DNA from: Streptomyces fulvorobeus
Lineage (GTDB): Bacteria; Actinomycetota; Actinomycetes; Streptomycetales; Streptomycetaceae
Reading direction: 5' to 3'
DNA: 64,000 nt
Assembly (NCBI RefSeq): GCF_013167895.1
Contig: NZ_BLWC01000001.1
Span: 682,001-746,000, forward strand
The first letter of the stretch is position 1, and each line of letters starts with the position of its first letter. The notes under the pieces are model-generated. The model saw only the letters and a program-made list of their open reading frames with translations. It did no database searches and had not been told where the DNA came from. The position numbers and the translations under genes were made by a program. Shown here in pieces: positions 1-64,000 of this stretch.

Positions 1-248
1 CCCAGGAGTTCTTCGGCGGGCACAGCGGCCGGCCCGCCGACTTCGTCGAGAGCGAGCTGACCCGCTATCTGTCGATGCCGGGCCAGGCCATCGGCTACAA
101 GCTGGGTGAGCGCGCCTGGCTGCTCGGCCGGGAGAATGCCCGCGCGGCACACGGCGACGCGTTCGACGCGAAGGCGTGGCACATGGCAGCCCTCTCCCAG
201 GGCTCCCTCGGGCTGGACGATCTGGTGGACGAGCTGTCCAGGCTCTGA
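1..248 (+). CDS. DUF885 family protein, C-terminal end (partial)
   Basis: The window opens inside this gene. The frame starting at base 3 runs 81 residues to a TGA at 246-248. The visible tail has the ELTRYLSMPGQAIGYKLGE-type stretch (residues about 18-36) that is typical of the end of the DUF885 family. These are metal-peptidase-like proteins of unsettled function, and some carry a zinc-peptidase-like HExxH further upstream, outside this window. The family assignment rests on this tail alone, and no catalytic residues can be seen. Confidence 0.7.
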   Translation, partial: QEFFGGHSGRPADFVESELTRYLSMPGQAIGYKLGERAWLLGRENARAAHGDAFDAKAWHMAALSQGSLGLDDLVDELSRL

Positions 249-259
249 GCCCTACGGCC

Positions 260-288
260 CGGCAGCCGGCCCCGAGGGACGGCTGCCG
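260..288. terminator. possible bidirectional terminator hairpin
   Basis: CGGCAGCC (260-267) and GGCTGCCG (281-288) form an 8-bp stem with a 13-base loop. It lies between two convergent genes, the DUF885 protein and the rhodanese protein. No clear T-run follows, as is usual in this genus. Confidence 0.4.
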
Positions 289-336
289 CGCCGGACCTGC
301 GCGTGGAGGGTGCCGGAGCCGGCGGCACGGCCCGCC

Positions 337-825
337 TCAGCAGCCGCACTCCTCAAAGTCGGCAGGTGCGGTGAGGGTGTCGGCGCCGCGCCTCTCGCGG
401 CCCCGCAAGGTCTCGAACTCGAACCCCTCGCGCACCCAGTACTCAAAGCCGCCGAGCATCTCCTTGACCTGGTAGCCGAGTTCGGCGAGGGCCAGGGCGG
501 CGCGCGTCGCCCCGTTGCAGCCGGGACCCCAGCAGTACGTGATCACGGGCACGGCCGGGTCGAGGAGTTCGCGGGCCTGCCCGGCGATGAGAGCGGTCGG
601 CAGGTGCACAGCGCCGGGTATGTGCCCCTGGTCCCAGGAGGCGGTGGAGCGGGAGTCCAGGACCACGAAACCGGGCTCGCCGCCCGCCGCGAGGGCCGCC
701 GCGACGTCGGAGACATCGGCGTGGAAGGCGAGCGAGGCGCCGAAGTAGGCGGCTGCCGCGGCCGGAGCGGCCGGCGGGACGCGGAGGACAGGGTTGGACG
801 CGGACGTGATCACCTGTGAGGTCAT
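337..825 (-). CDS. rhodanese-like domain protein
   Basis: The protein has 162 residues from the ATG at 825. An in-frame extension to 921 is possible but would run into the divergent regulator. A single rhodanese domain occupies about residues 37-145. It has the LDSRS strand, a GHIPGAVHLP segment and an active-site loop YCWGPGCNGA with the candidate catalytic Cys at about residue 98. Rhodaneses carry persulfide sulfur; the acceptor here is unknown. The tail ends in a Cys-Gly-Cys. It is transcribed divergently from the Lrp/AsnC regulator 95 bp away, which may control it (inference). Confidence 0.8.
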   Translation of the reverse strand: MTSQVITSASNPVLRVPPAAPAAAAAYFGASLAFHADVSDVAAALAAGGEPGFVVLDSRSTASWDQGHIPGAVHLPTALIAGQARELLDPAVPVITYCWGPGCNGATRAALALAELGYQVKEMLGGFEYWVREGFEFETLRGRERRGADTLTAPADFEECGC

Positions 826-919
826 GGCCAAGAAGCTACGGGCAGTGATCACCCGGCGGAAGTGAAGATCCCCGGCATCCCTCTTGATCGGCCGGGGATC
901 TCCCGGTTGTCTGGGGCCC

Positions 920-1366
920 ATGACCGACTATTCACCGGACGCCACCGACTGGCGCATCCTCGACGTCCTCCAGCGCGACGGCCGGGCCTCCTTCGCCGAG
1001 CTGGCGCGCGCCGTGGCGATGTCCCCGAGCGCGGTCACCGAGCGGGTCCGCCGCCTGGAGGACGCGGGGGTCATCAGCGGATACTCGGCGGTCGTGGACC
1101 CCGACCGGCTCGGACTGCCGATCCTCGCTCTGGTACGGCTGCGCTACCCCAACGGCAATTACAAGCCGTTCCACGCACTGACGGACACCACTCCGGAGAT
1201 CATCGAGGCCCACCACGTGACGGGGGACGACTGCTTCGTCCTCAAGGTCACCGCCCGGTCCATGCGCCACCTGGAGGAGGTCACCGGCAGGATCGGCGCG
1301 CTCGGGGCCGTGACCACCAGCATCGTGTACTCCTCCCCGCTCCCCCGGCGGCCGATCAGTCGCTGA
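920..1366 (+). CDS. Lrp/AsnC family transcriptional regulator
   Basis: The protein has 148 residues. The ATG at 920 gives the usual family N-terminus (D-x2-D-W-R-I-L-x2-L-Q). A winged HTH with SFAELARAV and SPSAVTERVRRLE covers about residues 8-60. The C-terminal half is the RAM ligand-binding domain (about residues 70-140). Such regulators usually bind an amino acid and control neighbouring or amino-acid genes. It lies divergent to the rhodanese gene, and its last 11 bases overlap the convergent sbcC end. Confidence 0.88.
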   Translation: MTDYSPDATDWRILDVLQRDGRASFAELARAVAMSPSAVTERVRRLEDAGVISGYSAVVDPDRLGLPILALVRLRYPNGNYKPFHALTDTTPEIIEAHHVTGDDCFVLKVTARSMRHLEEVTGRIGALGAVTTSIVYSSPLPRRPISR

Positions 1367-4300
1367 GCCCGTCCGCCGAGCGGTGGCGCACCGCCGATCC
1401 GTGCCGCTCCTTCACCACTTCGAGCTGGACGGGGATACGGCGGCGCAGGTCGGCCACGTGGCTGACGATGCCGACGCTGCGGTCCCGCTCCCGCAGCGAG
1501 TCGAGGACGTCGAGCACCTCGTCCAGGGTCTGTTCGTCCAGACTGCCGAAACCCTCGTCGATGAAGAGCGTGTCGAGCCGTACACCGCCGGCCTCGTCGG
1601 TGACGACATCGGCGAGACCGAGTGCCAGCGCCAGGGAGGCGAAGAACGTCTCACCGCCGGACAGGGTCGCCGTATCGCGTTCCCGGCCGGTCCAGGAATC
1701 CACGACATGCAGGCCGAGACCCGCCCGCCGGCCGCCGGACCGGGCGTCCGAGTGGACCAGGGTGTAGCGGCCCGACGACATCTTCCGGAGCCTGGCGGTG
1801 GCGGCGGCGGCGACCTGTTCGAGTCGCGCCGCGAGCACGTACGCCTCCAGGCGCATCTTGCGTTCGTTGTCGGCCGAGGTGCCCGCGGTCAGCCCGGCGA
1901 GCCGCGCCACCCGCTCGTACTCCCGGCGCAGCGGCCCCAGCGCGCGTACCTCTTCGGTGGCCCGGCGCGACAGCCGGTCGAGCTCGGAGCAGCGTTCCCG
2001 GGCGGCGGCCAGGGCGGCCCCGGCCTCCCTCAGCAGTCGCTCCGACGTGTCGTACGCGGTCCGCGCCGCGTCGGGTACCGCCTGGGGACGTTCGGCTGCG
2101 GCCCGCGCGTCCTGTTCGGCCAGCCGGTCGGCGACGGCCGCGGCCTCGGCCTGCCAGGCGTCGATCCGGTGCTGGAGTTCGCGGTGCCCGGCGTCGGTGA
2201 GCAGGGTCTCCGCCGCGGCCTCGGGGGTGTCGAACCCGGCCTTGAACGCGGCGTCGGCCAGCCGGTCGTCCGCCTCCTTGCGCCGCTGGGCGGCGTCCTC
2301 CTCCGTCCGTACCGCTTCGGCCGCCTCGCTGAGCAGCCCCATCCGGCGCTCCAGCCGACGGGCGTGGTCGGCGACGGTCGCCGATGCACCGCGCGCCTTC
2401 ACCAAATCCCGCTCCAGAGCCGCCTGTTCACGGTCGAGCGCTTCGCGCTGAGAGGTACGGGCGGCTGCCCGCCGCTCCGCCTGCCGGCACTGGTCGAGCC
2501 TGTCCGCGTGCTCCCGCTCGGCGGCGTCCAGCGCCTCCCTGGCCGCGTGCGTCCCGCCGGCCAGCCGGTGGGCGCGGGCATGCTCCTGGCCCAACTCGGC
2601 CACGAGCGCGTCGAGTTCGGCGACGGACGGGCCCGCGGCGGTACGCCCCCCGGCCTCGACAGGCTCCTCGGCGCCCTCCATGCCCTCCGCCGCCTCCGCG
2701 CTCGCCACGGCCAACCGCTCGCGCACGGAGGCGATTCGCTGCTCCGCTGCGGTACGTGCCGCTTCGCTGCGGCGGTGCGCGGCGAGGGCCTCCTCCTCGG
2801 TCGCCCGGTCCACGTGCCCGTCACCCGGCCGGGCGGGGTCCGGGTGCTCGGCGGAGCCGCAGACCGCGCAGGCGACGCCGTCGACGAGTCCTGCGGCGAG
2901 TTCCGCCGCGATGTCGCGCAGCCGCCGCTCCCGCAGGCCGAGCCAGTGTTCGTGCGCCGCGAGGGCGCTCTCGCGGGCGTCTGACAGCAGCCGAGCGGCG
3001 GTCTCCGCCTCCACGGCGAGCGCGTCCCGCCTGCGGGCGGCCTCCAGCCTTCTGCGCGCCGGGGCGAGCCGGCCGGCCAGCTGCTCCGCGCGGGTCGCCG
3101 CCTCCTGGGCGTCCTCGACACGTTCCTGGAGACCGCGGCGGGTGGCCTCCCAGCCCGCGAGCCAGTGCCCGGTGTCCTGGATCAGTTCGTCGTCGGCGCG
3201 CGACTGCCGTTCGACGGCGGTCCGCTCGGCGTCGATCTCCGCACTCCGGCGCTCCGCCCTGCGCGCCGCCGTCAGTTCCCCCAGTTCCTGGCGGAACCGG
3301 CGCTCCATGGTGGCCAGTTGCTCCGCGCCCGCCTCGGCCAGGTCGGCGGGGAGCCGGCCGCGTGAGTGCTCACGGGCCTCGCTCGCCGCGCGGTACGCCC
3401 GCTCCGCCTCGTCGCGCATGTCCAGCGCGGGAGCGACCAGATCCGCCTTGCGCGCGCGCCGGAGCCGCTCCTCGCACCGGTCCCGCTCGGGGCGGCCCGC
3501 CTCCAAAGCGGCGGCGCGGTCCCGGGTCTCCTCGTACCGCAGCTGGAGTCTGGCGAGTTCCCGTTCGCCCTCCAGTGCGCGGCGGGCGGCGGCCTGCCGG
3601 CTCTCGGCGGCGGACACCGCTCCCTCGGCGACGGTGAGCCGCTCCCGGGCCCCGGCACGTGCCACGGCGGCCCACTGGAGTACGCCTACGGCCAGTCCGG
3701 GCTCACCCGGCCTGGCCTCGGGCAGCGGCCACTCCCGTCCGGCGGGTCCGGCCGCCTGCGCGATCCGCTGGGCGAGGTTGATGATCTTCTCGTCCCCTGC
3801 CCTGACCTGCGCCTCGGCCCCGCGGCGCAGCTCGGCGAGCCGTTCCTCGACGGCCGCGAAGCGCCGGGTGTCGAAGAGTCTGCCCAGCAGCCTGCCGCGG
3901 GCCTCCGCGTCGGCGCGCAGGAACCGGGCGAAGTCGCCCTGGGGCAGCAGGACCACCTGGCAGAACTGTTCCCTGCTCATCCCGATGAGCCCGGAGAGCT
4001 CCTCACCGATCTCCTGGTGCGACCGGCTGAGGGCGCGCCAGCCGTGCCCGGAGTCGTACTCCCGCAGCCAGCTCTGCGCCTTCTCCGTCGTGAGGCCGGT
4101 GCCCTTCTTCTTGCGGCGCGGCTGGGCGGGGCGCCTGGTCACCTCCAGACGGCGTCCGCCCACGGTCAGCTCCAGGCGTACCTCGGTGGTCAGTCCTTCG
4201 GGAGCGTGATCACTGCGCAGCGAGGTCCCGGGGCTCTGCCGGGCACCGGGTACCGCCCCGTACAGGCCGTAGCAGACGGCGTCCAGGACGGAGGTCTTCC

Positions 4301-4418
4301 CCGCGCCGGTCGGGCCGTGGAGCAGGAAGAGCCCGGCCGAGGAGAGCGCGTCGAAGTCGACCTCCTGCGTGGCGCCGAAGGGGCCGAAGGCCGTGATGGC
4401 GAGCCGGTGGAGCCTCAA
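1356..4418 (-). CDS. sbcC: exonuclease subunit SbcC (SMC-like ATPase)
   Basis: The protein has 1020 residues. The N-terminal ATPase half carries Walker A GPTGAGKTS (residues 35-43) and a Q-loop near VVLLPQGDF. Long Arg/Glu/Ala-rich coiled coils follow, broken by a zinc-hook CAVC (Cys517 and Cys520). The C-terminal half has the ABC signature LSGGE and Walker B FIDEGFGSLD. SbcC with the SbcD nuclease processes hairpins and DNA ends in repair (known for the family). The start is TTG at 4418, which overlaps the sbcD stop, so the two are probably translationally coupled. It converges on the lrp-type gene with an 11-base overlap. Confidence 0.95.
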   Translation of the reverse strand: MRLHRLAITAFGPFGATQEVDFDALSSAGLFLLHGPTGAGKTSVLDAVCYGLYGAVPGARQSPGTSLRSDHAPEGLTTEVRLELTVGGRRLEVTRRPAQPRRKKKGTGLTTEKAQSWLREYDSGHGWRALSRSHQEIGEELSGLIGMSREQFCQVVLLPQGDFARFLRADAEARGRLLGRLFDTRRFAAVEERLAELRRGAEAQVRAGDEKIINLAQRIAQAAGPAGREWPLPEARPGEPGLAVGVLQWAAVARAGARERLTVAEGAVSAAESRQAAARRALEGERELARLQLRYEETRDRAAALEAGRPERDRCEERLRRARKADLVAPALDMRDEAERAYRAASEAREHSRGRLPADLAEAGAEQLATMERRFRQELGELTAARRAERRSAEIDAERTAVERQSRADDELIQDTGHWLAGWEATRRGLQERVEDAQEAATRAEQLAGRLAPARRRLEAARRRDALAVEAETAARLLSDARESALAAHEHWLGLRERRLRDIAAELAAGLVDGVACAVCGSAEHPDPARPGDGHVDRATEEEALAAHRRSEAARTAAEQRIASVRERLAVASAEAAEGMEGAEEPVEAGGRTAAGPSVAELDALVAELGQEHARAHRLAGGTHAAREALDAAEREHADRLDQCRQAERRAAARTSQREALDREQAALERDLVKARGASATVADHARRLERRMGLLSEAAEAVRTEEDAAQRRKEADDRLADAAFKAGFDTPEAAAETLLTDAGHRELQHRIDAWQAEAAAVADRLAEQDARAAAERPQAVPDAARTAYDTSERLLREAGAALAAARERCSELDRLSRRATEEVRALGPLRREYERVARLAGLTAGTSADNERKMRLEAYVLAARLEQVAAAATARLRKMSSGRYTLVHSDARSGGRRAGLGLHVVDSWTGRERDTATLSGGETFFASLALALGLADVVTDEAGGVRLDTLFIDEGFGSLDEQTLDEVLDVLDSLRERDRSVGIVSHVADLRRRIPVQLEVVKERHGSAVRHRSADGLSD

Positions 4419-5581
4419 CGGGACACCTCGTGCACGCCGTCGTCCACCCGTACGTCCTCGAAGGCGGAACGCAGCACCGTGCGCTCCAGCTCGTCAGGTC
4501 CGCTGCCGCCGCGTACGTGGGCCACGAAGTCCTCCGCGATCTGGTGGTCGTCGCGTCCCCTGAGGCGCTGGGCGTACGAGGCCGAGGGGTCATCGGGACC
4601 CCGTTGCGGGTCGAAGACCAGGCTGAGGGTGTGCGGGAAGCGCTCCAGCAGGCGGGCCATCGGGTCCTGGGGGCGCACCGGGTCGGTGAGGGTGGCCTCG
4701 ACCCAGGAGTCCTCGTGCCGCTCGTGCCCGGGGTCGTCGAGCAGGGTGTCCAGGGGGCCGCGGAGCCGGGCGAGGCGGCGGGGCACCGGGCAGTCGACGC
4801 GCCCGGCGGTGAAGGAGCCCCGGGCGCCGAGGTCCACCAGCCACATGGTCTTGCGGTGGTCCGCCTCGGAGAAGGAGTACGCGAGCGGGGAGCCGGAGTA
4901 GCGCACGCGCTCGGTGACGCGCTGGCTGCCGTGCAGATGCCCCAGGGCCACGTAGTCGACGCCGTCGAAGACTCCGGCGGGCACGGCGGCGACCCCGCCG
5001 ACGGTGATGTCGCGTTCGCTGTCGCTGGGCTCGCCGCCCGCGACGAAGGCATGCGCGAGGACCACCGACCGGGTGCCGGCGGGCCGGGTCGCGAGGTCGG
5101 CGCGGACGCGGTCCATGGCGGCCGTGAGGACTGCCTCGTGGCCCGCCTTGGAGGCGCCGAGGACGTCCTTGACCAGGGCGGGTTCCAGATAGGGCAGCCC
5201 GTAGAACGCCACCTCACCGTGTGCGTCACGCAGGACGACGGGGGTGCCGCAGCCCTCGGGGCCGGTACGCAGGTGGATACCGGCCCGCCCGATCAGGCCC
5301 GCGCCGACGCCGAGCCTGCGGGCCGAGTCGTGGTTCCCGGAGATCATGACGGTGGGGACGCCCGCGGCGGCCAGCCGGTGCAGGGCGTCGTCGAACAGCT
5401 CGACGGCGGAGAGCGGCGGTACGGCCCGGTCGTAGACGTCTCCGGACACCAGCACGGCGTCAACTTCGTGCTCGGCGACCGTGGCCACCAGGTGGTCGAC
5501 GAAGGTCCGCTGGGCACCGAGCATCGAAACCCGGTGCAGGGAGCGGCCCAGATGCCAGTCGGACGTGTGCAGAATCCTCAA
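4415..5581 (-). CDS. sbcD: exonuclease subunit SbcD (Mre11-like nuclease)
   Basis: The protein has 388 residues from a TTG at 5581 preceded by GGAG at 8-bp spacing. This gives the family-typical N-terminus RILHTSDWHLGR. A longer frame reaches 5659 but adds a non-conserved 26-residue leader. Metallophosphatase motifs are visible in order: DWHLG, SGDVYDR, GNHDS, a LAHAFV-type segment and GHLHG, which supply the two-metal site. It forms the nuclease partner of SbcC, whose gene starts within the sbcD stop codon. Confidence 0.95.
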   Translation of the reverse strand: MRILHTSDWHLGRSLHRVSMLGAQRTFVDHLVATVAEHEVDAVLVSGDVYDRAVPPLSAVELFDDALHRLAAAGVPTVMISGNHDSARRLGVGAGLIGRAGIHLRTGPEGCGTPVVLRDAHGEVAFYGLPYLEPALVKDVLGASKAGHEAVLTAAMDRVRADLATRPAGTRSVVLAHAFVAGGEPSDSERDITVGGVAAVPAGVFDGVDYVALGHLHGSQRVTERVRYSGSPLAYSFSEADHRKTMWLVDLGARGSFTAGRVDCPVPRRLARLRGPLDTLLDDPGHERHEDSWVEATLTDPVRPQDPMARLLERFPHTLSLVFDPQRGPDDPSASYAQRLRGRDDHQIAEDFVAHVRGGSGPDELERTVLRSAFEDVRVDDGVHEVSR

Positions 5582-5640
5582 GACATCACTCCGACGGCTA
5601 CGACCTGCATGTTCCTCTTCCTCCACCCCGGGGCCTGCCC

Positions 5641-5666
5641 GTGGTCGCACGAGCGGCACCGACCAC
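5641..5666 (-). terminator. weak terminator hairpin after the YigZ-family gene
   Basis: GTGGTCG (5641-5647) pairs with CGACCAC (5660-5666), a 7-bp stem with a 12-base loop. It sits between the end of the YigZ-family gene and the start of sbcD, both read on the minus strand. Confidence 0.35.
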
Positions 5667-5695
5667 GCTAACGCCGGTCGCGCCCGCAGCCCGCA

Positions 5696-6334
5696 TCAAT
5701 CGTGGATCCGGGCGTCCCCGTACGCCTCCCCGCCCAGTTCGAGGGTGGCCGAACCCGCCGTCGCATCGGCCAGCCAGGCCGTGAACTCCGCGACGTCGGC
5801 GTCCGGCAGTCCGATCGCGATGGTCACCGCCTCCGTGTACGAGACCTCGCGCACGGTGCGCCCGGTGGCCCGCAGATCGTTCTCCAGCTTGCCCGCGCGC
5901 TGGTGGTCGACCGTGATGGTGGCCAGCCGGAAACGCTGACGGGTAAGCGTGCCGAGCGCGTCGAGAGCCTCGCCCACCGATCCGCCGTAGGCCCGGATCA
6001 GGCCGCCGGCGCCGAGCTTCACACCGCCGTAGTAGCGGGTGACGACCGCGACCACGTAACGCATCTCACGGCGCATGAGCATGTGCAGCATGGGTACGCC
6101 GGCGGTGCCTCCGGGCTCCCCGTCGTCGGACGCCTTCTGCACGGAGGCGTCGGCGCCGATCACGTACGCGAAGCAGTGGTGACCCGCGGTGGGGTGCTCC
6201 TTGCGTACGCGAGCGACGAAGTCCTGCGCCTCCTGCTCGGTGGCGGCGGGAGCGAGCGCGCAGATGAAGCGCGAGCGGTTGATCTCGGTCTCGTGCACGC
6301 CCGCGCGGGCGACTGTCCGGTACTGCTCCTGCAT
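5696..6334 (-). CDS. YigZ/IMPACT family protein
   Basis: The protein has 212 residues from the ATG at 6334. The N-terminal UPF0029 (IMPACT) domain shows SRFICALAPAATEQEA, the HHCFAYVIG stretch and DDGEPGGTAGVPML. The second, ferredoxin-like domain (DUF1949 type) follows after about residue 135. Proteins of this family are linked to translation control in eukaryotes. The bacterial role is not established. It is upstream of and in the same direction as sbcD-sbcC, but 114 bp and a possible hairpin separate them. Confidence 0.9.
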   Translation of the reverse strand: MQEQYRTVARAGVHETEINRSRFICALAPAATEQEAQDFVARVRKEHPTAGHHCFAYVIGADASVQKASDDGEPGGTAGVPMLHMLMRREMRYVVAVVTRYYGGVKLGAGGLIRAYGGSVGEALDALGTLTRQRFRLATITVDHQRAGKLENDLRATGRTVREVSYTEAVTIAIGLPDADVAEFTAWLADATAGSATLELGGEAYGDARIHD

Positions 6335-6428
6335 CCGGCCAGCCTATGCGCCGGCCGATGGGGGAATCCCGGGCGCCTGCCGTAGGTTGCGCAGGCAGTC
6401 AGTATTCGCGTCAGCGGGAGGGCAGGAC

Positions 6429-6836
6429 ATGTACGGCGACCAGGACACCATCCGCAAGATCCTCACCGAGTCCGGCGACGTCTGGGCCGTCGTGGGCCTT
6501 TCGTCGAACCAGAGCCGGGCGGCCTACGGGGTCGCCGCGGTCCTCCAGCGCTACGGCAAGAAGATCGTGCCGGTGCACCCGAAGGCCGAGACCGTGCACG
6601 GGGAGCACGGGTACGCCTCCCTGGAGGCCGTCCCCTTCGACGTGGACGTGGTCGACGTCTTCGTCAACAGCGAGCTCGCGGGCGCGGTAGCCGACGAGGC
6701 CGTGGGGATCGGCGCCAAGGCCGTCTGGTTCCAGCTCGGTGTCATCGACGAGGCCGCCTGCGCGCGGACCCGCGCGGCCGGGCTCGACATGGTCATGGAC
6801 CGCTGCCCCGCCATCGAGATCCCGCGCCTCGGCTGA
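6429..6836 (+). CDS. CoA-binding domain protein
   Basis: The protein has 135 residues from the ATG at 6429. One Rossmann-like CoA-binding domain fills it: VWAVVGLSSNQSRAAYGVA near the N-terminus, KIVPVHPKAETVHGEHGYASLEAV in the middle, and AKAVWFQLGV with a final MDRCPAIE motif. It matches the YccU-type stand-alone CoA-binding proteins related to the N-terminal domain of succinyl-CoA synthetase alpha. The cellular role is unknown. It converges on the XRE-cupin gene with about 190 bp between them. Confidence 0.88.
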   Translation: MYGDQDTIRKILTESGDVWAVVGLSSNQSRAAYGVAAVLQRYGKKIVPVHPKAETVHGEHGYASLEAVPFDVDVVDVFVNSELAGAVADEAVGIGAKAVWFQLGVIDEAACARTRAAGLDMVMDRCPAIEIPRLG

Positions 6837-7029
6837 CCTGTGAGCGGGGCTCTGGGCGGTGAGCGGGCAGCGGCGCGGTTGCCGGACCTCGGCGTGCGGC
6901 CGGGCGGGGTGCCGCTCGCGCACGCCTCGAAGCGGTCCGTGAGGGCGGTCGAAGGGGGCGTGCGCACCCGGGTGGGCGCCCTGCGACCGGCCCTGGGGCC
7001 CTGACGCACAGCTTCCTGTGCCGCCCGTC

Positions 7030-7614
7030 TCAGCGTGCGGGAGGGACCGAGACCGCCATGGTGAACTCGGCCGGCTCCGGACCGTCGTTGCGGTAACCGT
7101 GCGACAGACGCGGCTCGAAGGTGGCGGAGGTGCCGGCGGGCACCGCGTGCCGCTCGCCGTCGACGATCAGGGTGAGCTCGCCCGCGGTGACGTGGAGGAG
7201 CTCGACGGTCCCCTCGGGGTGCGGATCGGAGGTACTGCCGTCGCCGGGCATCAGCCGCCAGGACCAGAGCTCCAGCGGGCCTGCGGCCTCCGCACCGACC
7301 AGCAGCGTCGTCGAACTGCCCGCCTCCGTCGACCACATGCGTACGGCCTGGTCGGCGGGGACGATCCGGACCTGTGGCCCCTGCTCGTGGTCGAGCAGCG
7401 TGGTGATGCTGACGCCGAGCGCGTCGGCGAGCTTGACGGTGGTGCCGAGGCTGGGGTTGGTCCGCGCCTGCTCGATCTGGATGATCATGCCGCGGCTGAC
7501 CCCGGCGCGGGCGGCCAGGGCGTCCAGGGTGAAGCCGCGCTCACCCCGCCACCGCTTGAGGTTGCGGGCCAGCGACTGGGTGAGCTGATCGAGGTCGGAC
7601 ACGTTCCGTCCCAT
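7030..7614 (-). CDS. XRE-family regulator with cupin sensor domain
   Basis: The protein has 194 residues. The ATG at 7614 was chosen because the HTH begins soon after; a longer frame to 7785 crosses the repeat array. The N-terminal HTH_XRE shows FTLDALAARAGVSRGMIIQIEQARTNPSLGTTVKLADALGV (in the range of residues 22-65). A C-terminal cupin domain with VELLHVTAGELTLIVDGE follows. These HTH-cupin proteins typically sense a small ligand and control nearby or their own genes. Three direct repeats begin right before its start codon, suggesting autoregulation (inference). Confidence 0.88.
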   Translation of the reverse strand: MGRNVSDLDQLTQSLARNLKRWRGERGFTLDALAARAGVSRGMIIQIEQARTNPSLGTTVKLADALGVSITTLLDHEQGPQVRIVPADQAVRMWSTEAGSSTTLLVGAEAAGPLELWSWRLMPGDGSTSDPHPEGTVELLHVTAGELTLIVDGERHAVPAGTSATFEPRLSHGYRNDGPEPAEFTMAVSVPPAR

Positions 7615-7619
7615 GTTCA

Positions 7620-7664
7620 GGATGAGCGATGTGCTGGATGAGCAATGTGCTGGATGAGCGATGT
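7620..7664. repeat. three tandem 13-bp repeats at 16-bp period, likely operator
   Basis: GGATGAGCGATGT (7620-7632), GGATGAGCAATGT (7636-7648) and GGATGAGCGATGT (7652-7664) are separated each time by GCT. They differ at one base only and start 6 bp upstream of the XRE-cupin start codon. They could be operator iterons for that regulator or a local duplication in its leader. Confidence 0.7.
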
Positions 7665-7803
7665 TCCGGGTGGGAGTTCGAAGCACTGCACTACGGCGTT
7701 CTGCACCCAGCCGTTCACCGCACTGTACTGCGAGGCAGGCGGCGACACCGCTCACCCGCCCCGGCCGCCGGCCTCCCGCGAGCACGGTCCGGCCGGCGCC
7801 GGA

Positions 7804-8574
7804 CTAGCGCTCGGAACGGCCGGCCTCGGGGGCGTCCGGTTCCAGTTCCGCCAGGAGCAGGAGCTGTTCGGGGGTGACGCCCTCCGGGATCGGGACCGGC
7901 GCCGGGGTACGGAGCGGCGGCTGCCAGCCCCTGTCGGAGGTCCAGCTCCGTACGACCCGGGCCGGAGCCCCGGCCACCACCGCGTGGTCGGGGACCTCTC
8001 CCCGTACCACCGCTCCCGCCGCGACCACCACGTTGCGGCCGAGCCTGGCGCCGGGGAGGATCACCGCGCCCGTGCCGATCCAGCAGCCGGGCCCGATCAC
8101 CACCGGCTCCATGCGCGGCCACTGCCGGCCGACCGGCTGGTGCGGGTCGTCGTAACTGTGGTTGGTCGAGGTGATGTAGACGTAGGGACCGCAGTACGTG
8201 TCCGAGCCGATCGTCACCGTGGTGTCCGCGATGACATGGCTGCCCCGGCCCAGCACCACGCCGTCGCCCAGCGTGAGCACCGTCTCCCGGCCCAGGTCGA
8301 GGTCCGGCATCAGACCCGCCGTCAGCGTGACCTGTTCACCGATGACGCAGTGGTTCCCGAGCTCGATCCACGGCTCCCCGAACACCGTGCCCTGCGGGAA
8401 GGCCAGCCGGGTCCCGGGGCCGATCCGGCGAAACCTCAGCCTGCCGGGGTGCTGCGCGGTCACCGCGCCCGTCTCGCGCACCCAGGCCCAGACGCGGTGG
8501 ACGGCCAGGGACAGGACGCCGCGCCGCCGGGCGGCGAGCGAGGAGAACGTGTTTCTGTTCGTCGGCACCGACAC
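7804..8574 (-). CDS. hexapeptide-repeat acyltransferase
   Basis: The protein has 256 residues starting at a GTG. From about residue 60 it carries left-handed beta-helix hexapeptide repeats (for example IELGNHCVIGEQVTL and VVIGPGCWIGTGAVILPGARLGRNVVVAAGAVV). The segment VYITSTNHSYDDPHQPV holds the His typical of the LacA/VatA/CysE-like acetyltransferase site. It ends in a Pro/Glu-rich tail. The acceptor is unknown, with sugars or polysaccharide the usual targets. It is divergent from the gamma-carbonic anhydrase-like gene. Confidence 0.85.
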   Translation of the reverse strand: MSVPTNRNTFSSLAARRRGVLSLAVHRVWAWVRETGAVTAQHPGRLRFRRIGPGTRLAFPQGTVFGEPWIELGNHCVIGEQVTLTAGLMPDLDLGRETVLTLGDGVVLGRGSHVIADTTVTIGSDTYCGPYVYITSTNHSYDDPHQPVGRQWPRMEPVVIGPGCWIGTGAVILPGARLGRNVVVAAGAVVRGEVPDHAVVAGAPARVVRSWTSDRGWQPPLRTPAPVPIPEGVTPEQLLLLAELEPDAPEAGRSER

Positions 8575-8707
8575 ACCGTAAGCGCCGGGGACGGGGCCGG
8601 TCGGCGCCCCGGCCTGTGATGTTCACCCCACCACCCGCACCCGGACGGGCGTCGCCTACCGTTCCTCCGGAGCGAGCGCACCACACCGGGACACGGAGGA
8701 GCAGGCC

Positions 8708-9238
8708 ATGGCCGAGCAGGCGTTGATCATGGGTATGGGCGGCACGGAGCCGGACATCGACGCGGACGCCTTCGTGGCGCCGACCGCCGTGGTGATCGGT
8801 GAGGTCACGATGGCCCCGGGCTCCAGCGTCTGGTACCACGCGGTGCTCCGTGCCGACTGCGGCCCCATCAGCCTGGGTCCCGACAGCAACATCCAGGACA
8901 ACTGCAGCGTGCACACCGATCCCGGTTTCCCGCTCAGTGTCGGCGCCCGGGTGTCGGTCGGCCACAACGCGGTCCTGCACGGCTGCACGATCGAGGACGA
9001 CGTCCTGATCGGCATGGGCGCCACGGTGCTCAACGGCGCGCACATCGGTACGGGGTCGCTGGTCGCGGCGCAGGCCCTCGTACCGCAGGGGATGCGGGTC
9101 CCGCCGAACTCCCTCGTCGCCGGGGTGCCCGCCAGGGTGAAGCGGGAGCTGACCGAGGAGGAGCGCGAGGGCGTCAGGTTCAACGCGGCCGGTTACGTGG
9201 AACTGGCGAAGGCCCACCGCCAGGAGCACGCGGGCTGA
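8708..9238 (+). CDS. gamma-carbonic anhydrase family protein
   Basis: The protein has 176 residues from the ATG at 8708, with GGAGGAG-like sequence upstream. It folds as a left-handed beta-helix of hexapeptide repeats. The three His expected as metal ligands are seen in CSVHTDPG and in VGHNAVLHGC, the pattern of the CamH/YrdA-type gamma-class family. Many such proteins lack measured anhydrase activity, so the catalytic role is only inferred. It faces the thioesterase gene, with a GC-rich hairpin between them. Confidence 0.9.
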   Translation: MAEQALIMGMGGTEPDIDADAFVAPTAVVIGEVTMAPGSSVWYHAVLRADCGPISLGPDSNIQDNCSVHTDPGFPLSVGARVSVGHNAVLHGCTIEDDVLIGMGATVLNGAHIGTGSLVAAQALVPQGMRVPPNSLVAGVPARVKRELTEEEREGVRFNAAGYVELAKAHRQEHAG

Positions 9239-9251
9239 GTGAGCGGGACCT

Positions 9252-9321
9252 GGCCGCCGGTGCGCGGGCCCGGTTCAGTCGGTAGCCGGCACGGCCACCG
9301 GGCCCGGCCCGCGCGGCGGCT
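9252..9321. terminator. imperfect long hairpin between convergent genes
   Basis: Arms at about 9252-9273 and 9298-9321 share GCCGCCG and GGGCCCGG blocks in inverted order with a bulge. Position between two convergent stops suggests a bidirectional terminator. Confidence 0.4.
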
Positions 9322-9403
9322 CCGTCACCCACCGCGCGCCCGTCGGCGAACGGCGGGCAGCCTACCCGCGCCCGGCAGCCCGCGGGGCCGCCATGAGCGC
9401 AGG

Positions 9404-9856
9404 TCAGCTCTTCGGGCGCAGGGTCCAGACGACGGTCATCTCGCCGGTCACAGCGCCGTCCGCCCGCCGGATCTCGACGGTGACGGGGAATTCGGGCCGG
9501 CTGCCCGCGTCGAGCTCGGCGACGACGTCGGTGGCGGGCCTGCCGAGGGTGGCGGTCGCGGTGACCTCGCCCATGGCCAGCTTCCGGTAACCGATCTCCG
9601 CCGACACGGCGAGCGGCACCGCACGCGAGAGCTGGTCGCCGAAGGCCGCGATGACGATGGCGCCGCTCGCGGACTCGGCGAGCGTGAACATCGCTCCGGC
9701 GTGCGGTCCGCCTACGTGGTTGTGGTAATCGGCCTGGTCGGGCAGGCGGACGACCGCCCGGTCCGGGGTCGCCTCCAGGAACTCCAGGTTGAGGGTCCTG
9801 GCCATCGGAACCGTCGCGACGAGCATCTCGCCGACTGTCATCTGTTCAGCACTCAT
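9404..9856 (-). CDS. hotdog-fold thioesterase (DUF4442/PaaI-like)
   Basis: The protein has 150 residues from the ATG at 9856. It carries the hotdog fold: the central helix region HNHVGGPHAGAMFTLAESASGAIV (residues about 48-70) and a C-terminal sheet with EIRRADGAVTGEMTVVWTLRP. It resembles the DUF4442 members of the PaaI-like thioesterase superfamily, which hydrolyse acyl-CoA. The substrate is unknown. It is divergent from the repeat-rich membrane protein. Confidence 0.85.
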   Translation of the reverse strand: MSAEQMTVGEMLVATVPMARTLNLEFLEATPDRAVVRLPDQADYHNHVGGPHAGAMFTLAESASGAIVIAAFGDQLSRAVPLAVSAEIGYRKLAMGEVTATATLGRPATDVVAELDAGSRPEFPVTVEIRRADGAVTGEMTVVWTLRPKS

Positions 9857-9950
9857 ACCCGAAGGCTACTCATGAGTAGCTTCCTTTGGCCATCCCCTCG
9901 CGGGGGCCGGGCGTAGCAGCGGCGGCACGGCCCCTCTATGGTTACTGGCC

Positions 9951-10981
9951 ATGTGGCCAGGACAGCAACCGCCCGGGGCGAGCAGAACCCGCAGGACCCG
10001 AACCCGTACCAGCAGCCGGGTTACCAGCAGCCGAATCCGTATCAGCAGCCGGGATACCAGCAGCCCGGGTACCAGCAACCCGGTCAGCCGGGGTACCCGC
10101 AGCCCAATCCCTACCAGCAGCCGACCGCGCCGCAGTACGCCGTTCCGGGGCAGCCCGGCGGCCCGAAGGGCGGCGGTGACCGGAAGAAGACGGTGATCAC
10201 CGCGATCGTCGCCGCGGCCGCGGTCGTCGCGACGGCGGTCGTCACCGGTGTGATCGTCCTTGGCGAGGACGACGAGAAGGGCGGCACGACCGTCGCCGAC
10301 GACAAGAAGTCGTCCGCGTCGGCGAAGCCGTCGACCACCACGTCCGCTCCCGCCGGAAATCCGCGGGGCGGCGCGGACGCCGAACCGCTGATCCCGGGAT
10401 GGAAGGTCGTCACCAACCCGAAGTGGGGCACGCAGTTCGACGTACCCGGTGACTGGGAGGTCGCCGGTACGGGCATGATCTCCGGTTTCGAGGACGTCAA
10501 GAACCCCGAGGGACCGCCCGCCGTCGGCTTCTCCGCCCCGGCCTTCTACAAGAGCAAGTGGTGCGTCGACGACGCGGACAAGGACGGCAGCAAGGAGGAC
10601 ACCGGCCTCGCCGGTACCGGCACCAAGGGCGCCCAGGGCGCGAAGAGCACCGACGAGGCCGCCAAGAACGAGGCGGGCAACTGGGTGTGGGCCGCCTACG
10701 CCCAGGAGGAGCCCAAGGGCACCGTGAAGGTCGGCGAGCCCAAGCCGTACACCACCAAGTCGGGCCTCTCCGGCAGTGTGGTGACCGCCACCGCGGCGGG
10801 CGTGGCCAAGAAGGAGAAGTGCGACACCGACGGGAAGTCGATCGCCTTCACCTTCACGAACGCCAAGAAGGAGTACTCGACCTGGGTCCTGTACGCCAAC
10901 GCGGGCGTCGACGACGAGCTCCCGGACACCACCATCCAGCAGATCCTCAGCACGGTACGGCTGGCGAAGTCCACTTCCTGA
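9951..10981 (+). CDS. membrane protein with Q/P/G/Y-rich repeats, apparent frameshift near the start
   Basis: The first third is a low-complexity tail of [11 protein letters not shown]-type repeats (9990-10145). One membrane segment follows ([22 protein letters not shown], about 10192-10260). A Ser/Thr-rich linker leads to an outer domain of about 200 residues that I do not recognise. The present sequence reads in frame only from an ATG at 9938, which gives an odd N-terminus. The ATG at 9951 starts with MWPGQQPPG, the usual N-terminus of such proteins, but then leaves frame. One extra G in the run at 9975-9978 would join it to [10 protein letters not shown]. The outer domain is probably exported. 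Confidence 0.75.
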
Positions 10982-10988
10982 CCCCTGG

Positions 10989-11014
10989 CCCCTCCTCGAT
11001 TTGTCGGGGAGGGG
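10989..11014 (+). terminator. intrinsic-type terminator
   Basis: CCCCTCCTCG (10989-10998) pairs fully, with one G-U pair, to CGGGGAGGGG (11005-11014) around a 6-base loop, 8 bp after the stop of the repeat-rich membrane protein. A TTG at 11001 lies in its loop, an argument against starting the next gene there. Confidence 0.75.
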
Positions 11015-11036
11015 TTCCGGTGGCGATAGTCCCCTG

Positions 11037-12380
11037 GTGACCTCCGCCTCCCTGCCTCCCGCCCCCGCCGCCCGCCCTGCCGGTGCCGGCCGAAACTACG
11101 GTCTGCTCACCGCCGCCGCGATCATCACGAGCCTGGGTACCCACGGCGCGCTGATCGCGGCGGCGTTCGCGGTCCTGGAGTCGGGAGGTGACGGTGGCGA
11201 CGTCGGACTGGTCGCCGCTGCCCGCACCGCGCCGCTGGTGCTCTTCCTGCTCATCGGCGGCGCGATAGCCGACCGGCTGCCCCGCCACCGGGTCATGGTG
11301 GCCGCGAACGCCCTGAACTGCGTGTCGCAGGCCGTCTTCGCCTGGCTGGTCCTGACCGGCGACCCGCAGCTGTGGCAGATGATGCTGCTGACCGCCCTCT
11401 GCGGCACGGGGCAGGCGTTCTTCAACCCCGCGGCCGAGGGCATGCTGATGTCCAGCGTCGACGCCGAGCACGCCAGTCGCGCCTTCGCGCTCTTCCGGAT
11501 GTCGATGCACGGCGCGGCCATCGGTGGCGCGGCGCTGGGCGGGGCGATGATCGCGGCCATGGACCCGGGGTGGGTCCTCGCCGTCGACGCCGCCGCCTTC
11601 GCCGTCGCGGGAGCGCTCCGGGCGTTCCTCGACGTGAGCCACATCCCCGTGCGCGCGGCGGGCGGCGGACTGCTCTCCGATCTGCGCGAGGGCTGGGACG
11701 AGTTCATCGGCCGCCCCTGGCTGTGGGCGATCGTGGCGCAGTTCTCCGTGGTCGTGGCGGTCGTCGCCGCCGCCGAGTCGGTCTACGGACCCCTGGTCGC
11801 CCGCGACGAGCTCGGCGGCGCCGCGCCCTGGGGACTCGCGCTGGCCGCGTTCGGCGTCGGCACCCTGGCCGGGGCGGTGCTGATGATGCGCTGGAAGCCC
11901 CGGAGGCTGCTGCTGGCCGGGACCCTGTGCGTGTTCCCGCTCGCCCTGCCCTCGGCGGCGCTGGCGGTGCCGCTCCCGGTGTCCGGCCTGGCCGCGGTGA
12001 TGTTCGTGAGCGGCGTCGCGATCGAGGTGTTCGGTGTCTCCTGGATGACGGCGATGCACCAGGAGATCCCGGAGGAGAAGCTGTCGCGGGTGTCGGCCTA
12101 CGACTGGTTCGGCTCCGTCGCCATGGTTCCGCTCTCCACCGCGCTGGCCGGCCCGGTCGAGGGACTCGTCGGCCGCAGCCAGGCGCTGTGGGGGTGCGCG
12201 GCGCTGGTCGTGCTGGTGACGGCGCTCGTGCTGTTCGTACCCGACGTGCGCAATCTGACGCGCCGTACGGGCGGCGGCACGGGCAAGGAACTCGTGCAGG
12301 ACGCCGCGGAGCTGCCGTCCGCGAGGCTGCCCGCGGTGGCCTCAGCCGATGCCGAAGGCACCGGCAGGGGGCTCGGGTGA
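11037..12380 (+). CDS. MFS transporter (Bcr/EntS-like)
   Basis: The protein has 447 residues from the GTG at 11037. An alternative TTG at 11001 lies inside the preceding terminator. Hydrophobic segments run throughout. The loop after segment two has ADRLPRHRVMVAANALNCVSQ, the typical MFS motif A position. The overall pattern resembles the enterobactin-exporter/MFS_3 group. The substrate is unknown. Its 3' end overlaps by 39 bp the convergent spermidine-synthase-like gene. Confidence 0.88.
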   Translation: MTSASLPPAPAARPAGAGRNYGLLTAAAIITSLGTHGALIAAAFAVLESGGDGGDVGLVAAARTAPLVLFLLIGGAIADRLPRHRVMVAANALNCVSQAVFAWLVLTGDPQLWQMMLLTALCGTGQAFFNPAAEGMLMSSVDAEHASRAFALFRMSMHGAAIGGAALGGAMIAAMDPGWVLAVDAAAFAVAGALRAFLDVSHIPVRAAGGGLLSDLREGWDEFIGRPWLWAIVAQFSVVVAVVAAAESVYGPLVARDELGGAAPWGLALAAFGVGTLAGAVLMMRWKPRRLLLAGTLCVFPLALPSAALAVPLPVSGLAAVMFVSGVAIEVFGVSWMTAMHQEIPEEKLSRVSAYDWFGSVAMVPLSTALAGPVEGLVGRSQALWGCAALVVLVTALVLFVPDVRNLTRRTGGGTGKELVQDAAELPSARLPAVASADAEGTGRGLG

Positions 12381-13187
12381 GGCGACCGCCTCGCTGTCCC
12401 GTACCGGCCGCGCGTCGCCGATGAGCCGGGCCAGCCCGGCCCCGTACTCCACCCGGGCCGGGAACGCGTCGCCCGCGCAGAGGCGGGTCAGCGGTCCGGT
12501 GTCCAGGGCCCTGTGCGAGGCGGCCAGCACGACGTTGCCGAACCGCCGGCCGCGCAGCACGGCGGGTTCGGCGATGAGGAGGAGTTCATCGAAGACGGCC
12601 GCGAAGGTGGCCAGTTGCGAGCGGAGGAAGCCGAACGGCGTGCCGTCCGCCAGGTTCGCCGCGTAGATCCCGTCCTGGCGCAGGACCCGTCCCGCGGCTC
12701 GCGCGTACTCGACGGACGTGAGGTGGGCCGGCACCCGGGAGCCGCCGAAGACGTCGGCGATCAGGACGTCCGCCGAAGCCGGCGGCGCCTGTTCCAGCCA
12801 GGCGCGGGCGTCCGTGCCGTGCACGGCGATCCCGGCCCCCGCGGGCAGCGGCAGGTGTTCGGCGACCAGCGCCAGCAGCCCTCGGTCGGCCTCCACCACC
12901 TCCTGGCGCGAACCGGGCCGGGTGGCGGCGGCGTAACGCGGCAGGGTGAGGGCGCCGCCTCCGAGGTGGAGCACGTCCAGGGCGGTGCGGGGAGCGGCCG
13001 CGCAGTCCAGGACGTGGGCGAGGCGCCGTACGTACTCGAACTCCAGGTACGCCGGGTCGTCCAGGTCCACGTAGGACTGCGGGGCGCCGTCGACCGTGAG
13101 CAGCCAGGCCCGGTCGCGGTCCACGTCGGGCAGGAGCCGCGCGGTGCCGTGGTCGACCTGGCGGATGACGGGTATCGGCTCGTTCAC
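12342..13187 (-). CDS. spermidine-synthase-like (fused SAM-fold) protein
   Basis: The protein has 281 residues from the ATG at 13187. The Rossmann core shows LDVLHLGGGALTLPRYAAA (about residues 67-86), EVVEADRGLLALV and DVLIADVFGG, matching spermidine-synthase-like methyltransferase-fold proteins common in actinobacteria. The N-terminal PQSYVDLDDPAYLEFEY segment fits the family. Polyamine synthesis is not proven; many homologues have unknown function. It converges on the MFS gene and lies downstream of the tuf3 terminator. Confidence 0.8.
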   Translation of the reverse strand: MNEPIPVIRQVDHGTARLLPDVDRDRAWLLTVDGAPQSYVDLDDPAYLEFEYVRRLAHVLDCAAAPRTALDVLHLGGGALTLPRYAAATRPGSRQEVVEADRGLLALVAEHLPLPAGAGIAVHGTDARAWLEQAPPASADVLIADVFGGSRVPAHLTSVEYARAAGRVLRQDGIYAANLADGTPFGFLRSQLATFAAVFDELLLIAEPAVLRGRRFGNVVLAASHRALDTGPLTRLCAGDAFPARVEYGAGLARLIGDARPVRDSEAVASPEPPAGAFGIG

Positions 13188-13220
13188 TCCGCCATTGTGC
13201 GGGTGCGGACGTGAGGTGCC

Positions 13221-13262
13221 GTACCCGCCTCCCGGCCCTTGAGAGGGCCGGGAGGCGGGTAC
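13221..13262 (-). terminator. strong terminator of tuf3
   Basis: GTACCCGCCTCCCGGCCC (13221-13238) and its exact complement at 13245-13262 form an 18-bp perfect stem with a 6-base loop, starting 7 bp beyond the tuf3 stop. Confidence 0.9.
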
Positions 13263-13268
13263 GCACGG

Positions 13269-14438
13269 TCAGAGCAGTGCGGTGACCGTTCCGGCGCCGA
13301 CCGTCCGGCCGCCCTCACGGATCGCGAAGCCGAGGCCGGGCTCCAGCGGGAGGTCACGGCCGAGCTCGACGGTCATGGTGACCGTCTCCCCAGGGCGCGC
13401 CACCGCCGCGTCCCCGAGGTCGACGTCTCCGACGACATCGGCGGTACGGATGTAGAACTGCGGCCGGTACCCGGTGGTGACCGGGGTGGTGCGGCCCCCT
13501 TCCCGCCCCGACAGGACGTACACCTGGGCGGTGAAGCGGCGGCTGGGACTGGTACTCCCCGGCGCCGCCACGACGTGGCCGCGCCGGACCCGGTCGCGCT
13601 CCACCCCGCGCAGCAGCAGCGCGACGTTGTCGCCGGCCTCGGCCGACTCCATCGGCCTGCCGAAGGTCTCCAGACCGGTGACGACCGTCTCGGTGTCCGC
13701 GCCCAGCACCGCGACCCGGTCACCGACGCGGACCGTGCCGCGCTCGACGGCTCCCGTGACGACCGTGCCTCGGCCGGTGATGGTCAGCACGTTCTCGACG
13801 GGCAGCAGGAACGGCGCGTCGGTGTAGCGGACCGGCATCGGTACGTACGTGTCGACGGCGTCGAGCAGTCCCTCGATCGACGCTGTCCAGCGCGGGTCGC
13901 CCTCCAGCGCGCCCAGCCCCGACACCCGCACGACGGGGACGGTGTCGCCGCCGTACCCGTGCGCGGACAGCAGGTCACGGACCTCCAGCTCGACCAGGTC
14001 GGTCAGCTCGGGGTCACCCGCCTCGGCCTTGTTGAGGGCGACGACGATGTGGTCGACGCCCACCTGACGGGCGAGCAGGACGTGCTCGGCGGTCTGCGGC
14101 ATGACCCCGTCCAGGGCCGAGACGACGAGGATCGCCCCGTCGAGCTGCGCCGCCCCTGTGACCATGTTCTTGATGTAGTCGGCGTGGCCCGGCATGTCGA
14201 CATGCGCGTAGTGCCGGGTGTCGGTCTCGTACTCGACGTGCGCGAGGTCGATGGTGATGCCCCGCCGCGCCTCCTCGGGTGCCCGGTCGATCCGGTCGAA
14301 CGGTACGAACGTGCCGGTCCCCCGGTCGCTGAGGACCTTGGTGATGGCGGCGGTCAGGGTGGTCTTGCCGTGGTCGACGTGGCCCATGGTGCCGATGTTG
14401 AGGTGCGGCTTGGTGCGCACGTATGCCGTCTTGGGCAT
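13269..14438 (-). CDS. tuf3: elongation factor Tu, divergent EF-Tu3 type
   Basis: The protein has 389 residues from the ATG at 14438, with GAGGAA upstream. GTPase motifs are present: GHVDHGKT (19-26), RGITI (59-63) and DMPGH (81-85). The guanine-specificity motif reads NKAE (136-139) rather than the usual NKxD. Domains 2 and 3 follow, ending in [15 protein letters not shown]. The sequence is clearly more divergent than a housekeeping EF-Tu and matches the EF-Tu3 class of Streptomyces. That class is known as a stress or elfamycin-linked extra copy in some species. It stands alone, not in a str operon, with a strong terminator after it. Confidence 0.92.
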
Positions 14439-14806
14439 GGCTGATTCCTCGCGGTTCGCGGTTCGAAGCTGAGTGGGAGACCCCAGGGCCCGGCCGACCC
14501 TCCCCTTACGGGGTCCGCCGGACTGTCGGGGGAGGGTCAGCTTCGGGCGCCGCCGATGGGCGCTGCCACGGCCGTCGCGGTGGGTACGGCAGCCTTCGGC
14601 GCGTCCGCGACTGCGGACGGCGCTGCGGGGAAGGCGTACCGGAACATGCCCCGATCATGGCGGGGCGGCGCGGTCCGCGTCGAACGGTTTTCGCCCGCCA
14701 CGGACGCGCTCCCCTGCGGCGGTGCGGATGACAAGGCGGCGGAGGCCGCGCCTCTGCCGCACGGCCTTGACGACGATCACACAGGGCTTTCGGTTACTCT
14801 CCCCAG
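14439..14806. promoter_or_regulatory. divergent control region of tuf3, with a structured inverted repeat
   Basis: This 368-bp gap between tuf3 and the TVP38-like gene holds no convincing gene. Inverted repeats stand out. GACCCTCCCC (14496-14505) pairs with GGGGAGGGTC (14529-14538), and CGAAGCTGA (14464-14472) pairs with TCAGCTTCG (14537-14545). The right arms nearly abut. On the minus strand they would fold in the tuf3 leader about 25-107 bases upstream of its start. A weak Ala-rich small frame (14537-14734, minus) ends at the hairpin; I do not call it a gene. Confidence 0.5.
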
Positions 14807-15517
14807 ATGTTCGACCCCGTCCCCGCCGCCCGGCCCGCCGGCGGTCTCGCAGTGCGCTGTACGAGGGCGCTGCTCTCGCCGTGGTCCCGGTTGTCGCTGC
14901 TCGCGGCGGTGCTGCTGGCCGCCGCGTCCACGATGCTGCTGTTCGAACCGCAGCGGCTCCTCGCCTCCGGCTGGCCGCCCGAACTGACGGGCGGTACGGC
15001 GGCGATGGTGTTCGCCCTCGCGTACGGCGCGTGCACCGTGGCGTTCGTACCCCGTCCGCTGCTGAATCTCGCGGCGGGCGCCCTGTTCGGCGCCCAGGCC
15101 GGGCTGGGCGCCGCGCTCGCGGGCACGGTGCTCGGGGCGGGCGTCTCCTTCACGCTGGGCCGTGTATTGGGGCAGGACGCGCTCCGTACGCTGTTGCGCG
15201 GCCGGTGGATGAAGGCCGCGGACGGACTGCTCAGCCGGCACGGTTTCCGGTCGATGCTCGCGCTGCGGCTCTTCCCGGGTGTCCCGTTCGCCGCGGCCAA
15301 CTACTGTGCGGCGACCTCGCGCATGGGCTATCCGCCGTTCCTGCTGGCCACCGGACTGGGCTCGATCCCGAACACCGCCGCGTACGTCATCGCGGGCAGT
15401 GAGGCGTCCTCCCCCACCTCTCCCGCGTTCCTGGCGGCGATGGGCTTCATCGTGCTGTCGGGCGCGGGCGCGGCCCTGGTCGCCTGGCGCAGGCGCCACC
15501 GGCTGGGCGGCGGCTGA
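14807..15517 (+). CDS. TVP38/TMEM64 (DedA-like) membrane protein
   Basis: The protein has 236 residues from the ATG at 14807. Several membrane segments are visible, with LSLLAAVLLAAASTMLLF first. The core has NLAAGALFGAQAGLGAALAGTVLGAGVSFTLGR and the LRLFPGVPFAAANYCAA stretch, which are family hallmarks of SNARE-associated/VTT-domain proteins. These proteins are linked to membrane lipid handling, and some act as phospholipid scramblases or undecaprenyl-phosphate flippases (known for relatives). The nearby uppP, about 200 bp on, makes an undecaprenyl-phosphate link attractive but unproven. Confidence 0.85.
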   Translation: MFDPVPAARPAGGLAVRCTRALLSPWSRLSLLAAVLLAAASTMLLFEPQRLLASGWPPELTGGTAAMVFALAYGACTVAFVPRPLLNLAAGALFGAQAGLGAALAGTVLGAGVSFTLGRVLGQDALRTLLRGRWMKAADGLLSRHGFRSMLALRLFPGVPFAAANYCAATSRMGYPPFLLATGLGSIPNTAAYVIAGSEASSPTSPAFLAAMGFIVLSGAGAALVAWRRRHRLGGG

Positions 15518-15720
15518 TCCGCTCGTTCCCGGCGGTCGTGGCGGGCGGCGGGGGGCAGGAGGAAGCGTGTTCACCGACAGGCGATACGCTGCCCGCGACC
15601 GACGAAGGATCTCCGGGGCGCAGCCGTCCCGTCCCTCGATGACCGCACTCCGCACGGTGCCGACGGACTTTTCACGTCCGTCGGCCGATGCATGATCACC
15701 TCCGGGATGGCCTTAGCCCC

Positions 15721-16596
15721 ATGAGCTGGTTCGAATCATTCGTCCTGGGCCTCGTTCAGGGACTGACCGAGTTCCTGCCGATCTCCTCCAGCGCCCACCT
15801 GCGGCTCACCGCGGCTTTCGCGGGCTGGCACGACCCGGGTGCGGCGTTCACCGCCATCACCCAGATCGGCACGGAGACGGCGGTCCTCATCTACTTCCGC
15901 AAGGACATCGCGCGGATCGTCTCCGCCTGGTTCCGTTCGCTGACGAACGCCTCCCTGCGCAGCGACCACGACGCCCAGATGGGCTGGCTGGTCATCGTCG
16001 GCTCGATCCCCATCGGCGTGCTGGGAGTGACGTTCAAGGACCAGATCGAGGGGCCGTTCCGCGACCTCCGTCTGATCGCGACCACTCTGATCGGGATGGG
16101 CATCGTCCTCGGGATCGCCGACCGCCTCGCCGCCCGCGACGAGGCCGGCGGTAAGCACCGCGCGGTCAGGGAGCGCAAGTCCCTCAAGGAACTGGGCATC
16201 AGGGACGGCCTGATCTTCGGCTTCTGCCAGGCGATGGCGCTGGTTCCGGGCGTCTCGCGCTCCGGCGCGACGATCAGCGGTGGTCTGCTGATGGGCTACA
16301 CCCGCGAGGCGGCGGCCCGGTACTCGTTCCTCCTCGCGATCCCCGCCGTGCTCGCCTCGGGCCTCTTCGAACTGAAGGACGCGGGCGAGGGCGGCCATGT
16401 GTCCTGGGGGCCGACGATCTTCGCGACGTTCATCGCCTTCGGCGTGGGTTACGCGGTCATCTCGTGGTTCATGAAATTCATCTCCACCAAGAGCTTCATG
16501 CCGTTCGTCATCTACCGCGTGCTGCTGGGCATCCTGCTGTTCGTGCTGATCGGCGCCGGCGTACTGAGCCCGCACGCGGGCGAATCCGGCGGCTGA
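15721..16596 (+). CDS. uppP: undecaprenyl-diphosphate phosphatase
   Basis: The protein has 291 residues. The ATG at 15721 gives the family start (SWFESFVLGLVQGLTEFLPISSSAH); a longer frame from 15688 adds a non-conserved leader. Active-site regions are the EFLPISSSAH motif near residue 16-25 and PGVSRSGAT around residue 178. The rest is a polytopic inner-membrane protein. It dephosphorylates undecaprenyl pyrophosphate to recycle the lipid carrier for peptidoglycan, and such proteins can confer bacitracin resistance. Confidence 0.95.
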   Translation: MSWFESFVLGLVQGLTEFLPISSSAHLRLTAAFAGWHDPGAAFTAITQIGTETAVLIYFRKDIARIVSAWFRSLTNASLRSDHDAQMGWLVIVGSIPIGVLGVTFKDQIEGPFRDLRLIATTLIGMGIVLGIADRLAARDEAGGKHRAVRERKSLKELGIRDGLIFGFCQAMALVPGVSRSGATISGGLLMGYTREAAARYSFLLAIPAVLASGLFELKDAGEGGHVSWGPTIFATFIAFGVGYAVISWFMKFISTKSFMPFVIYRVLLGILLFVLIGAGVLSPHAGESGG

Positions 16597-16740
16597 AACA
16601 GGGCCGTACAGGTAGCGCTATCGAGCGTTTCCTAGCGCCTGATTGCAGCACCACGCCATGATCATCTCCCACTCATCTCCCCCCGGGGAGGCGGGATACG
16701 CCCCACTAGGACGTGCGCGTCCGCAAAGTAGGGGATGACG

Positions 16741-16774
16741 CGGAAGGTCCCGCACGGCAGTGCGGGACCTTCCG
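16741..16774. terminator. strong terminator hairpin
   Basis: CGGAAGGTCCCGCA (16741-16754) and its exact complement (16761-16774) make a 14-bp stem with a 6-base loop. It lies 144 bp after uppP and just beyond the end of the decayed minus-strand frame, so it could serve either side. Confidence 0.75.
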
Positions 16775-16792
16775 TACAGAGGGTGGAGCGGG

Positions 16793-17149
16793 TCAGCTGA
16801 GGTTCATGTCCCGCCTAGGCCGCGACCCTCGCCACGAGGAAACGCAGCCGCTCATCCCCCGTGTCCCAGGCATCGCCGGTGAGGTCGGCCGGCTGTAGGG
16901 CCAGGCGTCCGGGTCCAGGGCGATCCGGGTGAACTCCGAGCTGCCGACCAGGTCCCTGGCGAGCCGTCGAAAACACGAGGACGGGGGGGCTTCCACTGCG
17001 ACCTCGACGACATCGCAAGCCTGGTGTCGGCCGACCTCGACCCGGCGCTCAAGCTGACGTGCACCACTCCTGCGAAGCAGCTCGTCCATGGACCACGTCG
17101 TCCAGATCCACACCGAGATGATCACCGGCCTCCGGCTCCTCTGACCCAC
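16793..17149 (-). pseudogene. unrecognised broken frame in a decayed region
   Basis: This 16.6-17.2 kb stretch has no intact gene. On the minus strand, one frame carries SSEFTRIALDPDAWP. The next frame (16815-17018) continues sensibly with LQPADLTGDAWDTGDERLRFLVARVAA and a stop. Adding one C to the CCC tract at about 16907 joins them, as in other frameshifts here. The plus strand also has a gene-like tail, MDHVVQIHTEMITGLRLL, ending at 17144. I do not recognise either, and the coding strand is uncertain. Confidence 0.3.
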
Positions 17150-17260
17150 ACGGGCCGAGTGAGAGATCCGGTCGCTCGACTATGCTGACGCCAGCGTTGC
17201 GCCCGTGTCCGCGATCCGGGATGAGGGCCCCTGAACTCTTCGAGGCGCCTGGAGGAAGCC

Positions 17261-19185
<1,925 letters not shown>

Positions 19186-19208
19186 CGGCCCCGGGGTGGC
19201 CGGGGCCG
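19186..19208. terminator. bidirectional terminator between aldO and the GH51 gene
   Basis: CGGCCCCGG (19186-19194) and CCGGGGCCG (19200-19208) form a perfect 9-bp stem with a 5-base loop, directly after the aldO stop and 14 bp beyond the end of the convergent gene. Confidence 0.7.
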
Positions 19209-19221
19209 CCCGGTGGCCGGC

Positions 19222-20739
19222 TCAGCCTCCCAGGCGGATGACGTTCCAGGAGAGCGGTTCCAGGACCGTTCGCAGCCGGCCGTCCGAGAGCGTGGTCCCC
19301 TCGACGGTGTGCGGCGCGACGCGCTCCGGGTCGTCGAGGGTGTTGCGGGCCTCCGGGTCCGCGTCGCTGAGCGCGAGGTGTTCGATGACCACGGTCCGGC
19401 CGAGACCGTGGAGCGCGATGTCGAGGGGCAGCGGCTCGCTCCGGCTCCGGTTGACGGCGAAGACGGTGACGGTGCCGTCCTCGCCGAGCACGGCCGTGGC
19501 GTGCAGGAGATCCACCTCGCCGTATTTCGCCGTCCGGTACGTCGGTGAGTCCGCACGCACCTCCAGGACGCGCCCGCGCCCGTACCGGGAGGTCAGGGCG
19601 AAGGGGAAGAACGTGGTCTGCCGCCACGCGGGCCCGCCCGGCTCCGTGAGGATCGGGGCGATGACGTTGACGAGCTGGGCGAGGCAGGCGACGCCCACCC
19701 GGTCCGCGTGGCGGAGCAGGGCGATCAGCAGGGAACCGACGACGACGGCGTCCGTGACCGAGTAGCTGTCCTCCAGGAGGCGCGGTGCCTCGGGCCAGTC
19801 GGCGGCGCCCTCCTCGGCCTCCGGCCGGGGCCTGGACATGTACCAGACGTTCCACTCGTCGAAGGACAGGTTGATCTTCTTCGTGGACTTCAGGCGCGCG
19901 CCGATGTGGTCGCAGGTGGCGACGACGTTCTCGATGAACGACTCCATGTCGACGGCGGAGGCGAGGAAGGAGTCGCGGTCGCCGTCGGTCTCCTCGTAGT
20001 AGGCGTGCAGCGACACGTAGTCGACGAGGTCGTACGTCTCGGTGAGGACCGTGGCCTCCCATGCCGCGAAGGTGTCCATGCCCTGGTGGGACGAGCCGCA
20101 GGCGACGAGTTCGACGGACGGGTCCATCTGCCGCATCGCCCGGGCGGCCTCGGCCGCCAGCCTGCCGTACTCCTCGGCCGTCTTGTGGCCGGTCTGCCAG
20201 GTGCCGTCCACCTCGTTGCCCAGGCACCACAGCCGGATTCCGAACGGGTCCCTGTCGCCGTGGGCGGCGCGCAGTGCGGCGAGTGCCGTTCCGGCGGGGT
20301 GGTTGGCGTACTCCTGGAGCTCCAGGGCCTCGGCGACTCCTCGCGTGCCGAGGTTGACGGCCATCATCGGTTCGGCCTGCGGGCCGATCTTCCTGAGGAA
20401 GCCGATGTACTCGCTGAGCCCGAAGCGGTTGCTCTCGGTGGAGCGCCACGCGAGGTCGAGCCGGCGCGGGCGCTGCTCCACGGGTCCGACGGAGTCCTCC
20501 CATTTGTGACCGGAGACGAAGTTGCCGCCGGGGTAGCGCACGGCGGTCACGCCGAGTTCGCGGATCAGGGCCAGGACGTCCGTACGCAGTCCCGCCTCGT
20601 CGGCCGAGGGGTGGCCGGGTTCGTGTACGCCGGTGTACACACAGCGGCCCAGGTGCTCGACGAAGGAGCCGAAGAGGCGGGGGTCGACGTCGGCGACGGT
20701 GAAATCCGGGTGGAGGGTGAAGCGGGCGGAACGGGGCAT
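19222..20739 (-). CDS. alpha-L-arabinofuranosidase, GH51
   Basis: The protein has 505 residues from the ATG at 20739, with GAGGA upstream. The TIM-barrel catalytic residues are clear: acid/base Glu176 in WCLGNEVDG and nucleophile Glu295 in SFDEWNVWY. The N-terminus FGSFVEHLGRCVYTGVHEPGH is typical of GH51. No signal peptide is seen, so it likely acts in the cytoplasm on imported arabino-oligosaccharides (usual for the family). A palindrome 23 bp upstream is a likely operator. Confidence 0.93.
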   Translation of the reverse strand: MPRSARFTLHPDFTVADVDPRLFGSFVEHLGRCVYTGVHEPGHPSADEAGLRTDVLALIRELGVTAVRYPGGNFVSGHKWEDSVGPVEQRPRRLDLAWRSTESNRFGLSEYIGFLRKIGPQAEPMMAVNLGTRGVAEALELQEYANHPAGTALAALRAAHGDRDPFGIRLWCLGNEVDGTWQTGHKTAEEYGRLAAEAARAMRQMDPSVELVACGSSHQGMDTFAAWEATVLTETYDLVDYVSLHAYYEETDGDRDSFLASAVDMESFIENVVATCDHIGARLKSTKKINLSFDEWNVWYMSRPRPEAEEGAADWPEAPRLLEDSYSVTDAVVVGSLLIALLRHADRVGVACLAQLVNVIAPILTEPGGPAWRQTTFFPFALTSRYGRGRVLEVRADSPTYRTAKYGEVDLLHATAVLGEDGTVTVFAVNRSRSEPLPLDIALHGLGRTVVIEHLALSDADPEARNTLDDPERVAPHTVEGTTLSDGRLRTVLEPLSWNVIRLGG

Positions 20740-20761
20740 GGGTCCTCGATCGGTCGGTATG

Positions 20762-20775
20762 TTCGATATATCGAA
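20762..20775. promoter_or_regulatory. 14-bp perfect palindrome upstream of the GH51 gene
   Basis: TTCGATATATCGAA is an exact palindrome 23 bp upstream of the GH51 start, in an unusually AT-rich spot. Related half-sites (TCGAAC) follow at about 20790 and 20808. A repressor operator is likely; the cognate regulator is not adjacent. Confidence 0.6.
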
Positions 20776-20826
20776 TACTGGTCGTTGACTCGAACGGGAC
20801 CGTAGAATCGAACATCATCCGCGTCA

Positions 20827-20860
20827 ATGCCCCGGACGGACCTCCGGCCCTTTGGGGCAT
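20827..20860 (+). promoter_or_regulatory. hairpin in the control region ahead of the molybdate genes
   Basis: ATGCCCC (20827-20833) pairs with GGGGCAT (20854-20860), with an inner CCGGA/TCCGG pair, about 83 bp upstream of the HTH-TOBE gene. It lies between divergent genes, so it cannot be a simple terminator of either; it might be a leader structure. Confidence 0.35.
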
Positions 20861-20942
20861 GCTCCGAGCACCTTCGCACTTACCGCCGAAATCCCCGGAT
20901 CGTTCTTGCAGGTGCCAGGATATGGCGGGTACTTTGCCGCAC

Positions 20943-21338
20943 ATGCAGTCCTACACAATCGGCCAGGCCGCCCGTCTGCTGGGCGTCAGCCCCGACACCG
21001 CCCGACGCTGGGCCGATGCCGGACGGGTCGCCACCCACCGGGACGAGGCCGGGCGCCGTCTCATCGAGGGGCGCGACCTCGCGGGCCTCGCCGTCGAGGT
21101 AGGGCGCCCCGGGAACGAGGAGGACGACCCCTCCTTCACCTCGGCGCGCAACGCCTTCCCCGGCATCGTCACCGCCATCAAGCTCGGCGACGTCGCGGCC
21201 CAGGTCGAGATCCAGGCCGGACCGCACCGGGTCGTCTCACTGCTGACCCGCGAGGCCGTCGAGGAGCTCGGGCTGGCCGTCGGGATGCGGGCCACCGCCC
21301 GTGTGAAGTCGACCAGCGTGCACATCGACCGCAGCTGA
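20943..21338 (+). CDS. molybdate-responsive HTH-TOBE regulator
   Basis: The protein has 131 residues from the ATG at 20943. The N-terminus is a MerR-like/excisionase HTH (YTIGQAARLLGVSPDTARRWADAGRV). The C-terminal half (about residues 60-128) is a TOBE/Mop domain (NAFPGIVTAIKLGDVAAQVEIQAG), which binds molybdate in this family. It heads the molybdate genes, 48 bp before modA, and probably controls uptake in response to the oxyanion (inference). Confidence 0.88.
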   Translation: MQSYTIGQAARLLGVSPDTARRWADAGRVATHRDEAGRRLIEGRDLAGLAVEVGRPGNEEDDPSFTSARNAFPGIVTAIKLGDVAAQVEIQAGPHRVVSLLTREAVEELGLAVGMRATARVKSTSVHIDRS

Positions 21339-21386
21339 GCCGTCCGGCCACCGGCCGTACGGCCCGTTCCAGAGGAGTCCCTGCCC

Positions 21387-22172
21387 ATGCATCCCGCTCT
21401 CGCCGGACGGCGTCTCGCCACGACCGTGCTGTCCGTCGCCCTGCTCGTGCCGCTCGCCGCGTGCGGCAGCGACGGCGGGGACCGGGACGACGCCTCGGCA
21501 GCGCCGGGGACGAGACTCACCATCCTCGCCGCTGCCTCCCTCACCGACGCGTTCAGGACGGCGGGCACGGCGTACGAGAAGGCGCACCCCGGCACGGAGG
21601 TGACGTTCTCCTTCGCCGGATCGCAGGAGCTCGCCGCCCAGGTGGAGCAGGGTGCCCCGGCGGACGCCCTGGTCACCGCCGACGTGCGGACCATGGACGG
21701 GCTGGCGTCCGAGACGGGCCCGTCCACCGTGATCGCGAAGAACCGGCTCGTCATCGCCACCGGCGAGGGCAACCCGGAGGGGATCAGAGGGCTGGAGGAC
21801 CTGACCCGCAGCGGGCTGAAGGTCGTCCTCGCCGCCCCGGAGGTACCCGTGGGCCGCTACAGCAAGCAGATCCTGGACGCCCGGAAGCTCACCGTGAAGC
21901 CGGTTTCGCAGGAGACGGACGTCCGCGCCGTCCTGAGCAAGGTCGCGCTCGGCGAGGCGGACGCGGGGCTCGTCTACCGCACCGACGCCGCATCGGACGC
22001 CGGCCGCGTCGACGCCGTCGACATCCCGGACGCGCAGAACGCCGTCGCCTCCTACCCGGCCGCCACCCTGCGCCAGTCGGAGAACGCGGAGGCCGCGACG
22101 GCGTTCGTGCAGTGGCTCGCCGGGCCCCAGGCGCAGAAGATCCTCCGGGAGGAGGGGTTCCAGCAGCCGTAA
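21387..22172 (+). CDS. modA: molybdate ABC transporter substrate-binding lipoprotein
   Basis: The protein has 261 residues from the ATG at 21387, with AGAGGAG upstream. A signal peptide ends in the lipobox LAAC (Cys at about residue 28), so it is anchored outside the membrane. The ModA core shows [44 protein letters not shown] and [27 protein letters not shown]. It captures molybdate or tungstate for the transporter encoded next. Confidence 0.93.
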
Positions 22173-22222
22173 CCGCCCGCCCCCAGCCCATCCCGGCCCC
22201 CGAACCCGAGCAGGAACCGCCG

Positions 22223-24161
22223 ATGAGACGCCTCCGCCGCCCCGCCACAGGTGCCCGTGCTCCGCTGGCCCTGACCGTGCCCGCGCTGCTCGCGATCGCG
22301 TTCCTGCTGATGCCCCTGGCCGGCATCCTGGCCCGTACGTCCTGGCGAGACCTCGGCAGCCATCTGACGAACCCCGGCGTCACCGAGGCCCTTCGGCTGT
22401 CGCTGGTGGTCTCGTTCTGGGCACTGGGCCTCTCCCTGGTCCTCGGCGTGCCGCTGGCCTGGCTGCTGGCGCGGGTGGAGTTCCCCGGCAAGGCGCTGGT
22501 CCGCTCGCTCGTGCTGCTGCCGATGGTGCTGCCGCCCACCGTCGGGGCGTGGCCCTGCTGCTGGCCTTCGGGCGGCGGGGCCTGCTGGGGCCGTGGCTCG
22601 ACGAGACCTTCGGCATCACGCTGCCGTTCCACACCTCGGGGGCGGTGCTCGCCGCCACGTTCGTGGCGATGCCCTTCCTCGTCATCAGCCTCGAAGGCGC
22701 GCTCGCCGGGCTGCGCCCCCGCTACGAGGAGACCGCGGGCTCCCTGGGGCCTCCCCCCTGCGGGTCTTCTGGACGGTCACCCTGCCCATGGTCGCCCCCG
22801 GGCTCGCCGCGGGCGCGGCGCTGACCTGGGCGCGGGCACTGGGCGAGTTCGGCGCCACCATCACCTTCGCGGGAAACCTGCCCGGCACCACCCAGACCCT
22901 CCCCCTTCAGGTCTATCTGCTGCTCCAGGAATCGCCGGAGGCCGCGACCTCCGTTTCCCTGCTCCTGCTGGCCATCGCCATGGCCGTGCTGGTCGCCCTG
23001 CGGGGCCGCTGGACGGGCGGGGCGGGAGGCCGGGTCCCGGAGGCGCGGAACGCGGCCGACGACAGCACCCGGCCCCTGGACCCGCCACCGGTCCCCGTGC
23101 CGTCCCAGAAGGCGGACCCCGCACAGCGCTGGCCGCTCCATGCGGTGGTCTCCGGCTTCACCCAGCTCACCCTGGACGCCGCACCCGGCACCACCATCGC
23201 CGTCGTCGGCCCGAACGGCGCGGGCAAGACGACGCTCCTGCGCGCCCTGCTGGGGCTCACCCCGAGGGCGCACGCGGAACTCCGCCTCGGCGCCACCGAG
23301 GTCACCGCCCTGCCACCGCACCGCAGGGGTGTCGCCTGGGTCCCGCAGGACGGGGCGCTGTTCCCGCACCTCAGCGCGGTGACCAACACGGCGTACGGGC
23401 TGCGCGCCCGTGGCGTACCCCGGGCGCGGGCGCGACGTGAGGCGCAGCGGTGGCTGGACCGGCTCGGGGTGGGCCATCTCGCCCACCGCCGCCCCGCCCA
23501 GCTCTCCGGCGGTCAGGCCGGCCGGGTCGCCCTGGCCCGCGCCCTCGCCGCCCGCCCCCGCCTGCTGCTCCTCGACGAACCGCTGGCCGCCCTGGACCAG
23601 ACCACGCGTGCCCAGGTCCGCCACACCCTGCGCGCCCACCTCGACGACTTCGACGGGGTCTGCCTGATCGTCACCCACGATCCGGTCGAAGCGGTCGCAC
23701 TGGCCGACCGGGTCCTGGTGCTGGAGGACGGCCGCGTGGTCCAGGACGCCCCTCCGGCCGAGGTCACCCGTCATCCGCGCTCGCCGTGGGTCGCCCGCAT
23801 GCTCGGCAGCAACGCGTGGGCCGGGACCGCGACGTCCGGCGGCCTCACGCTGAGCGGCGGCGCGCACCTCGTCGCCGCCGATCCCCTGGCGGCCGGCACC
23901 GACGCGCTGGCCGTCATCGCCCCGGAAGCGGTGGCGCTGCACCGCGAGCGTCCGCGGGGCAGCCCGCGCAACGTCTATCCCGGCACCGTCCGCGAGATCA
24001 CCGCGCTCGGCAGCCGTCTGCGCATCCTCGTCGACTGCGAGGGGGTGGCCGGACTCGTCGCGGAGATCACCCCGGCGGCCGCCGCGGAGCTGGGCCTGCG
24101 TGAGGGCAGTGAGGTGTTCGCCGGTATCAAGGCCACCGAGGTGCGGCTGGTCGGCCTCTGA
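22223..24161 (+). pseudogene. fused molybdate permease/ATPase ModB-ModC, two apparent frameshifts
   Basis: ModB starts at the ATG at 22223 (hydrophobic [17 protein letters not shown] onward). It leaves frame twice. A G is missing from the GGGG at 22544-22547 and another from the GGGG at 22746-22749; restoring each gives the family sequences [13 protein letters not shown] and [11 protein letters not shown]. After the second site one frame runs without a stop through the end of ModB (EAA loop EFGATITFAGNLPGTTQT) into the ATPase: Walker A VGPNGAGKT, signature LSGGQAGRVALARA, Walker B LLLLDEPLAALD and a C-terminal TOBE domain. So permease and ATPase are one polypeptide of about 646 residues. Probably intact in the organism. 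Confidence 0.8.
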
Positions 24162-24296
24162 TCCCGCCCGTCCACATGTTCGTCCCCGGTCGCGTTCTCC
24201 GGGAACCAGGTGCCGGAATCCACCGACTACTGGGACGAAGCACAGTGACACGAGCGGTATCAGGGGCCCGCGTGGCCCAGGAGGAGGCCGACAGGC

Positions 24297-25036
24297 ATGC
24301 ACTGGTACGAGGACGACTCCCTGTGGTCCGACTTCGCACCCACGATGTTCTCCGCCGACCGCACCGCGACCGCGGCGGCCCTGGTGGAGTCCTCACCTCT
24401 GCTGGACTTCCCGCCGGGCTGCCGGGTACTCGATCTCTGCTGCGGGCCGGGGCTCTTCCTGGTGCCGCTGGCCCGCCGCGAGTACGCCGTCACGGGCGTC
24501 GACCTCTCCCCTCGATGCTGGACCGCGCGCGGAGCGCCTGCGCGCGGGCGGGGGCCGAAGTCCGCCTGGCCCAGGCCGACATGCTGACGTACACGGCTCC
24601 GGGCGCCTTCGACGTCGTACTCAACCTGTACACGTCCTTCGGGTACTTCGACGACCCCGAGGACAACCTCCGGGTGCTGCGCAACGCCTGGGAGAGCCTC
24701 GCTCCCGGCGGGCAGCTCCTGGTGGACGTCATGGGCAAGGAGGTGCTGGCCGGCTGGATCGGGCGCCCGCAGGCCGTGGACCTGCCGGACGGTTCGTACG
24801 TCGTGCAGCGGGACACCGTCCTCGACAGCTGGCGGCGGCTGCGGACCGACTGGACGCTGGTGCACGGCGACTCCGCCCGTACGGCGTCGCTGACCTCGTG
24901 GCTCTACAGCGCCGACGAACTGCAGACGCTGTTCGAGAAGGCCGGGTTCACCGGCGTCGACTGCTTCGGCGGCTTCGACGGAGCGGGGTACGACCACCGC
25001 TCGCAGCGCCTGATCGTCCGCGGGCGGCGGCCGTGA
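24297..25036 (+). pseudogene. class I SAM methyltransferase, apparent frameshift
   Basis: The ATG at 24297 has GGAGGAGG upstream. The first frame shows LDLCCGPGLFLVPLARREYAVTGVDLSP, the SAM-binding motif I and the acidic end of beta-2. The next frame continues with SMLDRARSACARAGAEVRLAQADMLTY and FDVVLNLYTSFGYFDDPEDNLRVL. One missing C in the CCCC at 24508-24511 explains the break. The restored protein has about 246 residues. Its TSFGYFDD segment resembles small-molecule or dimethylglycine-type methyltransferases. The stop overlaps the start of the PLP gene, so it is the first gene of a tight operon. Confidence 0.78.
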
Positions 25037-26153
25037 GCCCCCGGCCGGAGGTGAGCCCTCCCGCCGCCCACGCCGGTTCCGTCGGCGGCCGGTCCGTCCA
25101 TGAGCACATCACCGACGCCGTCAAGGCGCCCGACCTGATCCGGCTCGACGGCAACACCGTGCTCGCCCGGTTCGAGACGATGAAGGTGTACGCGGCGCTC
25201 GGCGCCGTCCGCTCGCTGCTGCGGCGGGGCCGGATCGTGCCGGGGCAGACGCTGATCGACAGTTCGAGCGGCATCTACGCGCTCGCCCTCGCCATGGCCT
25301 GCCACCGCTACGGCCTGCGGTGCCACATCGTGGCGTCCACGACGGTCGACTCGGTGATGCGCGCCCAGCTGGAGATCCTCGGTGCCACCGTCGATCAGAT
25401 GCCCCCTCGCAGAGCCTCCGGCTCGACCAGGAACGCCGGGTGCGCCATGTGCGCGCGCTCCTCGCCGACCGGCCGGACTTCCACTGGATGCGGCAGTACC
25501 ACGACGCCGTCCACTACGAGGGGTACCAGGAGTGCGCGGAGCTCGTATCCGGGGCTCTGCCCGAGGGACCGGTCACCGTCGTGGGCGCCGTGGGCACGGG
25601 AGCGTCCACCGGCGGACTCGCCCAGGCCCTGCGGGCGTCCGGGCGCGCGGTGCGCCTGGTCGGCGTCCAGCCGTTCGGCAGCGTCACGTTCGGCAGCGAG
25701 CAGTTCAACGACCCGGACGCGATCATCGCCGGTATCGGAAGCTCCATCCCGTTCCGCAACGTCCGCCACGAGCTGTACGACACCGTGCACTGGCTGGACT
25801 TCCGGCACGCGATGGCGGGGGCCGTCGGCCTGCTGCGGCAGCACGCGGTGTTCGCCGGGCTGTCCACGGGAGCGGCTCATCTGGTCGCGTCGTGGGAGGC
25901 GGCCAGGCATCCCGAACGCCTCCACCTGGTGCTCGGCGCGGACACCGGCCACCGTTACGCGGAGCGGGTCTTCTCCCGGCACGCCGAGGCACGGGACATG
26001 GCGGGGCTCCGGCCGCTGCCCATCGCGTCGCTCGCTGAACTGCGCCCTCCCTGGTCGGTCATGGAGTGGGCGGGACGGGCCGCGCCGCCGGGCGCCCGCT
26101 GTGCCGACGAGGGCGCCGCCGTGTCCGTATCCACCGTGGAGCTGACGTCATGA
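25033..26153 (+). pseudogene. PLP-dependent cysteine-synthase-like enzyme, apparent frameshift
   Basis: The GTG at 25033 overlaps the methyltransferase stop. A fold-type II PLP enzyme is seen: GNTVLARFETMKVYAALGAV, where the Lys aligns with the PLP lysine of the SxKDR region; then IDSSSGIYALALAMA and MRAQLEILGATVDQM; and, in the next frame, VVGAVGTGASTGGLAQAL, the phosphate-binding loop. One missing C in the CCCCC at 25402-25406 explains the frame change; the restored protein has about 373 residues. The usual TSGNTG loop reads SSSGIYA, so the Asn is absent, which suggests an altered substrate. Relatives include SbnA and O-ureidoserine synthase types. Confidence 0.75.
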
Positions 26154-27373
26154 CGCTCGCCGCACTCGAAGCGCTCTCGTTCGGCCTGGGCCGCATGGTC
26201 TCGGCGGCCGAGGAGACCGGGCACCGGCTGTGCCTGCTCACCGGGGACCGGTCGGTGTACGGGCACGAACTGGCCGGCCTCCCCGACGACGCGCTGACCG
26301 TCGTCGACGTCGACACCCACGATCCGGCCGCGGTCCGCCGGGCGCTGGCCACCGTCCCCGCGCTGGCCGGTCTGATCAACACGACCGACACCTGGAGCGT
26401 GCCGGCCGCCGATCTCGCGGCGGAGTTCGGGCTGCCGGGGCCGGACCCGGCAGCGGTGCGGCTGCTGCGCGACAAGCACCGGGTGCGTGCCCTGCTGCAC
26501 CGCCGGGGGCTGAGCCGCAGCGGCGCCGTGCGCGTGGGGGCGGGCGTGGGAGCGGCCGGGGACATCCTGCGTGAGGTGGGTCTGCCGGCGGTGCTCAAGG
26601 ACTCGGCCGGCACCTCCTCGCGCAACGTCTGGATCGTCCATGACGAGGAGGCGCTGCGCGACGCGCTGGCGGAAGCGGGCCGGCAGACGCTCATGGGCTC
26701 GCTGTTCGCGGAGGGCTTCCTGTCGGGGCCGCTGTACAGCGCGGAGACGCTCAGCTGGGACGGCGCCATCCGGCTGCTCGGTGTCCTGAGCCGCCAGACC
26801 TCCCGGCAGCCGGCGGTACGGGAGGAAGCCGCGGCCTTTCCCGTCGCCCTGCCGGACACCGAACGGCGGGGGATCGAGGAGTGGGCCGGGCGGGTCCTGT
26901 CGGCGGCGGGGCACCGGAGCGGCTTCGCCCACGTGGAGTTCATCCTCACGGCCCGGGGTCCTGAGCTGGTCGAGATCAACCGGCGGATCGGCGGTGCGCT
27001 GGTGGGCGAGGTGCTGTGCCGCTCCCTGGGGACCAACGTGTACACGGCCATGATGGAGGAGGCGCTCGGCCGGCGGCCCGGCCTGATGGACGCCCATATC
27101 GACGGGGCGGGACCGGCGTTCGGCTTCGTCCTCGTGCACGCCGACCACCCGGGTGTGCTGAAGGGCTGGCTCGGACTGGACGAACTGGCCTCCTTCCCCG
27201 GCTCGGTGCGCTGGTACCCCACGAGGGAACCGGGCGACGCCCTGGCCCACGTAGGGGACCAGCGGGGGTGCACGGGCATCGTGCTCGCGGAGGCGTCGAC
27301 GGCCGAGCTGGCGCAGCACCGGGCGTGGAGCGCGGCCACCCGGGTGCGGCCCGTGGTCACCGGTGGGCCGTGA
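26150..27373 (+). CDS. ATP-grasp domain ligase
   Basis: The protein has 407 residues from the ATG at 26150, which overlaps the stop of the PLP gene (ATGA). The ATP-grasp fold is visible: LRDKHRVRALLHRRGL before the lid, LPAVLKDSAGTSSRNVWIV with the ATP-binding Lys (about residues 145-165), and VEFILTARGPELVEINRRIGG, where the Glu-x-Asn-x-Arg set binds magnesium (about residues 263-281). Such enzymes join a carboxylate to an amine or similar via an acylphosphate. Between a PLP enzyme and an exporter it is probably the bond-forming step of a small metabolite (inference). Confidence 0.85.
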   Translation: MTLAALEALSFGLGRMVSAAEETGHRLCLLTGDRSVYGHELAGLPDDALTVVDVDTHDPAAVRRALATVPALAGLINTTDTWSVPAADLAAEFGLPGPDPAAVRLLRDKHRVRALLHRRGLSRSGAVRVGAGVGAAGDILREVGLPAVLKDSAGTSSRNVWIVHDEEALRDALAEAGRQTLMGSLFAEGFLSGPLYSAETLSWDGAIRLLGVLSRQTSRQPAVREEAAAFPVALPDTERRGIEEWAGRVLSAAGHRSGFAHVEFILTARGPELVEINRRIGGALVGEVLCRSLGTNVYTAMMEEALGRRPGLMDAHIDGAGPAFGFVLVHADHPGVLKGWLGLDELASFPGSVRWYPTREPGDALAHVGDQRGCTGIVLAEASTAELAQHRAWSAATRVRPVVTGGP

Positions 27374-28607
27374 GGCGGGGGCCGGCGGGCGGTTCAGCGG
27401 CCCGCAGGTGTTCCTGCTGGCCGGTTCGTTCCTGATCACGCTCGGCAGCTTCGCGGTCCTGCCGTACATGTCGGTGCTGCTGCACCAGCGGCTCGGGCTT
27501 GGCCTCGGCACGGTCGGCGTCGTCCTGGCCGTCGCCTCGCTGGTGCAGTTCTCCGGGAGCGCGGCGGCCGGGGCGGTGACCGGCCGGATCGGTCTGCGGG
27601 CGACGATGCTGGTGGCGCTCGGGCTGCGTACGGCGGGATTCGCGGCGTTCCTGCCGGGGATGCACAGCGCGGTGGTCTCGATCGGGGCGCTGCTGCTGGT
27701 GTCCTGCGGGGCCGCCCTCTATCTGCCGGCCAACAAGGCGTACCTGGTGGAGGGCGCCACCGAGGCGGAGCGTCCGCGGGTGCTGTCGGCCGGCAGTTCG
27801 GCGTTCAACGCGGGCATGGCCCTCGGGCCGCCCGCCGCCGCGCCGTTCGTCCTGGGGTCGCCGCTCGTACTGTTCTCCTGCGTCACGCTGCTGTTCGCGC
27901 TCGTCGGTGCGGGGCACGCGCTGCTGCCGCCGGCCGGCCCTGGAACGGCGGCCCCGGTGAGCGGCGCGAGCGGCGGCTCACGCGGCGGGGGTCCCGGGCC
28001 GTCCCCCTTCGCCGTGACCGTTCTCGCCGTGTACGTCTTCATGTTCTTCCAGCACTACCTGGCCCTGTACGCGGTGCCGCGCACCTCGGCGGCCTTCTAC
28101 GGGGCCGTCCTGATGGGGTACGCCGCTCTCCTGGTGGTCGCCCAGCCCTTGCTGTCCGGCTGGATCGCCGCGCTCACCTACCCGAGCGCGATGCGGGTGG
28201 GCTTCGGAGCGATGGCCGCCGGGACGGCCGCCATCGGCTTCGGCGGGTACGCGGGGATCGGCGCGGGCGCCGTGCTGATGTGTTTGGGGGAGGTCGTCCT
28301 CTTCCTGAAGAACGACCTGGAGGCGCTGGCCCGTTCGTCCGCGCCGCCCGCCGCGGTCTTCGGCGGACAACGGCTGGCGGCGGGGATCGGCGCCTTCGCG
28401 AGCGGCGTCGTCGGCGGTCAGGTGTACGCGGCGGCGGACGCGGCAGGCTCGGCCGGGGGGTTCTGGGTGGCCGTGTGCCTCCAGGCGGTGATCCTTCCGG
28501 TGTGCTTCCTGCGTCGCCGGACGGGGCCGCTCAGGGGGAGCGTCCGGCGACGCGGGAGCCGGAGGCCGCCGGAGAAGCCCGGCGAGCCTGTCCGGTCAGG
28601 GCAGTAG
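27363..28607 (+). CDS. MFS exporter of the ligase cassette
   Basis: The protein has 414 residues from a GTG at 27363 that overlaps the ligase stop by 11 bp. It is hydrophobic throughout, with PQVFLLAGSFLITLGSFAVLPYMSVLL as the first segment and many more after it. The family resembles actinobacterial MFS efflux proteins. Its overlap with the biosynthetic genes suggests it exports, and gives self-protection against, the cassette product (inference). Its stop lies 3 bp from the end of the convergent sigma-factor gene, with no room for a terminator. Confidence 0.83.
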   Translation: MGREAGAGGRFSGPQVFLLAGSFLITLGSFAVLPYMSVLLHQRLGLGLGTVGVVLAVASLVQFSGSAAAGAVTGRIGLRATMLVALGLRTAGFAAFLPGMHSAVVSIGALLLVSCGAALYLPANKAYLVEGATEAERPRVLSAGSSAFNAGMALGPPAAAPFVLGSPLVLFSCVTLLFALVGAGHALLPPAGPGTAAPVSGASGGSRGGGPGPSPFAVTVLAVYVFMFFQHYLALYAVPRTSAAFYGAVLMGYAALLVVAQPLLSGWIAALTYPSAMRVGFGAMAAGTAAIGFGGYAGIGAGAVLMCLGEVVLFLKNDLEALARSSAPPAAVFGGQRLAAGIGAFASGVVGGQVYAAADAAGSAGGFWVAVCLQAVILPVCFLRRRTGPLRGSVRRRGSRRPPEKPGEPVRSGQ

Positions 28608-28610
28608 GGA

Positions 28611-29234
28611 TCAGGCGGCCGGTATCGACGGTTCCGTGCTCCACACCGCCGCGAGATCCCGTCTGGCGCGCGCCACCCGGGAGCGCACCGTGCCGATCGG
28701 GCAGCCCGCGGTGTCGGCCGTCTCCTCGTACGACATGCCCATCAGCTGGGTGAGGACGAATGCCTGGCTCCGCGCCGCGTCCATGGTCCGCAGCGCGTCG
28801 AACAGCGCCACGGTCTCGTCGAATCCCGGGGTGTGCCGCGGCTGGGCGCGTTCCGCCGCGGCCTGCCAGTCGGCGGTGTCGGCGATCCGGGGCCGCACGG
28901 AAGCGGTGCGGTACCCGTCGATGACGACGCGTCGGGCGATGGCGAGCAGCCAGGTGCGCGCGCAGGAACGTCCCGCGAAGCCGGCCAGGCCGGTCATGGC
29001 CCGCAGATAGGTCTCCTGGGCCATGTCCTCGGCGGCGGGGCCGTCGGCGCCGAGGTAGGTGACGAAGCGGCGTACGTCCTCGTACGTCGCCCGGACGAAG
29101 CGCTCGGCCGCCTCACGGTCGCCGCAGCCGGCGGCCAGTGCCCAGCCGGTGATCTGCAGATCACGCTGTTGGGCGGGGACCCTCCGGGCGGCGGAGGGCT
29201 CCGGGGCGGGGGTTAGTGTCGGGGCAGGGCTCAT
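28611..29234 (-). CDS. ECF RNA polymerase sigma factor
   Basis: The protein has 207 residues from the ATG at 29234; a GTG one codon earlier is equally placed for the AAGGA ribosome site. Region 2 is seen as AAERFVRATYEDVRRFVTYLG and DMAQETYLRAMTGLAGFAGRSCARTWLLAIARRVVIDGYR. Region 4 is seen as QAFVLTQLMGMSYEETADTAGCPIGTVRSRVARARRDL. No anti-sigma factor is adjacent; the next upstream gene is a membrane protein behind a strong terminator. The regulon is unknown. Confidence 0.9.
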   Translation of the reverse strand: MSPAPTLTPAPEPSAARRVPAQQRDLQITGWALAAGCGDREAAERFVRATYEDVRRFVTYLGADGPAAEDMAQETYLRAMTGLAGFAGRSCARTWLLAIARRVVIDGYRTASVRPRIADTADWQAAAERAQPRHTPGFDETVALFDALRTMDAARSQAFVLTQLMGMSYEETADTAGCPIGTVRSRVARARRDLAAVWSTEPSIPAA

Positions 29235-29294
29235 CACAGCACGTCCTTCGTGTCTGTTCGCGGAGCCGCGGCGTCTTCACACGGGCTCCTCGGA

Positions 29295-29337
29295 CCGGCT
29301 CCACCCCCTGCCGGCGTACGTCAGGGGGTGGAGCCGG
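29295..29337 (-). terminator. strong terminator of the membrane-protein gene
   Basis: CCGGCTCCACCCCCTG (29295-29310) and its exact complement (29322-29337) form a 16-bp perfect stem with an 11-base loop. It sits 61 bp beyond the end of the membrane-protein gene and 61 bp before the sigma-factor start. Confidence 0.85.
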
Positions 29338-29398
29338 CATGCCTGACACGGGCGCGTGCGCACGAGCGGCGCACACGTCCCGTAAGCCGCCCGGCGGG

Positions 29399-30115
29399 TC
29401 AGTGGGCGAACGAGGGCCGGACGGGAAGGACGTGCGGGGGCGGGCCGCGCAGAGACAGGCCGTGCAGCAGCAGGAGTTCCTGGAGACGGCGCCCCGGCCT
29501 GCGCCGCGGGCGCCACCGCGTGAGTGGTGCCTGGGGCGGGCCGGCGTCCCAGAGCCGCCAGGCCGTCGCCAGGGGTGCGCGGACGAACAGGGCGAGGGAG
29601 CGGGCGAGCTGGACGACCGCGGCCTCACCGCGCCACAGCCACCAGCCGCAGAGCAGACCGGCGATCAGGTGGGCCGCCGCCATGCCCGCGCTCAGCGTGG
29701 AACCGTCGAACGCCTCCAGGAGGCCCGGGCCCGGCACGGCGCCGGCCGTCGCCTCGTGCGCCACGTGGTCGACCGCGCCGGAGTGGTGCACGGCGTACGC
29801 GTGAACGGCGGACACGGGCGGCTCACCGGCCGTGTACGGCCGTTCCCGCGCGGCGGACGGGAGCGAGCTGAAGAAGGCGTGCAGGAACACCTGCCCGACG
29901 GCGCTCGCGGCGACGGCGGCGCAGGCGGTCCGTTCCCTTCCCGCCAGCCACCAACCGGCACACGTCACCAGCAGCAGGGCCGACGCGAGAGCGGGGAGCG
30001 GAAGGGACCCGCCGGACATGTGCGCGTGCCCGAGTCCGGACACGGCGACGCACACCACCGCGAACAACACGGCGCGTACGAAGCGGAGTGCGGGTCCGGC
30101 CCCCATGACCGCCAT
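29399..30115 (-). CDS. membrane protein of unknown function
   Basis: The protein has 238 residues from the ATG at 30115. An ATG three codons on (30106) and a longer frame to 30211 are alternatives; the latter would cover the Crp-like site. Hydrophobic segments include ALRFVRAVLFAVVCVAVSGLG, PLPALASALLLVTCAGWWLAG and a pair before LLCGWWLW. A GHAHMSGG stretch and further His between the segments hint at metal or heme contact (inference only). The C-terminal part is Arg/Pro-rich and probably cytoplasmic. I do not recognise the family. It is divergent from the cytochrome-like gene across the Crp-like palindrome. Confidence 0.7.
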   Translation of the reverse strand: MAVMGAGPALRFVRAVLFAVVCVAVSGLGHAHMSGGSLPLPALASALLLVTCAGWWLAGRERTACAAVAASAVGQVFLHAFFSSLPSAARERPYTAGEPPVSAVHAYAVHHSGAVDHVAHEATAGAVPGPGLLEAFDGSTLSAGMAAAHLIAGLLCGWWLWRGEAAVVQLARSLALFVRAPLATAWRLWDAGPPQAPLTRWRPRRRPGRRLQELLLLHGLSLRGPPPHVLPVRPSFAH

Positions 30116-30201
30116 CGTGCCAGCGCCACCCGCCGTCACGAGAAGACCATCAAGTCCTGACACCGGGCTGGTTGACCCACTATGAGCGGACACGCTCCTC
30201 C

Positions 30202-30217
30202 TGTGATCCACATCACA
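30202..30217. promoter_or_regulatory. Crp-like binding site between divergent membrane genes
   Basis: TGTGATCCACATCACA matches the Crp consensus TGTGA-N6-TCACA exactly and the Streptomyces GTG-N8-CAC form. It lies 87 bp from the start of the minus-strand membrane protein and 120 bp from the start of the plus-strand cytochrome-like gene. Confidence 0.65.
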
Positions 30218-30336
30218 TCAAACCCGGGGGAACTTTCCGCACCCCCTGCCCGACTGCTCCAACGACGCTCCCCCGCACGCCTGGTGGCCCGGGACCGCAC
30301 CCGCCGCACCGCCGACGCGACCGAAGAGGCAGCACG

Positions 30337-31311
30337 ATGAAGCCGTCCCCAGCGCCACCCGCCCCCGAACCCGCCGAGCCCGACGCCCCCGCCGCAGGCG
30401 CCGTTGACCGGCCCGTGCGCCCCACCCTGCGCTCCGACCTGCGCGCCTCGCTGCCCGACGGGCTCGTGGCGCTCGCAGTGACCGGAGCGGTCTTCGCACT
30501 GCTCTACGTCCGGATCAGGGCCAAGACCTCCTCGACGGTCTCCGTCATGCCCTTCATGGCCGACGCGGGCGGCTTCTGGATGTACTTCCTGAGCCAGGCG
30601 TTCGGCTGGTCCGCGCTGCTGTGGGCCTGGGGCACCGTCGTCCTCGGCCTGCTGCTCTCCGGCCCCCGCCCGCGCGGGCTGCCCCTCTCCGGCCCCCGTC
30701 TCGAACGCCTCCACCGCACCACCAGCCTCAACACGATGGCGCTGATAGCGGCTCACGCCCTGCTCTTCGCCGCCGAGCTGGTGAGACACGACACCGCGCG
30801 ATGGCACTCGGCGCTCGCCACCGCGTTCGTGGAGGCGTTCGTGCCGGGCGGGTACGACTCCGGCACCGGCCGGATCGCCATGCCCGTGGGCCAGGCCGCG
30901 CTCTACCTGGCGATCCCGCTCGGCCTGCTCTTCTACGTCCGGCACCGCATAGGCCCCAGGACCTGGCGGGTGCTGCACCGCTTCGTGATCGTCGTGTACG
31001 TCCTGAGCGTCTGGCACACCCTCCTCTACGGCACCAACGTCTGGTACGACGGGTGGTTCCGGACGAGCGTCTGGCTCCTCCAGATCCCGATCGCGGCCCT
31101 CCTGCTGCTGCGGCTGCTGCGGCCCGCACGCCGCTCGGAGCGCCTGCCCCGGCCGGGCACCGGGTCACCCGCGGGCTGGACCCTGCGCCTGACCGGCCGG
31201 CTCGCGGTCGCCGTAGTCGTCGTGGCGGTGCTCGCGGTCGTACTCAGCGGACACGACGGCGGCCGGACCGTCCCCCCGGCCGACACCTCCTCCACCCACA
31301 ACCACGACTAG
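30337..31311 (+). CDS. ferric-reductase-like transmembrane cytochrome
   Basis: The protein has 324 residues from the ATG at 30337. Two helices carry His pairs suited to bis-His heme: RLHRTTSLNTMALIAAHALL and RVLHRFVIVVYVLSVWHTLL. Further membrane segments surround them, and the tail ends in a His/Ser/Thr stretch. This fits the ferric-reductase-like (DUF/YedZ-like) membrane domain. There is no NAD- or FAD-binding domain, so it would need an electron partner. It probably moves electrons across the membrane. A terminator follows. Confidence 0.82.
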   Translation: MKPSPAPPAPEPAEPDAPAAGAVDRPVRPTLRSDLRASLPDGLVALAVTGAVFALLYVRIRAKTSSTVSVMPFMADAGGFWMYFLSQAFGWSALLWAWGTVVLGLLLSGPRPRGLPLSGPRLERLHRTTSLNTMALIAAHALLFAAELVRHDTARWHSALATAFVEAFVPGGYDSGTGRIAMPVGQAALYLAIPLGLLFYVRHRIGPRTWRVLHRFVIVVYVLSVWHTLLYGTNVWYDGWFRTSVWLLQIPIAALLLLRLLRPARRSERLPRPGTGSPAGWTLRLTGRLAVAVVVVAVLAVVLSGHDGGRTVPPADTSSTHNHD

Positions 31312-31314
31312 CGT

Positions 31315-31349
31315 CGCTCGTCCCAAGCCCGGCCTGGTCCGGACGAGCG
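31315..31349 (+). terminator. terminator after the cytochrome-like gene
   Basis: CGCTCGTCC (31315-31323) pairs exactly with GGACGAGCG (31341-31349), a 9-bp stem with a 17-base loop, beginning 3 bp after the TAG stop. Confidence 0.65.
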
Positions 31350-31620
31350 GCCTGGCCACCGGAGGGCGCTGCGCGCGGCCGAGAGCGGCCGGCCGATGGT
31401 GCACGCCACGCTCACCGGCACGAGCGCGGTGTACGGACCGGGGGGGGCGAGAAGGTGGGTGCGCCCCTCGGCACGGACGTGAGCGCCGCCGCCGTCTTCG
31501 ACGTACCCCTCACGACGGGCACCACGCTCCATGTGCGCGTGGGTGACTGGGCGGTGTACGCGGCCCTGGCCCTGCCGGCCGGGCTGGGGGCGGCCGAAGG
31601 GCTGCGGCTTCTCAGACGGC
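31348..31620 (+). pseudogene. lnt: C-terminal remnant of apolipoprotein N-acyltransferase
   Basis: No start codon or N-terminal membrane part is present. The visible frame reads ALRAAESGRPMVHATLTGTSAVYGP, which matches the segment of Lnt just before its C-terminus (the nitrilase-like domain). After the G run at 31440-31447 another frame continues with EKVGAPLGTDVSAAAVFDVPL and TLHVRVGDWAVYAALAL, ending in the family's last membrane helix. The remnant runs into the 3' end of the oxidoreductase gene on the other strand. About 90 of the roughly 500 residues are left, so it cannot work. Confidence 0.7.
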
Positions 31621-32517
31621 CTGCTCCAGGGAGTCCCGCAGCACTCGCTCGCACAGCTCGTGGGTGGCCAGCGCGTCCCGGGCGCTGAGCACCTGCCCGG
31701 CGCGCACCGCGTCCAGGAACGACGTCACGCTCTGCTCGATGCCCCGCTGCCGGGCCACCGGCACCCAGTCACCGCGCCGCCGCACGCTGGGCTGGCCCTT
31801 GTGGTCGACGATGTCGGCGAGGTTGAGAACCTGCCGCTTGGAATCCTGGCCCGACACCTCCAGGATCTCCTCGGTCGATCCGTTGAGGCGGTTCATCATG
31901 CCGATGGCGGTGAAGCCCTCGCCGGACAGCTGGAGTACGACGTGGTGCATGAGCCCGTCGACGATCCTCGCCCGCACGACGGTGCCGACGACCGGCCCCG
32001 GCACCAGGAAGCGCAGGGTGTCGACGACGTGGATGAAGTCGTCGAGCACCATGGTGCGGGGGTCCTCGGGCAGTCCCACCCTGTTCTTCTGCATGAGGAT
32101 CAGCTCGCGCGGGTGCTCGGCGCACTGCGCGTACGCGGGGGCGAGCCGGCGGTTGAAGCCCACGGCCAGGCCGACGGCGCGTTCCTCGGCGAGCGCCACC
32201 AGCCGTGCGGAGTCGGCGTAGTCGTAGGCGAGCGGCTTGTCGACGTAGGTGGGGACGCCCGCCGCGATGAGCCGGGCGGTGATCTCGGGGTGTACGGCTG
32301 TGGGCGCGTGCACGAAGGCCGCGTCGAGCCCCTGGGCGAGCAGTGAATCCAGGTCCGCGTGGCACTGCGGCGCCGGGATGCGGTGGGTCCCGGCGACCGC
32401 GGCCAGGGTCGCCGGGGTGCGGGTCTGCAGATGCAGTTCGACCCCGGGCAGGGTGCTCAGCACCGGCAGGTACGCCTTCCGCGCGATGTCGCCGAGCCCG
32501 ATACAGCCGACCTTCAC
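31612..32517 (-). CDS. Gfo/Idh/MocA family oxidoreductase
   Basis: The protein has 301 residues from a GTG at 32517, with GGGAGA upstream; this gives the family start KVGCIGLGDIARKAYLPVLSTL. The N-terminal Rossmann domain binds NAD(P). A DAAFVHAPTAVHPEI segment and VPTYVDKPLAYDYADSARLV, with the EKP-like catalytic Lys seen as DKP, mark the family. The C-terminal domain is the alpha/beta substrate domain. Substrates are usually sugars or inositols; here unknown. Its 3' end is next to the lnt remnant. Confidence 0.85.
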   Translation of the reverse strand: MKVGCIGLGDIARKAYLPVLSTLPGVELHLQTRTPATLAAVAGTHRIPAPQCHADLDSLLAQGLDAAFVHAPTAVHPEITARLIAAGVPTYVDKPLAYDYADSARLVALAEERAVGLAVGFNRRLAPAYAQCAEHPRELILMQKNRVGLPEDPRTMVLDDFIHVVDTLRFLVPGPVVGTVVRARIVDGLMHHVVLQLSGEGFTAIGMMNRLNGSTEEILEVSGQDSKRQVLNLADIVDHKGQPSVRRRGDWVPVARQRGIEQSVTSFLDAVRAGQVLSARDALATHELCERVLRDSLEQAV

Positions 32518-32554
32518 TGGGGTCTCCCTCGTCACTGTCGTACGCGCGCGACTG

Positions 32555-33754
32555 TCATGTGCGCGTCTTCGGTTCCGCAGCATACGTGCGCTGCGGAGGC
32601 TGCCAGTCGGCGATCCCGTCGAGGGCGCGCAGGGCGAGCCCGGGGCCCAGGCGGGTCACGGTGGCCAGGAGGGCGTCCCGGAGCGCGACGGCCGGGGCAC
32701 CGGACCACGCCACCACCCGGGCGACCCGCGCCGACTTGCGCACCACGGCAGTCGTACGGGGCAGCCGGACCGCGCTGTACGCGGCCAGGCCCTCCCCCAG
32801 GCCGGGGCCGGGCGCCACGTGGTGGGCGAGGACCACGGCGTCCTCGATGGCCTGGTTGCCGCCCTGGCCCAGCATGGGCGCCATGGCGTGCGCGGCGTCG
32901 CCGACCAGCACGGCGCGGCCCCGGTGGAAGGACGGCAGGGGCTCGGCCATGTGGTGCACGTCGTGGCGCAGGATTCGGCCGGGTTCGGTGGCCGCGAGGA
33001 CCGCGGGGACCGGGTCGTGCCAGTCACCGAACCTGCGCAGGAGTTCGGCCTTCTCGTCGTCGGCGGCCCTGCCTCCGGCGGGTGTGACGGCGCCCGCGTA
33101 GGCGTAGACCCGGCCGTCCTTGAGCGGCTGGGTGCCCCAGAGGGCTCCTCTGCCCCAGCTCTCGTGCGGGGCGAAGGGGCGCCCGAGTCCGGGGACCACG
33201 GCCCGCCAGGTCGTGAAGCCCGCGTACGAGGGCCCGGGGTGGCGGGGGAAGAGAGTGCCGCGTACCGCCGAGCGGATGCCGTCCGCACCGACCACGAGGT
33301 CGGCCTCGATGTCGCCGGAGGGAGTCCGGACGACCGCCCGGCGGCCGCCGGGGCTCCCCGGGCTGACGAGCTCCGCCGGGCACCCGGTCCGGAGCGCGGA
33401 CGGGGGCAGTTCCGCCGCGAGGATGCCGATCAGGGTGGCGCGGTGGAGCAGGACCAGCTCGCCGCCGAAGCGCTCGGCGGCGGCCGCGCTGTCCGTACGG
33501 GAGAGCCAGCGCCCACCGGAGGAGCGCAGCCCGCCCTCGCCCTGCCAGGCGGCCAGGGACCTGATCGTGTCTCCCAGCCCGATGACGTCCAGCGCGCGCT
33601 GGGAGTTGGGCGCGAGGCTGATCGCCGAACCGACGGGTTCGAGTGACCGAGCGCGCTCCAGCACGGTCACCTGCCAGCCGCTCCGGTGCAGGGCCGCGGC
33701 GGCGGTGAGACCGCCTACGCCGCCGCCGATGACCACCGCGTGGTTCCTGACCAT
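32555..33754 (-). CDS. FAD-dependent monooxygenase
   Basis: The protein has 399 residues from the ATG at 33754. FAD motifs: VVIGGGVGGLTAAAALHRSG (residues 6-25, GxGxxG) and AVLVGDAAHAMAPMLGQGGNQAIEDA (GD motif, about residues 280-305), with the DG motif at LVVGADGIRSAVR. It belongs to the class A salicylate hydroxylase-like group, which hydroxylates aromatic or similar substrates using NAD(P)H and oxygen. It is divergent from a TetR regulator with two operators between them, a classic regulator-target pair. Confidence 0.9.
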   Translation of the reverse strand: MVRNHAVVIGGGVGGLTAAAALHRSGWQVTVLERARSLEPVGSAISLAPNSQRALDVIGLGDTIRSLAAWQGEGGLRSSGGRWLSRTDSAAAAERFGGELVLLHRATLIGILAAELPPSALRTGCPAELVSPGSPGGRRAVVRTPSGDIEADLVVGADGIRSAVRGTLFPRHPGPSYAGFTTWRAVVPGLGRPFAPHESWGRGALWGTQPLKDGRVYAYAGAVTPAGGRAADDEKAELLRRFGDWHDPVPAVLAATEPGRILRHDVHHMAEPLPSFHRGRAVLVGDAAHAMAPMLGQGGNQAIEDAVVLAHHVAPGPGLGEGLAAYSAVRLPRTTAVVRKSARVARVVAWSGAPAVALRDALLATVTRLGPGLALRALDGIADWQPPQRTYAAEPKTRT

Positions 33755-33768
33755 GACGCCCTCTCGTA

Positions 33769-33782
33769 ACTACACCTGTAGT
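33769..33782. promoter_or_regulatory. TetR-type operator, copy 1
   Basis: ACTACACCTGTAGT is ACTACA-N2-TGTAGT, a perfect inverted repeat 15 bp upstream of the monooxygenase start. Confidence 0.8.
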
Positions 33783-33796
33783 GACGGGTTCACCGT

Positions 33797-33810
33797 ACTA
33801 CAGATGTAGT
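33797..33810. promoter_or_regulatory. TetR-type operator, copy 2
   Basis: ACTACAGATGTAGT repeats the same ACTACA-N2-TGTAGT arms 28 bp from copy 1 and 21 bp before the TetR start. Both gene starts are thus flanked by one site. Confidence 0.8.
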
Positions 33811-33830
33811 TGCGCAGGTAGGCTGGCTCC

Positions 33831-34445
33831 ATGGCCACACGTACCGAGGGGACCCCGGGCAGGTCCCGCGCCGACCTGATCGCCGACACCGCGCTCACCC
33901 TTCTCGCCGAGCGGGGGATGCGGGGCCTCACCCATCGCGCCGTGGACGAGTACGCCGGACTGCCGCAGGGCTCGACGTCGAACCACGCCCGCACCCGCCA
34001 GGCACTGCTGGAGGCGGCCGTGCGCCGGCTCGCCGAGCGCGAGGCGGAGGTGCTGGGCCCCGTGGCGGAGTCCGGGCCTCCGGCCCCCGGCGATCCGGAC
34101 CGGACGGCCGGCCGTCTGGCGCTCGCACTGCACCGCTATCTGACACACCACCCCGAATATCCGCTCTGCCGCTACGAACTTGCCCTGGAGGCCACCCGGC
34201 GCCCGGAGCTGCGGACGTACTACGACGCGGCGGGCCGGCGGTTCCGCGAGCCACTGGTGGCGCTGATGGCCGCGGCGGGATCGGCCGAGCCGGAACGCCA
34301 CGCGCTGTCCCTCGTGGCCTGGTGCGAGGGAATGATCTTCTCGTGCGCCGCGGGTTCGCACAGCGGCTCGGTACCCACCGAGGGAGAACTGCGGACGGGA
34401 CTCGCCGAGCTCCTGCACGGGATGCTCGCTCCACGGAAGCGGTAA
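33831..34445 (+). CDS. TetR family repressor
   Basis: The protein has 204 residues from the ATG at 33831. The N-terminal HTH shows RADLIADTALTLLAERGMRGLTHRAVDEYAGLPQGSTSNHARTRQALLEAAV (within residues 11-62), typical of TetR_N. The C-terminal part is all-helical and variable, as expected for ligand binding. It probably binds the two ACTACA-N2-TGTAGT sites and represses both itself and the monooxygenase; the monooxygenase substrate or a relative may be the inducer (inference). Confidence 0.9.
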   Translation: MATRTEGTPGRSRADLIADTALTLLAERGMRGLTHRAVDEYAGLPQGSTSNHARTRQALLEAAVRRLAEREAEVLGPVAESGPPAPGDPDRTAGRLALALHRYLTHHPEYPLCRYELALEATRRPELRTYYDAAGRRFREPLVALMAAAGSAEPERHALSLVAWCEGMIFSCAAGSHSGSVPTEGELRTGLAELLHGMLAPRKR

Positions 34446-34478
34446 ACGCCTGGCCACGACCATGATCAATCGGCCAGT

Positions 34479-35000
34479 ATGACCGGCATGACGACACCCG
34501 AGCGAACAGAACCCGCCATCGACGCCGCCGAGCGCCCGATGCTCGAAGGCTGGCTGGAGTACCACCGCGCCACGCTCGCCATCAAGTGCGAGGGCCTGGA
34601 CGACGCCCAGTTGCGGAAGGCGTCTGTCCCCCCGGCGGAGTTCACGCTCCTCGGACTGGTGCGGCACATGGCGGAAGTGGAACGCGGCTGGTTCCGCGCG
34701 GTCCTGACCGGTGAGGACGCTCCGCCGATCTACGGGACGGACGAGGACCCCGACGCCGATTTCCACCCCGGTGAGTCCGACACCTGGGAGGAGGCGCGCG
34801 CGACCTGGCTCGCCGAGATCGCACAGGCCAGGACGAACGCGGCGAAGTACGGGCTCGACGACCTGTCGGTCGGCCTGAGCCGCAGCGGAAAGCAGTTCAA
34901 CCTCCGCTGGATCTACACGCACATGATCGAGGAGTACGCGCGGCACAACGGCCACGCGGACCTCGTCCGGGAGCGGATCGACGGCGCGACCGGCGTCTGA
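34479..35000 (+). CDS. DinB family protein (DUF664)
   Basis: The protein has 173 residues from the ATG at 34479; an ATG at 34488 is an alternative. It has the four-helix DinB fold. The likely metal His are in LVRHMAEVERGW (about residues 60-71) and in YTHMIEEYARHNGHADLVRE (about 145-165). Many actinobacterial members are mycothiol-dependent transferases, the local equivalent of glutathione S-transferases. No specific substrate can be named. A hairpin overlaps its stop. Confidence 0.87.
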   Translation: MTGMTTPERTEPAIDAAERPMLEGWLEYHRATLAIKCEGLDDAQLRKASVPPAEFTLLGLVRHMAEVERGWFRAVLTGEDAPPIYGTDEDPDADFHPGESDTWEEARATWLAEIAQARTNAAKYGLDDLSVGLSRSGKQFNLRWIYTHMIEEYARHNGHADLVRERIDGATGV

Positions 35001-35023
35001 CCCCCACCCGTCCGGGTGGGGGT
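35000..35023 (+). terminator. terminator after the DinB gene
   Basis: ACCCCCACCC (35000-35009) and GGGTGGGGGT (35014-35023) form a 10-bp perfect stem with a GTCC tetraloop, right at the DinB stop codon. Confidence 0.8.
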
Positions 35024-35116
35024 GTGCCCGCGTCGCCCGGCTGACCGGGTCACCCGTGCGGGCCAATCACGGCCCGCGGGCTGCCCATCGGCCCCGCGCA
35101 CCCGCACAGTTGGCGG

Positions 35117-35595
35117 GTGCGTCGAACCAGCATCACAGCGAAGCTCCTGGTGGGAGTGGCCGTCACCGCTGTCTCCGGCTGCGTGTCGGTGGAGCCGCGG
35201 GCAGCCCTCCCGGCCTGGCCCGAGGCCGCCCGGCCCGTCCGGGCCGTCCAGGACCCAGCCCCGCAGATCGTGCAGCCACCCGTCCGGGAGTCGCTCGAAG
35301 CACTGCCGGACCCCGCGCCTTCCGTCTCCCCGGCCCCGGCCCCTGCCGGCACCCCGGCCGCAGCCCCGCCCCGGCCGCGTGGCGCCGAAGCACGCGCACC
35401 TCAGCAGCGTGCGCCCGCCCAGCCACCTCCCCGGCGGGCGCCGCACCGGCGCCCCCGGTGCCGCCCGCTGTCCTGCCGAAGGTACCCGGCCCTCTACTCG
35501 CCGGGAGGGACGTCTGCGCCATCGGACGGGGGTACGGGAGCTGGCGGCCGGGGAGCACCGAGGCGCGGACCTGCGAGGAGGTGTACGGCCGCTGA
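35117..35595 (+). pseudogene. small Pro-rich lipoprotein, apparent frameshift
   Basis: The GTG at 35117 starts MRRTSITAKLLVGVAVTAVSGCVS, a signal with a lipobox ending at Cys22. A long Pro/Ala-rich linker follows. The frame then fails. Adding one C to the CCCC at 35429-35432 gives PPPPAGAAPAPPVPPAV and a sensible C-terminus ending in DVCAIGRGYGSWRPGSTEARTCEEVYGR, with two Cys that could pair. Restored length is about 159 residues. I know similar C-termini from small Streptomyces secreted proteins but no function. Confidence 0.6.
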
Positions 35596-35664
35596 CCACG
35601 CCGGCGGCGGTCGCCGGTCCGGGCACCTGGCGGGAGCCCGCGCCGCGTGCGGCGGGCCGGGCCC

Positions 35665-36138
35665 TCACCGCTCGCGCATCCGCTGCTCCAGCCGGCCGAT
35701 GGCGGCCCGCACCCCTCCCCCGTACCCGTCGTGTCCGAGCCCTCCGGCGGTGTCCCGCGCCTGGTCGAGATGGAGGCGGGCCGCGTCGGGGCGGTGCAGC
35801 TTCAGATAGTCCGCCGCCAGACTGAGGTGCAGTGAGGGGTAGAAGGCCCGCACGGCGGACGCGTCCTGGTCCTCGGCCGCGCGCTCCCCGGCCAGGCCGT
35901 CCGCCGCGGTGAGCGCCCGCAGGTCCCAGGCCAGCTCATCTCCCGGATCGTCCTGGGTGTCGGCCATGTAGTGCGCGAGGGTGCAGCGGTGCAGGGCGTC
36001 ACCGTCCTCGCCGAGCTCCGCCCAGAGGACCCCGAAGCGATTCCGGGCCTCTTCCCGGTCCCCGCCGTGCAGCAGCATGATCGCCTGGCCGATCCTCGTC
36101 ATGACGGCGTCCCGTGCCGCCTCCTGCCGCTCCGTCAC
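35665..36138 (-). CDS. conserved actinobacterial hypothetical protein
   Basis: The protein has 157 residues from a GTG at 36138, preceded by AAGGAG at good spacing; a longer frame to 36255 lacks such a site. It is helical and soluble, with repeated Leu/Ala patterns such as LSLAADYLKLHRPDAARLHLDQARDTAG that resemble a TPR-type helix pair. The family seems common in Streptomyces but has no known function. No membrane or signal segments are visible. Confidence 0.7.
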   Translation of the reverse strand: MTERQEAARDAVMTRIGQAIMLLHGGDREEARNRFGVLWAELGEDGDALHRCTLAHYMADTQDDPGDELAWDLRALTAADGLAGERAAEDQDASAVRAFYPSLHLSLAADYLKLHRPDAARLHLDQARDTAGGLGHDGYGGGVRAAIGRLEQRMRER

Positions 36139-36271
36139 TGCGGTCTCCTTCGCGCCCGTCCCGGCCCGTTCCGGTGGTCCTGACGCTAGCCTCCGCGGCG
36201 GGGAAACCCGCTGAGGCACGGGCCCGGCCCCGTCTGCCGGCTCCCCCGCACCCACGGGCGGGGCAGGGTGC

Positions 36272-36955
36272 TCAGCCGAGGTCGGGGATGCGCCAGTCGA
36301 TCGGCTCGTGGCCCTGGGCGGCGACCGCCTCGTTGATCTGGGTGAACGGGCGGGAGCCGAACCACCGCTTCGCGGAGAGCGGGGAGGGGTGCGCCCCCTT
36401 CACCACGATGTGCCGCTCCTCGTCGATCAGCGGCAGCTTCTTCTGCGCGTAGTTGCCCCAGAGCACGAAGACGGCGGGGTCCGGGCGCGCGGCCACGGCC
36501 CTGATCACCGCGTCGGTGACCTTCTCCCAGCCCTTGCCCTTGTGGGAGTTGGCCTCCCCACCCCGGACCGTCAGCACTGCGTTGAGCAGGAGGACGCCCT
36601 GCTCGGCCCACGGCATCAGATAGCCGTTGTCCGGTATGGGCAGGCCGAGCTCCGCCTGCATCTCCTTGTAGATGTTGCGCAGCGAGGGGGGCGTCCTGAC
36701 GCCCGGCCGCACGGAGAAGCACAGCCCGTGCCCCTGGCCCTCGCCGTGGTAGGGGTCCTGGCCGAGGACCAGGACCTTCACCCGCTCGTACGGAGTGGCG
36801 TCGAGGGCGGCGAACACCTCCTCGCGCGGGGGATACACCGGCCCCTTGGCCCGCTCCTCCTCGACGAAGTCCGCGAGCTCCTTGAAGTACGGCTTCCGCA
36901 GCTCCTCGCCGAGGACGCCGCGCCAGGACTCGGGCAGCAGGTCGGTGTAGGTCAC
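36272..36955 (-). CDS. ung: uracil-DNA glycosylase
   Basis: The protein has 227 residues from the GTG at 36955, which has GGAGG at 8-bp spacing; another GTG at 36961 is too near that site. Family 1 UDG motifs are clear: GQDPYHGEGQGHGLCFSV, where the Asp activates water; LLNAVLTVRGGEANSH; and HPSPLSAKRWFG, the DNA minor-groove loop with the catalytic His. It removes uracil from DNA to start base-excision repair. Confidence 0.96.
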   Translation of the reverse strand: MTYTDLLPESWRGVLGEELRKPYFKELADFVEEERAKGPVYPPREEVFAALDATPYERVKVLVLGQDPYHGEGQGHGLCFSVRPGVRTPPSLRNIYKEMQAELGLPIPDNGYLMPWAEQGVLLLNAVLTVRGGEANSHKGKGWEKVTDAVIRAVAARPDPAVFVLWGNYAQKKLPLIDEERHIVVKGAHPSPLSAKRWFGSRPFTQINEAVAAQGHEPIDWRIPDLG

Positions 36956-37031
36956 TTCCACAACCTCCGGTAGGCAGTCAGTTCTTGATCACAGAACCTA
37001 CCGGGGGCCACTGACAGCGGGCCCGCACGCC

Positions 37032-38618
37032 CTACCAGCTGGTCTTGCGGTACAGCTCCCACAGCTGCATGACGGTCTGCGGGTCCAGGGCGCGCTCGGC
37101 GCCACCGATGTCCTCGCCCGCCGCGACGTACAGCTTGCCCTGCCACAGCGGCAGCAGCCGGACGTCGTCGACGAGGATCTGCTGTGCCTGCTCGAACTGC
37201 TTGCTGACCGCGCCCCGGTCGCTCTCCTGGCGGGAGGACGGCAGCAGCTCGTCGGTGATCTCGGCGTTCAGGTACGGGGTGCCGGTGACGCTCTCCTTGC
37301 CCACGAAGGGGGCGATGAAGTTGTCCGGGTCCGGGAAGTCCGGGAACCAGCCACGGCCGAATACGGGGTACTCGCCCTTGGTGAAACCCTCCTGGAAAGC
37401 GGTCCAGGGCGCGCTCTTCAGGGTGATCCTGAACAGCCCGGACTCCTCCAGCTGGCGCTTCAGCTCCGCGAACTCGGGAGCGGTCGAGGAGCCGTACCGG
37501 TCGGTCGTGAACCAGAAGGTCATCTTGACGGGCTCGGTGATGCCGGCCTTGCTGAGGATGGACCTGGCCTTGGCCTCGTCGGGGTCGCCGAAGGTGTCGA
37601 AGAAACTGGTGGTGTGGCCGGCGATGCCCTTGGGCACCATCGAGTACAGGGGCTCCGCCGTGCCCTGGTACACCTTGGCGACCAGCGCGTCACGGTTCAC
37701 GAGCTGCGCGATGGCCCGGCGTACCGCCGGCTTGCCCGCGGCGGGGTCCCGGGGGTTGAAGACGAGGAACCGGATGTCCGCGCCGACCGTCTCGATGATC
37801 TGGAGACCGTCGTTGTCGGACTTGTCGTCCTCCAGGCTGACCACTTCCTGGGCGGTCAGACCGCGGTAGGTGGCGTCGATCTCCTTCTTCTTCAGCGCGT
37901 TCACCATGGAGGCGGAGTCGTCGAAGTACCGGATGGTGACGGCGGTGTTCCTGCGGTCGGCGAAGCCCTTGTAGTCCGGGTTCCTCGTCAGCTCGGAGAC
38001 CTCCTTGGCCTCGTACGACTCCAGGAGGTACGGGCCCGAGCCGGTGACCTTCCCGTCACTGCGGAGCTTGTCCTTGGGGTACTCGCCCGGCGCGACGAGC
38101 GACATCGCCGGGGTGGCGAGGATGAACGGGAACGTGGCGTCCGACTTGTTGAGGTGGAAGATCACCTCGTCCTCGCCCTTCGTCTCCACCCGGTCCAGGG
38201 AGCCGAGCATGCCGAGGGGGCCGCCCTTGACCTTGATCGTCCTGATGCGGTCGATGGAGTGCTTCACGGCTTCCGCGTCGATCTTCTCGCCGTTGGAGAA
38301 TTTCAGGTTCTCACGGAGCTCGCACCGGTAGGCCATGCTCGTCTCGTCGGTGAACGTGCAGGAGTCGGCGGCGTCGGGCTCGGGACTCGTACTGCCCGTG
38401 GGGAAGCTCACGAGGGTCTGGAAGACGTTGCGCATCAGCTCCCAGGAGCCGTCCCAGGCCGCGGCGGGGTCGAGCGTCGAGGGCGCGCTCGTCGTACCGA
38501 TGGTTATCTGCTGGTCCGTCTCGGAACTGCTGTCGGACAGCAGACCGCAGCCGGCCAGCAACGACAGGGAAGCAAGGGCTGCAGCAGCCTGCAGACTGGC
38601 CCGGTAGAACACGCGCAC
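37032..38618 (-). CDS. family 5 ABC transporter substrate-binding lipoprotein
   Basis: The protein has 528 residues. The signal MRVFYRASLQAAAALASL ends in the lipobox LLAGC (Cys at about residue 24). The SBP_bac_5 domain shows ITIGTTSAPSTLDPAAAWDG and AVKHSIDRIRTIKVKGG, typical of oligopeptide and related binding proteins. No permease or ATPase genes are adjacent, so it works with a transporter encoded elsewhere or as an orphan. The ligand is unknown. Confidence 0.9.
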   Translation of the reverse strand: MRVFYRASLQAAAALASLSLLAGCGLLSDSSSETDQQITIGTTSAPSTLDPAAAWDGSWELMRNVFQTLVSFPTGSTSPEPDAADSCTFTDETSMAYRCELRENLKFSNGEKIDAEAVKHSIDRIRTIKVKGGPLGMLGSLDRVETKGEDEVIFHLNKSDATFPFILATPAMSLVAPGEYPKDKLRSDGKVTGSGPYLLESYEAKEVSELTRNPDYKGFADRRNTAVTIRYFDDSASMVNALKKKEIDATYRGLTAQEVVSLEDDKSDNDGLQIIETVGADIRFLVFNPRDPAAGKPAVRRAIAQLVNRDALVAKVYQGTAEPLYSMVPKGIAGHTTSFFDTFGDPDEAKARSILSKAGITEPVKMTFWFTTDRYGSSTAPEFAELKRQLEESGLFRITLKSAPWTAFQEGFTKGEYPVFGRGWFPDFPDPDNFIAPFVGKESVTGTPYLNAEITDELLPSSRQESDRGAVSKQFEQAQQILVDDVRLLPLWQGKLYVAAGEDIGGAERALDPQTVMQLWELYRKTSW

Positions 38619-38658
38619 GCTCCTCGATCAGCCATGGGTCGGCAGACCATACCGCAGC

Positions 38659-38692
38659 GCCCCGCCGGGCCAATCCACGGGCCTGACGGGGC
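38659..38692 (-). terminator. terminator after the SDR genes
   Basis: GCCCCGCCGGGCC (38659-38671) pairs with GGGCCTGACGGGGC (38679-38692) with one mismatch and one G-U pair, 38 bp beyond the last SDR stop codon. Confidence 0.55.
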
Positions 38693-38729
38693 ACTTGAGT
38701 CAATCAGGGTCAAATCCACTCAGGCCGTC

Positions 38730-39485
38730 TCAGGCCACGCCCGCATTCAGGAAGATCCCGCCGTCCACGACGAGCGTCTGTCCCGTGATCCAGCCGGACT
38801 GCTCGGAGGTGAGGAACGCCGCCGCCCCGCCGATGTCCTGCGGGACGCCCAGCCGGCCGAGCGGGTAGGCGGCGGCCGCCTCCGCCTCCCGGCCCTCGTA
38901 CAGCGCCTCGGCGAACTTGGTCTTCACCACGGCCGGAGCGATCGCGTTGACCCGGACGCCCGGGGCGAACTCGTGCGCCAGCTGGAGGGTCAGGTTGACC
39001 ATGGCCGCCTTGCTCATGCCGTACGCGCCGATGAAGGGCGAGGCGGAGACACCGGCGACCGAGGCGATGTTGACGATCGCCCCGCCGTTGTCCTTCTGCC
39101 ACGCCTTCCAGGTCTGCTGGGCGAAGCCGAGCGCGGAGATCACGTTGGTCTCGTAGACCTTGCGGGCGACGGCGAGGTCCAGCTCGGCCATCGGTCCGAA
39201 CACCGGATTGGTGCCCGCGTTGTTGACGAGGAAGTCGATCCGGCCGAAGACCTCCATGGTGTGGGCGACCGCCGCGGCCTGGTGGGCCTCGTCGTGCGCC
39301 TTGCCCGGGATGCCGGTCGCCCGGTCCGCGCCGAGCCTCTCGACGGCCTCCTTGAGCGCTTCCTCCCCGCGGCCCGTGATGCAGACCCGGTCGCCGCGGG
39401 CGACGAGCGCCTCGGCGATCCCGTAACCGATACCGCGGCTCGCCCCCGTGATGAGGGCGACCCTGCCGCTGTCCCGCACAGTCAT
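38730..39485 (-). CDS. short-chain dehydrogenase/reductase
   Basis: The protein has 251 residues from the ATG at 39485. SDR motifs: LITGASRGIGYGIAEAL (TGxxxGxG, near residue 12), NNAG within FLVNNAGTNPVFG, and the catalytic pair YGMSKAAMV (YxxxK). The C-terminal GQTLVVDGG is usual. It lies 15 bp after the preceding fabG-like gene, in one operon. The substrate is unknown. Confidence 0.9.
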   Translation of the reverse strand: MTVRDSGRVALITGASRGIGYGIAEALVARGDRVCITGRGEEALKEAVERLGADRATGIPGKAHDEAHQAAAVAHTMEVFGRIDFLVNNAGTNPVFGPMAELDLAVARKVYETNVISALGFAQQTWKAWQKDNGGAIVNIASVAGVSASPFIGAYGMSKAAMVNLTLQLAHEFAPGVRVNAIAPAVVKTKFAEALYEGREAEAAAAYPLGRLGVPQDIGGAAAFLTSEQSGWITGQTLVVDGGIFLNAGVA

Positions 39486-39500
39486 GTCCTGCCCTTCGAG

Positions 39501-40262
39501 TTAGTTGAGCGGTCCGCCGGCGACGTACATGACCTGGCCGGAGACGAAGCCCGCGTCGTCGCCCGTGAAGAAGGCGATGGCGTTGGCGATGTCCTCGGGG
39601 TGGCCGACGCGCTGTACGGGGATCTGGCTCGCCGCAGCGGCCTGGAACTCCTCGAAGCCCATACCGACCCGGGCCGCCGTCTGAGCCGTCATCTCGGTCA
39701 CGACGAATCCGGGCGCGACGGCGTTGGCGGTGATGCCGAACTTGCCGAGCTCCTTGGCGAGGGTCTTGGTGAAGCCCTGGAGGCCGGCCTTCACGGCGGA
39801 GTAGTTGGCCTGGCCGCGGTTGCCCAGCGCGGAGGAGGAGGAGAGCGAGACGATACGGCCGAACTTGGCGTCCACCATGTGCTTCTGGACGGCCTTGGCC
39901 ATCAGGAACGCGCCCTTGAGGTGCACGTTCATCACGAGGTCCCAGTCGGACTCGCTCATCTTGAAGAGCAGGTTGTCACGGAGGACACCCGCGTTGTTGA
40001 CGAGGATCGTCGGGGCGCCGAGCTCGGTGGCGACCCGCGCGACAGCCGCCTCCACCTGCGCGCTGTCCGACACGTCGCAGCCGACCGCGAGGGCGGTGCC
40101 CCCGGCGGCGGTGATCTTCTCGACCGTGCCCTTGCAGGCCGCCTCGTCGAGGTCGAGTACGGCGACGGCGCGGCCCTCGGCCGCCAGACGCACTGCGGTG
40201 GCGGCGCCAATGCCCCGCGCCGCTCCCGTCACGATGGCGACGCGCTGCTCGGTGGTGGACAT
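39501..40262 (-). CDS. 3-oxoacyl-ACP reductase-like SDR (FabG type)
   Basis: The protein has 253 residues from the ATG at 40262. Motifs: IVTGAARGIGAATAVRLA, VNNAGVLRDNLLFKM, SLSSSSALGNRGQANYSAVKAGLQGF (catalytic Ser, Tyr and Lys) and a final QVMYVAGGP. The RDNLLFKM and GNRGQANYSAVKAGL stretches are typical of FabG. It may reduce a 3-oxoacyl thioester; the local pair suggests fatty or polyketide-related oxidation rather than the main FAS II copy. A possible operator precedes it. Confidence 0.9.
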   Translation of the reverse strand: MSTTEQRVAIVTGAARGIGAATAVRLAAEGRAVAVLDLDEAACKGTVEKITAAGGTALAVGCDVSDSAQVEAAVARVATELGAPTILVNNAGVLRDNLLFKMSESDWDLVMNVHLKGAFLMAKAVQKHMVDAKFGRIVSLSSSSALGNRGQANYSAVKAGLQGFTKTLAKELGKFGITANAVAPGFVVTEMTAQTAARVGMGFEEFQAAAASQIPVQRVGHPEDIANAIAFFTGDDAGFVSGQVMYVAGGPLN

Positions 40263-40335
40263 GCTTGGATCTCCTCGCCCTTGGATCGGGGCTCAGCGGA
40301 CGTGGGGACGATCCCTGACGGAAAAGTTCCCCATG

Positions 40336-40353
40336 ACTGAGCAACCGCTTAGT
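40336..40353. promoter_or_regulatory. imperfect palindrome upstream of the SDR operon
   Basis: ACTGAGCAACCGCTTAGT has arms ACT(G/A)AGC around AACC, 74 bp upstream of the FabG-type start. Such AGCNNNNGCT-type sites are common operators of TetR regulators of acyl-CoA genes in actinobacteria (family knowledge). Confidence 0.5.
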
Positions 40354-40467
40354 ACCTTCAGCAGACGAGACGCTAGAAGGCCCGGCACCCGGTGTCAACG
40401 GCCCGAGGGCGCAGCGGCGTATGTCACACCCGCCGGCGCCTCCCGCGCGGCGCCGCCGGGCCCGCGA

Positions 40468-40851
40468 TCAGCGCACGAGCAGGTCGAGCAGCCGTTCGAT
40501 CTCAGCCGCCGGGTCCGTCGTGAGGCCGCTGTGCACGGGCCCCGGCTGGACGACCGTGGAACGCGGCGCGATCAGCCAGCGAAAACGCCGTCCGAGGTCG
40601 TCGCCCGCCGCCTGGCCCGCCGCGTCACCGCCGTGACAGACCCCTTCCACGGCCCGCAGAGCGGCCCGCACGCCGACCACGTCGGCCCTCGGGTCCAGCG
40701 CCGCGAGCTTGCGCTCGTCCAGATGCGTGCGGGCGGCGACGAAGGATCTCGCCCGGCAGTACACCAGCACGCCCGCGTTGAAGCACTCACCACGCTCCAC
40801 CCTGGGGACGACCCGCAGCACGGCGTACTCGAAGACATCGCGCCTGGTCAT
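40468..40851 (-). CDS. DUF3037 domain protein
   Basis: The protein has 127 residues from the ATG at 40851, which overlaps the stop of the HipA-like gene. The sequence VFEYAVLRVVPRVERGECFNAGVLVYCRAR near the N-terminus is the DUF3037 hallmark. The family is often next to a HipA-like kinase and its function is unknown. The overlap suggests coupled translation and a joint role with that kinase. Confidence 0.9.
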   Translation of the reverse strand: MTRRDVFEYAVLRVVPRVERGECFNAGVLVYCRARSFVAARTHLDERKLAALDPRADVVGVRAALRAVEGVCHGGDAAGQAAGDDLGRRFRWLIAPRSTVVQPGPVHSGLTTDPAAEIERLLDLLVR

Positions 40852-41702
40852 CGTCGGCCGCCCTTGCCGCTCTGCTCGTCACCGGCCGGCTGGGGGGCCA
40901 GGCGCCCGACGAGCCAGCCGGGCGCCTGCGAGGGCCTGGTCCTGGTCGGCGCGTCCAGCGAGATCCGCTCGTGGACGCTGCGCGCGCGGGCCAGCAGCGG
41001 TGCCACGTAGGCGCGGCGCAGCGCGTCCGTCGACTCGAAGCCGGGCTCGTCGACGAGCCACTCGTCGGGTACGTCGGCGACGACCTCGGTGAGCAGCTCC
41101 TCGGTGACGAGCGGGCCCAGCTCGGCGGCCGCGGCCGCGATGTCCGGGCCGAAGGGTGCGAGCACGTGGTCGGAGGCGTTGTAGGGCTTGGCCGCCGAGG
41201 TCTGCGCCCCGGGCCAGTTGTGGTGCCAGATCATCGTGGCCCCGTGGTCGATCAGCCAGGGGTCGCCGTGCCAGACCAGCATGTTGGGGTTGCGCCACGA
41301 CCGGTCGACGTTGTTGATCAGCGCGTCGAACCAGATGACCTTCCCGGCTTCCGCGGGCCCGACCTGGTAGGCGAGCGGATCGAAGCCCAGCGAGCCGGGA
41401 AGGTAGTCCATCCCGAGGTTGAGGCCGCCGCTCGCCTTGAGCAGTTCCTGCACCTCCTGGTCGGGCTCGGCCAGCCCGATGACGGGGTCGAGCTGGATGG
41501 TGACGAGCTCCGGCACGCGCAGCCCCAGCCGCCGGCCGAGCTCTCCGCAGACGACCTCCGCCACGAGGGTCTTGCGGCCCTGGCCCGCGCCGGTGAACTT
41601 CATGACGTACGTGCCCAGATCGTCGGCCTCGACGATCCCGGGGAGCGATCCACCCTCCCGCAGGGGCGTGACGTAGCGGGTCGCGACAACCTCTTTTAGC
41701 AC
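40848..41702 (-). CDS. HipA-like kinase-domain protein
   Basis: The protein has 284 residues from the GTG at 41702, which gives the family start LKEVVATRYVTPLREGGSLP. Further upstream the frame stays open but is remnant integrase/IS sequence. The segment TYVMKFTGAGQGRKTLVAEVVCGELG holds the likely ATP-binding Lys. DALINNVDRSWRNPNMLVW and PWLIDHGATMIWHHNWPG match the catalytic and metal-binding loops (N-V-D-R-S/N; IDHG) of the HipA/PI4-kinase-like fold. It is paired with DUF3037, not with HipB. Confidence 0.82.
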   Translation of the reverse strand: MLKEVVATRYVTPLREGGSLPGIVEADDLGTYVMKFTGAGQGRKTLVAEVVCGELGRRLGLRVPELVTIQLDPVIGLAEPDQEVQELLKASGGLNLGMDYLPGSLGFDPLAYQVGPAEAGKVIWFDALINNVDRSWRNPNMLVWHGDPWLIDHGATMIWHHNWPGAQTSAAKPYNASDHVLAPFGPDIAAAAAELGPLVTEELLTEVVADVPDEWLVDEPGFESTDALRRAYVAPLLARARSVHERISLDAPTRTRPSQAPGWLVGRLAPQPAGDEQSGKGGRR

Positions 41703-41820
41703 TTTCCCAGGCCACCCATCTCTTAGCCTTGCATTCAACGGAGGGCTCCTTCGGGGCGTAGAGGCGGGAATCGCCAGTCGACGGCGCTGGGGGAAATCTG
41801 GGGAGTTCCGGCCAGCTAGC

Positions 41821-41913
41821 TGATCCCCCGCGCTCCCCAAGCAGACCGTCGATGGTGCCGCGCCCTTTGCTGCCGGCCTCCGGCATGAAGTGAGCATAGT
41901 AACCGAGAGTGAT
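41821..41913 (-). pseudogene. C-terminal remnant of a tyrosine recombinase
   Basis: This minus-strand frame reads ITLGYYAHFMPEAGSKGRGTIDGLLGERGG, which is the end of phage/ICE-type integrases; the YYAHFMPEAG element contains the catalytic Tyr region. Nothing upstream belongs to the integrase; the transposase fragment begins within about 20 bp. Only about 30 residues are left, so it is a scar from an integrated element beside the HipA-like gene. Confidence 0.55.
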
Positions 41914-41929
41914 CGCGGGCGAGGGTGTC

Positions 41930-42420
41930 GACGGCGGCGGCCACCGCCGCGGCGTTCTGGCGGTGGCCGCCGACGGCCCGGCGGATTGCCCGCGCGACCG
42001 GCCCGTCCACCGTGGCGCTTGTGGCCGAGCGGGTGTCGAGGAACGCGCCGACGGCTCGGTCGAGGGCGTCGCCGTCGAGGCGTTCCAGCAGGCGGCGGAT
42101 GGTCGCGGGGTGCGGGGCGGAGGTCTGCCCGGTGAACGGGTCGGGGGTGAAGCCGAGTGTCCGCAGGGCCCAGGGCGGCGCGTCGGTGATCCATTCCCCG
42201 ATCGCGGCCAGCGACTTCGCACCGGGCAGGACGGCGGCGGCCACCGCGCAGACCAGTGCGCTGAAGGGGTAGATCCGGCCTTTACGGCCCCTGGGATCGG
42301 GCATCCCGGTCAGGAACGTACGCAGGTCAACGGCATCAAGGAGCGGTGCCGGGGCGGCTATCGAGGCCAGTTGCCCCAGCGGGGTGGCGATAGGCGATGA
42401 TGCAGACGCTCGCGCCAGGC
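41930..42420 (-). mobile_element. ISAs1-family transposase, N-terminal fragment
   Basis: The minus-strand frame has ASSPIATPLGQLASIAAPAPLLDAVDLRTFLTGMPDPRGRKGRIYPFSALVCAVAAAVLPG and AIGEWITDAPPWALRTLGF, then PHPATIRRLLERLDGDALDRAVGAFL. These are the family-typical first 130 residues of ISAs1-type transposases. The catalytic DDE part is absent; the sequence passes into the integrase remnant. No terminal repeats were found. It is inactive. Confidence 0.65.
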
Positions 42421-42427
42421 CACCCCC

Positions 42428-42678
42428 ATGGTCCGAGGAATCCCCCCACGGGCCCGCCCCGACGGGATCACCGGCACCCAGCTGGCCATCGCCCACCTCC
42501 TCGTCGAGGGCCACGTCGACGAAGCGATCGCCCGCCGCCTCGGCATGAAGATCCGCACCTGCCGCGGCCACATCGCCAACTCTCCGCCGCCCTCGGCGGC
42601 GGCAGTCGCGCCCAACTCGGCTATTTCATCGCCCGCTCGGGCATCCTCGACGACCGCACGGCCGACCCGGCGGACTGA
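42428..42678 (+). pseudogene. LuxR-type HTH C-terminal fragment
   Basis: The plus-strand frame from about 42428 reads ITGTQLAIAHLLVEGHVDEAIARRLGMKIRTCRGHIAN, the recognition HTH of the LuxR/NarL family. It then changes frame near 42580 (one C lost before TCTCC) and continues LSAALGGGSRAQLGYFIARSGIL to a stop at 42678. Only the DNA-binding end is left, truncated where the IS fragment begins; it could be a gene cut by that insertion. Confidence 0.55.
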
Positions 42679-42734
42679 AACCGGCCCTTCTCCCCTCGTA
42701 CAACCATCCGCCGATCTCCGCTGTCTTGATCCCC

Positions 42735-44090
42735 GTGAAGAAGACGCTCATCGCCTCCGCCGCCGCACTCGGCGCGCTCGCCGCCGTCACCGGCCCGGCC
42801 GCGGCCCCCGCCGCGGCCGCCTCCGACGCCCTGTGGCTCTGGTCCGACCCGTACGAGATCACCCTCGCGGGCCCGTCCGAGGACGGCTCCCCCGCACCGT
42901 CGCAGTCGCTGACCGTGCAGATCAGCCACGACAACACGGCGACCACCGTCGCGGCCGGCACGCTCACCGTCGACGCCTCCGGAGTCGCCTCGTTCGCCGA
43001 GGTCACCTGGCCCGCGAACTGCCGCCCGGAGAACGAGACCACCGCCGTCTGCACCACCCCCGAACTCCCCGGCGGCGCCAACGCCCCCGCCGCGCGGATC
43101 GGCCTGACCACAAAGCCGGGCGCCACCGACGGCAACGACGGCTACGTCCGCTACACCGCCCAGGCCGGCGGCATGAACGCCTACCCGGGCGAGACCTACG
43201 TCGCCGTCAACGACGGCCCCGCGCTCGGCCTCACCCAGGCCGAGTACCGCACCGGCATGGCACCCGACCAGCCCTTCGACTCCTCCGTCGTCCTCGGCAA
43301 CCAGGGCAACCGCACCGCCGACCGCACCCTGCTCACCGTCTTCACCTCCCGCGGCATCCGCCTCGGCATGTCCGTCCCCTCCAACTGCGAGTCCACGAAC
43401 GCCGTCACCGGCCGTACGTTCCTCTGCGTCCTGGACGAGCGGACGACCCCGGGCGCGTACCACTCCCTCCCGCTGAAGTTCCGCACCAAGGACATGGCCC
43501 TCTTCGACCGCGTCGACTATTCGGCGCAGCCCTACTCCGAGCAGGCGCTCGCCGAGGCCCGCGCCGGCCGCGCCTTCACCCCGGGCGCCGGCCCGGAGCT
43601 GAACCTCACCCCGGCCGCCGCCCCCTCCGACGAGCTCCAGCCGTACCGCAGCTTCACGGTGAAGACCGTCAACCAGGCCGACTACCGGCTGACCGCCTCC
43701 ACCGTCTCCGGCGCGGCCGGCGACACCGTCCCCGCCACCGTCACCGTCCACAACGCGGGCCCCGCCTGGGTCGCCTCCCTCGGCGCGGGCGAACCCGCCG
43801 CGACCGTCGACATCGACATACCCGCCGGCACCTCGGTCGCCTCCGCCCCCGACGCCTGCTGGTCCGAGTCCGGGACCCGCTACCGCTGCAACACCCCCAT
43901 CTACCTCACCGAATCCGGCAAGCCCGCCACCCACACCTTCCCCTTCACCCTCCACATCGACGAGGTCATCCCGAACGCCACCGCCCGCGCCGCCCTCTAC
44001 AACGACGCCTACGAACCCGCCGTCCGCACCTTCGACCCCGACCTGACGAACAACACGGCCACTCTCACCGTCAACCCCTCGACGAGCTGA
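42735..44090 (+). CDS. secreted protein with beta-sandwich/DUF11-like region
   Basis: The protein has 451 residues from the GTG at 42735, which gives a clean signal peptide (KKTLIASAAALGALAAVTGPAAA). A TTG at 42726 is an alternative. The exported part is rich in Thr, Val and Asp with beta-sheet patterns. The C-terminal stretch TVPATVTVHNAGPAW and DPDLTNNTATLTVNP resembles DUF11/CARDB-type repeats of cell-surface proteins. No catalytic motif or cell-wall anchor is visible. It follows the mobile-element scar and ends at a strong hairpin. Confidence 0.75.
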   Translation: MKKTLIASAAALGALAAVTGPAAAPAAAASDALWLWSDPYEITLAGPSEDGSPAPSQSLTVQISHDNTATTVAAGTLTVDASGVASFAEVTWPANCRPENETTAVCTTPELPGGANAPAARIGLTTKPGATDGNDGYVRYTAQAGGMNAYPGETYVAVNDGPALGLTQAEYRTGMAPDQPFDSSVVLGNQGNRTADRTLLTVFTSRGIRLGMSVPSNCESTNAVTGRTFLCVLDERTTPGAYHSLPLKFRTKDMALFDRVDYSAQPYSEQALAEARAGRAFTPGAGPELNLTPAAAPSDELQPYRSFTVKTVNQADYRLTASTVSGAAGDTVPATVTVHNAGPAWVASLGAGEPAATVDIDIPAGTSVASAPDACWSESGTRYRCNTPIYLTESGKPATHTFPFTLHIDEVIPNATARAALYNDAYEPAVRTFDPDLTNNTATLTVNPSTS

Positions 44091-44103
44091 CGCACGCCCC
44101 CTC

Positions 44104-44153
44104 CGGCTGCCCGGCCCGACCCCTGCGCCGGCCCTGTACGAGCCGGGCAGCCG
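44104..44153 (+). terminator. terminator after the secreted protein
   Basis: CGGCTGCCCGG (44104-44114) and its exact complement (44143-44153) form an 11-bp stem with a 28-base loop, 13 bp after the stop. I see nothing else gene-like in the 337-bp gap 44091-44427. Confidence 0.7.
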
Positions 44154-44427
44154 ACCCCCGCACCGCCCCGGTAACCCCACTCGCATCACCCGTGGGCGAC
44201 TGGCCCGCCCAGAGGGGGGAACGGGCGGGCACGGGCGGACCAGAGCGCCGAGCGCCCGACGCCGCCCACCCCCACCCGATTTACAGTCCCGGACGCATGG
44301 GCTGGGGACGTGAGCGGGTTGCGTCGACAGTTGGAAGTGCTCGGTCACAGGCAGGGTGGCGGACGTGTGAGAACGCCGTATCGCCTATGTGGGGGGTGCC
44401 CGGGGGCGGGTGCCCGGTGTGTCCGGT

Positions 44428-45414
44428 TCAGCTCTGGAGGGTGGTGAGCCAGTCGGTCAGCAGGCGGTTGACCTCGGCGGGGCGTTCCTGCTGGATCCAG
44501 TGGCCGCAGCCTTCCAGCAGGTGGGATGCGGACAGGGCGGGGAGAGTGGTGGGGTAGGCGTTGATGGCGTCGGCCATCCAGGTGGTGGAGGCGTCCAGGG
44601 TGCCGCCGATGAACAGGGACGGCTGTGTGACCGGGGCGCCGCGGTGGGGGGCGAGGTCCTCCCAGTCGCGGTCCATGTTGCGGTAGCGGTTGAGGGCGCC
44701 GGTCAGGCCGGTGTGCTCGAACTCCGCGGCGTAGACGTCGAGGTCGTCCTCGCTCAGCCAGGCCGGGAGCGGGCCGGTGGGGAAGCGGTCGCGCAGCCGG
44801 CCGCCGTGGGTGACGAAGTGCGGGTCGGGCTCACCCCGGGCGGGCATGGTGTCGGCGGACAGCGCCGCGTAGAAGCCGGCGAGCCAGCCCCGGACGTCGG
44901 GCTCGATCTCCGCCTCGGCGCGGCCGGGCTCCTGGAAGTAGGAGACGTAGAACTCCTGCTCGGGGCCGCCGATCCGGCCGAAGACGTCGGTGGGGCGGGG
45001 GCCGCCCGGCGGTGCGTAGGGGACGCTCAGCAGGCCGACGGCGTGGAAGACCTCGGGGTGGAGCAGTGCGGAGGAGGCGGCGATGTTGGAGCCCCAGTCG
45101 TGGCCGACGACCACCGCGCTCTCCTCGCCGAGGGCGCGCACCGCGGCGACGTTGTCCTGCACCAGGTCGAGCATCCGGTAGGCGTCGGTGGCGGCGGGTC
45201 TGGAGGAGCGGCCGTAGCCGCGCACGTCGATCGCCGCCGCCCGGTAGCCGGCGGCGGCGAGGGCCGGGAGCTGGAGGCGCCAGGAGTACCAGGACTCGGG
45301 AAAGCCGTGCACGAGTAGGACCAGCGGGCCCGTGCCCTGCTCGACCAGATGCAGGCGCCCGGCCGGGGTTTCGATGATGCGGTGGCGGAGCTCGGCGGTC
45401 GGCTCGGGCTGCAT
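44428..45414 (-). CDS. alpha/beta hydrolase, epoxide-hydrolase-like
   Basis: The protein has 328 residues from the ATG at 45414. Motifs: HGFPESW (residues 36-42, oxyanion hole), VVGHDWGSN with nucleophile Asp106, and a C-terminal GCGHWIQQERP with the catalytic His. The Asp nucleophile points to an epoxide hydrolase or haloalkane dehalogenase-like role rather than an esterase. It is divergent from the XRE-cupin gene and probably its target, as an inverted repeat lies between. Confidence 0.88.
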   Translation of the reverse strand: MQPEPTAELRHRIIETPAGRLHLVEQGTGPLVLLVHGFPESWYSWRLQLPALAAAGYRAAAIDVRGYGRSSRPAATDAYRMLDLVQDNVAAVRALGEESAVVVGHDWGSNIAASSALLHPEVFHAVGLLSVPYAPPGGPRPTDVFGRIGGPEQEFYVSYFQEPGRAEAEIEPDVRGWLAGFYAALSADTMPARGEPDPHFVTHGGRLRDRFPTGPLPAWLSEDDLDVYAAEFEHTGLTGALNRYRNMDRDWEDLAPHRGAPVTQPSLFIGGTLDASTTWMADAINAYPTTLPALSASHLLEGCGHWIQQERPAEVNRLLTDWLTTLQS

Positions 45415-45491
45415 GGGCTTCTCCTGGTTTCGCGGGCGGAGGCGGCTACTCGTCGATCATGCGGCGCGGCGGCTGCCCGCCGCCATCAGCG

Positions 45492-45506
45492 TTGCCATCC
45501 TGGCAA
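45492..45506. promoter_or_regulatory. inverted repeat between hydrolase and XRE-cupin genes
   Basis: TTGCCATCCTGGCAA has perfect 6-bp arms around TCC, 50 bp before the XRE-cupin start and 78 bp before the hydrolase start. A likely operator for the divergent pair. Confidence 0.6.
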
Positions 45507-45555
45507 GATCGCAGGACGGGGCGGTTGAGCGGTGCGGCTGGAAGGAGCGGGGACG

Positions 45556-46278
45556 GTGGCTGGCGAGGAGCTGGGCGACACGTCGGCGGCCATGGGGCCC
45601 AGGCTGCGGGCCGCGCGCGAGCATCATGGCGCCACGCTCGCCGGTATCAGCCGCGCGACCGGCATCTCGCCGAGCACGCTGTCGCGGATCGAGACCGGCC
45701 GGCGCAAGCCCACCCTGGAGGTGGTGCTGAAGCTGGCGAAGGAGTACGGCGTCTCCCTGGACGTGCTGGCCGGCACCGCACCCGTCCCGGCGGCTGCGCC
45801 GCGCACCTCGGCGCCGCTGAGCTTCGGCGACGACAAGGCGGTGCTGCCGCTCACCCGGTACGTCGGCGGCTTGCACGCCCACAAGCACGTACTGCCCGTC
45901 GTCGAGGATCTGCCCGCCAGGCCCCGGCAGGTCTCCCACGAGGGCTATGAGTGGCTGTGCGTCCTGTACGGGCGACTGTGGCTCGCGCTCGGCAGCCAGG
46001 ATCTCGTCCTGACCGCCGGGGACGTCGCCGAGTTCGACACCCGCACCCCGCACGGGATGGCGAACACCGGCCTCGGCGGGCCGGTCGAGTACCTGATCCT
46101 GTTCGGACCGCAGGCGAACGCCTGCGGCCGCGGACCCCACCGCCCTTTGGCCCGGAGCCCGGTAACCCGCAGCCCTTGTGACCGATCCAGACGCCGTGCC
46201 GCTCAGGGGGGAAACCACGGCAATCAGCCACCCGTGGCGGAAAAGCGACCGACAGTGCCCGGGGCCGGGTCTGCGTGA
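45556..46278 (+). CDS. XRE-family regulator with cupin domain, probable frameshift near the end
   Basis: The start is the GTG at 45556, with GGAAGGAG upstream. The HTH_XRE shows HGATLAGISRATGISPSTLSRIETGRRKPTLEVVLKLA (within residues 23-60). A cupin domain follows (HEGYEWLCVLYGRLWLALGSQDLVL and AGDVAEFDTRTPHGMAN). As read it is 240 residues, but after LILFGPQ the tail looks foreign. Adding one G at 46113-46114 gives GERLRPRTPPPFGPEPGNPQPL and a stop at 46181, close to family tails. Likely controls the divergent hydrolase. Confidence 0.82.
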   Translation: MAGEELGDTSAAMGPRLRAAREHHGATLAGISRATGISPSTLSRIETGRRKPTLEVVLKLAKEYGVSLDVLAGTAPVPAAAPRTSAPLSFGDDKAVLPLTRYVGGLHAHKHVLPVVEDLPARPRQVSHEGYEWLCVLYGRLWLALGSQDLVLTAGDVAEFDTRTPHGMANTGLGGPVEYLILFGPQANACGRGPHRPLARSPVTRSPCDRSRRRAAQGGNHGNQPPVAEKRPTVPGAGSA

Positions 46279-46353
46279 CGTCGGCTCGCGTGTATGACGG
46301 AACCGGTGCACTCCATGCAGATGCATCGAACACACTTACTATTAGCGTATGAC

Positions 46354-46659
46354 ATGACTGCACCGAGGTTCCCCCACGCCCTCCACGCCGCCCAGGTCCG
46401 GCTTCACCGGGCCACTGCGGAGCTCCTGGGATTCGGGCGCAGCCTGCCGTGGCCGGTGGAGCCGCATGAGGGGTGGCCAGGCAAGGAGCACTCGCGCACC
46501 GGTGAGGTCACCGGCGGCCGACCGCCCTCGCCCGGGTGGACGGACGAGCAGAAGGCAACGTTCGTACGGGCGTTCCTGCGTGCGGATTCCTCTGGAGTGA
46601 GGGTGTCTGGAAACGGTACTGCCCTCTGGACACCGTCGACAGGCGGCCTGGAGAGTTGA
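46354..46659 (+). CDS. small hypothetical protein
   Basis: The protein has 101 residues from the ATG at 46354. The start sits in an AT-rich patch (TTACTATTAGCGT just upstream), perhaps leaderless. The middle, GFGRSLPWPVEPHEGWPGKEHSRTG and PPSPGWTDEQKATFVRAF, resembles small Streptomyces hypothetical proteins whose PGWTDEQKAEV region is followed by a long helix. Here the tail after RAFLRA is unlike the family, so a frameshift is possible. No function can be given. Confidence 0.5.
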   Translation: MTAPRFPHALHAAQVRLHRATAELLGFGRSLPWPVEPHEGWPGKEHSRTGEVTGGRPPSPGWTDEQKATFVRAFLRADSSGVRVSGNGTALWTPSTGGLES

Positions 46660-46697
46660 GGGTGCTCGAACAACCAGCCGTCAACTCGGGGAGAGTC

Positions 46698-47117
46698 ATG
46701 CGTACTCGTCTTGCCGCCGCCCTCTGCGGCACCGTTCTCACCGCTGGGACGCTGCTGAGTGCGCCCACGGCCAGCGCCCAGGCAACTGCCTATCCGACCA
46801 CCCCGTTCGACGTCACGGTCGGAAATACCTACACGAGGGGCACCATCACCTGGTACGACCGTTCGGTCGGTGTGACGGGCACGGAGAAGTCGGTGGATGT
46901 GTCCAACTGCCGGGGCACCACAGTATTCACCCTGGACAGCGCCAGGCATCAGCTGGACTTCAACTACAGCGGCGGGGTGTGCGGCACGAGCGCGGCCTTC
47001 ACCGCCCCTGCCACGGCGGATGTCCCTGGTGGTGCGTCTTTTGTACGCGTCTGCCTCGATGACGCTGGTGTCTACCCCCCCACGTACTACCTGTGCAAGG
47101 TGTACGGGCGCCCGTAA
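46698..47117 (+). CDS. small secreted protein
   Basis: The protein has 139 residues from the ATG at 46698, with GGGAGAG upstream. A signal peptide MRTRLAAALCGTVLTAG...ASA covers about 30 residues. The exported part is beta-rich (PFDVTVGNTYTRGTITWYD) with Cys that could form disulfides (VSNCRGTT, GGVCGTS, VRVCLDD, YYLCKVYG). I do not recognise the family; it could be a small extracellular structural or interaction protein. It converges on the 2-hydroxyacid dehydrogenase. Confidence 0.7.
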   Translation: MRTRLAAALCGTVLTAGTLLSAPTASAQATAYPTTPFDVTVGNTYTRGTITWYDRSVGVTGTEKSVDVSNCRGTTVFTLDSARHQLDFNYSGGVCGTSAAFTAPATADVPGGASFVRVCLDDAGVYPPTYYLCKVYGRP

Positions 47118-47190
47118 AGCACCACTCCCCGGCGGATGTCCAGCGGACCCGCGATGAAGCACCAGATCTCGGTAGGCACGCAGCGCCCGG

Positions 47191-47217
47191 GCCGGCACGG
47201 GGGCCGGCCGTGCCGGC
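47191..47217. terminator. bidirectional terminator between convergent genes
   Basis: GCCGGCACGG (47191-47200) and CCGTGCCGGC (47208-47217) form a perfect 10-bp stem with a 7-base loop between the small secreted protein and the dehydrogenase. Confidence 0.7.
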
Positions 47218-47237
47218 TCCTAGATGTTCGGGGATGC

Positions 47238-48263
47238 TCAGGCCGAGCGGGTCAGCGCTTCGGACCACACCGGATCGGCGTAGGGCAGTCCTTGTCCATA
47301 CCTTTCCAGTTCATCGAGCGCGGCGTGCGCCACCCGGAGCAGTTCGTTGCCGAGCGAGCCGGCCACGTGGGGTGTCAGCAGCACGTTGGGAAGGTCGTAC
47401 AGGGGCGAGGAGGCGGGCAGCACCTCCGGCTCGGTCACGTCCAGCACCGCGTTCAGCCGTCCCGAGACCAGTTCGTCCGTCAGAGCGGCGGTGTCGACCA
47501 GGGAGCCGCGTGCCGTGTTGATGAGCGTCGCACCGTCCGGCAGCAGGCTCAGGCGCTCCCGGTCGAAGAGATGCCGAGTCCGCGGGAGTTCCGGCGCGTG
47601 AATCGTCACCACGTCGCTCGTCACCGCCAGGGTGTCGAGCGGCACCGGCCGGACACCGAGCCGTGCCGCCTCCTCCTCGTCCACGTACGGGTCGTACAGC
47701 AGCACGCGCAGGTCGTGCGGGCGCAGCAGCTCGATCACCCGGCGCCCGATCCGGGACGCGCCGACGACGCCGACCGTGCGGCGGTAGTTCCCGCCCGCCC
47801 CGATCAGGTCGATCGAGCTGATCCGGGCTCGCGTGTCCCGGTACGCCCGCTCCGCCGCCAGCACACCCTTGCCGGAGAAGAGGATGGCGGCCAGGGTGTA
47901 TTCGGCGACGGGCAGCGCGTTCGCCGCCGCCGCGGAGGCGACCGTCAGCCCCCGCTCCCAGCAGGCGTCGGTGATGTGGTGCTTCACCGAGCCGGCGGCG
48001 TGCACGACCGTGCGCAGCCTGGGCATCCGGTCCAGCACCCCGGCGGTGAGCGGTGGGCAGCCCCAGCCCGTCAGCAGCGCCTCGGCCCTCGCGAGCACCT
48101 GCGCCAGAGCGGGGTCGGCGAAGTCCTCGACCACGAGGGAGGGGTCGGTGTCGGCGAGGGCAGTGAGCCGGTCGAGCGCCATGCGGTCGAACAGCGCCTT
48201 GCTGACCGAAGGGTCCATCGCGAGGACGGTACGCGGACGGCGGGACGGGAGAGGCGGCGTCAC
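47238..48263 (-). CDS. D-2-hydroxyacid dehydrogenase (NAD-dependent)
   Basis: The protein has 341 residues from the GTG at 48263, which overlaps the permease stop (GTGA). The NAD-binding part shows TVGVVGASRIGRRVIELL (about residues 165-182), TLINTARGSLVDTAALT, and catalytic residues in NAVLDVTEPEVLP and LLTPHVAGS (Glu and His). The family acts on 2-keto acids or glyoxylate-like substrates. Being the last gene of the sugar-uptake operon, it may process a product of polysaccharide breakdown. Confidence 0.9.
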   Translation of the reverse strand: MTPPLPSRRPRTVLAMDPSVSKALFDRMALDRLTALADTDPSLVVEDFADPALAQVLARAEALLTGWGCPPLTAGVLDRMPRLRTVVHAAGSVKHHITDACWERGLTVASAAAANALPVAEYTLAAILFSGKGVLAAERAYRDTRARISSIDLIGAGGNYRRTVGVVGASRIGRRVIELLRPHDLRVLLYDPYVDEEEAARLGVRPVPLDTLAVTSDVVTIHAPELPRTRHLFDRERLSLLPDGATLINTARGSLVDTAALTDELVSGRLNAVLDVTEPEVLPASSPLYDLPNVLLTPHVAGSLGNELLRVAHAALDELERYGQGLPYADPVWSEALTRSA

Positions 48264-49180
48264 TTGACGGCTCCTGCGGTGAGGCCGGAACGCCAGTAAC
48301 GCTGGAGCGCGATGAAGGCGACGGCGAGGGGGACGATGGACAGCAGTGAGCCCGTGATGACGAACGAGTAGAACTGCGGCTCCTGCGCGAGGGTGGCGTT
48401 CCAGTTGAACAGGCCCAGCCCCACGGGGTAGAGCGCGGAGTCGTTGAGCATCACCAGCGGGAGGAAGAAGTTGTTCCAGCTCGCGGTGAACGAGAAGAGG
48501 AAGATCGTCACGAAGGCGGGTGAGAGCATCGGCAGCGCGACGGACCGGAAGGTCCTCAGTTCGCTCGCGCCGTCGAGCCGGGCCGCCTCCAGGGTCTCGC
48601 CCGCGACGTAGCTCTCGGCGAAGACGCGGGCCAGATAGACGCCGAAGGGGTTGACCAGGCCGGGGATCAGCACGGCCCAGTAGGAGTTGACCAGCCCTGT
48701 CTCCGAGGCCATCAGGTACATCGGCAGGGAGAGGACGGTGTGCGGGACGAGGATGCCCAGCAGCACGAGGCCGTACAGCTTCTCCTTGCCGGGGAAGTGG
48801 TACTTGTCGAAGGCGTACCCGGCCAGCAGCGAGACGAGGGTGGAGGCGAGGGCGCCGACGACCGAGTACAGCATGCTGTTCGCCATCCAGCGGCCGAAGA
48901 TCCCGTCCTGGTGGGCGAAGAGGGCGGAGAGGTTGGCGAAGAGGTTGAAGTCGGCGAGCTGGAAGCCGGGACGGCCGAACAGATCTCCGTTGCTCTTGGT
49001 GGCGTTGAGCAGCAGCCAGCTCAGCGGCATCAGCGTGTACACGGCGACGATGGCGAGGATCGTGTTGACCGCGGCCTTGGACGACCACGAGGTGCCGGTG
49101 GGGCGTCGGCGGGGGGTGGCCGTCCGTACGGGTGAGGCGGCCGGCGCCCCGGTCGCGGGTGCCTCGGCGGTGAGCGCCAT
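48260..49180 (-). CDS. carbohydrate ABC transporter permease (MalG type)
   Basis: The protein has 306 residues from the ATG at 49180. Membrane segments begin at AAVNTILAIVAVYTLMPLSWLLL. The EAA loop region is GETLEAARLDGASELRTFRSVALPMLSPA, the site of ATPase docking. No ATPase gene is in the locus, as is normal in Streptomyces, where a shared MsiK-type ATPase serves many sugar transporters. Gap to the upstream permease is 2 bp. Confidence 0.92.
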   Translation of the reverse strand: MALTAEAPATGAPAASPVRTATPRRRPTGTSWSSKAAVNTILAIVAVYTLMPLSWLLLNATKSNGDLFGRPGFQLADFNLFANLSALFAHQDGIFGRWMANSMLYSVVGALASTLVSLLAGYAFDKYHFPGKEKLYGLVLLGILVPHTVLSLPMYLMASETGLVNSYWAVLIPGLVNPFGVYLARVFAESYVAGETLEAARLDGASELRTFRSVALPMLSPAFVTIFLFSFTASWNNFFLPLVMLNDSALYPVGLGLFNWNATLAQEPQFYSFVITGSLLSIVPLAVAFIALQRYWRSGLTAGAVK

Positions 49181-49182
49181 GG

Positions 49183-50082
49183 TCACGCCTCCTTCCAGCG
49201 GTTGCCGAGCTTGGTGATGACGAACGACAGCGCGGCACCGAGCAGCGCCAGCATCAGGGAGGCCGCTGCCGCCAGGCCGTAGTCGTGCTTGGTGAAGGCG
49301 GCCTGGTAGATGTACATCACCGGGCTCCAGTTCTGCGAGATGGCGGACGACTGGGCGCGCAGCACCTCCGGCTCGTTGAAGAGCTGGATCGCGCCGACCG
49401 CGGTGAAGAGCATGGTGAGAACGACCGACGAACGGATCATCGGCAGCTTGACGGCCAGGGCGGTGCGCAGCTGTCCGGCGCCGTCGACCGTGGCCGCCTC
49501 CAGGGTCTCCCTGGGCACGGCCTGGAGGGCGGCATAGAAGATCACCGTGTTGTAGCCCATCCACTGCCATGCGGCGGCGTTGGCCATGGAGAAGATCACC
49601 GTGTCGGCGCCGAGGAAGTCCCATTCGACGCCGAAGGTGTTAAGGAAGTCCACCACCGGGCTCAGACCGGGCGTGTACAGGAAGCCCCAGATGATCGCGG
49701 CGATGAGGCCGGGCACGGCGTGCGGCAGGAAGTAGGCCAGCTGGAAGAGTCTCTTCGCGCTCGCCATCGTGGAGTCCACCAGCAGGGCCAGGGCGAGGGC
49801 CCCGCCCACCATCACCGGGATGTAGATCAGGCAGTACAGGGCGACGTGGAGGAAGCCGTCGCGGAACGCGGTGTCCTCCAGCGCCCGCAGGTAGTTGTCG
49901 ACGCCGACGAACAGGGTCTCCGGAGCCTCGAATCCGAGGCCCGAGGTGGCTTGTTCGCGGAACAGACTCATCCACAGCGCGTAGCAGACGGGGGCGACGA
50001 GGGTGGCGAGGAAGAGGACGAAGAAGGGGGCGATGAAGAGGGCCGGTGTGCTGCGCTGCCCGCGGCCGAGCCGGGAAGTCAT
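49183..50082 (-). CDS. carbohydrate ABC transporter permease (MalF type)
   Basis: The protein has 299 residues from the ATG at 50082. Hydrophobic segments run from ALFIAPFFVLFLATLVAPVCYALWMSLF onward. The EAA loop is RETLEAATVDGAGQLRTALAVKLPMI. It is the first permease of the pair; the upstream sugar-binding gene is separated by about 100 bp with a strong hairpin. Confidence 0.92.
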   Translation of the reverse strand: MTSRLGRGQRSTPALFIAPFFVLFLATLVAPVCYALWMSLFREQATSGLGFEAPETLFVGVDNYLRALEDTAFRDGFLHVALYCLIYIPVMVGGALALALLVDSTMASAKRLFQLAYFLPHAVPGLIAAIIWGFLYTPGLSPVVDFLNTFGVEWDFLGADTVIFSMANAAAWQWMGYNTVIFYAALQAVPRETLEAATVDGAGQLRTALAVKLPMIRSSVVLTMLFTAVGAIQLFNEPEVLRAQSSAISQNWSPVMYIYQAAFTKHDYGLAAAASLMLALLGAALSFVITKLGNRWKEA

Positions 50083-50110
50083 CGGCGGTAGCTCCTTGGA
50101 TGATCGGGCG

Positions 50111-50164
50111 CCCGGGGCGGGCGGACCCGGGCTGACGTGTCCGCCCGCGTCCGCCCGCCCCGGG
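50111..50164 (-). terminator. long hairpin between sugar-binding and permease genes
   Basis: CCCGGGGCGGGCGGAC (50111-50126) and its exact complement (50149-50164) form a 16-bp stem with a 22-base loop, between the binding-protein stop and the permease start. In ABC operons such a hairpin often lowers permease expression relative to the binding protein. Confidence 0.75.
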
Positions 50165-50183
50165 GGAAACCTCGTAGCGGGCG

Positions 50184-51512
50184 TTACTTGGCGAGCTTGA
50201 GACCCCGGTCGGTGATCGCCTTCTCGGCTGCGGCCTGGCCGGCCTGGAAGGCTGCCCAGAACTCGCCGGTTTTCTGCGCCTTGCCGAACTCCGCCTGCAG
50301 GGTCATCGTCGTGGAGTTGTGCACCGGGCTCCAGCTCCAGCCTTCGGCGATGTTCGGCACCTGGGCACCGGCGACGGCGTAGATGTCCTGCCCGCCGAAG
50401 TAGGAGGCGTCGAACGTCGACTTGGCGGCGGCGCGGAGCTTCTCGGCCGCGGGCAGGCCGCTGGAGGTGCCTGCCGCGAGCCGGGCCTTGACGGCCGCCT
50501 CGTCGGTGGTCGCCCACCGGATGAACTCGGCCGCCGCCTTCGCCTTCTTGCTGTCCTTGGTGATGGCGAAGGCCGAGCCGCCGACCGCGCCGGTGGCCGG
50601 CGTACCCCAGTGCGGGAGCGGAGCCTCGGCCCACTTCCCGGCCTGAGCGGGGTACGTGGTCTTGATGGAACCGGCGCTCCAGGAGGCGCCGATCAGCGCG
50701 ATCGCCCTGGAGTCGGTCACGGTCTTGGTGGCCTCGGGGCTCCACGCCTTGTGGTTGAGGACGAGGTCGTTCCTGACCAGGTCCTTCCAGTAGTCGGCGA
50801 CCTTCTTCGTGGCCGGGTCGGTGATGCTCACCTTCCAGGCGTCGCCGGTCGAGCCGTACCACTGTGCCCCGGCCTGCTGGGAGAGCCCGGCCCAGGTAGC
50901 CGTGTCGTCGCCCCAGAAGTCGAGCAGCCGCGCCTGCCCCCTGGAAGCGGTCCTGACCTTCTCGGCCGCCGTCCGGAACTCGGTCCACGTCGTGGGGACC
51001 TCGATGCCGTACCGCTTGAACAGGTCGGTGCGGTAGTAGAGCGTCTGCGGGCCCACGTCGTACGGCGCGGCCCACGTCTTGCCGCCTAGGGTGACCAACG
51101 CCTGGACGGAGGCGGGGGCGTACCCCTTGACGGACTCGGCCAGTTCGCCGCTCGAGTCGCGCAGCAGTCCCTGGGTGACGAGGTCGGGGACGGCCTGGTA
51201 CTCGAGGTTGACGACGTCCGGCGCGTTGCCCGCCTTCACGGCCTTGGAGATCTTGTCGTAGCCGCCGTTCAGGCCGGCGGGTATCTCGGCGAAGGTGACC
51301 TTGATGTCCGGGTGGGTCTTGTTGAACGCGGCGGCCATGTCCTTGGTCCCCGGCATCCATGACCAGTACGTGATGTCGACGGGCTTGCCGGCGGAGCCGG
51401 TCGCGGCGTCCGCCGAGCCGGAGTCCGCTCCACCGCAGGCGGTCGCGAGCAGGGCGAGGGCGGCGACCGCGGCGGCGAGGGCCGGAGCGGACGTGCGGGA
51501 GGTGGACTGCAT
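50184..51512 (-). CDS. sugar ABC transporter substrate-binding lipoprotein
   Basis: The protein has 442 residues from the ATG at 51512. The signal ends in the lipobox LLATAC (Cys at about residue 25). The SBP_bac_1 domain shows VDITYWSWMPGTKDMAAAFNKTHPDIKVTF, DVVNLEYQAVPDLVTQGLL and AVGGSAFAITKDSKKAKAAAEFIRWAT, typical of binding proteins for di- and oligosaccharides. With the two permeases and the glycosidases around it, the ligand is probably a fragment released by the PL8 lyase (inference). Confidence 0.92.
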   Translation of the reverse strand: MQSTSRTSAPALAAAVAALALLATACGGADSGSADAATGSAGKPVDITYWSWMPGTKDMAAAFNKTHPDIKVTFAEIPAGLNGGYDKISKAVKAGNAPDVVNLEYQAVPDLVTQGLLRDSSGELAESVKGYAPASVQALVTLGGKTWAAPYDVGPQTLYYRTDLFKRYGIEVPTTWTEFRTAAEKVRTASRGQARLLDFWGDDTATWAGLSQQAGAQWYGSTGDAWKVSITDPATKKVADYWKDLVRNDLVLNHKAWSPEATKTVTDSRAIALIGASWSAGSIKTTYPAQAGKWAEAPLPHWGTPATGAVGGSAFAITKDSKKAKAAAEFIRWATTDEAAVKARLAAGTSSGLPAAEKLRAAAKSTFDASYFGGQDIYAVAGAQVPNIAEGWSWSPVHNSTTMTLQAEFGKAQKTGEFWAAFQAGQAAAEKAITDRGLKLAK

Positions 51513-51625
51513 GGCGCTACTCCTACGGGAGGCGTGTGAAAGCGGCGAGTTGACGCACATCTTTCGGCCAGAACCGATCAGAGTCAATAGCAAGTGAACA
51601 AACGACCATCAAGAAAAGATATCGA

Positions 51626-51658
51626 TCGAACAATCTGTCCATATGAACACTCGAACAG
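51626..51658. promoter_or_regulatory. candidate operators ahead of the sugar-uptake operon
   Basis: TCGAACAATC (51626-51635) is followed by TATGAACAC and TCGAACAG (51651-51658) in an AT-rich stretch 114-146 bp upstream of the sugar-binding gene. The same decamer recurs exactly at 54636-54645 near the regulator and PL8 starts. Confidence 0.6.
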
Positions 51659-51686
51659 ACACCGTGACCGCCGGGCCCCGTGCGGG

Positions 51687-53449
51687 TCAGCCGAGATCCG
51701 CGTCGCGGCGCAGCTCGACCACGGGCCGGTCACAGCCGTCGAGCTCCAGTACGACGATCTCGTTGCGCCCCGCCTCGAGCAGCGGCCAGGGGACGTACAG
51801 CGTGCGCTGCGGCCCCCGTTCCTCCCAGTAGCGGCCCAGGCAGAAACCGTTGACCCACACATAGCCCTTGCCCCAGCCGGGCAGTGCCAGGTACGTGTCG
51901 GCCGGCTCGGCCACCTCCAGAGAACCCCGGTGGAACACCGGGCCCCGGTCCGCCCCCGTCGCGCCCCACGGCAGCGCGTCCGGCGTCCCGTGCCCCAGCT
52001 CCACCGCGCGCGCGGTCCAGCCGTGCAGCATCTGCTGGGTGTGCAGCACCCGCCGCACACCCTTGCGGTCGCCGAGCCCCGCCCCGTAGTTGATCCGCCC
52101 CATCGACTCCACCAGCAGCTCCACACGCGCCTGGGCGCCGGGCACCGCGACGTCTTCGATCGACTCGACCCGGTCGCGTTCCAGTACGCCGACCGCCCTG
52201 CCGTCCACGAAGACGTGCGCCCGGTCGGCCAGCCCTTGGACGGAGAGCGGGTAGGGGCCGCGGGGGCCGGGAATCCACGACTCGTAGAGGACCAGGCCGT
52301 GGCCCGTGCCCAGTTCCTCGAAGGACGGCGGCTCCGGGGCGCTTACCCCCGGACCCGCGAGTGCGTCCAGCACGTCGAAGAGCCGGACCGATTCGGTGAG
52401 TTCGACGGACGCCGGGAGCAGCAGCGGGGCGGGCGGCTCCGGCTCGGGCAGCGGCTCGACGGCGTAGGCCCTGAGCACGTCCCGGAACGCGGAGAACTTC
52501 TCCGTGACGCCGCCGCGCTCGTCGATCGGCGCGTCGTAGTCGTACGAGGTCACCGTCGGCAGATAGCGCTCACCGGTCGCCGGATCCTTGGTGTTGGCCC
52601 CCGCCCAGGTGGAGAAGTTCGTCCCGCCGTGCGCCATGTAGAGGTTGACCGACGCGCCGGCCGCGAGGATCTCCTCCAGCGCGGCCGCGGCTTCCGCCGG
52701 ATCTCGTACGACGTGCTCCGTGCCCCAGTGGTCGAACCAGCCGCACCAGAACTCCATGCACATCGCCGGGTCCTTGGGCCGCAGCTTCCTCAGGCTCGCG
52801 AACGCCTCGGTGGCGCGGCTGCCGAAGTTGACGGTGGCCTGCAGCCCCGGGACCGTCCCGCCGGTCAGGAAGAAGTCGTCGGGGCCGTCCGAGGTGAACA
52901 GGGGAACGTCGATGCCACGCGCCCGCAGCCCGGCGGCCAGGTACTCCAGATACCCCGTGTCCGATCCGTAGGACCCGTACTCGTTCTCCACCTGCACCAT
53001 CAGCACGTTGCCGCCGCGGGTGACCTGGTGGGCGGCGACGATCGGGATGAGCCGGTCGAACCAGCGATCCACATGGGCCAGGTACGCGGGGTCCTGGCAG
53101 CGCAGCGACCGCACCTCGCGGTCGGCGAGCAGCCACCAGGGCAGGCCGCCGTTCTCCCACTCCGCGCAGATGTACGGCGAGGGCCGCACGATCGCGCGCA
53201 GGCCGGCCTCGCGGGTGGCGTGCAGGAAGCGGTCGAGGTCCGCAGGACCCGTGAAGTCGTACGCACCCGGGCGGGGCTCGTGGAAGTTCCACGGGACGTA
53301 GGTCTCGACGGTGTCGAGGCCCAGTGCCCGCAGCATGTGAAGGCGGTGCGGCCACTGCTCCGGCAGGACGCGGAAGTAGTGCAGGGCGCCGGACAGCAGG
53401 CGCGCCGGGCGGTCGTCGGGGAGGAACCCCCGGCCGGTATGTGGAACAT
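51687..53449 (-). CDS. beta-galactosidase, GH35, apparent frameshift near the start
   Basis: The catalytic core is intact. The acid/base Glu is in MVQVENEYGSYG and the nucleophile Glu in CMEFWCGWFDHWG. A jelly-roll region follows. In the sequence given, the open frame carries the core from the LSGALHYF stretch on but has no good start. The ATG at 53449, with GGGAG upstream, begins MFHIPAGG. Adding one C to the CCCCC at 53427-53431 joins it to FLPDDRPARLLSGALHYFRVLPEQW. Restored length is about 587 residues, normal for GH35. No signal peptide is seen, so it acts inside the cell. It follows the regulator gene by 27 bp. Confidence 0.88.
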
Positions 53450-53476
53450 GGAGGTTTCTCCCGTGCTCTGCGACAG

Positions 53477-54562
53477 TCAGGGGCTGGTCGGCGCGCTGGA
53501 GGCACGTACGCGCAGTTCGGGCAGGATGGCCAGCAGGTGGCGAGCACGTCCCGGATCGGCGACGCGCTGCGCGAGCAGGTCCACCGCGGCCGCGCCGACG
53601 GCGTGCTTGGGCGGGGCGATCGCGGTGAGCGGGATGTCGGCGAGTGAGGCGACCTCGTCGTCATAGGCGACGACCGCGATATCACCGGGCACGTCCAGGC
53701 CGCGGGAGCGCAACCGTTGGAGCAGCACGATCGCGTCATGGTCGTTGTGGATCAGGGTGGCGTCCAGCAGCCCTTCGCCCGCCGCGTCGGCGAGCGCGTC
53801 GAGCAGCCGCTCGCGCTCGGCCGCGTCACCGGCCGGCGGAGGCAGCCGGAAGAGCGCGCTCTCATCGCCACCGGGCGGTTCGAGCCCGGCCGACACCAGA
53901 CCGCCGCGGTAGCCCTCCAGGAGGAGTGCGCCGTGCGGGCTGTCCTCGCGGAGCATCAGTCCGATCCGCCGGTAGCCCGCGTCCGCCAGGTGCCGCACCG
54001 CGAGCCTGGCGCCGTACACGTGGTCGGTGACCACCCGCTCGGCGCCCGAGATGTCGTCCCCCGGCCGGCGCTCGACCAGGACGTGCGGCACAGCCAGCTC
54101 AGCGAGCCAGGACGCGGCCGCCGCCGAGCCGCACGGGGTGATCAGGAGCCCGTCCACGCCGTCGGCGAGCATCTGCGCGGCATGCGCCCGCTCCTGCTCC
54201 GGGCTGTACTGGGAGATGCCCAGGACCAGACGGATTCCGCGGTCGCCTGCCGCCTCCTGCGCGCCCTTGATCACTTCCGGGTAGTAGTAGTCCGCGGCCG
54301 GCACGATGAGACCGAAGGTCATGGCCCCGCCCTCGGGCCGCTTCCGCGCCGGCTGCGCGGGGCCGGTGCTCTGGGCATGGCTCTCCTGCAGCACGGCGCC
54401 GCCGTGCACGCGGGCGATCAGGCCCCGCTCAGCGAGCGCCTCGATGTCCCGGCGGACGGTGACCGGTGAGACCCGCAACTCCTCGGCGAACTCGGTGACG
54501 CGAAGTGAGCCCTGCTCACGCAGCCTGCGGAGTATCGCCTGATGCCTTTCCTCGGCATGCAT
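53477..54562 (-). CDS. DeoR-type HTH with LacI-like sugar-sensor domain
   Basis: The protein has 361 residues from the ATG at 54562. The N-terminal HTH is DeoR-like: EERHQAILRRLREQGSLRVTEFAEELRVSPVTVRRDIEALAERGLIARVHGGAVL (within residues 4-60). The rest is a periplasmic-binding-protein fold (from about residue 80): TFGLIVPAADYYYPEVIKGAQEAA and LRLRSRGLDVPGDIAVVAYDDE-like features. It should sense a sugar or oligosaccharide and repress the locus. It is divergent from the PL8 gene and lies just upstream of GH35. Confidence 0.9.
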   Translation of the reverse strand: MHAEERHQAILRRLREQGSLRVTEFAEELRVSPVTVRRDIEALAERGLIARVHGGAVLQESHAQSTGPAQPARKRPEGGAMTFGLIVPAADYYYPEVIKGAQEAAGDRGIRLVLGISQYSPEQERAHAAQMLADGVDGLLITPCGSAAAASWLAELAVPHVLVERRPGDDISGAERVVTDHVYGARLAVRHLADAGYRRIGLMLREDSPHGALLLEGYRGGLVSAGLEPPGGDESALFRLPPPAGDAAERERLLDALADAAGEGLLDATLIHNDHDAIVLLQRLRSRGLDVPGDIAVVAYDDEVASLADIPLTAIAPPKHAVGAAAVDLLAQRVADPGRARHLLAILPELRVRASSAPTSP

Positions 54563-54620
54563 GCCTCGGTTCCCCCTTCGTCGCCGGACTGAGCTGCAGC
54601 TTAGCCCTCTGGCGATTGAT

Positions 54621-54665
54621 TATGAACGTTTCTGCTCGAACAATCATTTTGACCGTGGATCGAAC
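54621..54665. promoter_or_regulatory. candidate operators between regulator and PL8 gene
   Basis: TATGAACG (54621-54628), TCGAACAATC (54636-54645) and TCGAAC (54660-54665) lie 59-103 bp upstream of the regulator start and 100-144 bp upstream of PL8. The decamer is identical to that at 51626-51635. Confidence 0.6.
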
Positions 54666-54764
54666 TGCGCATTGACGTGTTGACCGGCTTCGTGAGAGAA
54701 ACCGCTCAACCAAGCGTGGTTCCAGCTTCAACGACACGCCCCTTTCCCCGGAGGTGCCCCCGCC

Positions 54765-57206
54765 ATGCACCCTGCCATTCCCGCCTACCTGCTCTCCCGC
54801 CGCGGCGTGCTGCGCGCAGCGCTGGCCGCCGCCGCCTTCGCTCCGCTCGCGCTGCCGGCCGCCGGGGCCCGCGCCTACGCCGCCGAGGCCGACGCCTTCG
54901 ACGCGCTCCGCCTGAAGTGGCGGGACCTGGTCCTCGGCTCGGGCTTCGCTCCGACCGCCGAGCCCTTCGCCTCCAAGCTGGCCGCACTCGGGGCCACCGC
55001 CCGTGAACTGCGCTCCGCCATGGTCCGCGTGAACGGCTCGCTCTGGCCGGACCTGCCCTACGCCGACCCCGAGCCGGACACGGACGCCGAGTCGTACACG
55101 TACTCCGGCAACCTCAACACCAGCTACAACCGCCTGCGCACCCTCGCCGAGTCGTACGCCCAGCCCGGCACCGGTCTCACGGGCGACACCGCCCTGCGCG
55201 CCGACATCCTCGCCGGTCTCGACCACCTCCACGACCAGGCGTACCACGCCGGCCAGGCGCGCTACGGGAACTGGTACAACTGGCAGATCGGCATCCCACA
55301 GGCGCTGCTCGACATCGACGTCCTGCTCCACGACCACCTCGGCACCGCCCGTATCGCCGAACACTGCGCCGCCGTCGACCACTTCGTCCCCGACAGCGCG
55401 GTCGCGAACTACACCGGCACCTCCACAGGCGCCAACCGCGTCGACCTGTGCCGCGTCCTCGCCCTGCGCGGCGTCGTCGGCAGGTCGTCCGCCAAGCTCT
55501 CCCTCGCACGGGACGCGCTCTCCCCGGTCTTCCCGTTCGTCACGAGCGGCGACGGGCTCTACGCCGACGGCAGCTTCATCCAGCACACCTCCGTCCCGTA
55601 CGCCGGTTCGTACGGCGCCGTGATGCTCGGCGGACTCTCGATGCTGTTCACCCTGCTCAAGGGGTCGGCGTGGGAGGTCACGGACAGCGGCCGCCAGGTC
55701 GTGTTCGACTCGGTCGAGAAGGCGTACGCGCCCTTCCTCTTCAACGGCCTCGCGATGGACGCCGTCTCCGGGCGGGCGATCAGCCGTGGCGTACAGAAGG
55801 CGGACACCCGCGGCGTCCGTCAGGACGACCATCTGCGCGGCCACTCGGTCATCGCGTGTGTCGCGCTGCTCGCCCAGAGCGCGTCCGCCGCGGAGAAGAC
55901 CCGCTGGGACGGCATGGTCAAGGGGTGGATCGCCCGCGACTACTACAGCCCGGTCCTCGCCAGTCCCACGCTCGGAGTCGCCGCGCTCTCCCGCCTCAAG
56001 GCCGTCAACGACGGCACGGCCCAGGCGAGCCCCGAGCCGACCGGTCACCGTCTCTTCCCCGGCATGGACCGGGCCGTGCACCGTCGCACCGGCTGGGCGG
56101 CCGGCCTGTCCATGGCGTCGAACCGGATCACCTACTACGAGAACGGCAACGGCGAGAACCTGCGCGCCTGGCACAGCGGCTCCGGAATGCTCTACTGGTG
56201 GGGCGGCGACTTCGCCAACGGGCAGTACAGTGACGACTTCTGGCCGACCGTGGACCCCTACCGGCTGCCAGGCACCACCGCCTCCCGCAAGCCGCTCGCC
56301 GACGGCGAGGGCGGAGTGTGGGGCGTGGCCCGGCCCGATGTGCGGTGGGTCGGCGGGGCGAGTGACGGCACATACGCGGCGGTCGGCCAGTATCTGAAGG
56401 GGCTGTCCTCCACACTCCTCGCGAAGAAGTCGTGGTTCTTCCTCGACGACGCGATCGTCTGCCTCGGTGCCGGAATCCACGGCAGGGACGGCACGGGCGT
56501 CGAGTCGGTCGTCGAGAACCGCAACCTGGGTGCCAACGGCGTCCACAGCCTCACCGTCGACGGCTCCGCCCAGTCCACCGCACCTGGCTGGGCCGCCACG
56601 CTCACCGGCGCGCGGTGGGCGCACCTCGCCGGACACGCCGGATACGTCTTCCCGGGCGGCGCCACGTCGCTGAAGGCACTGCGTCAGGCGCGTACGGGCG
56701 CGTGGTCGGACATCAACAAGGGCGCCGTGACCGACCCGGTCACCCGCCGCTATCTCACGCTCTGGTTCGACCACGGCACGGACCCGACCTGGGCCGCGTA
56801 CTCCTACGTCCTGATGCCGGGCGCGAGCGCGGCGCAGACGGCCGCCCGCGCCGCCGACACCGGCTGGCTCACCGTCCTCGCCAACTCCAACGACCAGCAG
56901 GGTGTCCGCGTACCCTCGCTCGGCTTCACGGGCGTCAACTTCTGGCTCGCCGGCACAGCCGGCGACGTCACCGCCGGCGCCCCCGCCTCCGTGATGATCC
57001 ACGAGACGGGCACGACCGCCACGCTCTGCGTCTCCGGACCTCTGCGCGACGGCGCCACGATCGACGTCACCTGGAACCGTCCCGTCTCCGGCATCGTCTC
57101 CAAGGACCCGGCTGTCCAGGTCATGGCCACAGGCTCCGCACTCACCCTGCGCATCACACCCGGCACCCTGGCCGCCGTCCACCGGACGGTCGTCCGAACG
57201 GCCTGA
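54765..57206 (+). CDS. secreted polysaccharide lyase, family 8
   Basis: The protein has 813 residues from the ATG at 54765. A twin-arginine signal (SRRGVLRAALAAAAFAPLALPAAG) shows export in folded form. The alpha/alpha toroid of PL8 carries the catalytic set with family spacing: Asn224 in TGANRVD, and His274 and Tyr283 in FIQHTSVPYAGSYG. Aromatic residues NWYNWQIGIPQ (169-179) form the patch. C-terminal beta-sandwich domains complete the usual length. PL8 enzymes cleave hyaluronan, chondroitin or xanthan; which one applies here is open. Confidence 0.93.
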   Translation: MHPAIPAYLLSRRGVLRAALAAAAFAPLALPAAGARAYAAEADAFDALRLKWRDLVLGSGFAPTAEPFASKLAALGATARELRSAMVRVNGSLWPDLPYADPEPDTDAESYTYSGNLNTSYNRLRTLAESYAQPGTGLTGDTALRADILAGLDHLHDQAYHAGQARYGNWYNWQIGIPQALLDIDVLLHDHLGTARIAEHCAAVDHFVPDSAVANYTGTSTGANRVDLCRVLALRGVVGRSSAKLSLARDALSPVFPFVTSGDGLYADGSFIQHTSVPYAGSYGAVMLGGLSMLFTLLKGSAWEVTDSGRQVVFDSVEKAYAPFLFNGLAMDAVSGRAISRGVQKADTRGVRQDDHLRGHSVIACVALLAQSASAAEKTRWDGMVKGWIARDYYSPVLASPTLGVAALSRLKAVNDGTAQASPEPTGHRLFPGMDRAVHRRTGWAAGLSMASNRITYYENGNGENLRAWHSGSGMLYWWGGDFANGQYSDDFWPTVDPYRLPGTTASRKPLADGEGGVWGVARPDVRWVGGASDGTYAAVGQYLKGLSSTLLAKKSWFFLDDAIVCLGAGIHGRDGTGVESVVENRNLGANGVHSLTVDGSAQSTAPGWAATLTGARWAHLAGHAGYVFPGGATSLKALRQARTGAWSDINKGAVTDPVTRRYLTLWFDHGTDPTWAAYSYVLMPGASAAQTAARAADTGWLTVLANSNDQQGVRVPSLGFTGVNFWLAGTAGDVTAGAPASVMIHETGTTATLCVSGPLRDGATIDVTWNRPVSGIVSKDPAVQVMATGSALTLRITPGTLAAVHRTVVRTA

Positions 57207-57259
57207 GCACCACGACACGCCAGAAGTGATGCGGCCCGTGAACGCCGCGGGTGGCCGGC

Positions 57260-58762
57260 TCAGTGGCTCGTCAGTTCCCCGCTGAGCCTGGCGTGGAGGT
57301 CGGCGCTGACGTCGTTCAGGCCGGTGATCTCGACTGTCTTGCCGCGCTGGGCGTACTTGGCCTGGATCGCGTCCAGGGCGGCGACGGACGAGGCGTCCCA
57401 GACGTGGGCGGCGCTCAGGTCGATGACGACGCGGTCCGGATCGGCGGCGTAGTCGAACCGGCCGACGAGGTCGTTGGACGAGGCGAAGAACAGTTCACCA
57501 GTCACGGTGTAGACCACGACGCCGCCCTCGGGGTCCCGCACCGGGATGACGTCGGCGAGGCGGGCGACGCGCTTGGCGAACACCACCATGGCGGTCACCG
57601 AGCCGACGACGACACCGATCGCCAGGTTGTGGGTGGCCACCACGCAGCCGACGGTGACGACCATGACCGTGATCTCCCCGGCCGGCATGCGGCGGAGCGT
57701 CCTGGGCGCGATGGAGTGCCAGTCGAACGTCGCGAACGAGACCATGACCATCACGGCGACGAGAGCGGCCATCGGGATGTCGGAGACGATCGGGCCGAAC
57801 ACGATGCAGAGCACCATGAGGAACACGCCGGCCAGGAAGGTGGAGAGCCGGGTCCGGGCCCCGGAGACCTTCACGTTGATCATCGTCTGGCCGATCATCG
57901 CGCAGCCGCCCATTCCGCCGAAGAAGCCGGTGACGATGTTGGCGACGCCCTGCCCGATCGACTCGCGGGTCTTGTCGGAGTGGGTGTCGGTGATCTCGTC
58001 GACGAGCTTGGCCGTCATCAGCGACTCCATCAGACCCACCAGCGCCATCGCGAAGGCGTACGGCGCGATCGTCGTCAGCGTGTCCATGGTGAACGGCACG
58101 TCCGGGAGGCCCGGTACCGGCAGCGAGGAGGGCAGTTCGCCCTTGTCGCCCACGGTCGGCACGGCGATCCCGGCCGCCACGGTGATGGCGGTGAGGATGA
58201 CGATGGAGACGAGCGGGGCCGGGATCATGGTGGTGATCCTCGGGAAGAACACCATCAGCGCCAGACCAGCCGCCAGCAGCGGGTACACCGGCCACGGCAC
58301 GTCGTGCATCTCGGGGACCTGGGCGACGAAGATGAGAATGGCGAGGGAGTTGACGAAGCCGACCATGACGGAACGCGGGATGAACCGCATCAGCTTCGCC
58401 ACTCCGAGCGCGCCCAGCACGACCTGGAAGATACCGGCCAGGATGACGGCGGCGATCAGGTAGCCCAGCCCGTGCTCCCGGTTCAGCGGTGCGATGACCA
58501 GCGCGACCGCACCGGTCGCGGCCGAGATCATCGCCCGCCGTCCGCCGACGACCGAGATGACCACGGCCATCGTGAACGAGGCGAAGAGACCGATCGCCGG
58601 GTCGACCCCGGCGATGATCGAGAACGAGATCGCCTCCGGGATCAGCGCGAGCGCGACCACCAGGCCGGCCAGCACCTCGGTACGCCACACCCTGGGGTCG
58701 GCGAGCCAGTCCGGACGCAGACCGCGCAGTCGCGCGGCGGGAGACACAGCGGAAGAAGACAA
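57260..58762 (-). CDS. SulP family anion transporter with STAS domain
   Basis: The protein has 500 residues from a TTG at 58762. A GTG at 58747 and an ATG at 58915 are alternatives, and no start has a convincing ribosome site. The core begins LRPDWLADPRVWRTEVLAGLVVALALIPEAISFSIIAGVDPAIGLFASF, a SulP hallmark, with many membrane segments. The C-terminal STAS domain (last about 100 residues) shows VVYTVTGELFFASSNDLVGRF and VVIDLSAAHVWDASSVAALD. It transports sulfate, bicarbonate or another anion. It is divergent from a MerR regulator. Confidence 0.87.
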   Translation of the reverse strand: MSSSAVSPAARLRGLRPDWLADPRVWRTEVLAGLVVALALIPEAISFSIIAGVDPAIGLFASFTMAVVISVVGGRRAMISAATGAVALVIAPLNREHGLGYLIAAVILAGIFQVVLGALGVAKLMRFIPRSVMVGFVNSLAILIFVAQVPEMHDVPWPVYPLLAAGLALMVFFPRITTMIPAPLVSIVILTAITVAAGIAVPTVGDKGELPSSLPVPGLPDVPFTMDTLTTIAPYAFAMALVGLMESLMTAKLVDEITDTHSDKTRESIGQGVANIVTGFFGGMGGCAMIGQTMINVKVSGARTRLSTFLAGVFLMVLCIVFGPIVSDIPMAALVAVMVMVSFATFDWHSIAPRTLRRMPAGEITVMVVTVGCVVATHNLAIGVVVGSVTAMVVFAKRVARLADVIPVRDPEGGVVVYTVTGELFFASSNDLVGRFDYAADPDRVVIDLSAAHVWDASSVAALDAIQAKYAQRGKTVEITGLNDVSADLHARLSGELTSH

Positions 58763-58972
58763 GGGAACAGTGGCCTGTCGTGCTCGGGCGCACCCCGCAG
58801 GGCGTACGTGTGGAAGAGGCGTGAGTACCGGGCCGGAGCCCCTCGGGGCGGCCCGGGCGTCAGGGCGGACGGAGCGGTGACCGGTGCGGGAAGCGGTGGT
58901 CGCCGGGGGCTCCATCGGCCCGGGCGGGCTACGGGGCGGGGCAGCCCACAGGCGCCCTCACCGCGAGCAACC

Positions 58973-58992
58973 CTACCCTAACGTTAGAGTAG
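58973..58992. promoter_or_regulatory. MerR-type operator between SulP and MerR genes
   Basis: CTACCCTAACGTTAGAGTAG is a 20-bp palindrome with 9 of 10 pairs matched, centred on CTAACGTTAG. It lies 60 bp before the MerR start. MerR regulators often bind such dyads in a long promoter spacer. Confidence 0.65.
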
Positions 58993-59051
58993 AGACCGGC
59001 GGGGTCGCACGGGCCCGGCCCGCCAGGACGAGAAGGGCCAGGACCACACGC

Positions 59052-59474
59052 GTGGACGGCAAGCACATGCAGATCGGCGAGGTCGCCGCGCGGACGGAGC
59101 TGTCCCTGCGCACCATCCGGCATTACGAGGAGTCAGGGCTCGTCGCCCCCTCCGCCCGCTCCCAGGGAGGTTTCCGCCTCTACACGGAGACGGACGTCGC
59201 CCGGCTGATGGTCATCCGGCGCATGAAACCGCTCGGCTTCACCCTCGACCAGATGCGCGAGCTGCTGGACGCCACCGACCGGCTCGATTCGGGGAGGGAT
59301 CTCCCGGCGGACGAACGCGGGGCGCTGATGGGCCGTCTCCGCGCCTACGAGCAGGCCGCCACCGAGCAGGTCGACAGACTCCGCGTCCAGCTGGCCCGGG
59401 CCGAGGACTTCGCGGCCACGCTCCGCGCCCGCCTCGACCCGGGTGTTCCGGCGGCTTCCACCGGAACACCCTGA
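59052..59474 (+). CDS. MerR family regulator
   Basis: The protein has 140 residues from the GTG at 59052, with AGGA at 8 bp; the ATG at 59067 is an alternative. The MerR HTH and wing are clear: MQIGEVAARTELSLRTIRHYEESGLVAPSARSQGGFRLYTETDVARLMVIRRMKPLGFTLDQMRELL. A short coiled-coil dimer helix follows. No Cys metal-binding set is present in the tail, so it probably senses an organic or redox signal. It likely controls the divergent SulP transporter and itself. Confidence 0.88.
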   Translation: MDGKHMQIGEVAARTELSLRTIRHYEESGLVAPSARSQGGFRLYTETDVARLMVIRRMKPLGFTLDQMRELLDATDRLDSGRDLPADERGALMGRLRAYEQAATEQVDRLRVQLARAEDFAATLRARLDPGVPAASTGTP

Positions 59475-59572
59475 CCGGCCGCCCGGCCGAAATCCTCCCG
59501 TTCCCTGAACACACCGGCGTCCGCTCACGTATGCATGGCCGAGGTCATGTATCCGATGAAGGGAAAGCCGGC

Positions 59573-60016
59573 ATGAGCGCAGGGCAGGAGTGTCAGGGCC
59601 GCCTCGGGCGCCGCACCGTGGTGAACGCGGTCGGTGCGGCGGGAGTGGTCGCCGTACTCGCGGCGTGCGGAAGCGAACAGACCGGGAAGACCGGTGAGAC
59701 CGGGAAGGGCGGCGCGGCGGACACGAGCGGCGAAGCCCTCGCGAAGACAGCCGACATCCCCGAGGGCGGCGGAGTGGTCTTCGCCGACCAGGGCGTGGTG
59801 GTGACCCAGCCGAAGGCCGGTGAGTTCAAGGCGTTCTCGTCCAAGTGCACGCACCAGGGCTGCTCGGTGAAGGGGATCTCCGAGGGAGTCATCAACTGCC
59901 CCTGCCACGGGAGCACGTTCGACGCCGCGACCGGCGCGGTGACCGGTGGACCCGCGACCCAGCCGCTGCCCGCCAAGGCCATCAAGGTGGAGGCGGGGTC
60001 GATCAGCCTGGTGTGA
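59573..60016 (+). CDS. Rieske [2Fe-2S] lipoprotein
   Basis: The protein has 147 residues from the ATG at 59573, with AGGGA upstream. The N-terminus GRRTVVNAVGAAGVVAVLAACGS is a Tat-like signal ending in a lipobox Cys, so it is folded inside and anchored outside. A Gly/Thr/Lys-rich linker follows. The Rieske cluster motifs are CTHQGC and CPCHGS (two Cys and two His). It is a single-domain protein without oxygenase or cytochrome partner nearby; a membrane electron-transfer role is inferred. Confidence 0.9.
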   Translation: MSAGQECQGRLGRRTVVNAVGAAGVVAVLAACGSEQTGKTGETGKGGAADTSGEALAKTADIPEGGGVVFADQGVVVTQPKAGEFKAFSSKCTHQGCSVKGISEGVINCPCHGSTFDAATGAVTGGPATQPLPAKAIKVEAGSISLV

Positions 60017-60030
60017 CCCCGGCCGGACAT

Positions 60031-60071
60031 CCGGGCCTGCCGGCATCCCCAGGGGATGCCGGCAGGCCCGG
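60031..60071 (+). terminator. strong terminator after the Rieske gene
   Basis: A perfect stem of about 20 bp (60031-60050 with 60052-60071, core GGGCCTGCCGGCATCCCC and its complement) has a 1-base centre, so the real loop is a few bases. It lies 15 bp after the stop. Confidence 0.9.
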
Positions 60072-60274
60072 CCCTCGACCACCGCCCTGACGGCACCAGC
60101 CACACACCGGCTGGATACACGTACGCCGGACTCTGACCGGCAGCGACTCATCCGCACGGGCGCTGACGGCAGCCACCTTCTCGTCGGCACCGCCCCACCC
60201 GCCCCGCTGCCCCCTCGCCCTGGTCATCCTCGCGGGCGCCGCCCTCACGCAGCGCACCACCCGCGTACGGCGGC

Positions 60275-61606
60275 TCAGCCGAAGCTGATCGGGCGGGCCG
60301 GGCCCGCCGCCGCGGCGACCGCGTCCGCCAGCGGTGCGATGTCGGCGGCGGTCAGCTGTGACACGGTGATCCGCACCCCCTGGGGCGCGGACATCCGGAA
60401 GCGCGCGCCCGGGGCAACCGCCCAGCCCGCGCGCAGCAGGCGGGTCACGGCCCCGGTCTCGTCACTGACGGGCACCCAGACGTTCATCCCGCTCCGGCCG
60501 TGCGCCCGGACGCCGCGCTCCGCCAGCGCCCCGACGAGTGCGTCCCGCCGTTCCGCGTACGCCCGGGCGACAGCCGCCGAGTCGACGGCCTCCGAGGCCC
60601 ACAGGTGCACCACGGCCTGTTGCAGCAGTCTGCTGACCCAGCCCGGTCCGAGCCGCTGCCGCCCCGCCACCCGGTCGACCGTGACGGCGTCCCCGGTCAG
60701 TACGGCGAGCCGCAGATCGGGCCCGTACGCCTTGGCCACGGACCGCACGAACGCCCAGTGGTCCGTGACGCCCGTGAGCGGGTGCAGGGGAAGATCGACG
60801 ATCGCGTGCCCGTGGTCGTCCTCGATGAGCAGGACGCGGGGGTGGCCGGCGAGAACCGCCCGCAGCTCGCGTGCCCGGGCCGCGCTCACCGCGGCGCCCG
60901 TGGGATTCTGCGCCCGGTCGGTCACCACCAGCGCCCGCGCGCCTCCTCGCAGCGCGTGGGCCACCTCGGCCGTCCGCGGACCTTCGTCGTCCACTCCGAC
61001 CGGCACGGCACGCAGGCCCAGAGCCGGTACGAGATCGAGCATGCTGCCCCAGCCGGGGTCCTCGACGGCGACGGTGTCACCCGGTTTGAGATGCGCCGAC
61101 AGCACCCGTTCGATCGCGTCCAGCGAACCGGACGCCACCACCACGGGTCCTGAGGAGACGCCGTCGGCGTCCATGGCCGCGCGGGCTGCCGCGGCCAGCT
61201 CGGGAAGCACGGGCGGGCCCCCGTACATCCCCGGCCGCTCCGCGTTCGCACGCGCGGCCGAGGCGAGCGCCTCCCCTAGGTCGGGCAGCAGAGCGGGGTC
61301 CGGATTCCCCTCCCCCAGGTCCCGTACGCCGGGGGGCGCCTCGACGCGCAGCGAGCCGCGCGTCGTACTCGCGGGCTGCGGCCTGATCCGGCTCCCCCGG
61401 CGCCCGGCCGTCTCGATCACCCCGCGCTCGCGCAAGGTGCGGTAGGCAGCCGCCACCGTATTCGGGTTGACCTCCAGACGGGCCGCCAACTGCCGCATCG
61501 GAGGCAGGACTTCACCGGGCGCGAGGCCACCCGAACCGACCGCCCGCTCCACACTTTCGGCGATCTCGGATGCCCGCCGCCCACTGATCGGATAGTCTCC
61601 TAGCAC
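60275..61606 (-). CDS. MocR-type regulator (GntR HTH fused to aminotransferase fold)
   Basis: The protein has 443 residues from the GTG at 61606; a TTG two codons earlier is also in frame. The GntR HTH reads GGLAPGEVLPPMRQLAARLEVNPNTVAAAYRTLRERGVIETAGRRGSRI (within residues 25-75). The class I aminotransferase domain follows, with the PLP Lys in SVAKAYGPDLR and LLIEDDHGHAIVD. MocR proteins sense PLP or amino compounds and control neighbours. It is divergent, only 35 bp away, from a flavin-binding protein gene. Confidence 0.9.
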   Translation of the reverse strand: MLGDYPISGRRASEIAESVERAVGSGGLAPGEVLPPMRQLAARLEVNPNTVAAAYRTLRERGVIETAGRRGSRIRPQPASTTRGSLRVEAPPGVRDLGEGNPDPALLPDLGEALASAARANAERPGMYGGPPVLPELAAAARAAMDADGVSSGPVVVASGSLDAIERVLSAHLKPGDTVAVEDPGWGSMLDLVPALGLRAVPVGVDDEGPRTAEVAHALRGGARALVVTDRAQNPTGAAVSAARARELRAVLAGHPRVLLIEDDHGHAIVDLPLHPLTGVTDHWAFVRSVAKAYGPDLRLAVLTGDAVTVDRVAGRQRLGPGWVSRLLQQAVVHLWASEAVDSAAVARAYAERRDALVGALAERGVRAHGRSGMNVWVPVSDETGAVTRLLRAGWAVAPGARFRMSAPQGVRITVSQLTAADIAPLADAVAAAAGPARPISFG

Positions 61607-61617
61607 AAACAATATTA

Positions 61618-61629
61618 TGCACTAGTGCA
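61618..61629. promoter_or_regulatory. palindrome between MocR and flavoprotein genes
   Basis: TGCACTAGTGCA is a perfect 12-bp palindrome, with a related TAGCACAAA half-site at 61601-61609. It covers the space before both starts; a MocR operator. Confidence 0.6.
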
Positions 61630-61641
61630 ATGGAGTACGCA

Positions 61642-62352
61642 ATGTCGGACACCGCCATGCCGGAGATCCTGACGCCCGACAGCACGGGCCCGAGCGTCGC
61701 TGCCCCCTACGAGCCTACGGACCGGACGGTGCCGAGCAGGGGCCGCGAGCGCGCCACGTACGACCGCGAGCTGGTCCACTCGGTCCTCGACTCGGCCTAC
61801 CTCTGCCACCTCGGCTTCGTACGCGACGGCGCCCCGGTCGTCCTGCCGACCCTCTTCGGCCGGGTGGGAGAGCGGCTCTACGTGCACGGCTCCACCGGCT
61901 CCCGGCCCCTGCTGGCGGCGGGCCGGACGGACCCGGGCCTCGCCGTCTGCCTCACGGTGACCCACGTCGACGGCCTGGTGCTGGCCCGGTCCGCCTTCCA
62001 CCACTCGATGAACTACCGCTCGGTGGTCGTCCACGGCACGGCCCGCACCGTCACCGACCCCGAGGAGCGCCGGATCGCGCTCGACGCCATCGTCGACCAG
62101 GTCGTTCCCGGCCGGTCCCAGGACTCCCGCCCCGCTGACGCCAGGGAGCTCGCCGCCACCGCGGTGATCCGCCTGGACCTGGACGAGGTCTCCGCCAAGG
62201 TCCGCACCGGCGGCCCGAACGACGACCCCGATGATGTCGCCCTCCCCCACTGGGCCGGCGTCGTCCCCCTGACCCGCGGCTACGCGGTCCCGGTCCCCGC
62301 CGACGATCTGGACCCGGCCATAGCCGTCCCGGAGTATCTGACGGCGCTCTGA
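61642..62352 (+). CDS. PNPOx-like flavin-nucleotide-binding protein
   Basis: The protein has 236 residues from the ATG at 61642, with GGAG at 7 bp; another ATG at 61630 overlaps the operator. The split-barrel flavin domain shows SVLDSAYLCHLGFVRDGAPVVLPTLFGRVGERLYVHGSTGSRPL and SAFHHSMNYRSVVVHGTARTV (about residues 50-130). This family is related to pyridoxamine-5-phosphate oxidase and often includes flavin-dependent reductases of unknown substrate. Its tight pairing with a MocR regulator suggests control by a B6-type or amino ligand. Confidence 0.85.
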   Translation: MSDTAMPEILTPDSTGPSVAAPYEPTDRTVPSRGRERATYDRELVHSVLDSAYLCHLGFVRDGAPVVLPTLFGRVGERLYVHGSTGSRPLLAAGRTDPGLAVCLTVTHVDGLVLARSAFHHSMNYRSVVVHGTARTVTDPEERRIALDAIVDQVVPGRSQDSRPADARELAATAVIRLDLDEVSAKVRTGGPNDDPDDVALPHWAGVVPLTRGYAVPVPADDLDPAIAVPEYLTAL

Positions 62353-62364
62353 CCCGCGTACGGC

Positions 62365-62403
62365 CGCCGACGGACCCGCCGCAGGGGAGCTGGTCCGCCG
62401 GCG
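62365..62403. terminator. bidirectional terminator between flavoprotein and DMT genes
   Basis: CGCCGACGGACC (62365-62376) pairs with GGTCCGCCGGCG (62392-62403), 12 bp with one mismatch, between convergent genes. Confidence 0.6.
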
Positions 62404-62408
62404 ACAGG

Positions 62409-63365
62409 TCAGACGGGCACGGCCGCCCGGCGCGCGAGGGCCGCTCCACGCGCCTCGGACGCGGCGAGGCCGGCCACCGCGACGAGCAGCAGCAGCGTGC
62501 CGAGGACGGTGGCGGCCGTGAGCTGCTCCCGCAGTACGGTCACGGCGATCACGGCTGCGCTCACCGGCTCCAGAAGCATGATCACGGACACCGTGGCCGA
62601 CCGTACGGCCGCCGCTCCCGCGAAGTAGAGCGCGTAGGCGAGCGCCGTCGGTACGGCGGCCACGTACACCAGCAGCCACACCACCTGGGCGGTGTCGGCG
62701 GTGTGCGGTACGAGTCCTTCCGCCAGCGCCATGGGCAGCAGGCCCACCGCGCCGATCCCGAAGGCCCAGGCGCTGGTGGCCAGCGCGTCCCCGCCGCGCC
62801 CCGCACGCCCCAGCCGACGGGTCAGCAGGGTGATGGCCGCGTAGCCCGACGCGGAGAGCAGGGCCAGGGCGACGCCGAGCGGTTTCACCTCGGCCCTCTC
62901 GCCCCCGAGCACCAGTACGACGAGACCGGTGAGCGCGCCGGCCACGGCCACCAGCCCGCCCCTGCCGAGCCGCTCCCCCATCGTCAGCCGTGCCCCCACG
63001 GCGATGAGGACGGGGCCCGCGCCGAGTGTGACCACCGTCCCGACGGCGAGGCCGGTCACGTCCACGGCCGCGAAGTACGCGCTCTGGAAGAGGGTGAGGC
63101 CGATGCCGGTGCCCAGGATGCGCAGCAGCCGGCGCCGACGGGACTCGGCGGGCGCGGGAACGCGCCGCACCGGCCTCAGCGCGAGCGCTCCGGCCAGCAG
63201 GACGAGGCCGCCGGCGCAGCGCCAGAACGACAGGGCGAGGGGGCCGAGATCGCTGGCCCGGAAGATCAGGGAGGCGGCGGCCCCCGCGGTCCCCCAGGCG
63301 ACTCCGGCGATGATCAGATAGGTGATGCTCCGGCCGATGGGCAGGCCGGACAGGGAATCGGACAC
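62409..63365 (-). CDS. DMT/EamA family transporter
   Basis: The protein has 318 residues from the GTG at 63365. It is hydrophobic throughout with two EamA halves: [23 protein letters not shown] at the start, and a second repeat from about residue 155 with [22 protein letters not shown]. The end of each half has the typical [19 protein letters not shown]-like stretch. These proteins export or take up small metabolites such as amino acids; the substrate is unknown. It is followed upstream by a second DMT gene in the same direction. Confidence 0.87.
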
Positions 63366-63523
63366 GTGCTGCTCCAGACAGGGAACGGGTGGGTGGTCGC
63401 TGGGCTCCGCACGGGGGCAGCGACGAACCGCTCGGGGAGTACCCGAGCCCGGTCTTCGTCTGGAGTTGCCGCCCGCGTCAGACGGCGGGGGGCGGAAGCA
63501 CGGTGAGACTCATGATCGGCACC

Positions 63524-64000
63524 CTACGGCGAAGGCCGCCGGGCGGACAACTCCTCCCGGGGCCCACTCACTCCCCGGCCGTTGCCCTCCGCGCCGGGTC
63601 CGGCGGCGACCGGTCCCGAGGGCTGCTTGGGCGCGGCGGACTGGGCGATGAACGCACCGGTCAGCACCACGGCGCCGCCGATGAGCTGCGGCCCCGACAG
63701 GTGCTCGCCGAGCAGCACCCAGGCGAGTACGGTCGCGATGACCGCCTCCAGACACGCCACCACGCCCGCCACCTGCGGAGACAGCAGCCGCACCGAGACG
63801 ACACCGGTGGCGTAGGCGAGGACCGTCGCCAGCAGCACGATCCAGCCGAGCAGCAGCCAGGCGGGAACGTCCGTCCCGGCCATGTCCGCGCGGGCGCCGA
63901 GGACCGACCAGTCCATGCCCCAGGGCCGGGACACGACTGTGAGGATCGCGGCGCCGATGAGCAGTCCGTACGCGATCACACCCAGCGGGTGCGGCGGCCC
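63524..64000 (-). CDS. second DMT/EamA family transporter (partial)
   Basis: Only the C-terminal 158 residues lie in the window; the frame runs off the end at 64000. The visible part is an EamA half: VIAYGLLIGAAILTVVS, WLLLGWIVLLATVLAYATGVVSVRLL, and GVVACLEAVIATVLAWVLLGEHLSGPQLIGGAVVLTGAFIAQ, with the usual LE..ATVLAW..LGE motif. A Pro/Gly-rich tail follows. It sits 158 bp ahead of the other DMT gene, in the same direction. Confidence 0.83.
   Translation of the reverse strand, partial: GPPHPLGVIAYGLLIGAAILTVVSRPWGMDWSVLGARADMAGTDVPAWLLLGWIVLLATVLAYATGVVSVRLLSPQVAGVVACLEAVIATVLAWVLLGEHLSGPQLIGGAVVLTGAFIAQSAAPKQPSGPVAAGPGAEGNGRGVSGPREELSARRPSP

Follow-up and report, generated by a model that had tools for sequence, protein, structure and literature searches.

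A candidate amino-acid-derived metallophore cassette with SigC-type promoters in Streptomyces fulvorobeus

Introduction

What do a methyltransferase, a pyridoxal phosphate (PLP) enzyme, an ATP-grasp ligase and an MFS protein make together when they are encoded by four overlapping genes in Streptomyces fulvorobeus? The cassette was analysed within a 64-kb window (the whole stretch of DNA under study, 64,000 nucleotides), and an initial annotation had read it as one operon and a complete minimal pathway for a small amino-acid-derived metabolite, exported and made without NRPS or PKS. Here, the cassette is interpreted as a small amino-acid-derived metallophore pathway, likeliest for copper, under the control of a copper-starvation sigma factor (probability roughly 0.6). 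That it makes and exports some metallophore, whatever the metal, is likely. To our knowledge, little has been learned about copper acquisition in most Gram-positive bacteria. No paper describing the cassette was among the matches listed in the open-access literature (titles and abstract openings, with few subscription papers covered).

Cassette genes and enzyme families

The four genes are co-directional at 24297-28607 and overlap at their junctions by 4, 4 and 11 bases (25033-25036, 26150-26153, 27363-27373). Pfam assignments were Methyltransf_25/23, PALP, ATP-grasp_4 + LAL_C2 and MFS_1. The layout and families of the initial annotation therefore stand, with the correction that the methyltransferase and PLP frames are broken as sequenced. 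The class I SAM methyltransferase (24297..25036, + strand) matched PF13649 in both halves, and the PLP enzyme (25033..26153, +) likewise matched PALP in both halves. The ATP-grasp ligase (26150..27373, +) and the MFS protein (27363..28607, +; MFS_1 51.7 bits, cut-off 33.4), a putative exporter, are intact.

The top NCBIfam model for the PLP enzyme was TIGR03945 (SbnA), which the intact orthologue from locus L003 matched with 139.7 bits, below the equivalog cut-off of 349.95. Among solved folds, the staphyloferrin B enzyme SbnA came nearest to the structure model of the orthologue, ahead of O-ureidoserine synthase (3x43). The D-cycloserine pathway contains O-ureidoserine synthase and an ATP-grasp enzyme within a larger gene set. 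The likeness to this pathway, which the initial annotation saw in enzyme classes only, gains no support from the fold ranking or from the families of the four cassette proteins; its comparison with diaminopropionate-type pathways is the closer one because SbnA is the best family, with a score far below the family cut-off.

Fold-type II PLP enzymes canonically carry SxK and SGN motifs. Both seemed to be absent, as in a pseudoenzyme. Loss of catalysis was rejected since a profile alignment placed a five-residue deletion ahead of the Schiff-base lysine, after which Lys50, invariant in 33/33 PLP sequences, falls on the usual lysine position and aligns with the lysine of AMKDR. The alignment does not account for the asparagine of the SGN loop, which is replaced. 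The protein is a fold-type II enzyme with a PALP fold and a Schiff-base lysine, here with a shortened lysine loop.

The ligase is an ATP-grasp enzyme of the L-amino acid ligase type, with both Pfam domains above cut-off (LAL_C2 52.3 bits, cut-off 29.4; ATP-grasp_4 36.3 bits, cut-off 27) and PDB matches to 3vot, 30vh and 4wd3.

Conserved partners of the cassette

The cassette is part of a larger unit, the other members of which lie outside 24297-28607. An ECF sigma factor gene (28611..29237, - strand; Sigma70_r2 + r4_2) follows the MFS gene. Its product is SigC-like, with scores for PRK12535 (153.8 bits) and SigC PRK09649 (149.6 bits) that are both below cut-off, the SigC equivalog NF007231 having a threshold of 219 bits. 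Next is a gene for a His-rich integral membrane protein (29399..30211, -) which belongs to no Pfam or NCBIfam family and has invariant Cys, His and Met residues in predicted helices. Its structure model had a pTM of 0.49 and gave no PDB match at E <0.001. In 14/15 other loci, BLAST detected a homologue next to the SigC-like gene. Such sigma-linked membrane proteins carry Met/His-rich loops, and the protein is a candidate metal sensor or anti-sigma factor; the Met + His content of the protein in the window is modest, at a level reached by 8% of background proteins. A ferric-reductase-like transmembrane protein (30337..31311, +; PF01794 36.1 bits, cut-off 28) completes the unit.

Forty related loci, many of them from species closely related to one another, were found via the ATP-grasp ligase. 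All four cassette genes were present in 34 and the methyltransferase, PLP and ATP-grasp genes in 38, and a SigC-like sigma gene was seen in 29. The initial annotation had named co-occurrence as its check, with homologues lying apart as the contrary outcome; they lie together, and its reading as an exported, small amino-acid-type pathway free of NRPS and PKS is supported. Where loci were rearranged, sigma or reductase genes were still near the cassette. The reductase gene was present in 22/29 cassette genomes vs 14/170 other genomes.

In five relatives (L027, which is the same locus as L087, and L035, L037, L086 and L088) genes for FecCD, an ATPase and FecB (Peripla_BP_2) are inserted between the methyltransferase and PLP genes, giving the linked or co-regulated importer of metal complexes that is a trait of metallophore systems. 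In L038 a siderophore-interacting protein (SIP) gene adjoins the PLP gene. FecCD genes were near 16/20 PLP loci sampled across the class, with ∼2% expected from the FecCD density of one genome. Within the window, no importer gene was seen next to the cassette; the FecBCD homologue of the same genome (45-57% identity) lies far from the cassette and lacks the promoter motif described below.

A molybdenum link was also considered, because the window has modABC immediately upstream of the cassette. A modA or TOBE match was found in 0/40 related loci, some of whose contigs are too short to tell, and modABC was therefore not taken as part of the system. One ModC-like ABC match (37%) was present in L003, and the modABC neighbourhood was otherwise seen at G057 alone.

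Promoter sequences

The sequence GGGAAC-N16-CCGAC(TACTG) is found at 24201..24227 (+), 96 bases before the methyltransferase start. A second site at 30228..30254 (+) precedes the ferric-reductase-like gene, and these are the two perfect matches to GGGAAC-N16-CCGAC in the 64-kb window. They agree with the sigmaC consensus of Corynebacterium glutamicum, GGGAACT / CGACTA in the available portion of PMC5483222, and would represent SigC-type ECF promoters (-35 GGGAACT, -10 CGACTA) at the target genes.

Across cassette loci, GGGAAC-N17-CGAC was located by script before the methyltransferase gene in 41/48, with a further three of the seven misses recognised by eye. The motif was missing in L031, L076, L085 and L090; for the last three a sigma factor was searched for and no match was obtained. 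It was present before the reductase gene in 24/30 loci and before other genes in 2/221. Reductase loci of genomes without the cassette ligase had it in 1/12 (L073). When the spacer was varied from 8 to 26, spacing 16 gave 76 matches and any other spacing ≤7. In L027, L037, L086 and L088 a second copy coincides with the start of FecCD or stands shortly ahead of it.

A stricter form of the motif, which the sites of the window do not fit, gave 55 sites in 121 genomes and 0 in the reversed control. The thirty sites that were examined stand before genes for PepSY_TM (13), FecB or FecCD (9), the cassette (5), ABC ATPases (2) and a membrane protein (1), so that 27/30 stand before PepSY_TM, FecBCD or the cassette. 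The motif also stands ahead of a copper ATPase gene (TIGR01511 500.6 bits, cut-off 397) and FecBCD in G007, a genome that has no cassette. Fifteen selected SigC-like loci yielded 15 motif matches, of which 4 were clearly ahead of metal-type genes, encoding PepSY_TM in L097, a small Met/His-rich protein and a membrane protein in L103, and a copper ATPase and FecB in L105. In L108 an ABC ATPase fragment follows the motif at a distance of 462 bases. The other ten either had an MFS gene after them, in many cases 400-640 bases away, or lacked a called gene at a suitable distance.

In the genome of the window, the short motif is unspecific because it gave 9 matches vs 14 in the reversed control, with no enrichment. 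A longer -10 with one mismatch allowed gave 7 matches vs 11, and the perfect matches were the two cassette-locus sites only. A motif-based regulon for this genome was rejected, as controls exceeded real matches.

Proposed pathway and metal

Gene families, linkage, the shared promoter sequence and the genes behind the promoter in other genomes form the basis of the model. A role in metal acquisition is proposed because of the conserved partners, namely the sigma factor, membrane protein, ferric-reductase-like protein, sigmaC-type promoters and, in some relatives, FecBCD. The initial annotation had missed this role, the partners lying outside its coordinates. The SbnA-like enzyme would carry out beta-replacement on activated serine or threonine, giving a diamino- or aminopolycarboxylate-type block that the ATP-grasp enzyme would couple to a second amino acid. 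The product would be methylated by the methyltransferase and exported by the MFS protein. The loaded complex would re-enter through a FecBCD-type importer, whose genes are part of the cassette in some species and in S. fulvorobeus presumably lie at another site, and the reductase would free the metal. We infer that the SigC-like factor reads both promoters, driving the reductase gene as well as the cassette, and that its membrane neighbour, rich in His and Met, may gate it as the sensing component.

A metallophore for iron, zinc or another metal, with a Streptomyces SigC-like factor that answers a different or broader signal, is unlikely. FecBCD, SIP and ferric-reductase families, all found at the loci, belong classically to iron systems. 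At L155, a related PLP cluster lies beside CobW, S18 and S14 genes, which in other bacteria are zinc-starvation genes, and this suggests zinc. PepSY_TM proteins are in some cases ferrisiderophore reductases, according to excerpts of PMC13038864. Against these stand the agreement of the promoter with the consensus for sigmaC of C. glutamicum, a factor whose regulon is switched on by copper deprivation in the accessible text of PMC7337898 (which also allows that sigmaC may respond to electron-transfer defects and not to copper), the motif before the copper ATPase gene in G007, the Met/His-rich loops of the sigma-linked membrane proteins and the PCuAC genes near two loci.

Reading frames and assembly quality

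The methyltransferase frame shifts near 24512 and the PLP frame near 25407; compared with the close relative G057, one base is missing beside a C run in each case. Two comparable single-base gaps (22548 and 22746) occur in modB, just upstream, and another split gene, for FecCD, lies at a distant place in the genome. Assembly completeness is 94.2%, and 98-100% for most relatives compared. In most other genomes the methyltransferase and PLP orthologues are open frames, with exceptions in L037 (methyltransferase in two frames) and L077 (PLP gene in two frames). For these reasons, the lesions are probably sequencing or assembly errors rather than true pseudogenes.

It is quite unlikely that the cassette of this strain is a decaying, non-functional remnant. 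Two of its four frames are interrupted as sequenced, and in G057 no MFS match was obtained, the ATP-grasp gene is a fragment and the methyltransferase gene has a gap of 46 bases. The breaks in modB and the distant FecCD gene are better fitted by an indel-prone assembly, however, and neither the two promoters nor the frames for ATP-grasp, MFS, sigma and reductase carry a lesion.

Comparison with other systems

That the product is an exported dipeptide-like antibiotic or signal, with the metal genes incidental, is very unlikely: an ATP-grasp dipeptide ligase with an MFS protein is a common antibiotic layout, an enzyme of MR_MLE, the superfamily that includes dipeptide epimerases, adjoins the ligase in the G066 variant (L083), and distant PLP + ATP-grasp pairs occur in clusters of other kinds, but the cassette shares its promoter with the reductase gene, several cassettes contain an importer and the strict motif stands before PepSY_TM and FecB/FecCD genes.

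The metallophore route proposed here does not look like known copper-scavenger pathways. It would share with the mycobacterial SigC/nrp diisonitrile chalkophore an ECF factor of SigC type that is tied to copper starvation and placed over a secreted-metabolite pathway; Mycobacterium tuberculosis SigC averts copper starvation and upregulates ctpB together with the nrp operon (available sections of PMC7924339), and the motif in G007 likewise precedes a copper P-type ATPase gene. In contrast, NRPS and isonitrile-forming (isonitrile-synthase) families, which define an nrp-type chalkophore, are absent from the four cassette proteins, and the Streptomyces product would be an ATP-grasp amino-acid conjugate. 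The Streptomyces sigma gene has an adjoining membrane protein gene, whereas M. tuberculosis sigC is monocistronic and, in those sections of PMC7924339, has no known anti-SigC factor.

Staphyloferrin B biosynthesis supplies the best NCBIfam model and solved fold for the PLP enzyme through SbnA, the enzyme of L-Dap biosynthesis. The cassette enzyme differs from it in score, in the five-residue deletion and in the SGN asparagine, and no SbnB or NIS synthetase family is present among the four genes. The ligase resembles L-amino acid ligases (BL00235 and relatives) in domains and PDB matches, and differs in having a conserved SbnA-like partner and a sigmaC-type promoter.

The odds are about even that these loci represent copper metallophores of an as yet undescribed family, derived from amino acids without an NRPS. 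Such a family would combine the loop-shortened SbnA-like enzyme and ATP-grasp ligase with a SigC-type sigma factor, a Met/His-rich membrane copper sensor, FecBCD import and reduction by PepSY_TM or ferric-reductase-like proteins in one regulon, with a sister version in other genera in which a GHMP kinase and a DUF364 protein replace the ligase alongside the same PLP subfamily. If the copper reading is correct, many Streptomyces would possess a copper-scavenging pathway that is simple, genetically tractable and independent of NRPS chemistry. The SigC-type copper-starvation response of mycobacteria and corynebacteria would reach streptomycetes, where its promoter and targets would be defined and a membrane protein would be the candidate sensor, and the loop-shortened PLP subfamily would be a genome marker for further metallophores. 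The C. glutamicum sigmaC regulon, alike in promoter consensus, includes cytochrome bd genes (PMC7337898, in part), unlike the 30 Streptomyces-group sites and their targets given above.

Gene content and conservation of the cassette

The methyltransferase (24297-25036), PLP enzyme (25033-26153), ATP-grasp ligase (26150-27373) and MFS (27363-28607) genes all lie on the forward strand, with successive overlaps of 4, 4 and 11 bases, and Pfam supports each class. The window covers positions 682001-746000 of contig NZ_BLWC01000001.1. That the cassette serves a conserved route of metal acquisition downstream of a sigmaC-type promoter is well supported; its product is likely a metallophore (probability about 0.8). 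No description of the cassette was found in titles and abstract openings of the open-access literature, among the matches listed.

The ATP-grasp protein was used to scan named genomes, giving 40 loci in Streptomyces, two Saccharopolyspora and one distant Brevibacterium match (31%). All four genes were found together in 34 of the 40, and methyltransferase, PLP enzyme and ATP-grasp in 38. Incomplete sets comprised L008 and L026 (no MFS match), L033 (no methyltransferase or PLP match), L038 (rearranged, without MFS), L040 (at a contig end) and L041 (ATP-grasp alone). Within the genus, 44 of 199 sampled genomes had an ATP-grasp match at E <= 1e-30, and 29 of these were taken as cassette members (E <= 1.5e-95, a cut picked after the list was seen). 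Most locus and genome counts for the cassette and its partners were drawn from related species and cannot be treated as independent.

The methyltransferase and PLP enzyme reading frames are each interrupted in the window. One base is missing at 24512 and one at 25407 relative to the close relative G057, and C runs adjoin both positions. Two gaps of the same single-base kind are present in modB in this comparison, and a FecCD gene elsewhere in the S. fulvorobeus genome (6.63 Mb, two contigs, 94.2% complete) is likewise split. Assembly error is the likeliest cause of the broken frames. The long called ORFs at 40848-42194 and 48260-49624 have translations that look out of frame, perhaps through further assembly indels. 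A TOBE/HTH regulator gene and modABC molybdate operon (20859-24161) lie directly upstream of the cassette; this operon is common to G057 and was seen at none of the 40 ATP-grasp-found loci. The G057 locus (L068) has the same mod-cassette-sigma-reductase order. Its cassette is apparently decaying: MFS gave no match, the ATP-grasp gene is reduced to a fragment, and the methyltransferase has a gap of 46 bases.

Sigma factor, membrane protein and reductase

The predicted functional unit exceeds the four genes of the initial annotation and includes an ECF sigma factor gene downstream of MFS (28611-29237, reverse strand), followed by genes for a membrane protein without assigned family (29399-30211, reverse strand) and a ferric-reductase-like membrane protein (30337-31311, forward strand). 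The sigma factor scored 149.6 bits against the SigC model (cut-off 219) and 153.8 bits against PRK12535; it is labelled SigC-like because both scores are below cut-off.

Sigma and reductase genes stay with the cassette despite changed order. They were found in 29 and 25 of the 40 loci, respectively, several loci being short contigs. Sigma, membrane protein and reductase genes are all upstream of the cassette and inverted in L031, the sigma gene is upstream of the methyltransferase in L011, L035, L036, L037 and L038, and the reductase directly follows the cassette in L003, L008, L011 and L036. The reductase is carried by 22 of the 29 cassette genomes versus 14 of 170 others (Fisher p 3e-14, uncorrected for relatedness); coordinates place it within 5 kb of the cassette in 17 of those 22. 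The two are 0.86 Mb apart in G044 and on different contigs in G037, G155, G119 and G177; in the last two, one of the pair lies at a contig end.

Fifteen SigC-like loci were picked by hand, some from genomes that also carry the cassette elsewhere. A membrane-protein homologue adjoins the sigma gene in 14 by BLAST and was seen by eye in the fifteenth (L103). These proteins average 3.9% Met and 4.5% His, against 1.65% and 2.4% in a background of 350 proteins. The averages for cassette-linked copies are 2.2% and 4.5%, and 8% of the background proteins have at least as much Met+His as the window protein. Invariant residues among 30 sequences include Cys30, His38, Gln83, His87, Met153 and His157. 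The predicted model was weak and gave no fold match. The protein may be a metal sensor or an anti-sigma factor.

Promoter motif

GGGAAC, 16 bases and CCGAC occur upstream of both the methyltransferase and reductase genes, and the only two perfect matches in the window are at 24201 and 30228; with one mismatch there are 8 matches versus a shuffle mean of 4.1. The cassette and reductase loci, 1.25 Mb in all and including related and a few duplicate loci, gave 76 matches at a spacing of 16 and at most 7 at any other spacing from 8 to 26. The looser GGGAAC-N17-CGAC was present within 420 bases upstream of 41 of 48 methyltransferase, 24 of 30 reductase and 2 of 221 other genes of the same loci, L005 being left out of the methyltransferase test as too short. 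Among the seven methyltransferase misses, the motif stands before the matched start in L025, L030 and L039 and is absent in L031, L076, L085 and L090. Reductase upstreams without it were L008, L013, L068, L076, L085 and L090. Fourteen genomes lacking the cassette ligase carry the reductase; 12 of these loci were fetched (L064-L075), and the motif precedes the reductase in L073 only. In the S. fulvorobeus genome the short motif was not above its reversed control.

The motif matches the C. glutamicum sigmaC consensus GGGAACT / CGACTA, for which the introduction of the source paper gives GGAAAC and CGACT (PMC5483222); the sigmaC regulon is described as activated by copper deprivation (PMC7337898). 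M. tuberculosis SigC is described as preventing copper starvation and raising ctpB and the nrp operon (PMC7924339), whose product is described as a copper-binding diisonitrile (PMC9600254).

A search of 121 genomes of the genus with the strict pattern GGGAACT-N15-CCGACTACTG gave 55 sites in 39 genomes; the reversed pattern gave none in any of the 121. The window itself fails the strict pattern, as the methyltransferase site has C after GGGAAC and the reductase site ends CTGCT. Genes were read at one site per genome, 30 of the 55 in all, with loci not chosen by gene. The motif preceded a PepSY_TM protein gene reading away from it at 13 sites, FecB or FecCD at 9 (of which one lies inside a cassette and L186 was recognised partly by eye), the cassette methyltransferase at 5, an ABC ATPase known only by 37-38% similarity to ModC at 2 (a PCuAC-like gene is close to one of them) and the membrane protein at 1. 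In G007 the motif precedes a small protein and then an ATPase scoring 500.6 against the TIGR01511 copper cut-off of 397. The picture in the 15 hand-picked SigC-like loci was mixed, with 4 of 15 motif matches clearly before metal-type genes.

Copper is the best guess for the metal and would be somewhat probable; iron and zinc are live rivals. The Bordetella PepSY_TM protein CrpH is described as copper-starvation-induced and supporting heme-copper oxidases, and other family members as reducing ferrisiderophores (PMC13038864).

Associated importers

A FecCD permease, ABC ATPase and Peripla_BP_2 protein are encoded between the methyltransferase and PLP genes in L027, L035, L037, L086, L088 and L087 (the same as L027). 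In L027, L037, L086, L087 and L088 a second motif copy coincides with the FecCD start or lies just ahead of it; L035 had no perfect second copy. FecBCD also accompanies the divergent cassette of L090, and a siderophore-interacting protein gene adjoins the PLP gene in L038. Among the 12 non-cassette reductase loci, FecBCD was nearby in four (L065, L070, L071, L074) and absent in eight, with only an ATPase-like match in L067, L069 and L075.

PLP relatives were found in 26 of 394 genomes and 6 of 137 genera of a class-wide sample. Twenty such loci of about 20 kb were fetched, of which 16 had FecCD (10 of 11 from other genera, 6 of 9 from this genus); 15 of the 16 had no detectable window-type ATP-grasp. 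The remainder carried a siderophore-interacting protein homologue (L157), the reductase (L166, L173) or ATPase-like matches only (L169). With 11 FecCD matches spread over about six places in the S. fulvorobeus genome, the rough, single-genome chance expectation for such a locus is about 2%. A FecBCD homologue in this genome (L175, C1:367-370 kb; 54, 57 and 45% to the L035 cassette-embedded importer) has no motif and is a candidate importer in trans.

Enzymes and related clusters

An intact PLP orthologue best matched the SbnA model at 139.7 bits, far below the 349.95 cut-off. Its predicted structure (pLDDT 80, pTM 0.80) was closest to an SbnA structure, followed by other SbnA entries, cystathionine beta-synthases and cysteine synthases. 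A five-residue deletion precedes Lys50, which is invariant (33/33) and aligned with the usual lysine; in the SGN loop another residue stands in place of the Asn. The ATP-grasp protein contains an L-amino acid ligase C-terminal domain. SbnA uses an O-phospho amino acid. In the loci tested from other genera (L155, L161, L163), the PLP gene occurs with a GHMP kinase, a DUF364 protein (annotated as putative heavy-metal chelation) or both; the neighbouring kinase, for which NCBIfam matches were weak and named no substrate, hints that the PLP enzyme may, like SbnA, use an O-phospho amino acid.

The same PLP subfamily occurs with FecBCD in other actinobacterial families (L155, L160, L161, L163), with a small methyltransferase, DUF364 protein, GHMP kinase and MFS as companions by family search or eye; kinase and DUF364 are both present in L155 and L161. 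These clusters are likely a sister metallophore pathway, parts of which were seen by eye in L157, L159, L166 and L171. Immediately ahead of FecBCD in L155 (14363-16300) lie genes for a CobW-type GTPase and for ribosomal proteins S18 and S14, which suggest zinc control of that cluster.

L079, L080, L081 and L082 hold distant PLP and ATP-grasp pairs, another uncharacterised cluster type; by eye, tetrapyrrole-methylase-like and LOG-like proteins accompany the pair in L079, L081 and L082, and an NTP-pyrophosphatase-like protein in L079 and L081. In L093 and L095, PLP enzyme and ATP-grasp form a single fusion protein, whose gene neighbours are, by eye, argininosuccinate-lyase-like and NRPS-like. 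A second, divergent cassette-like locus in G066 (L083) has two methyltransferases, an MR_MLE enzyme and ATP-grasp, no PLP match, and the same promoter motif.
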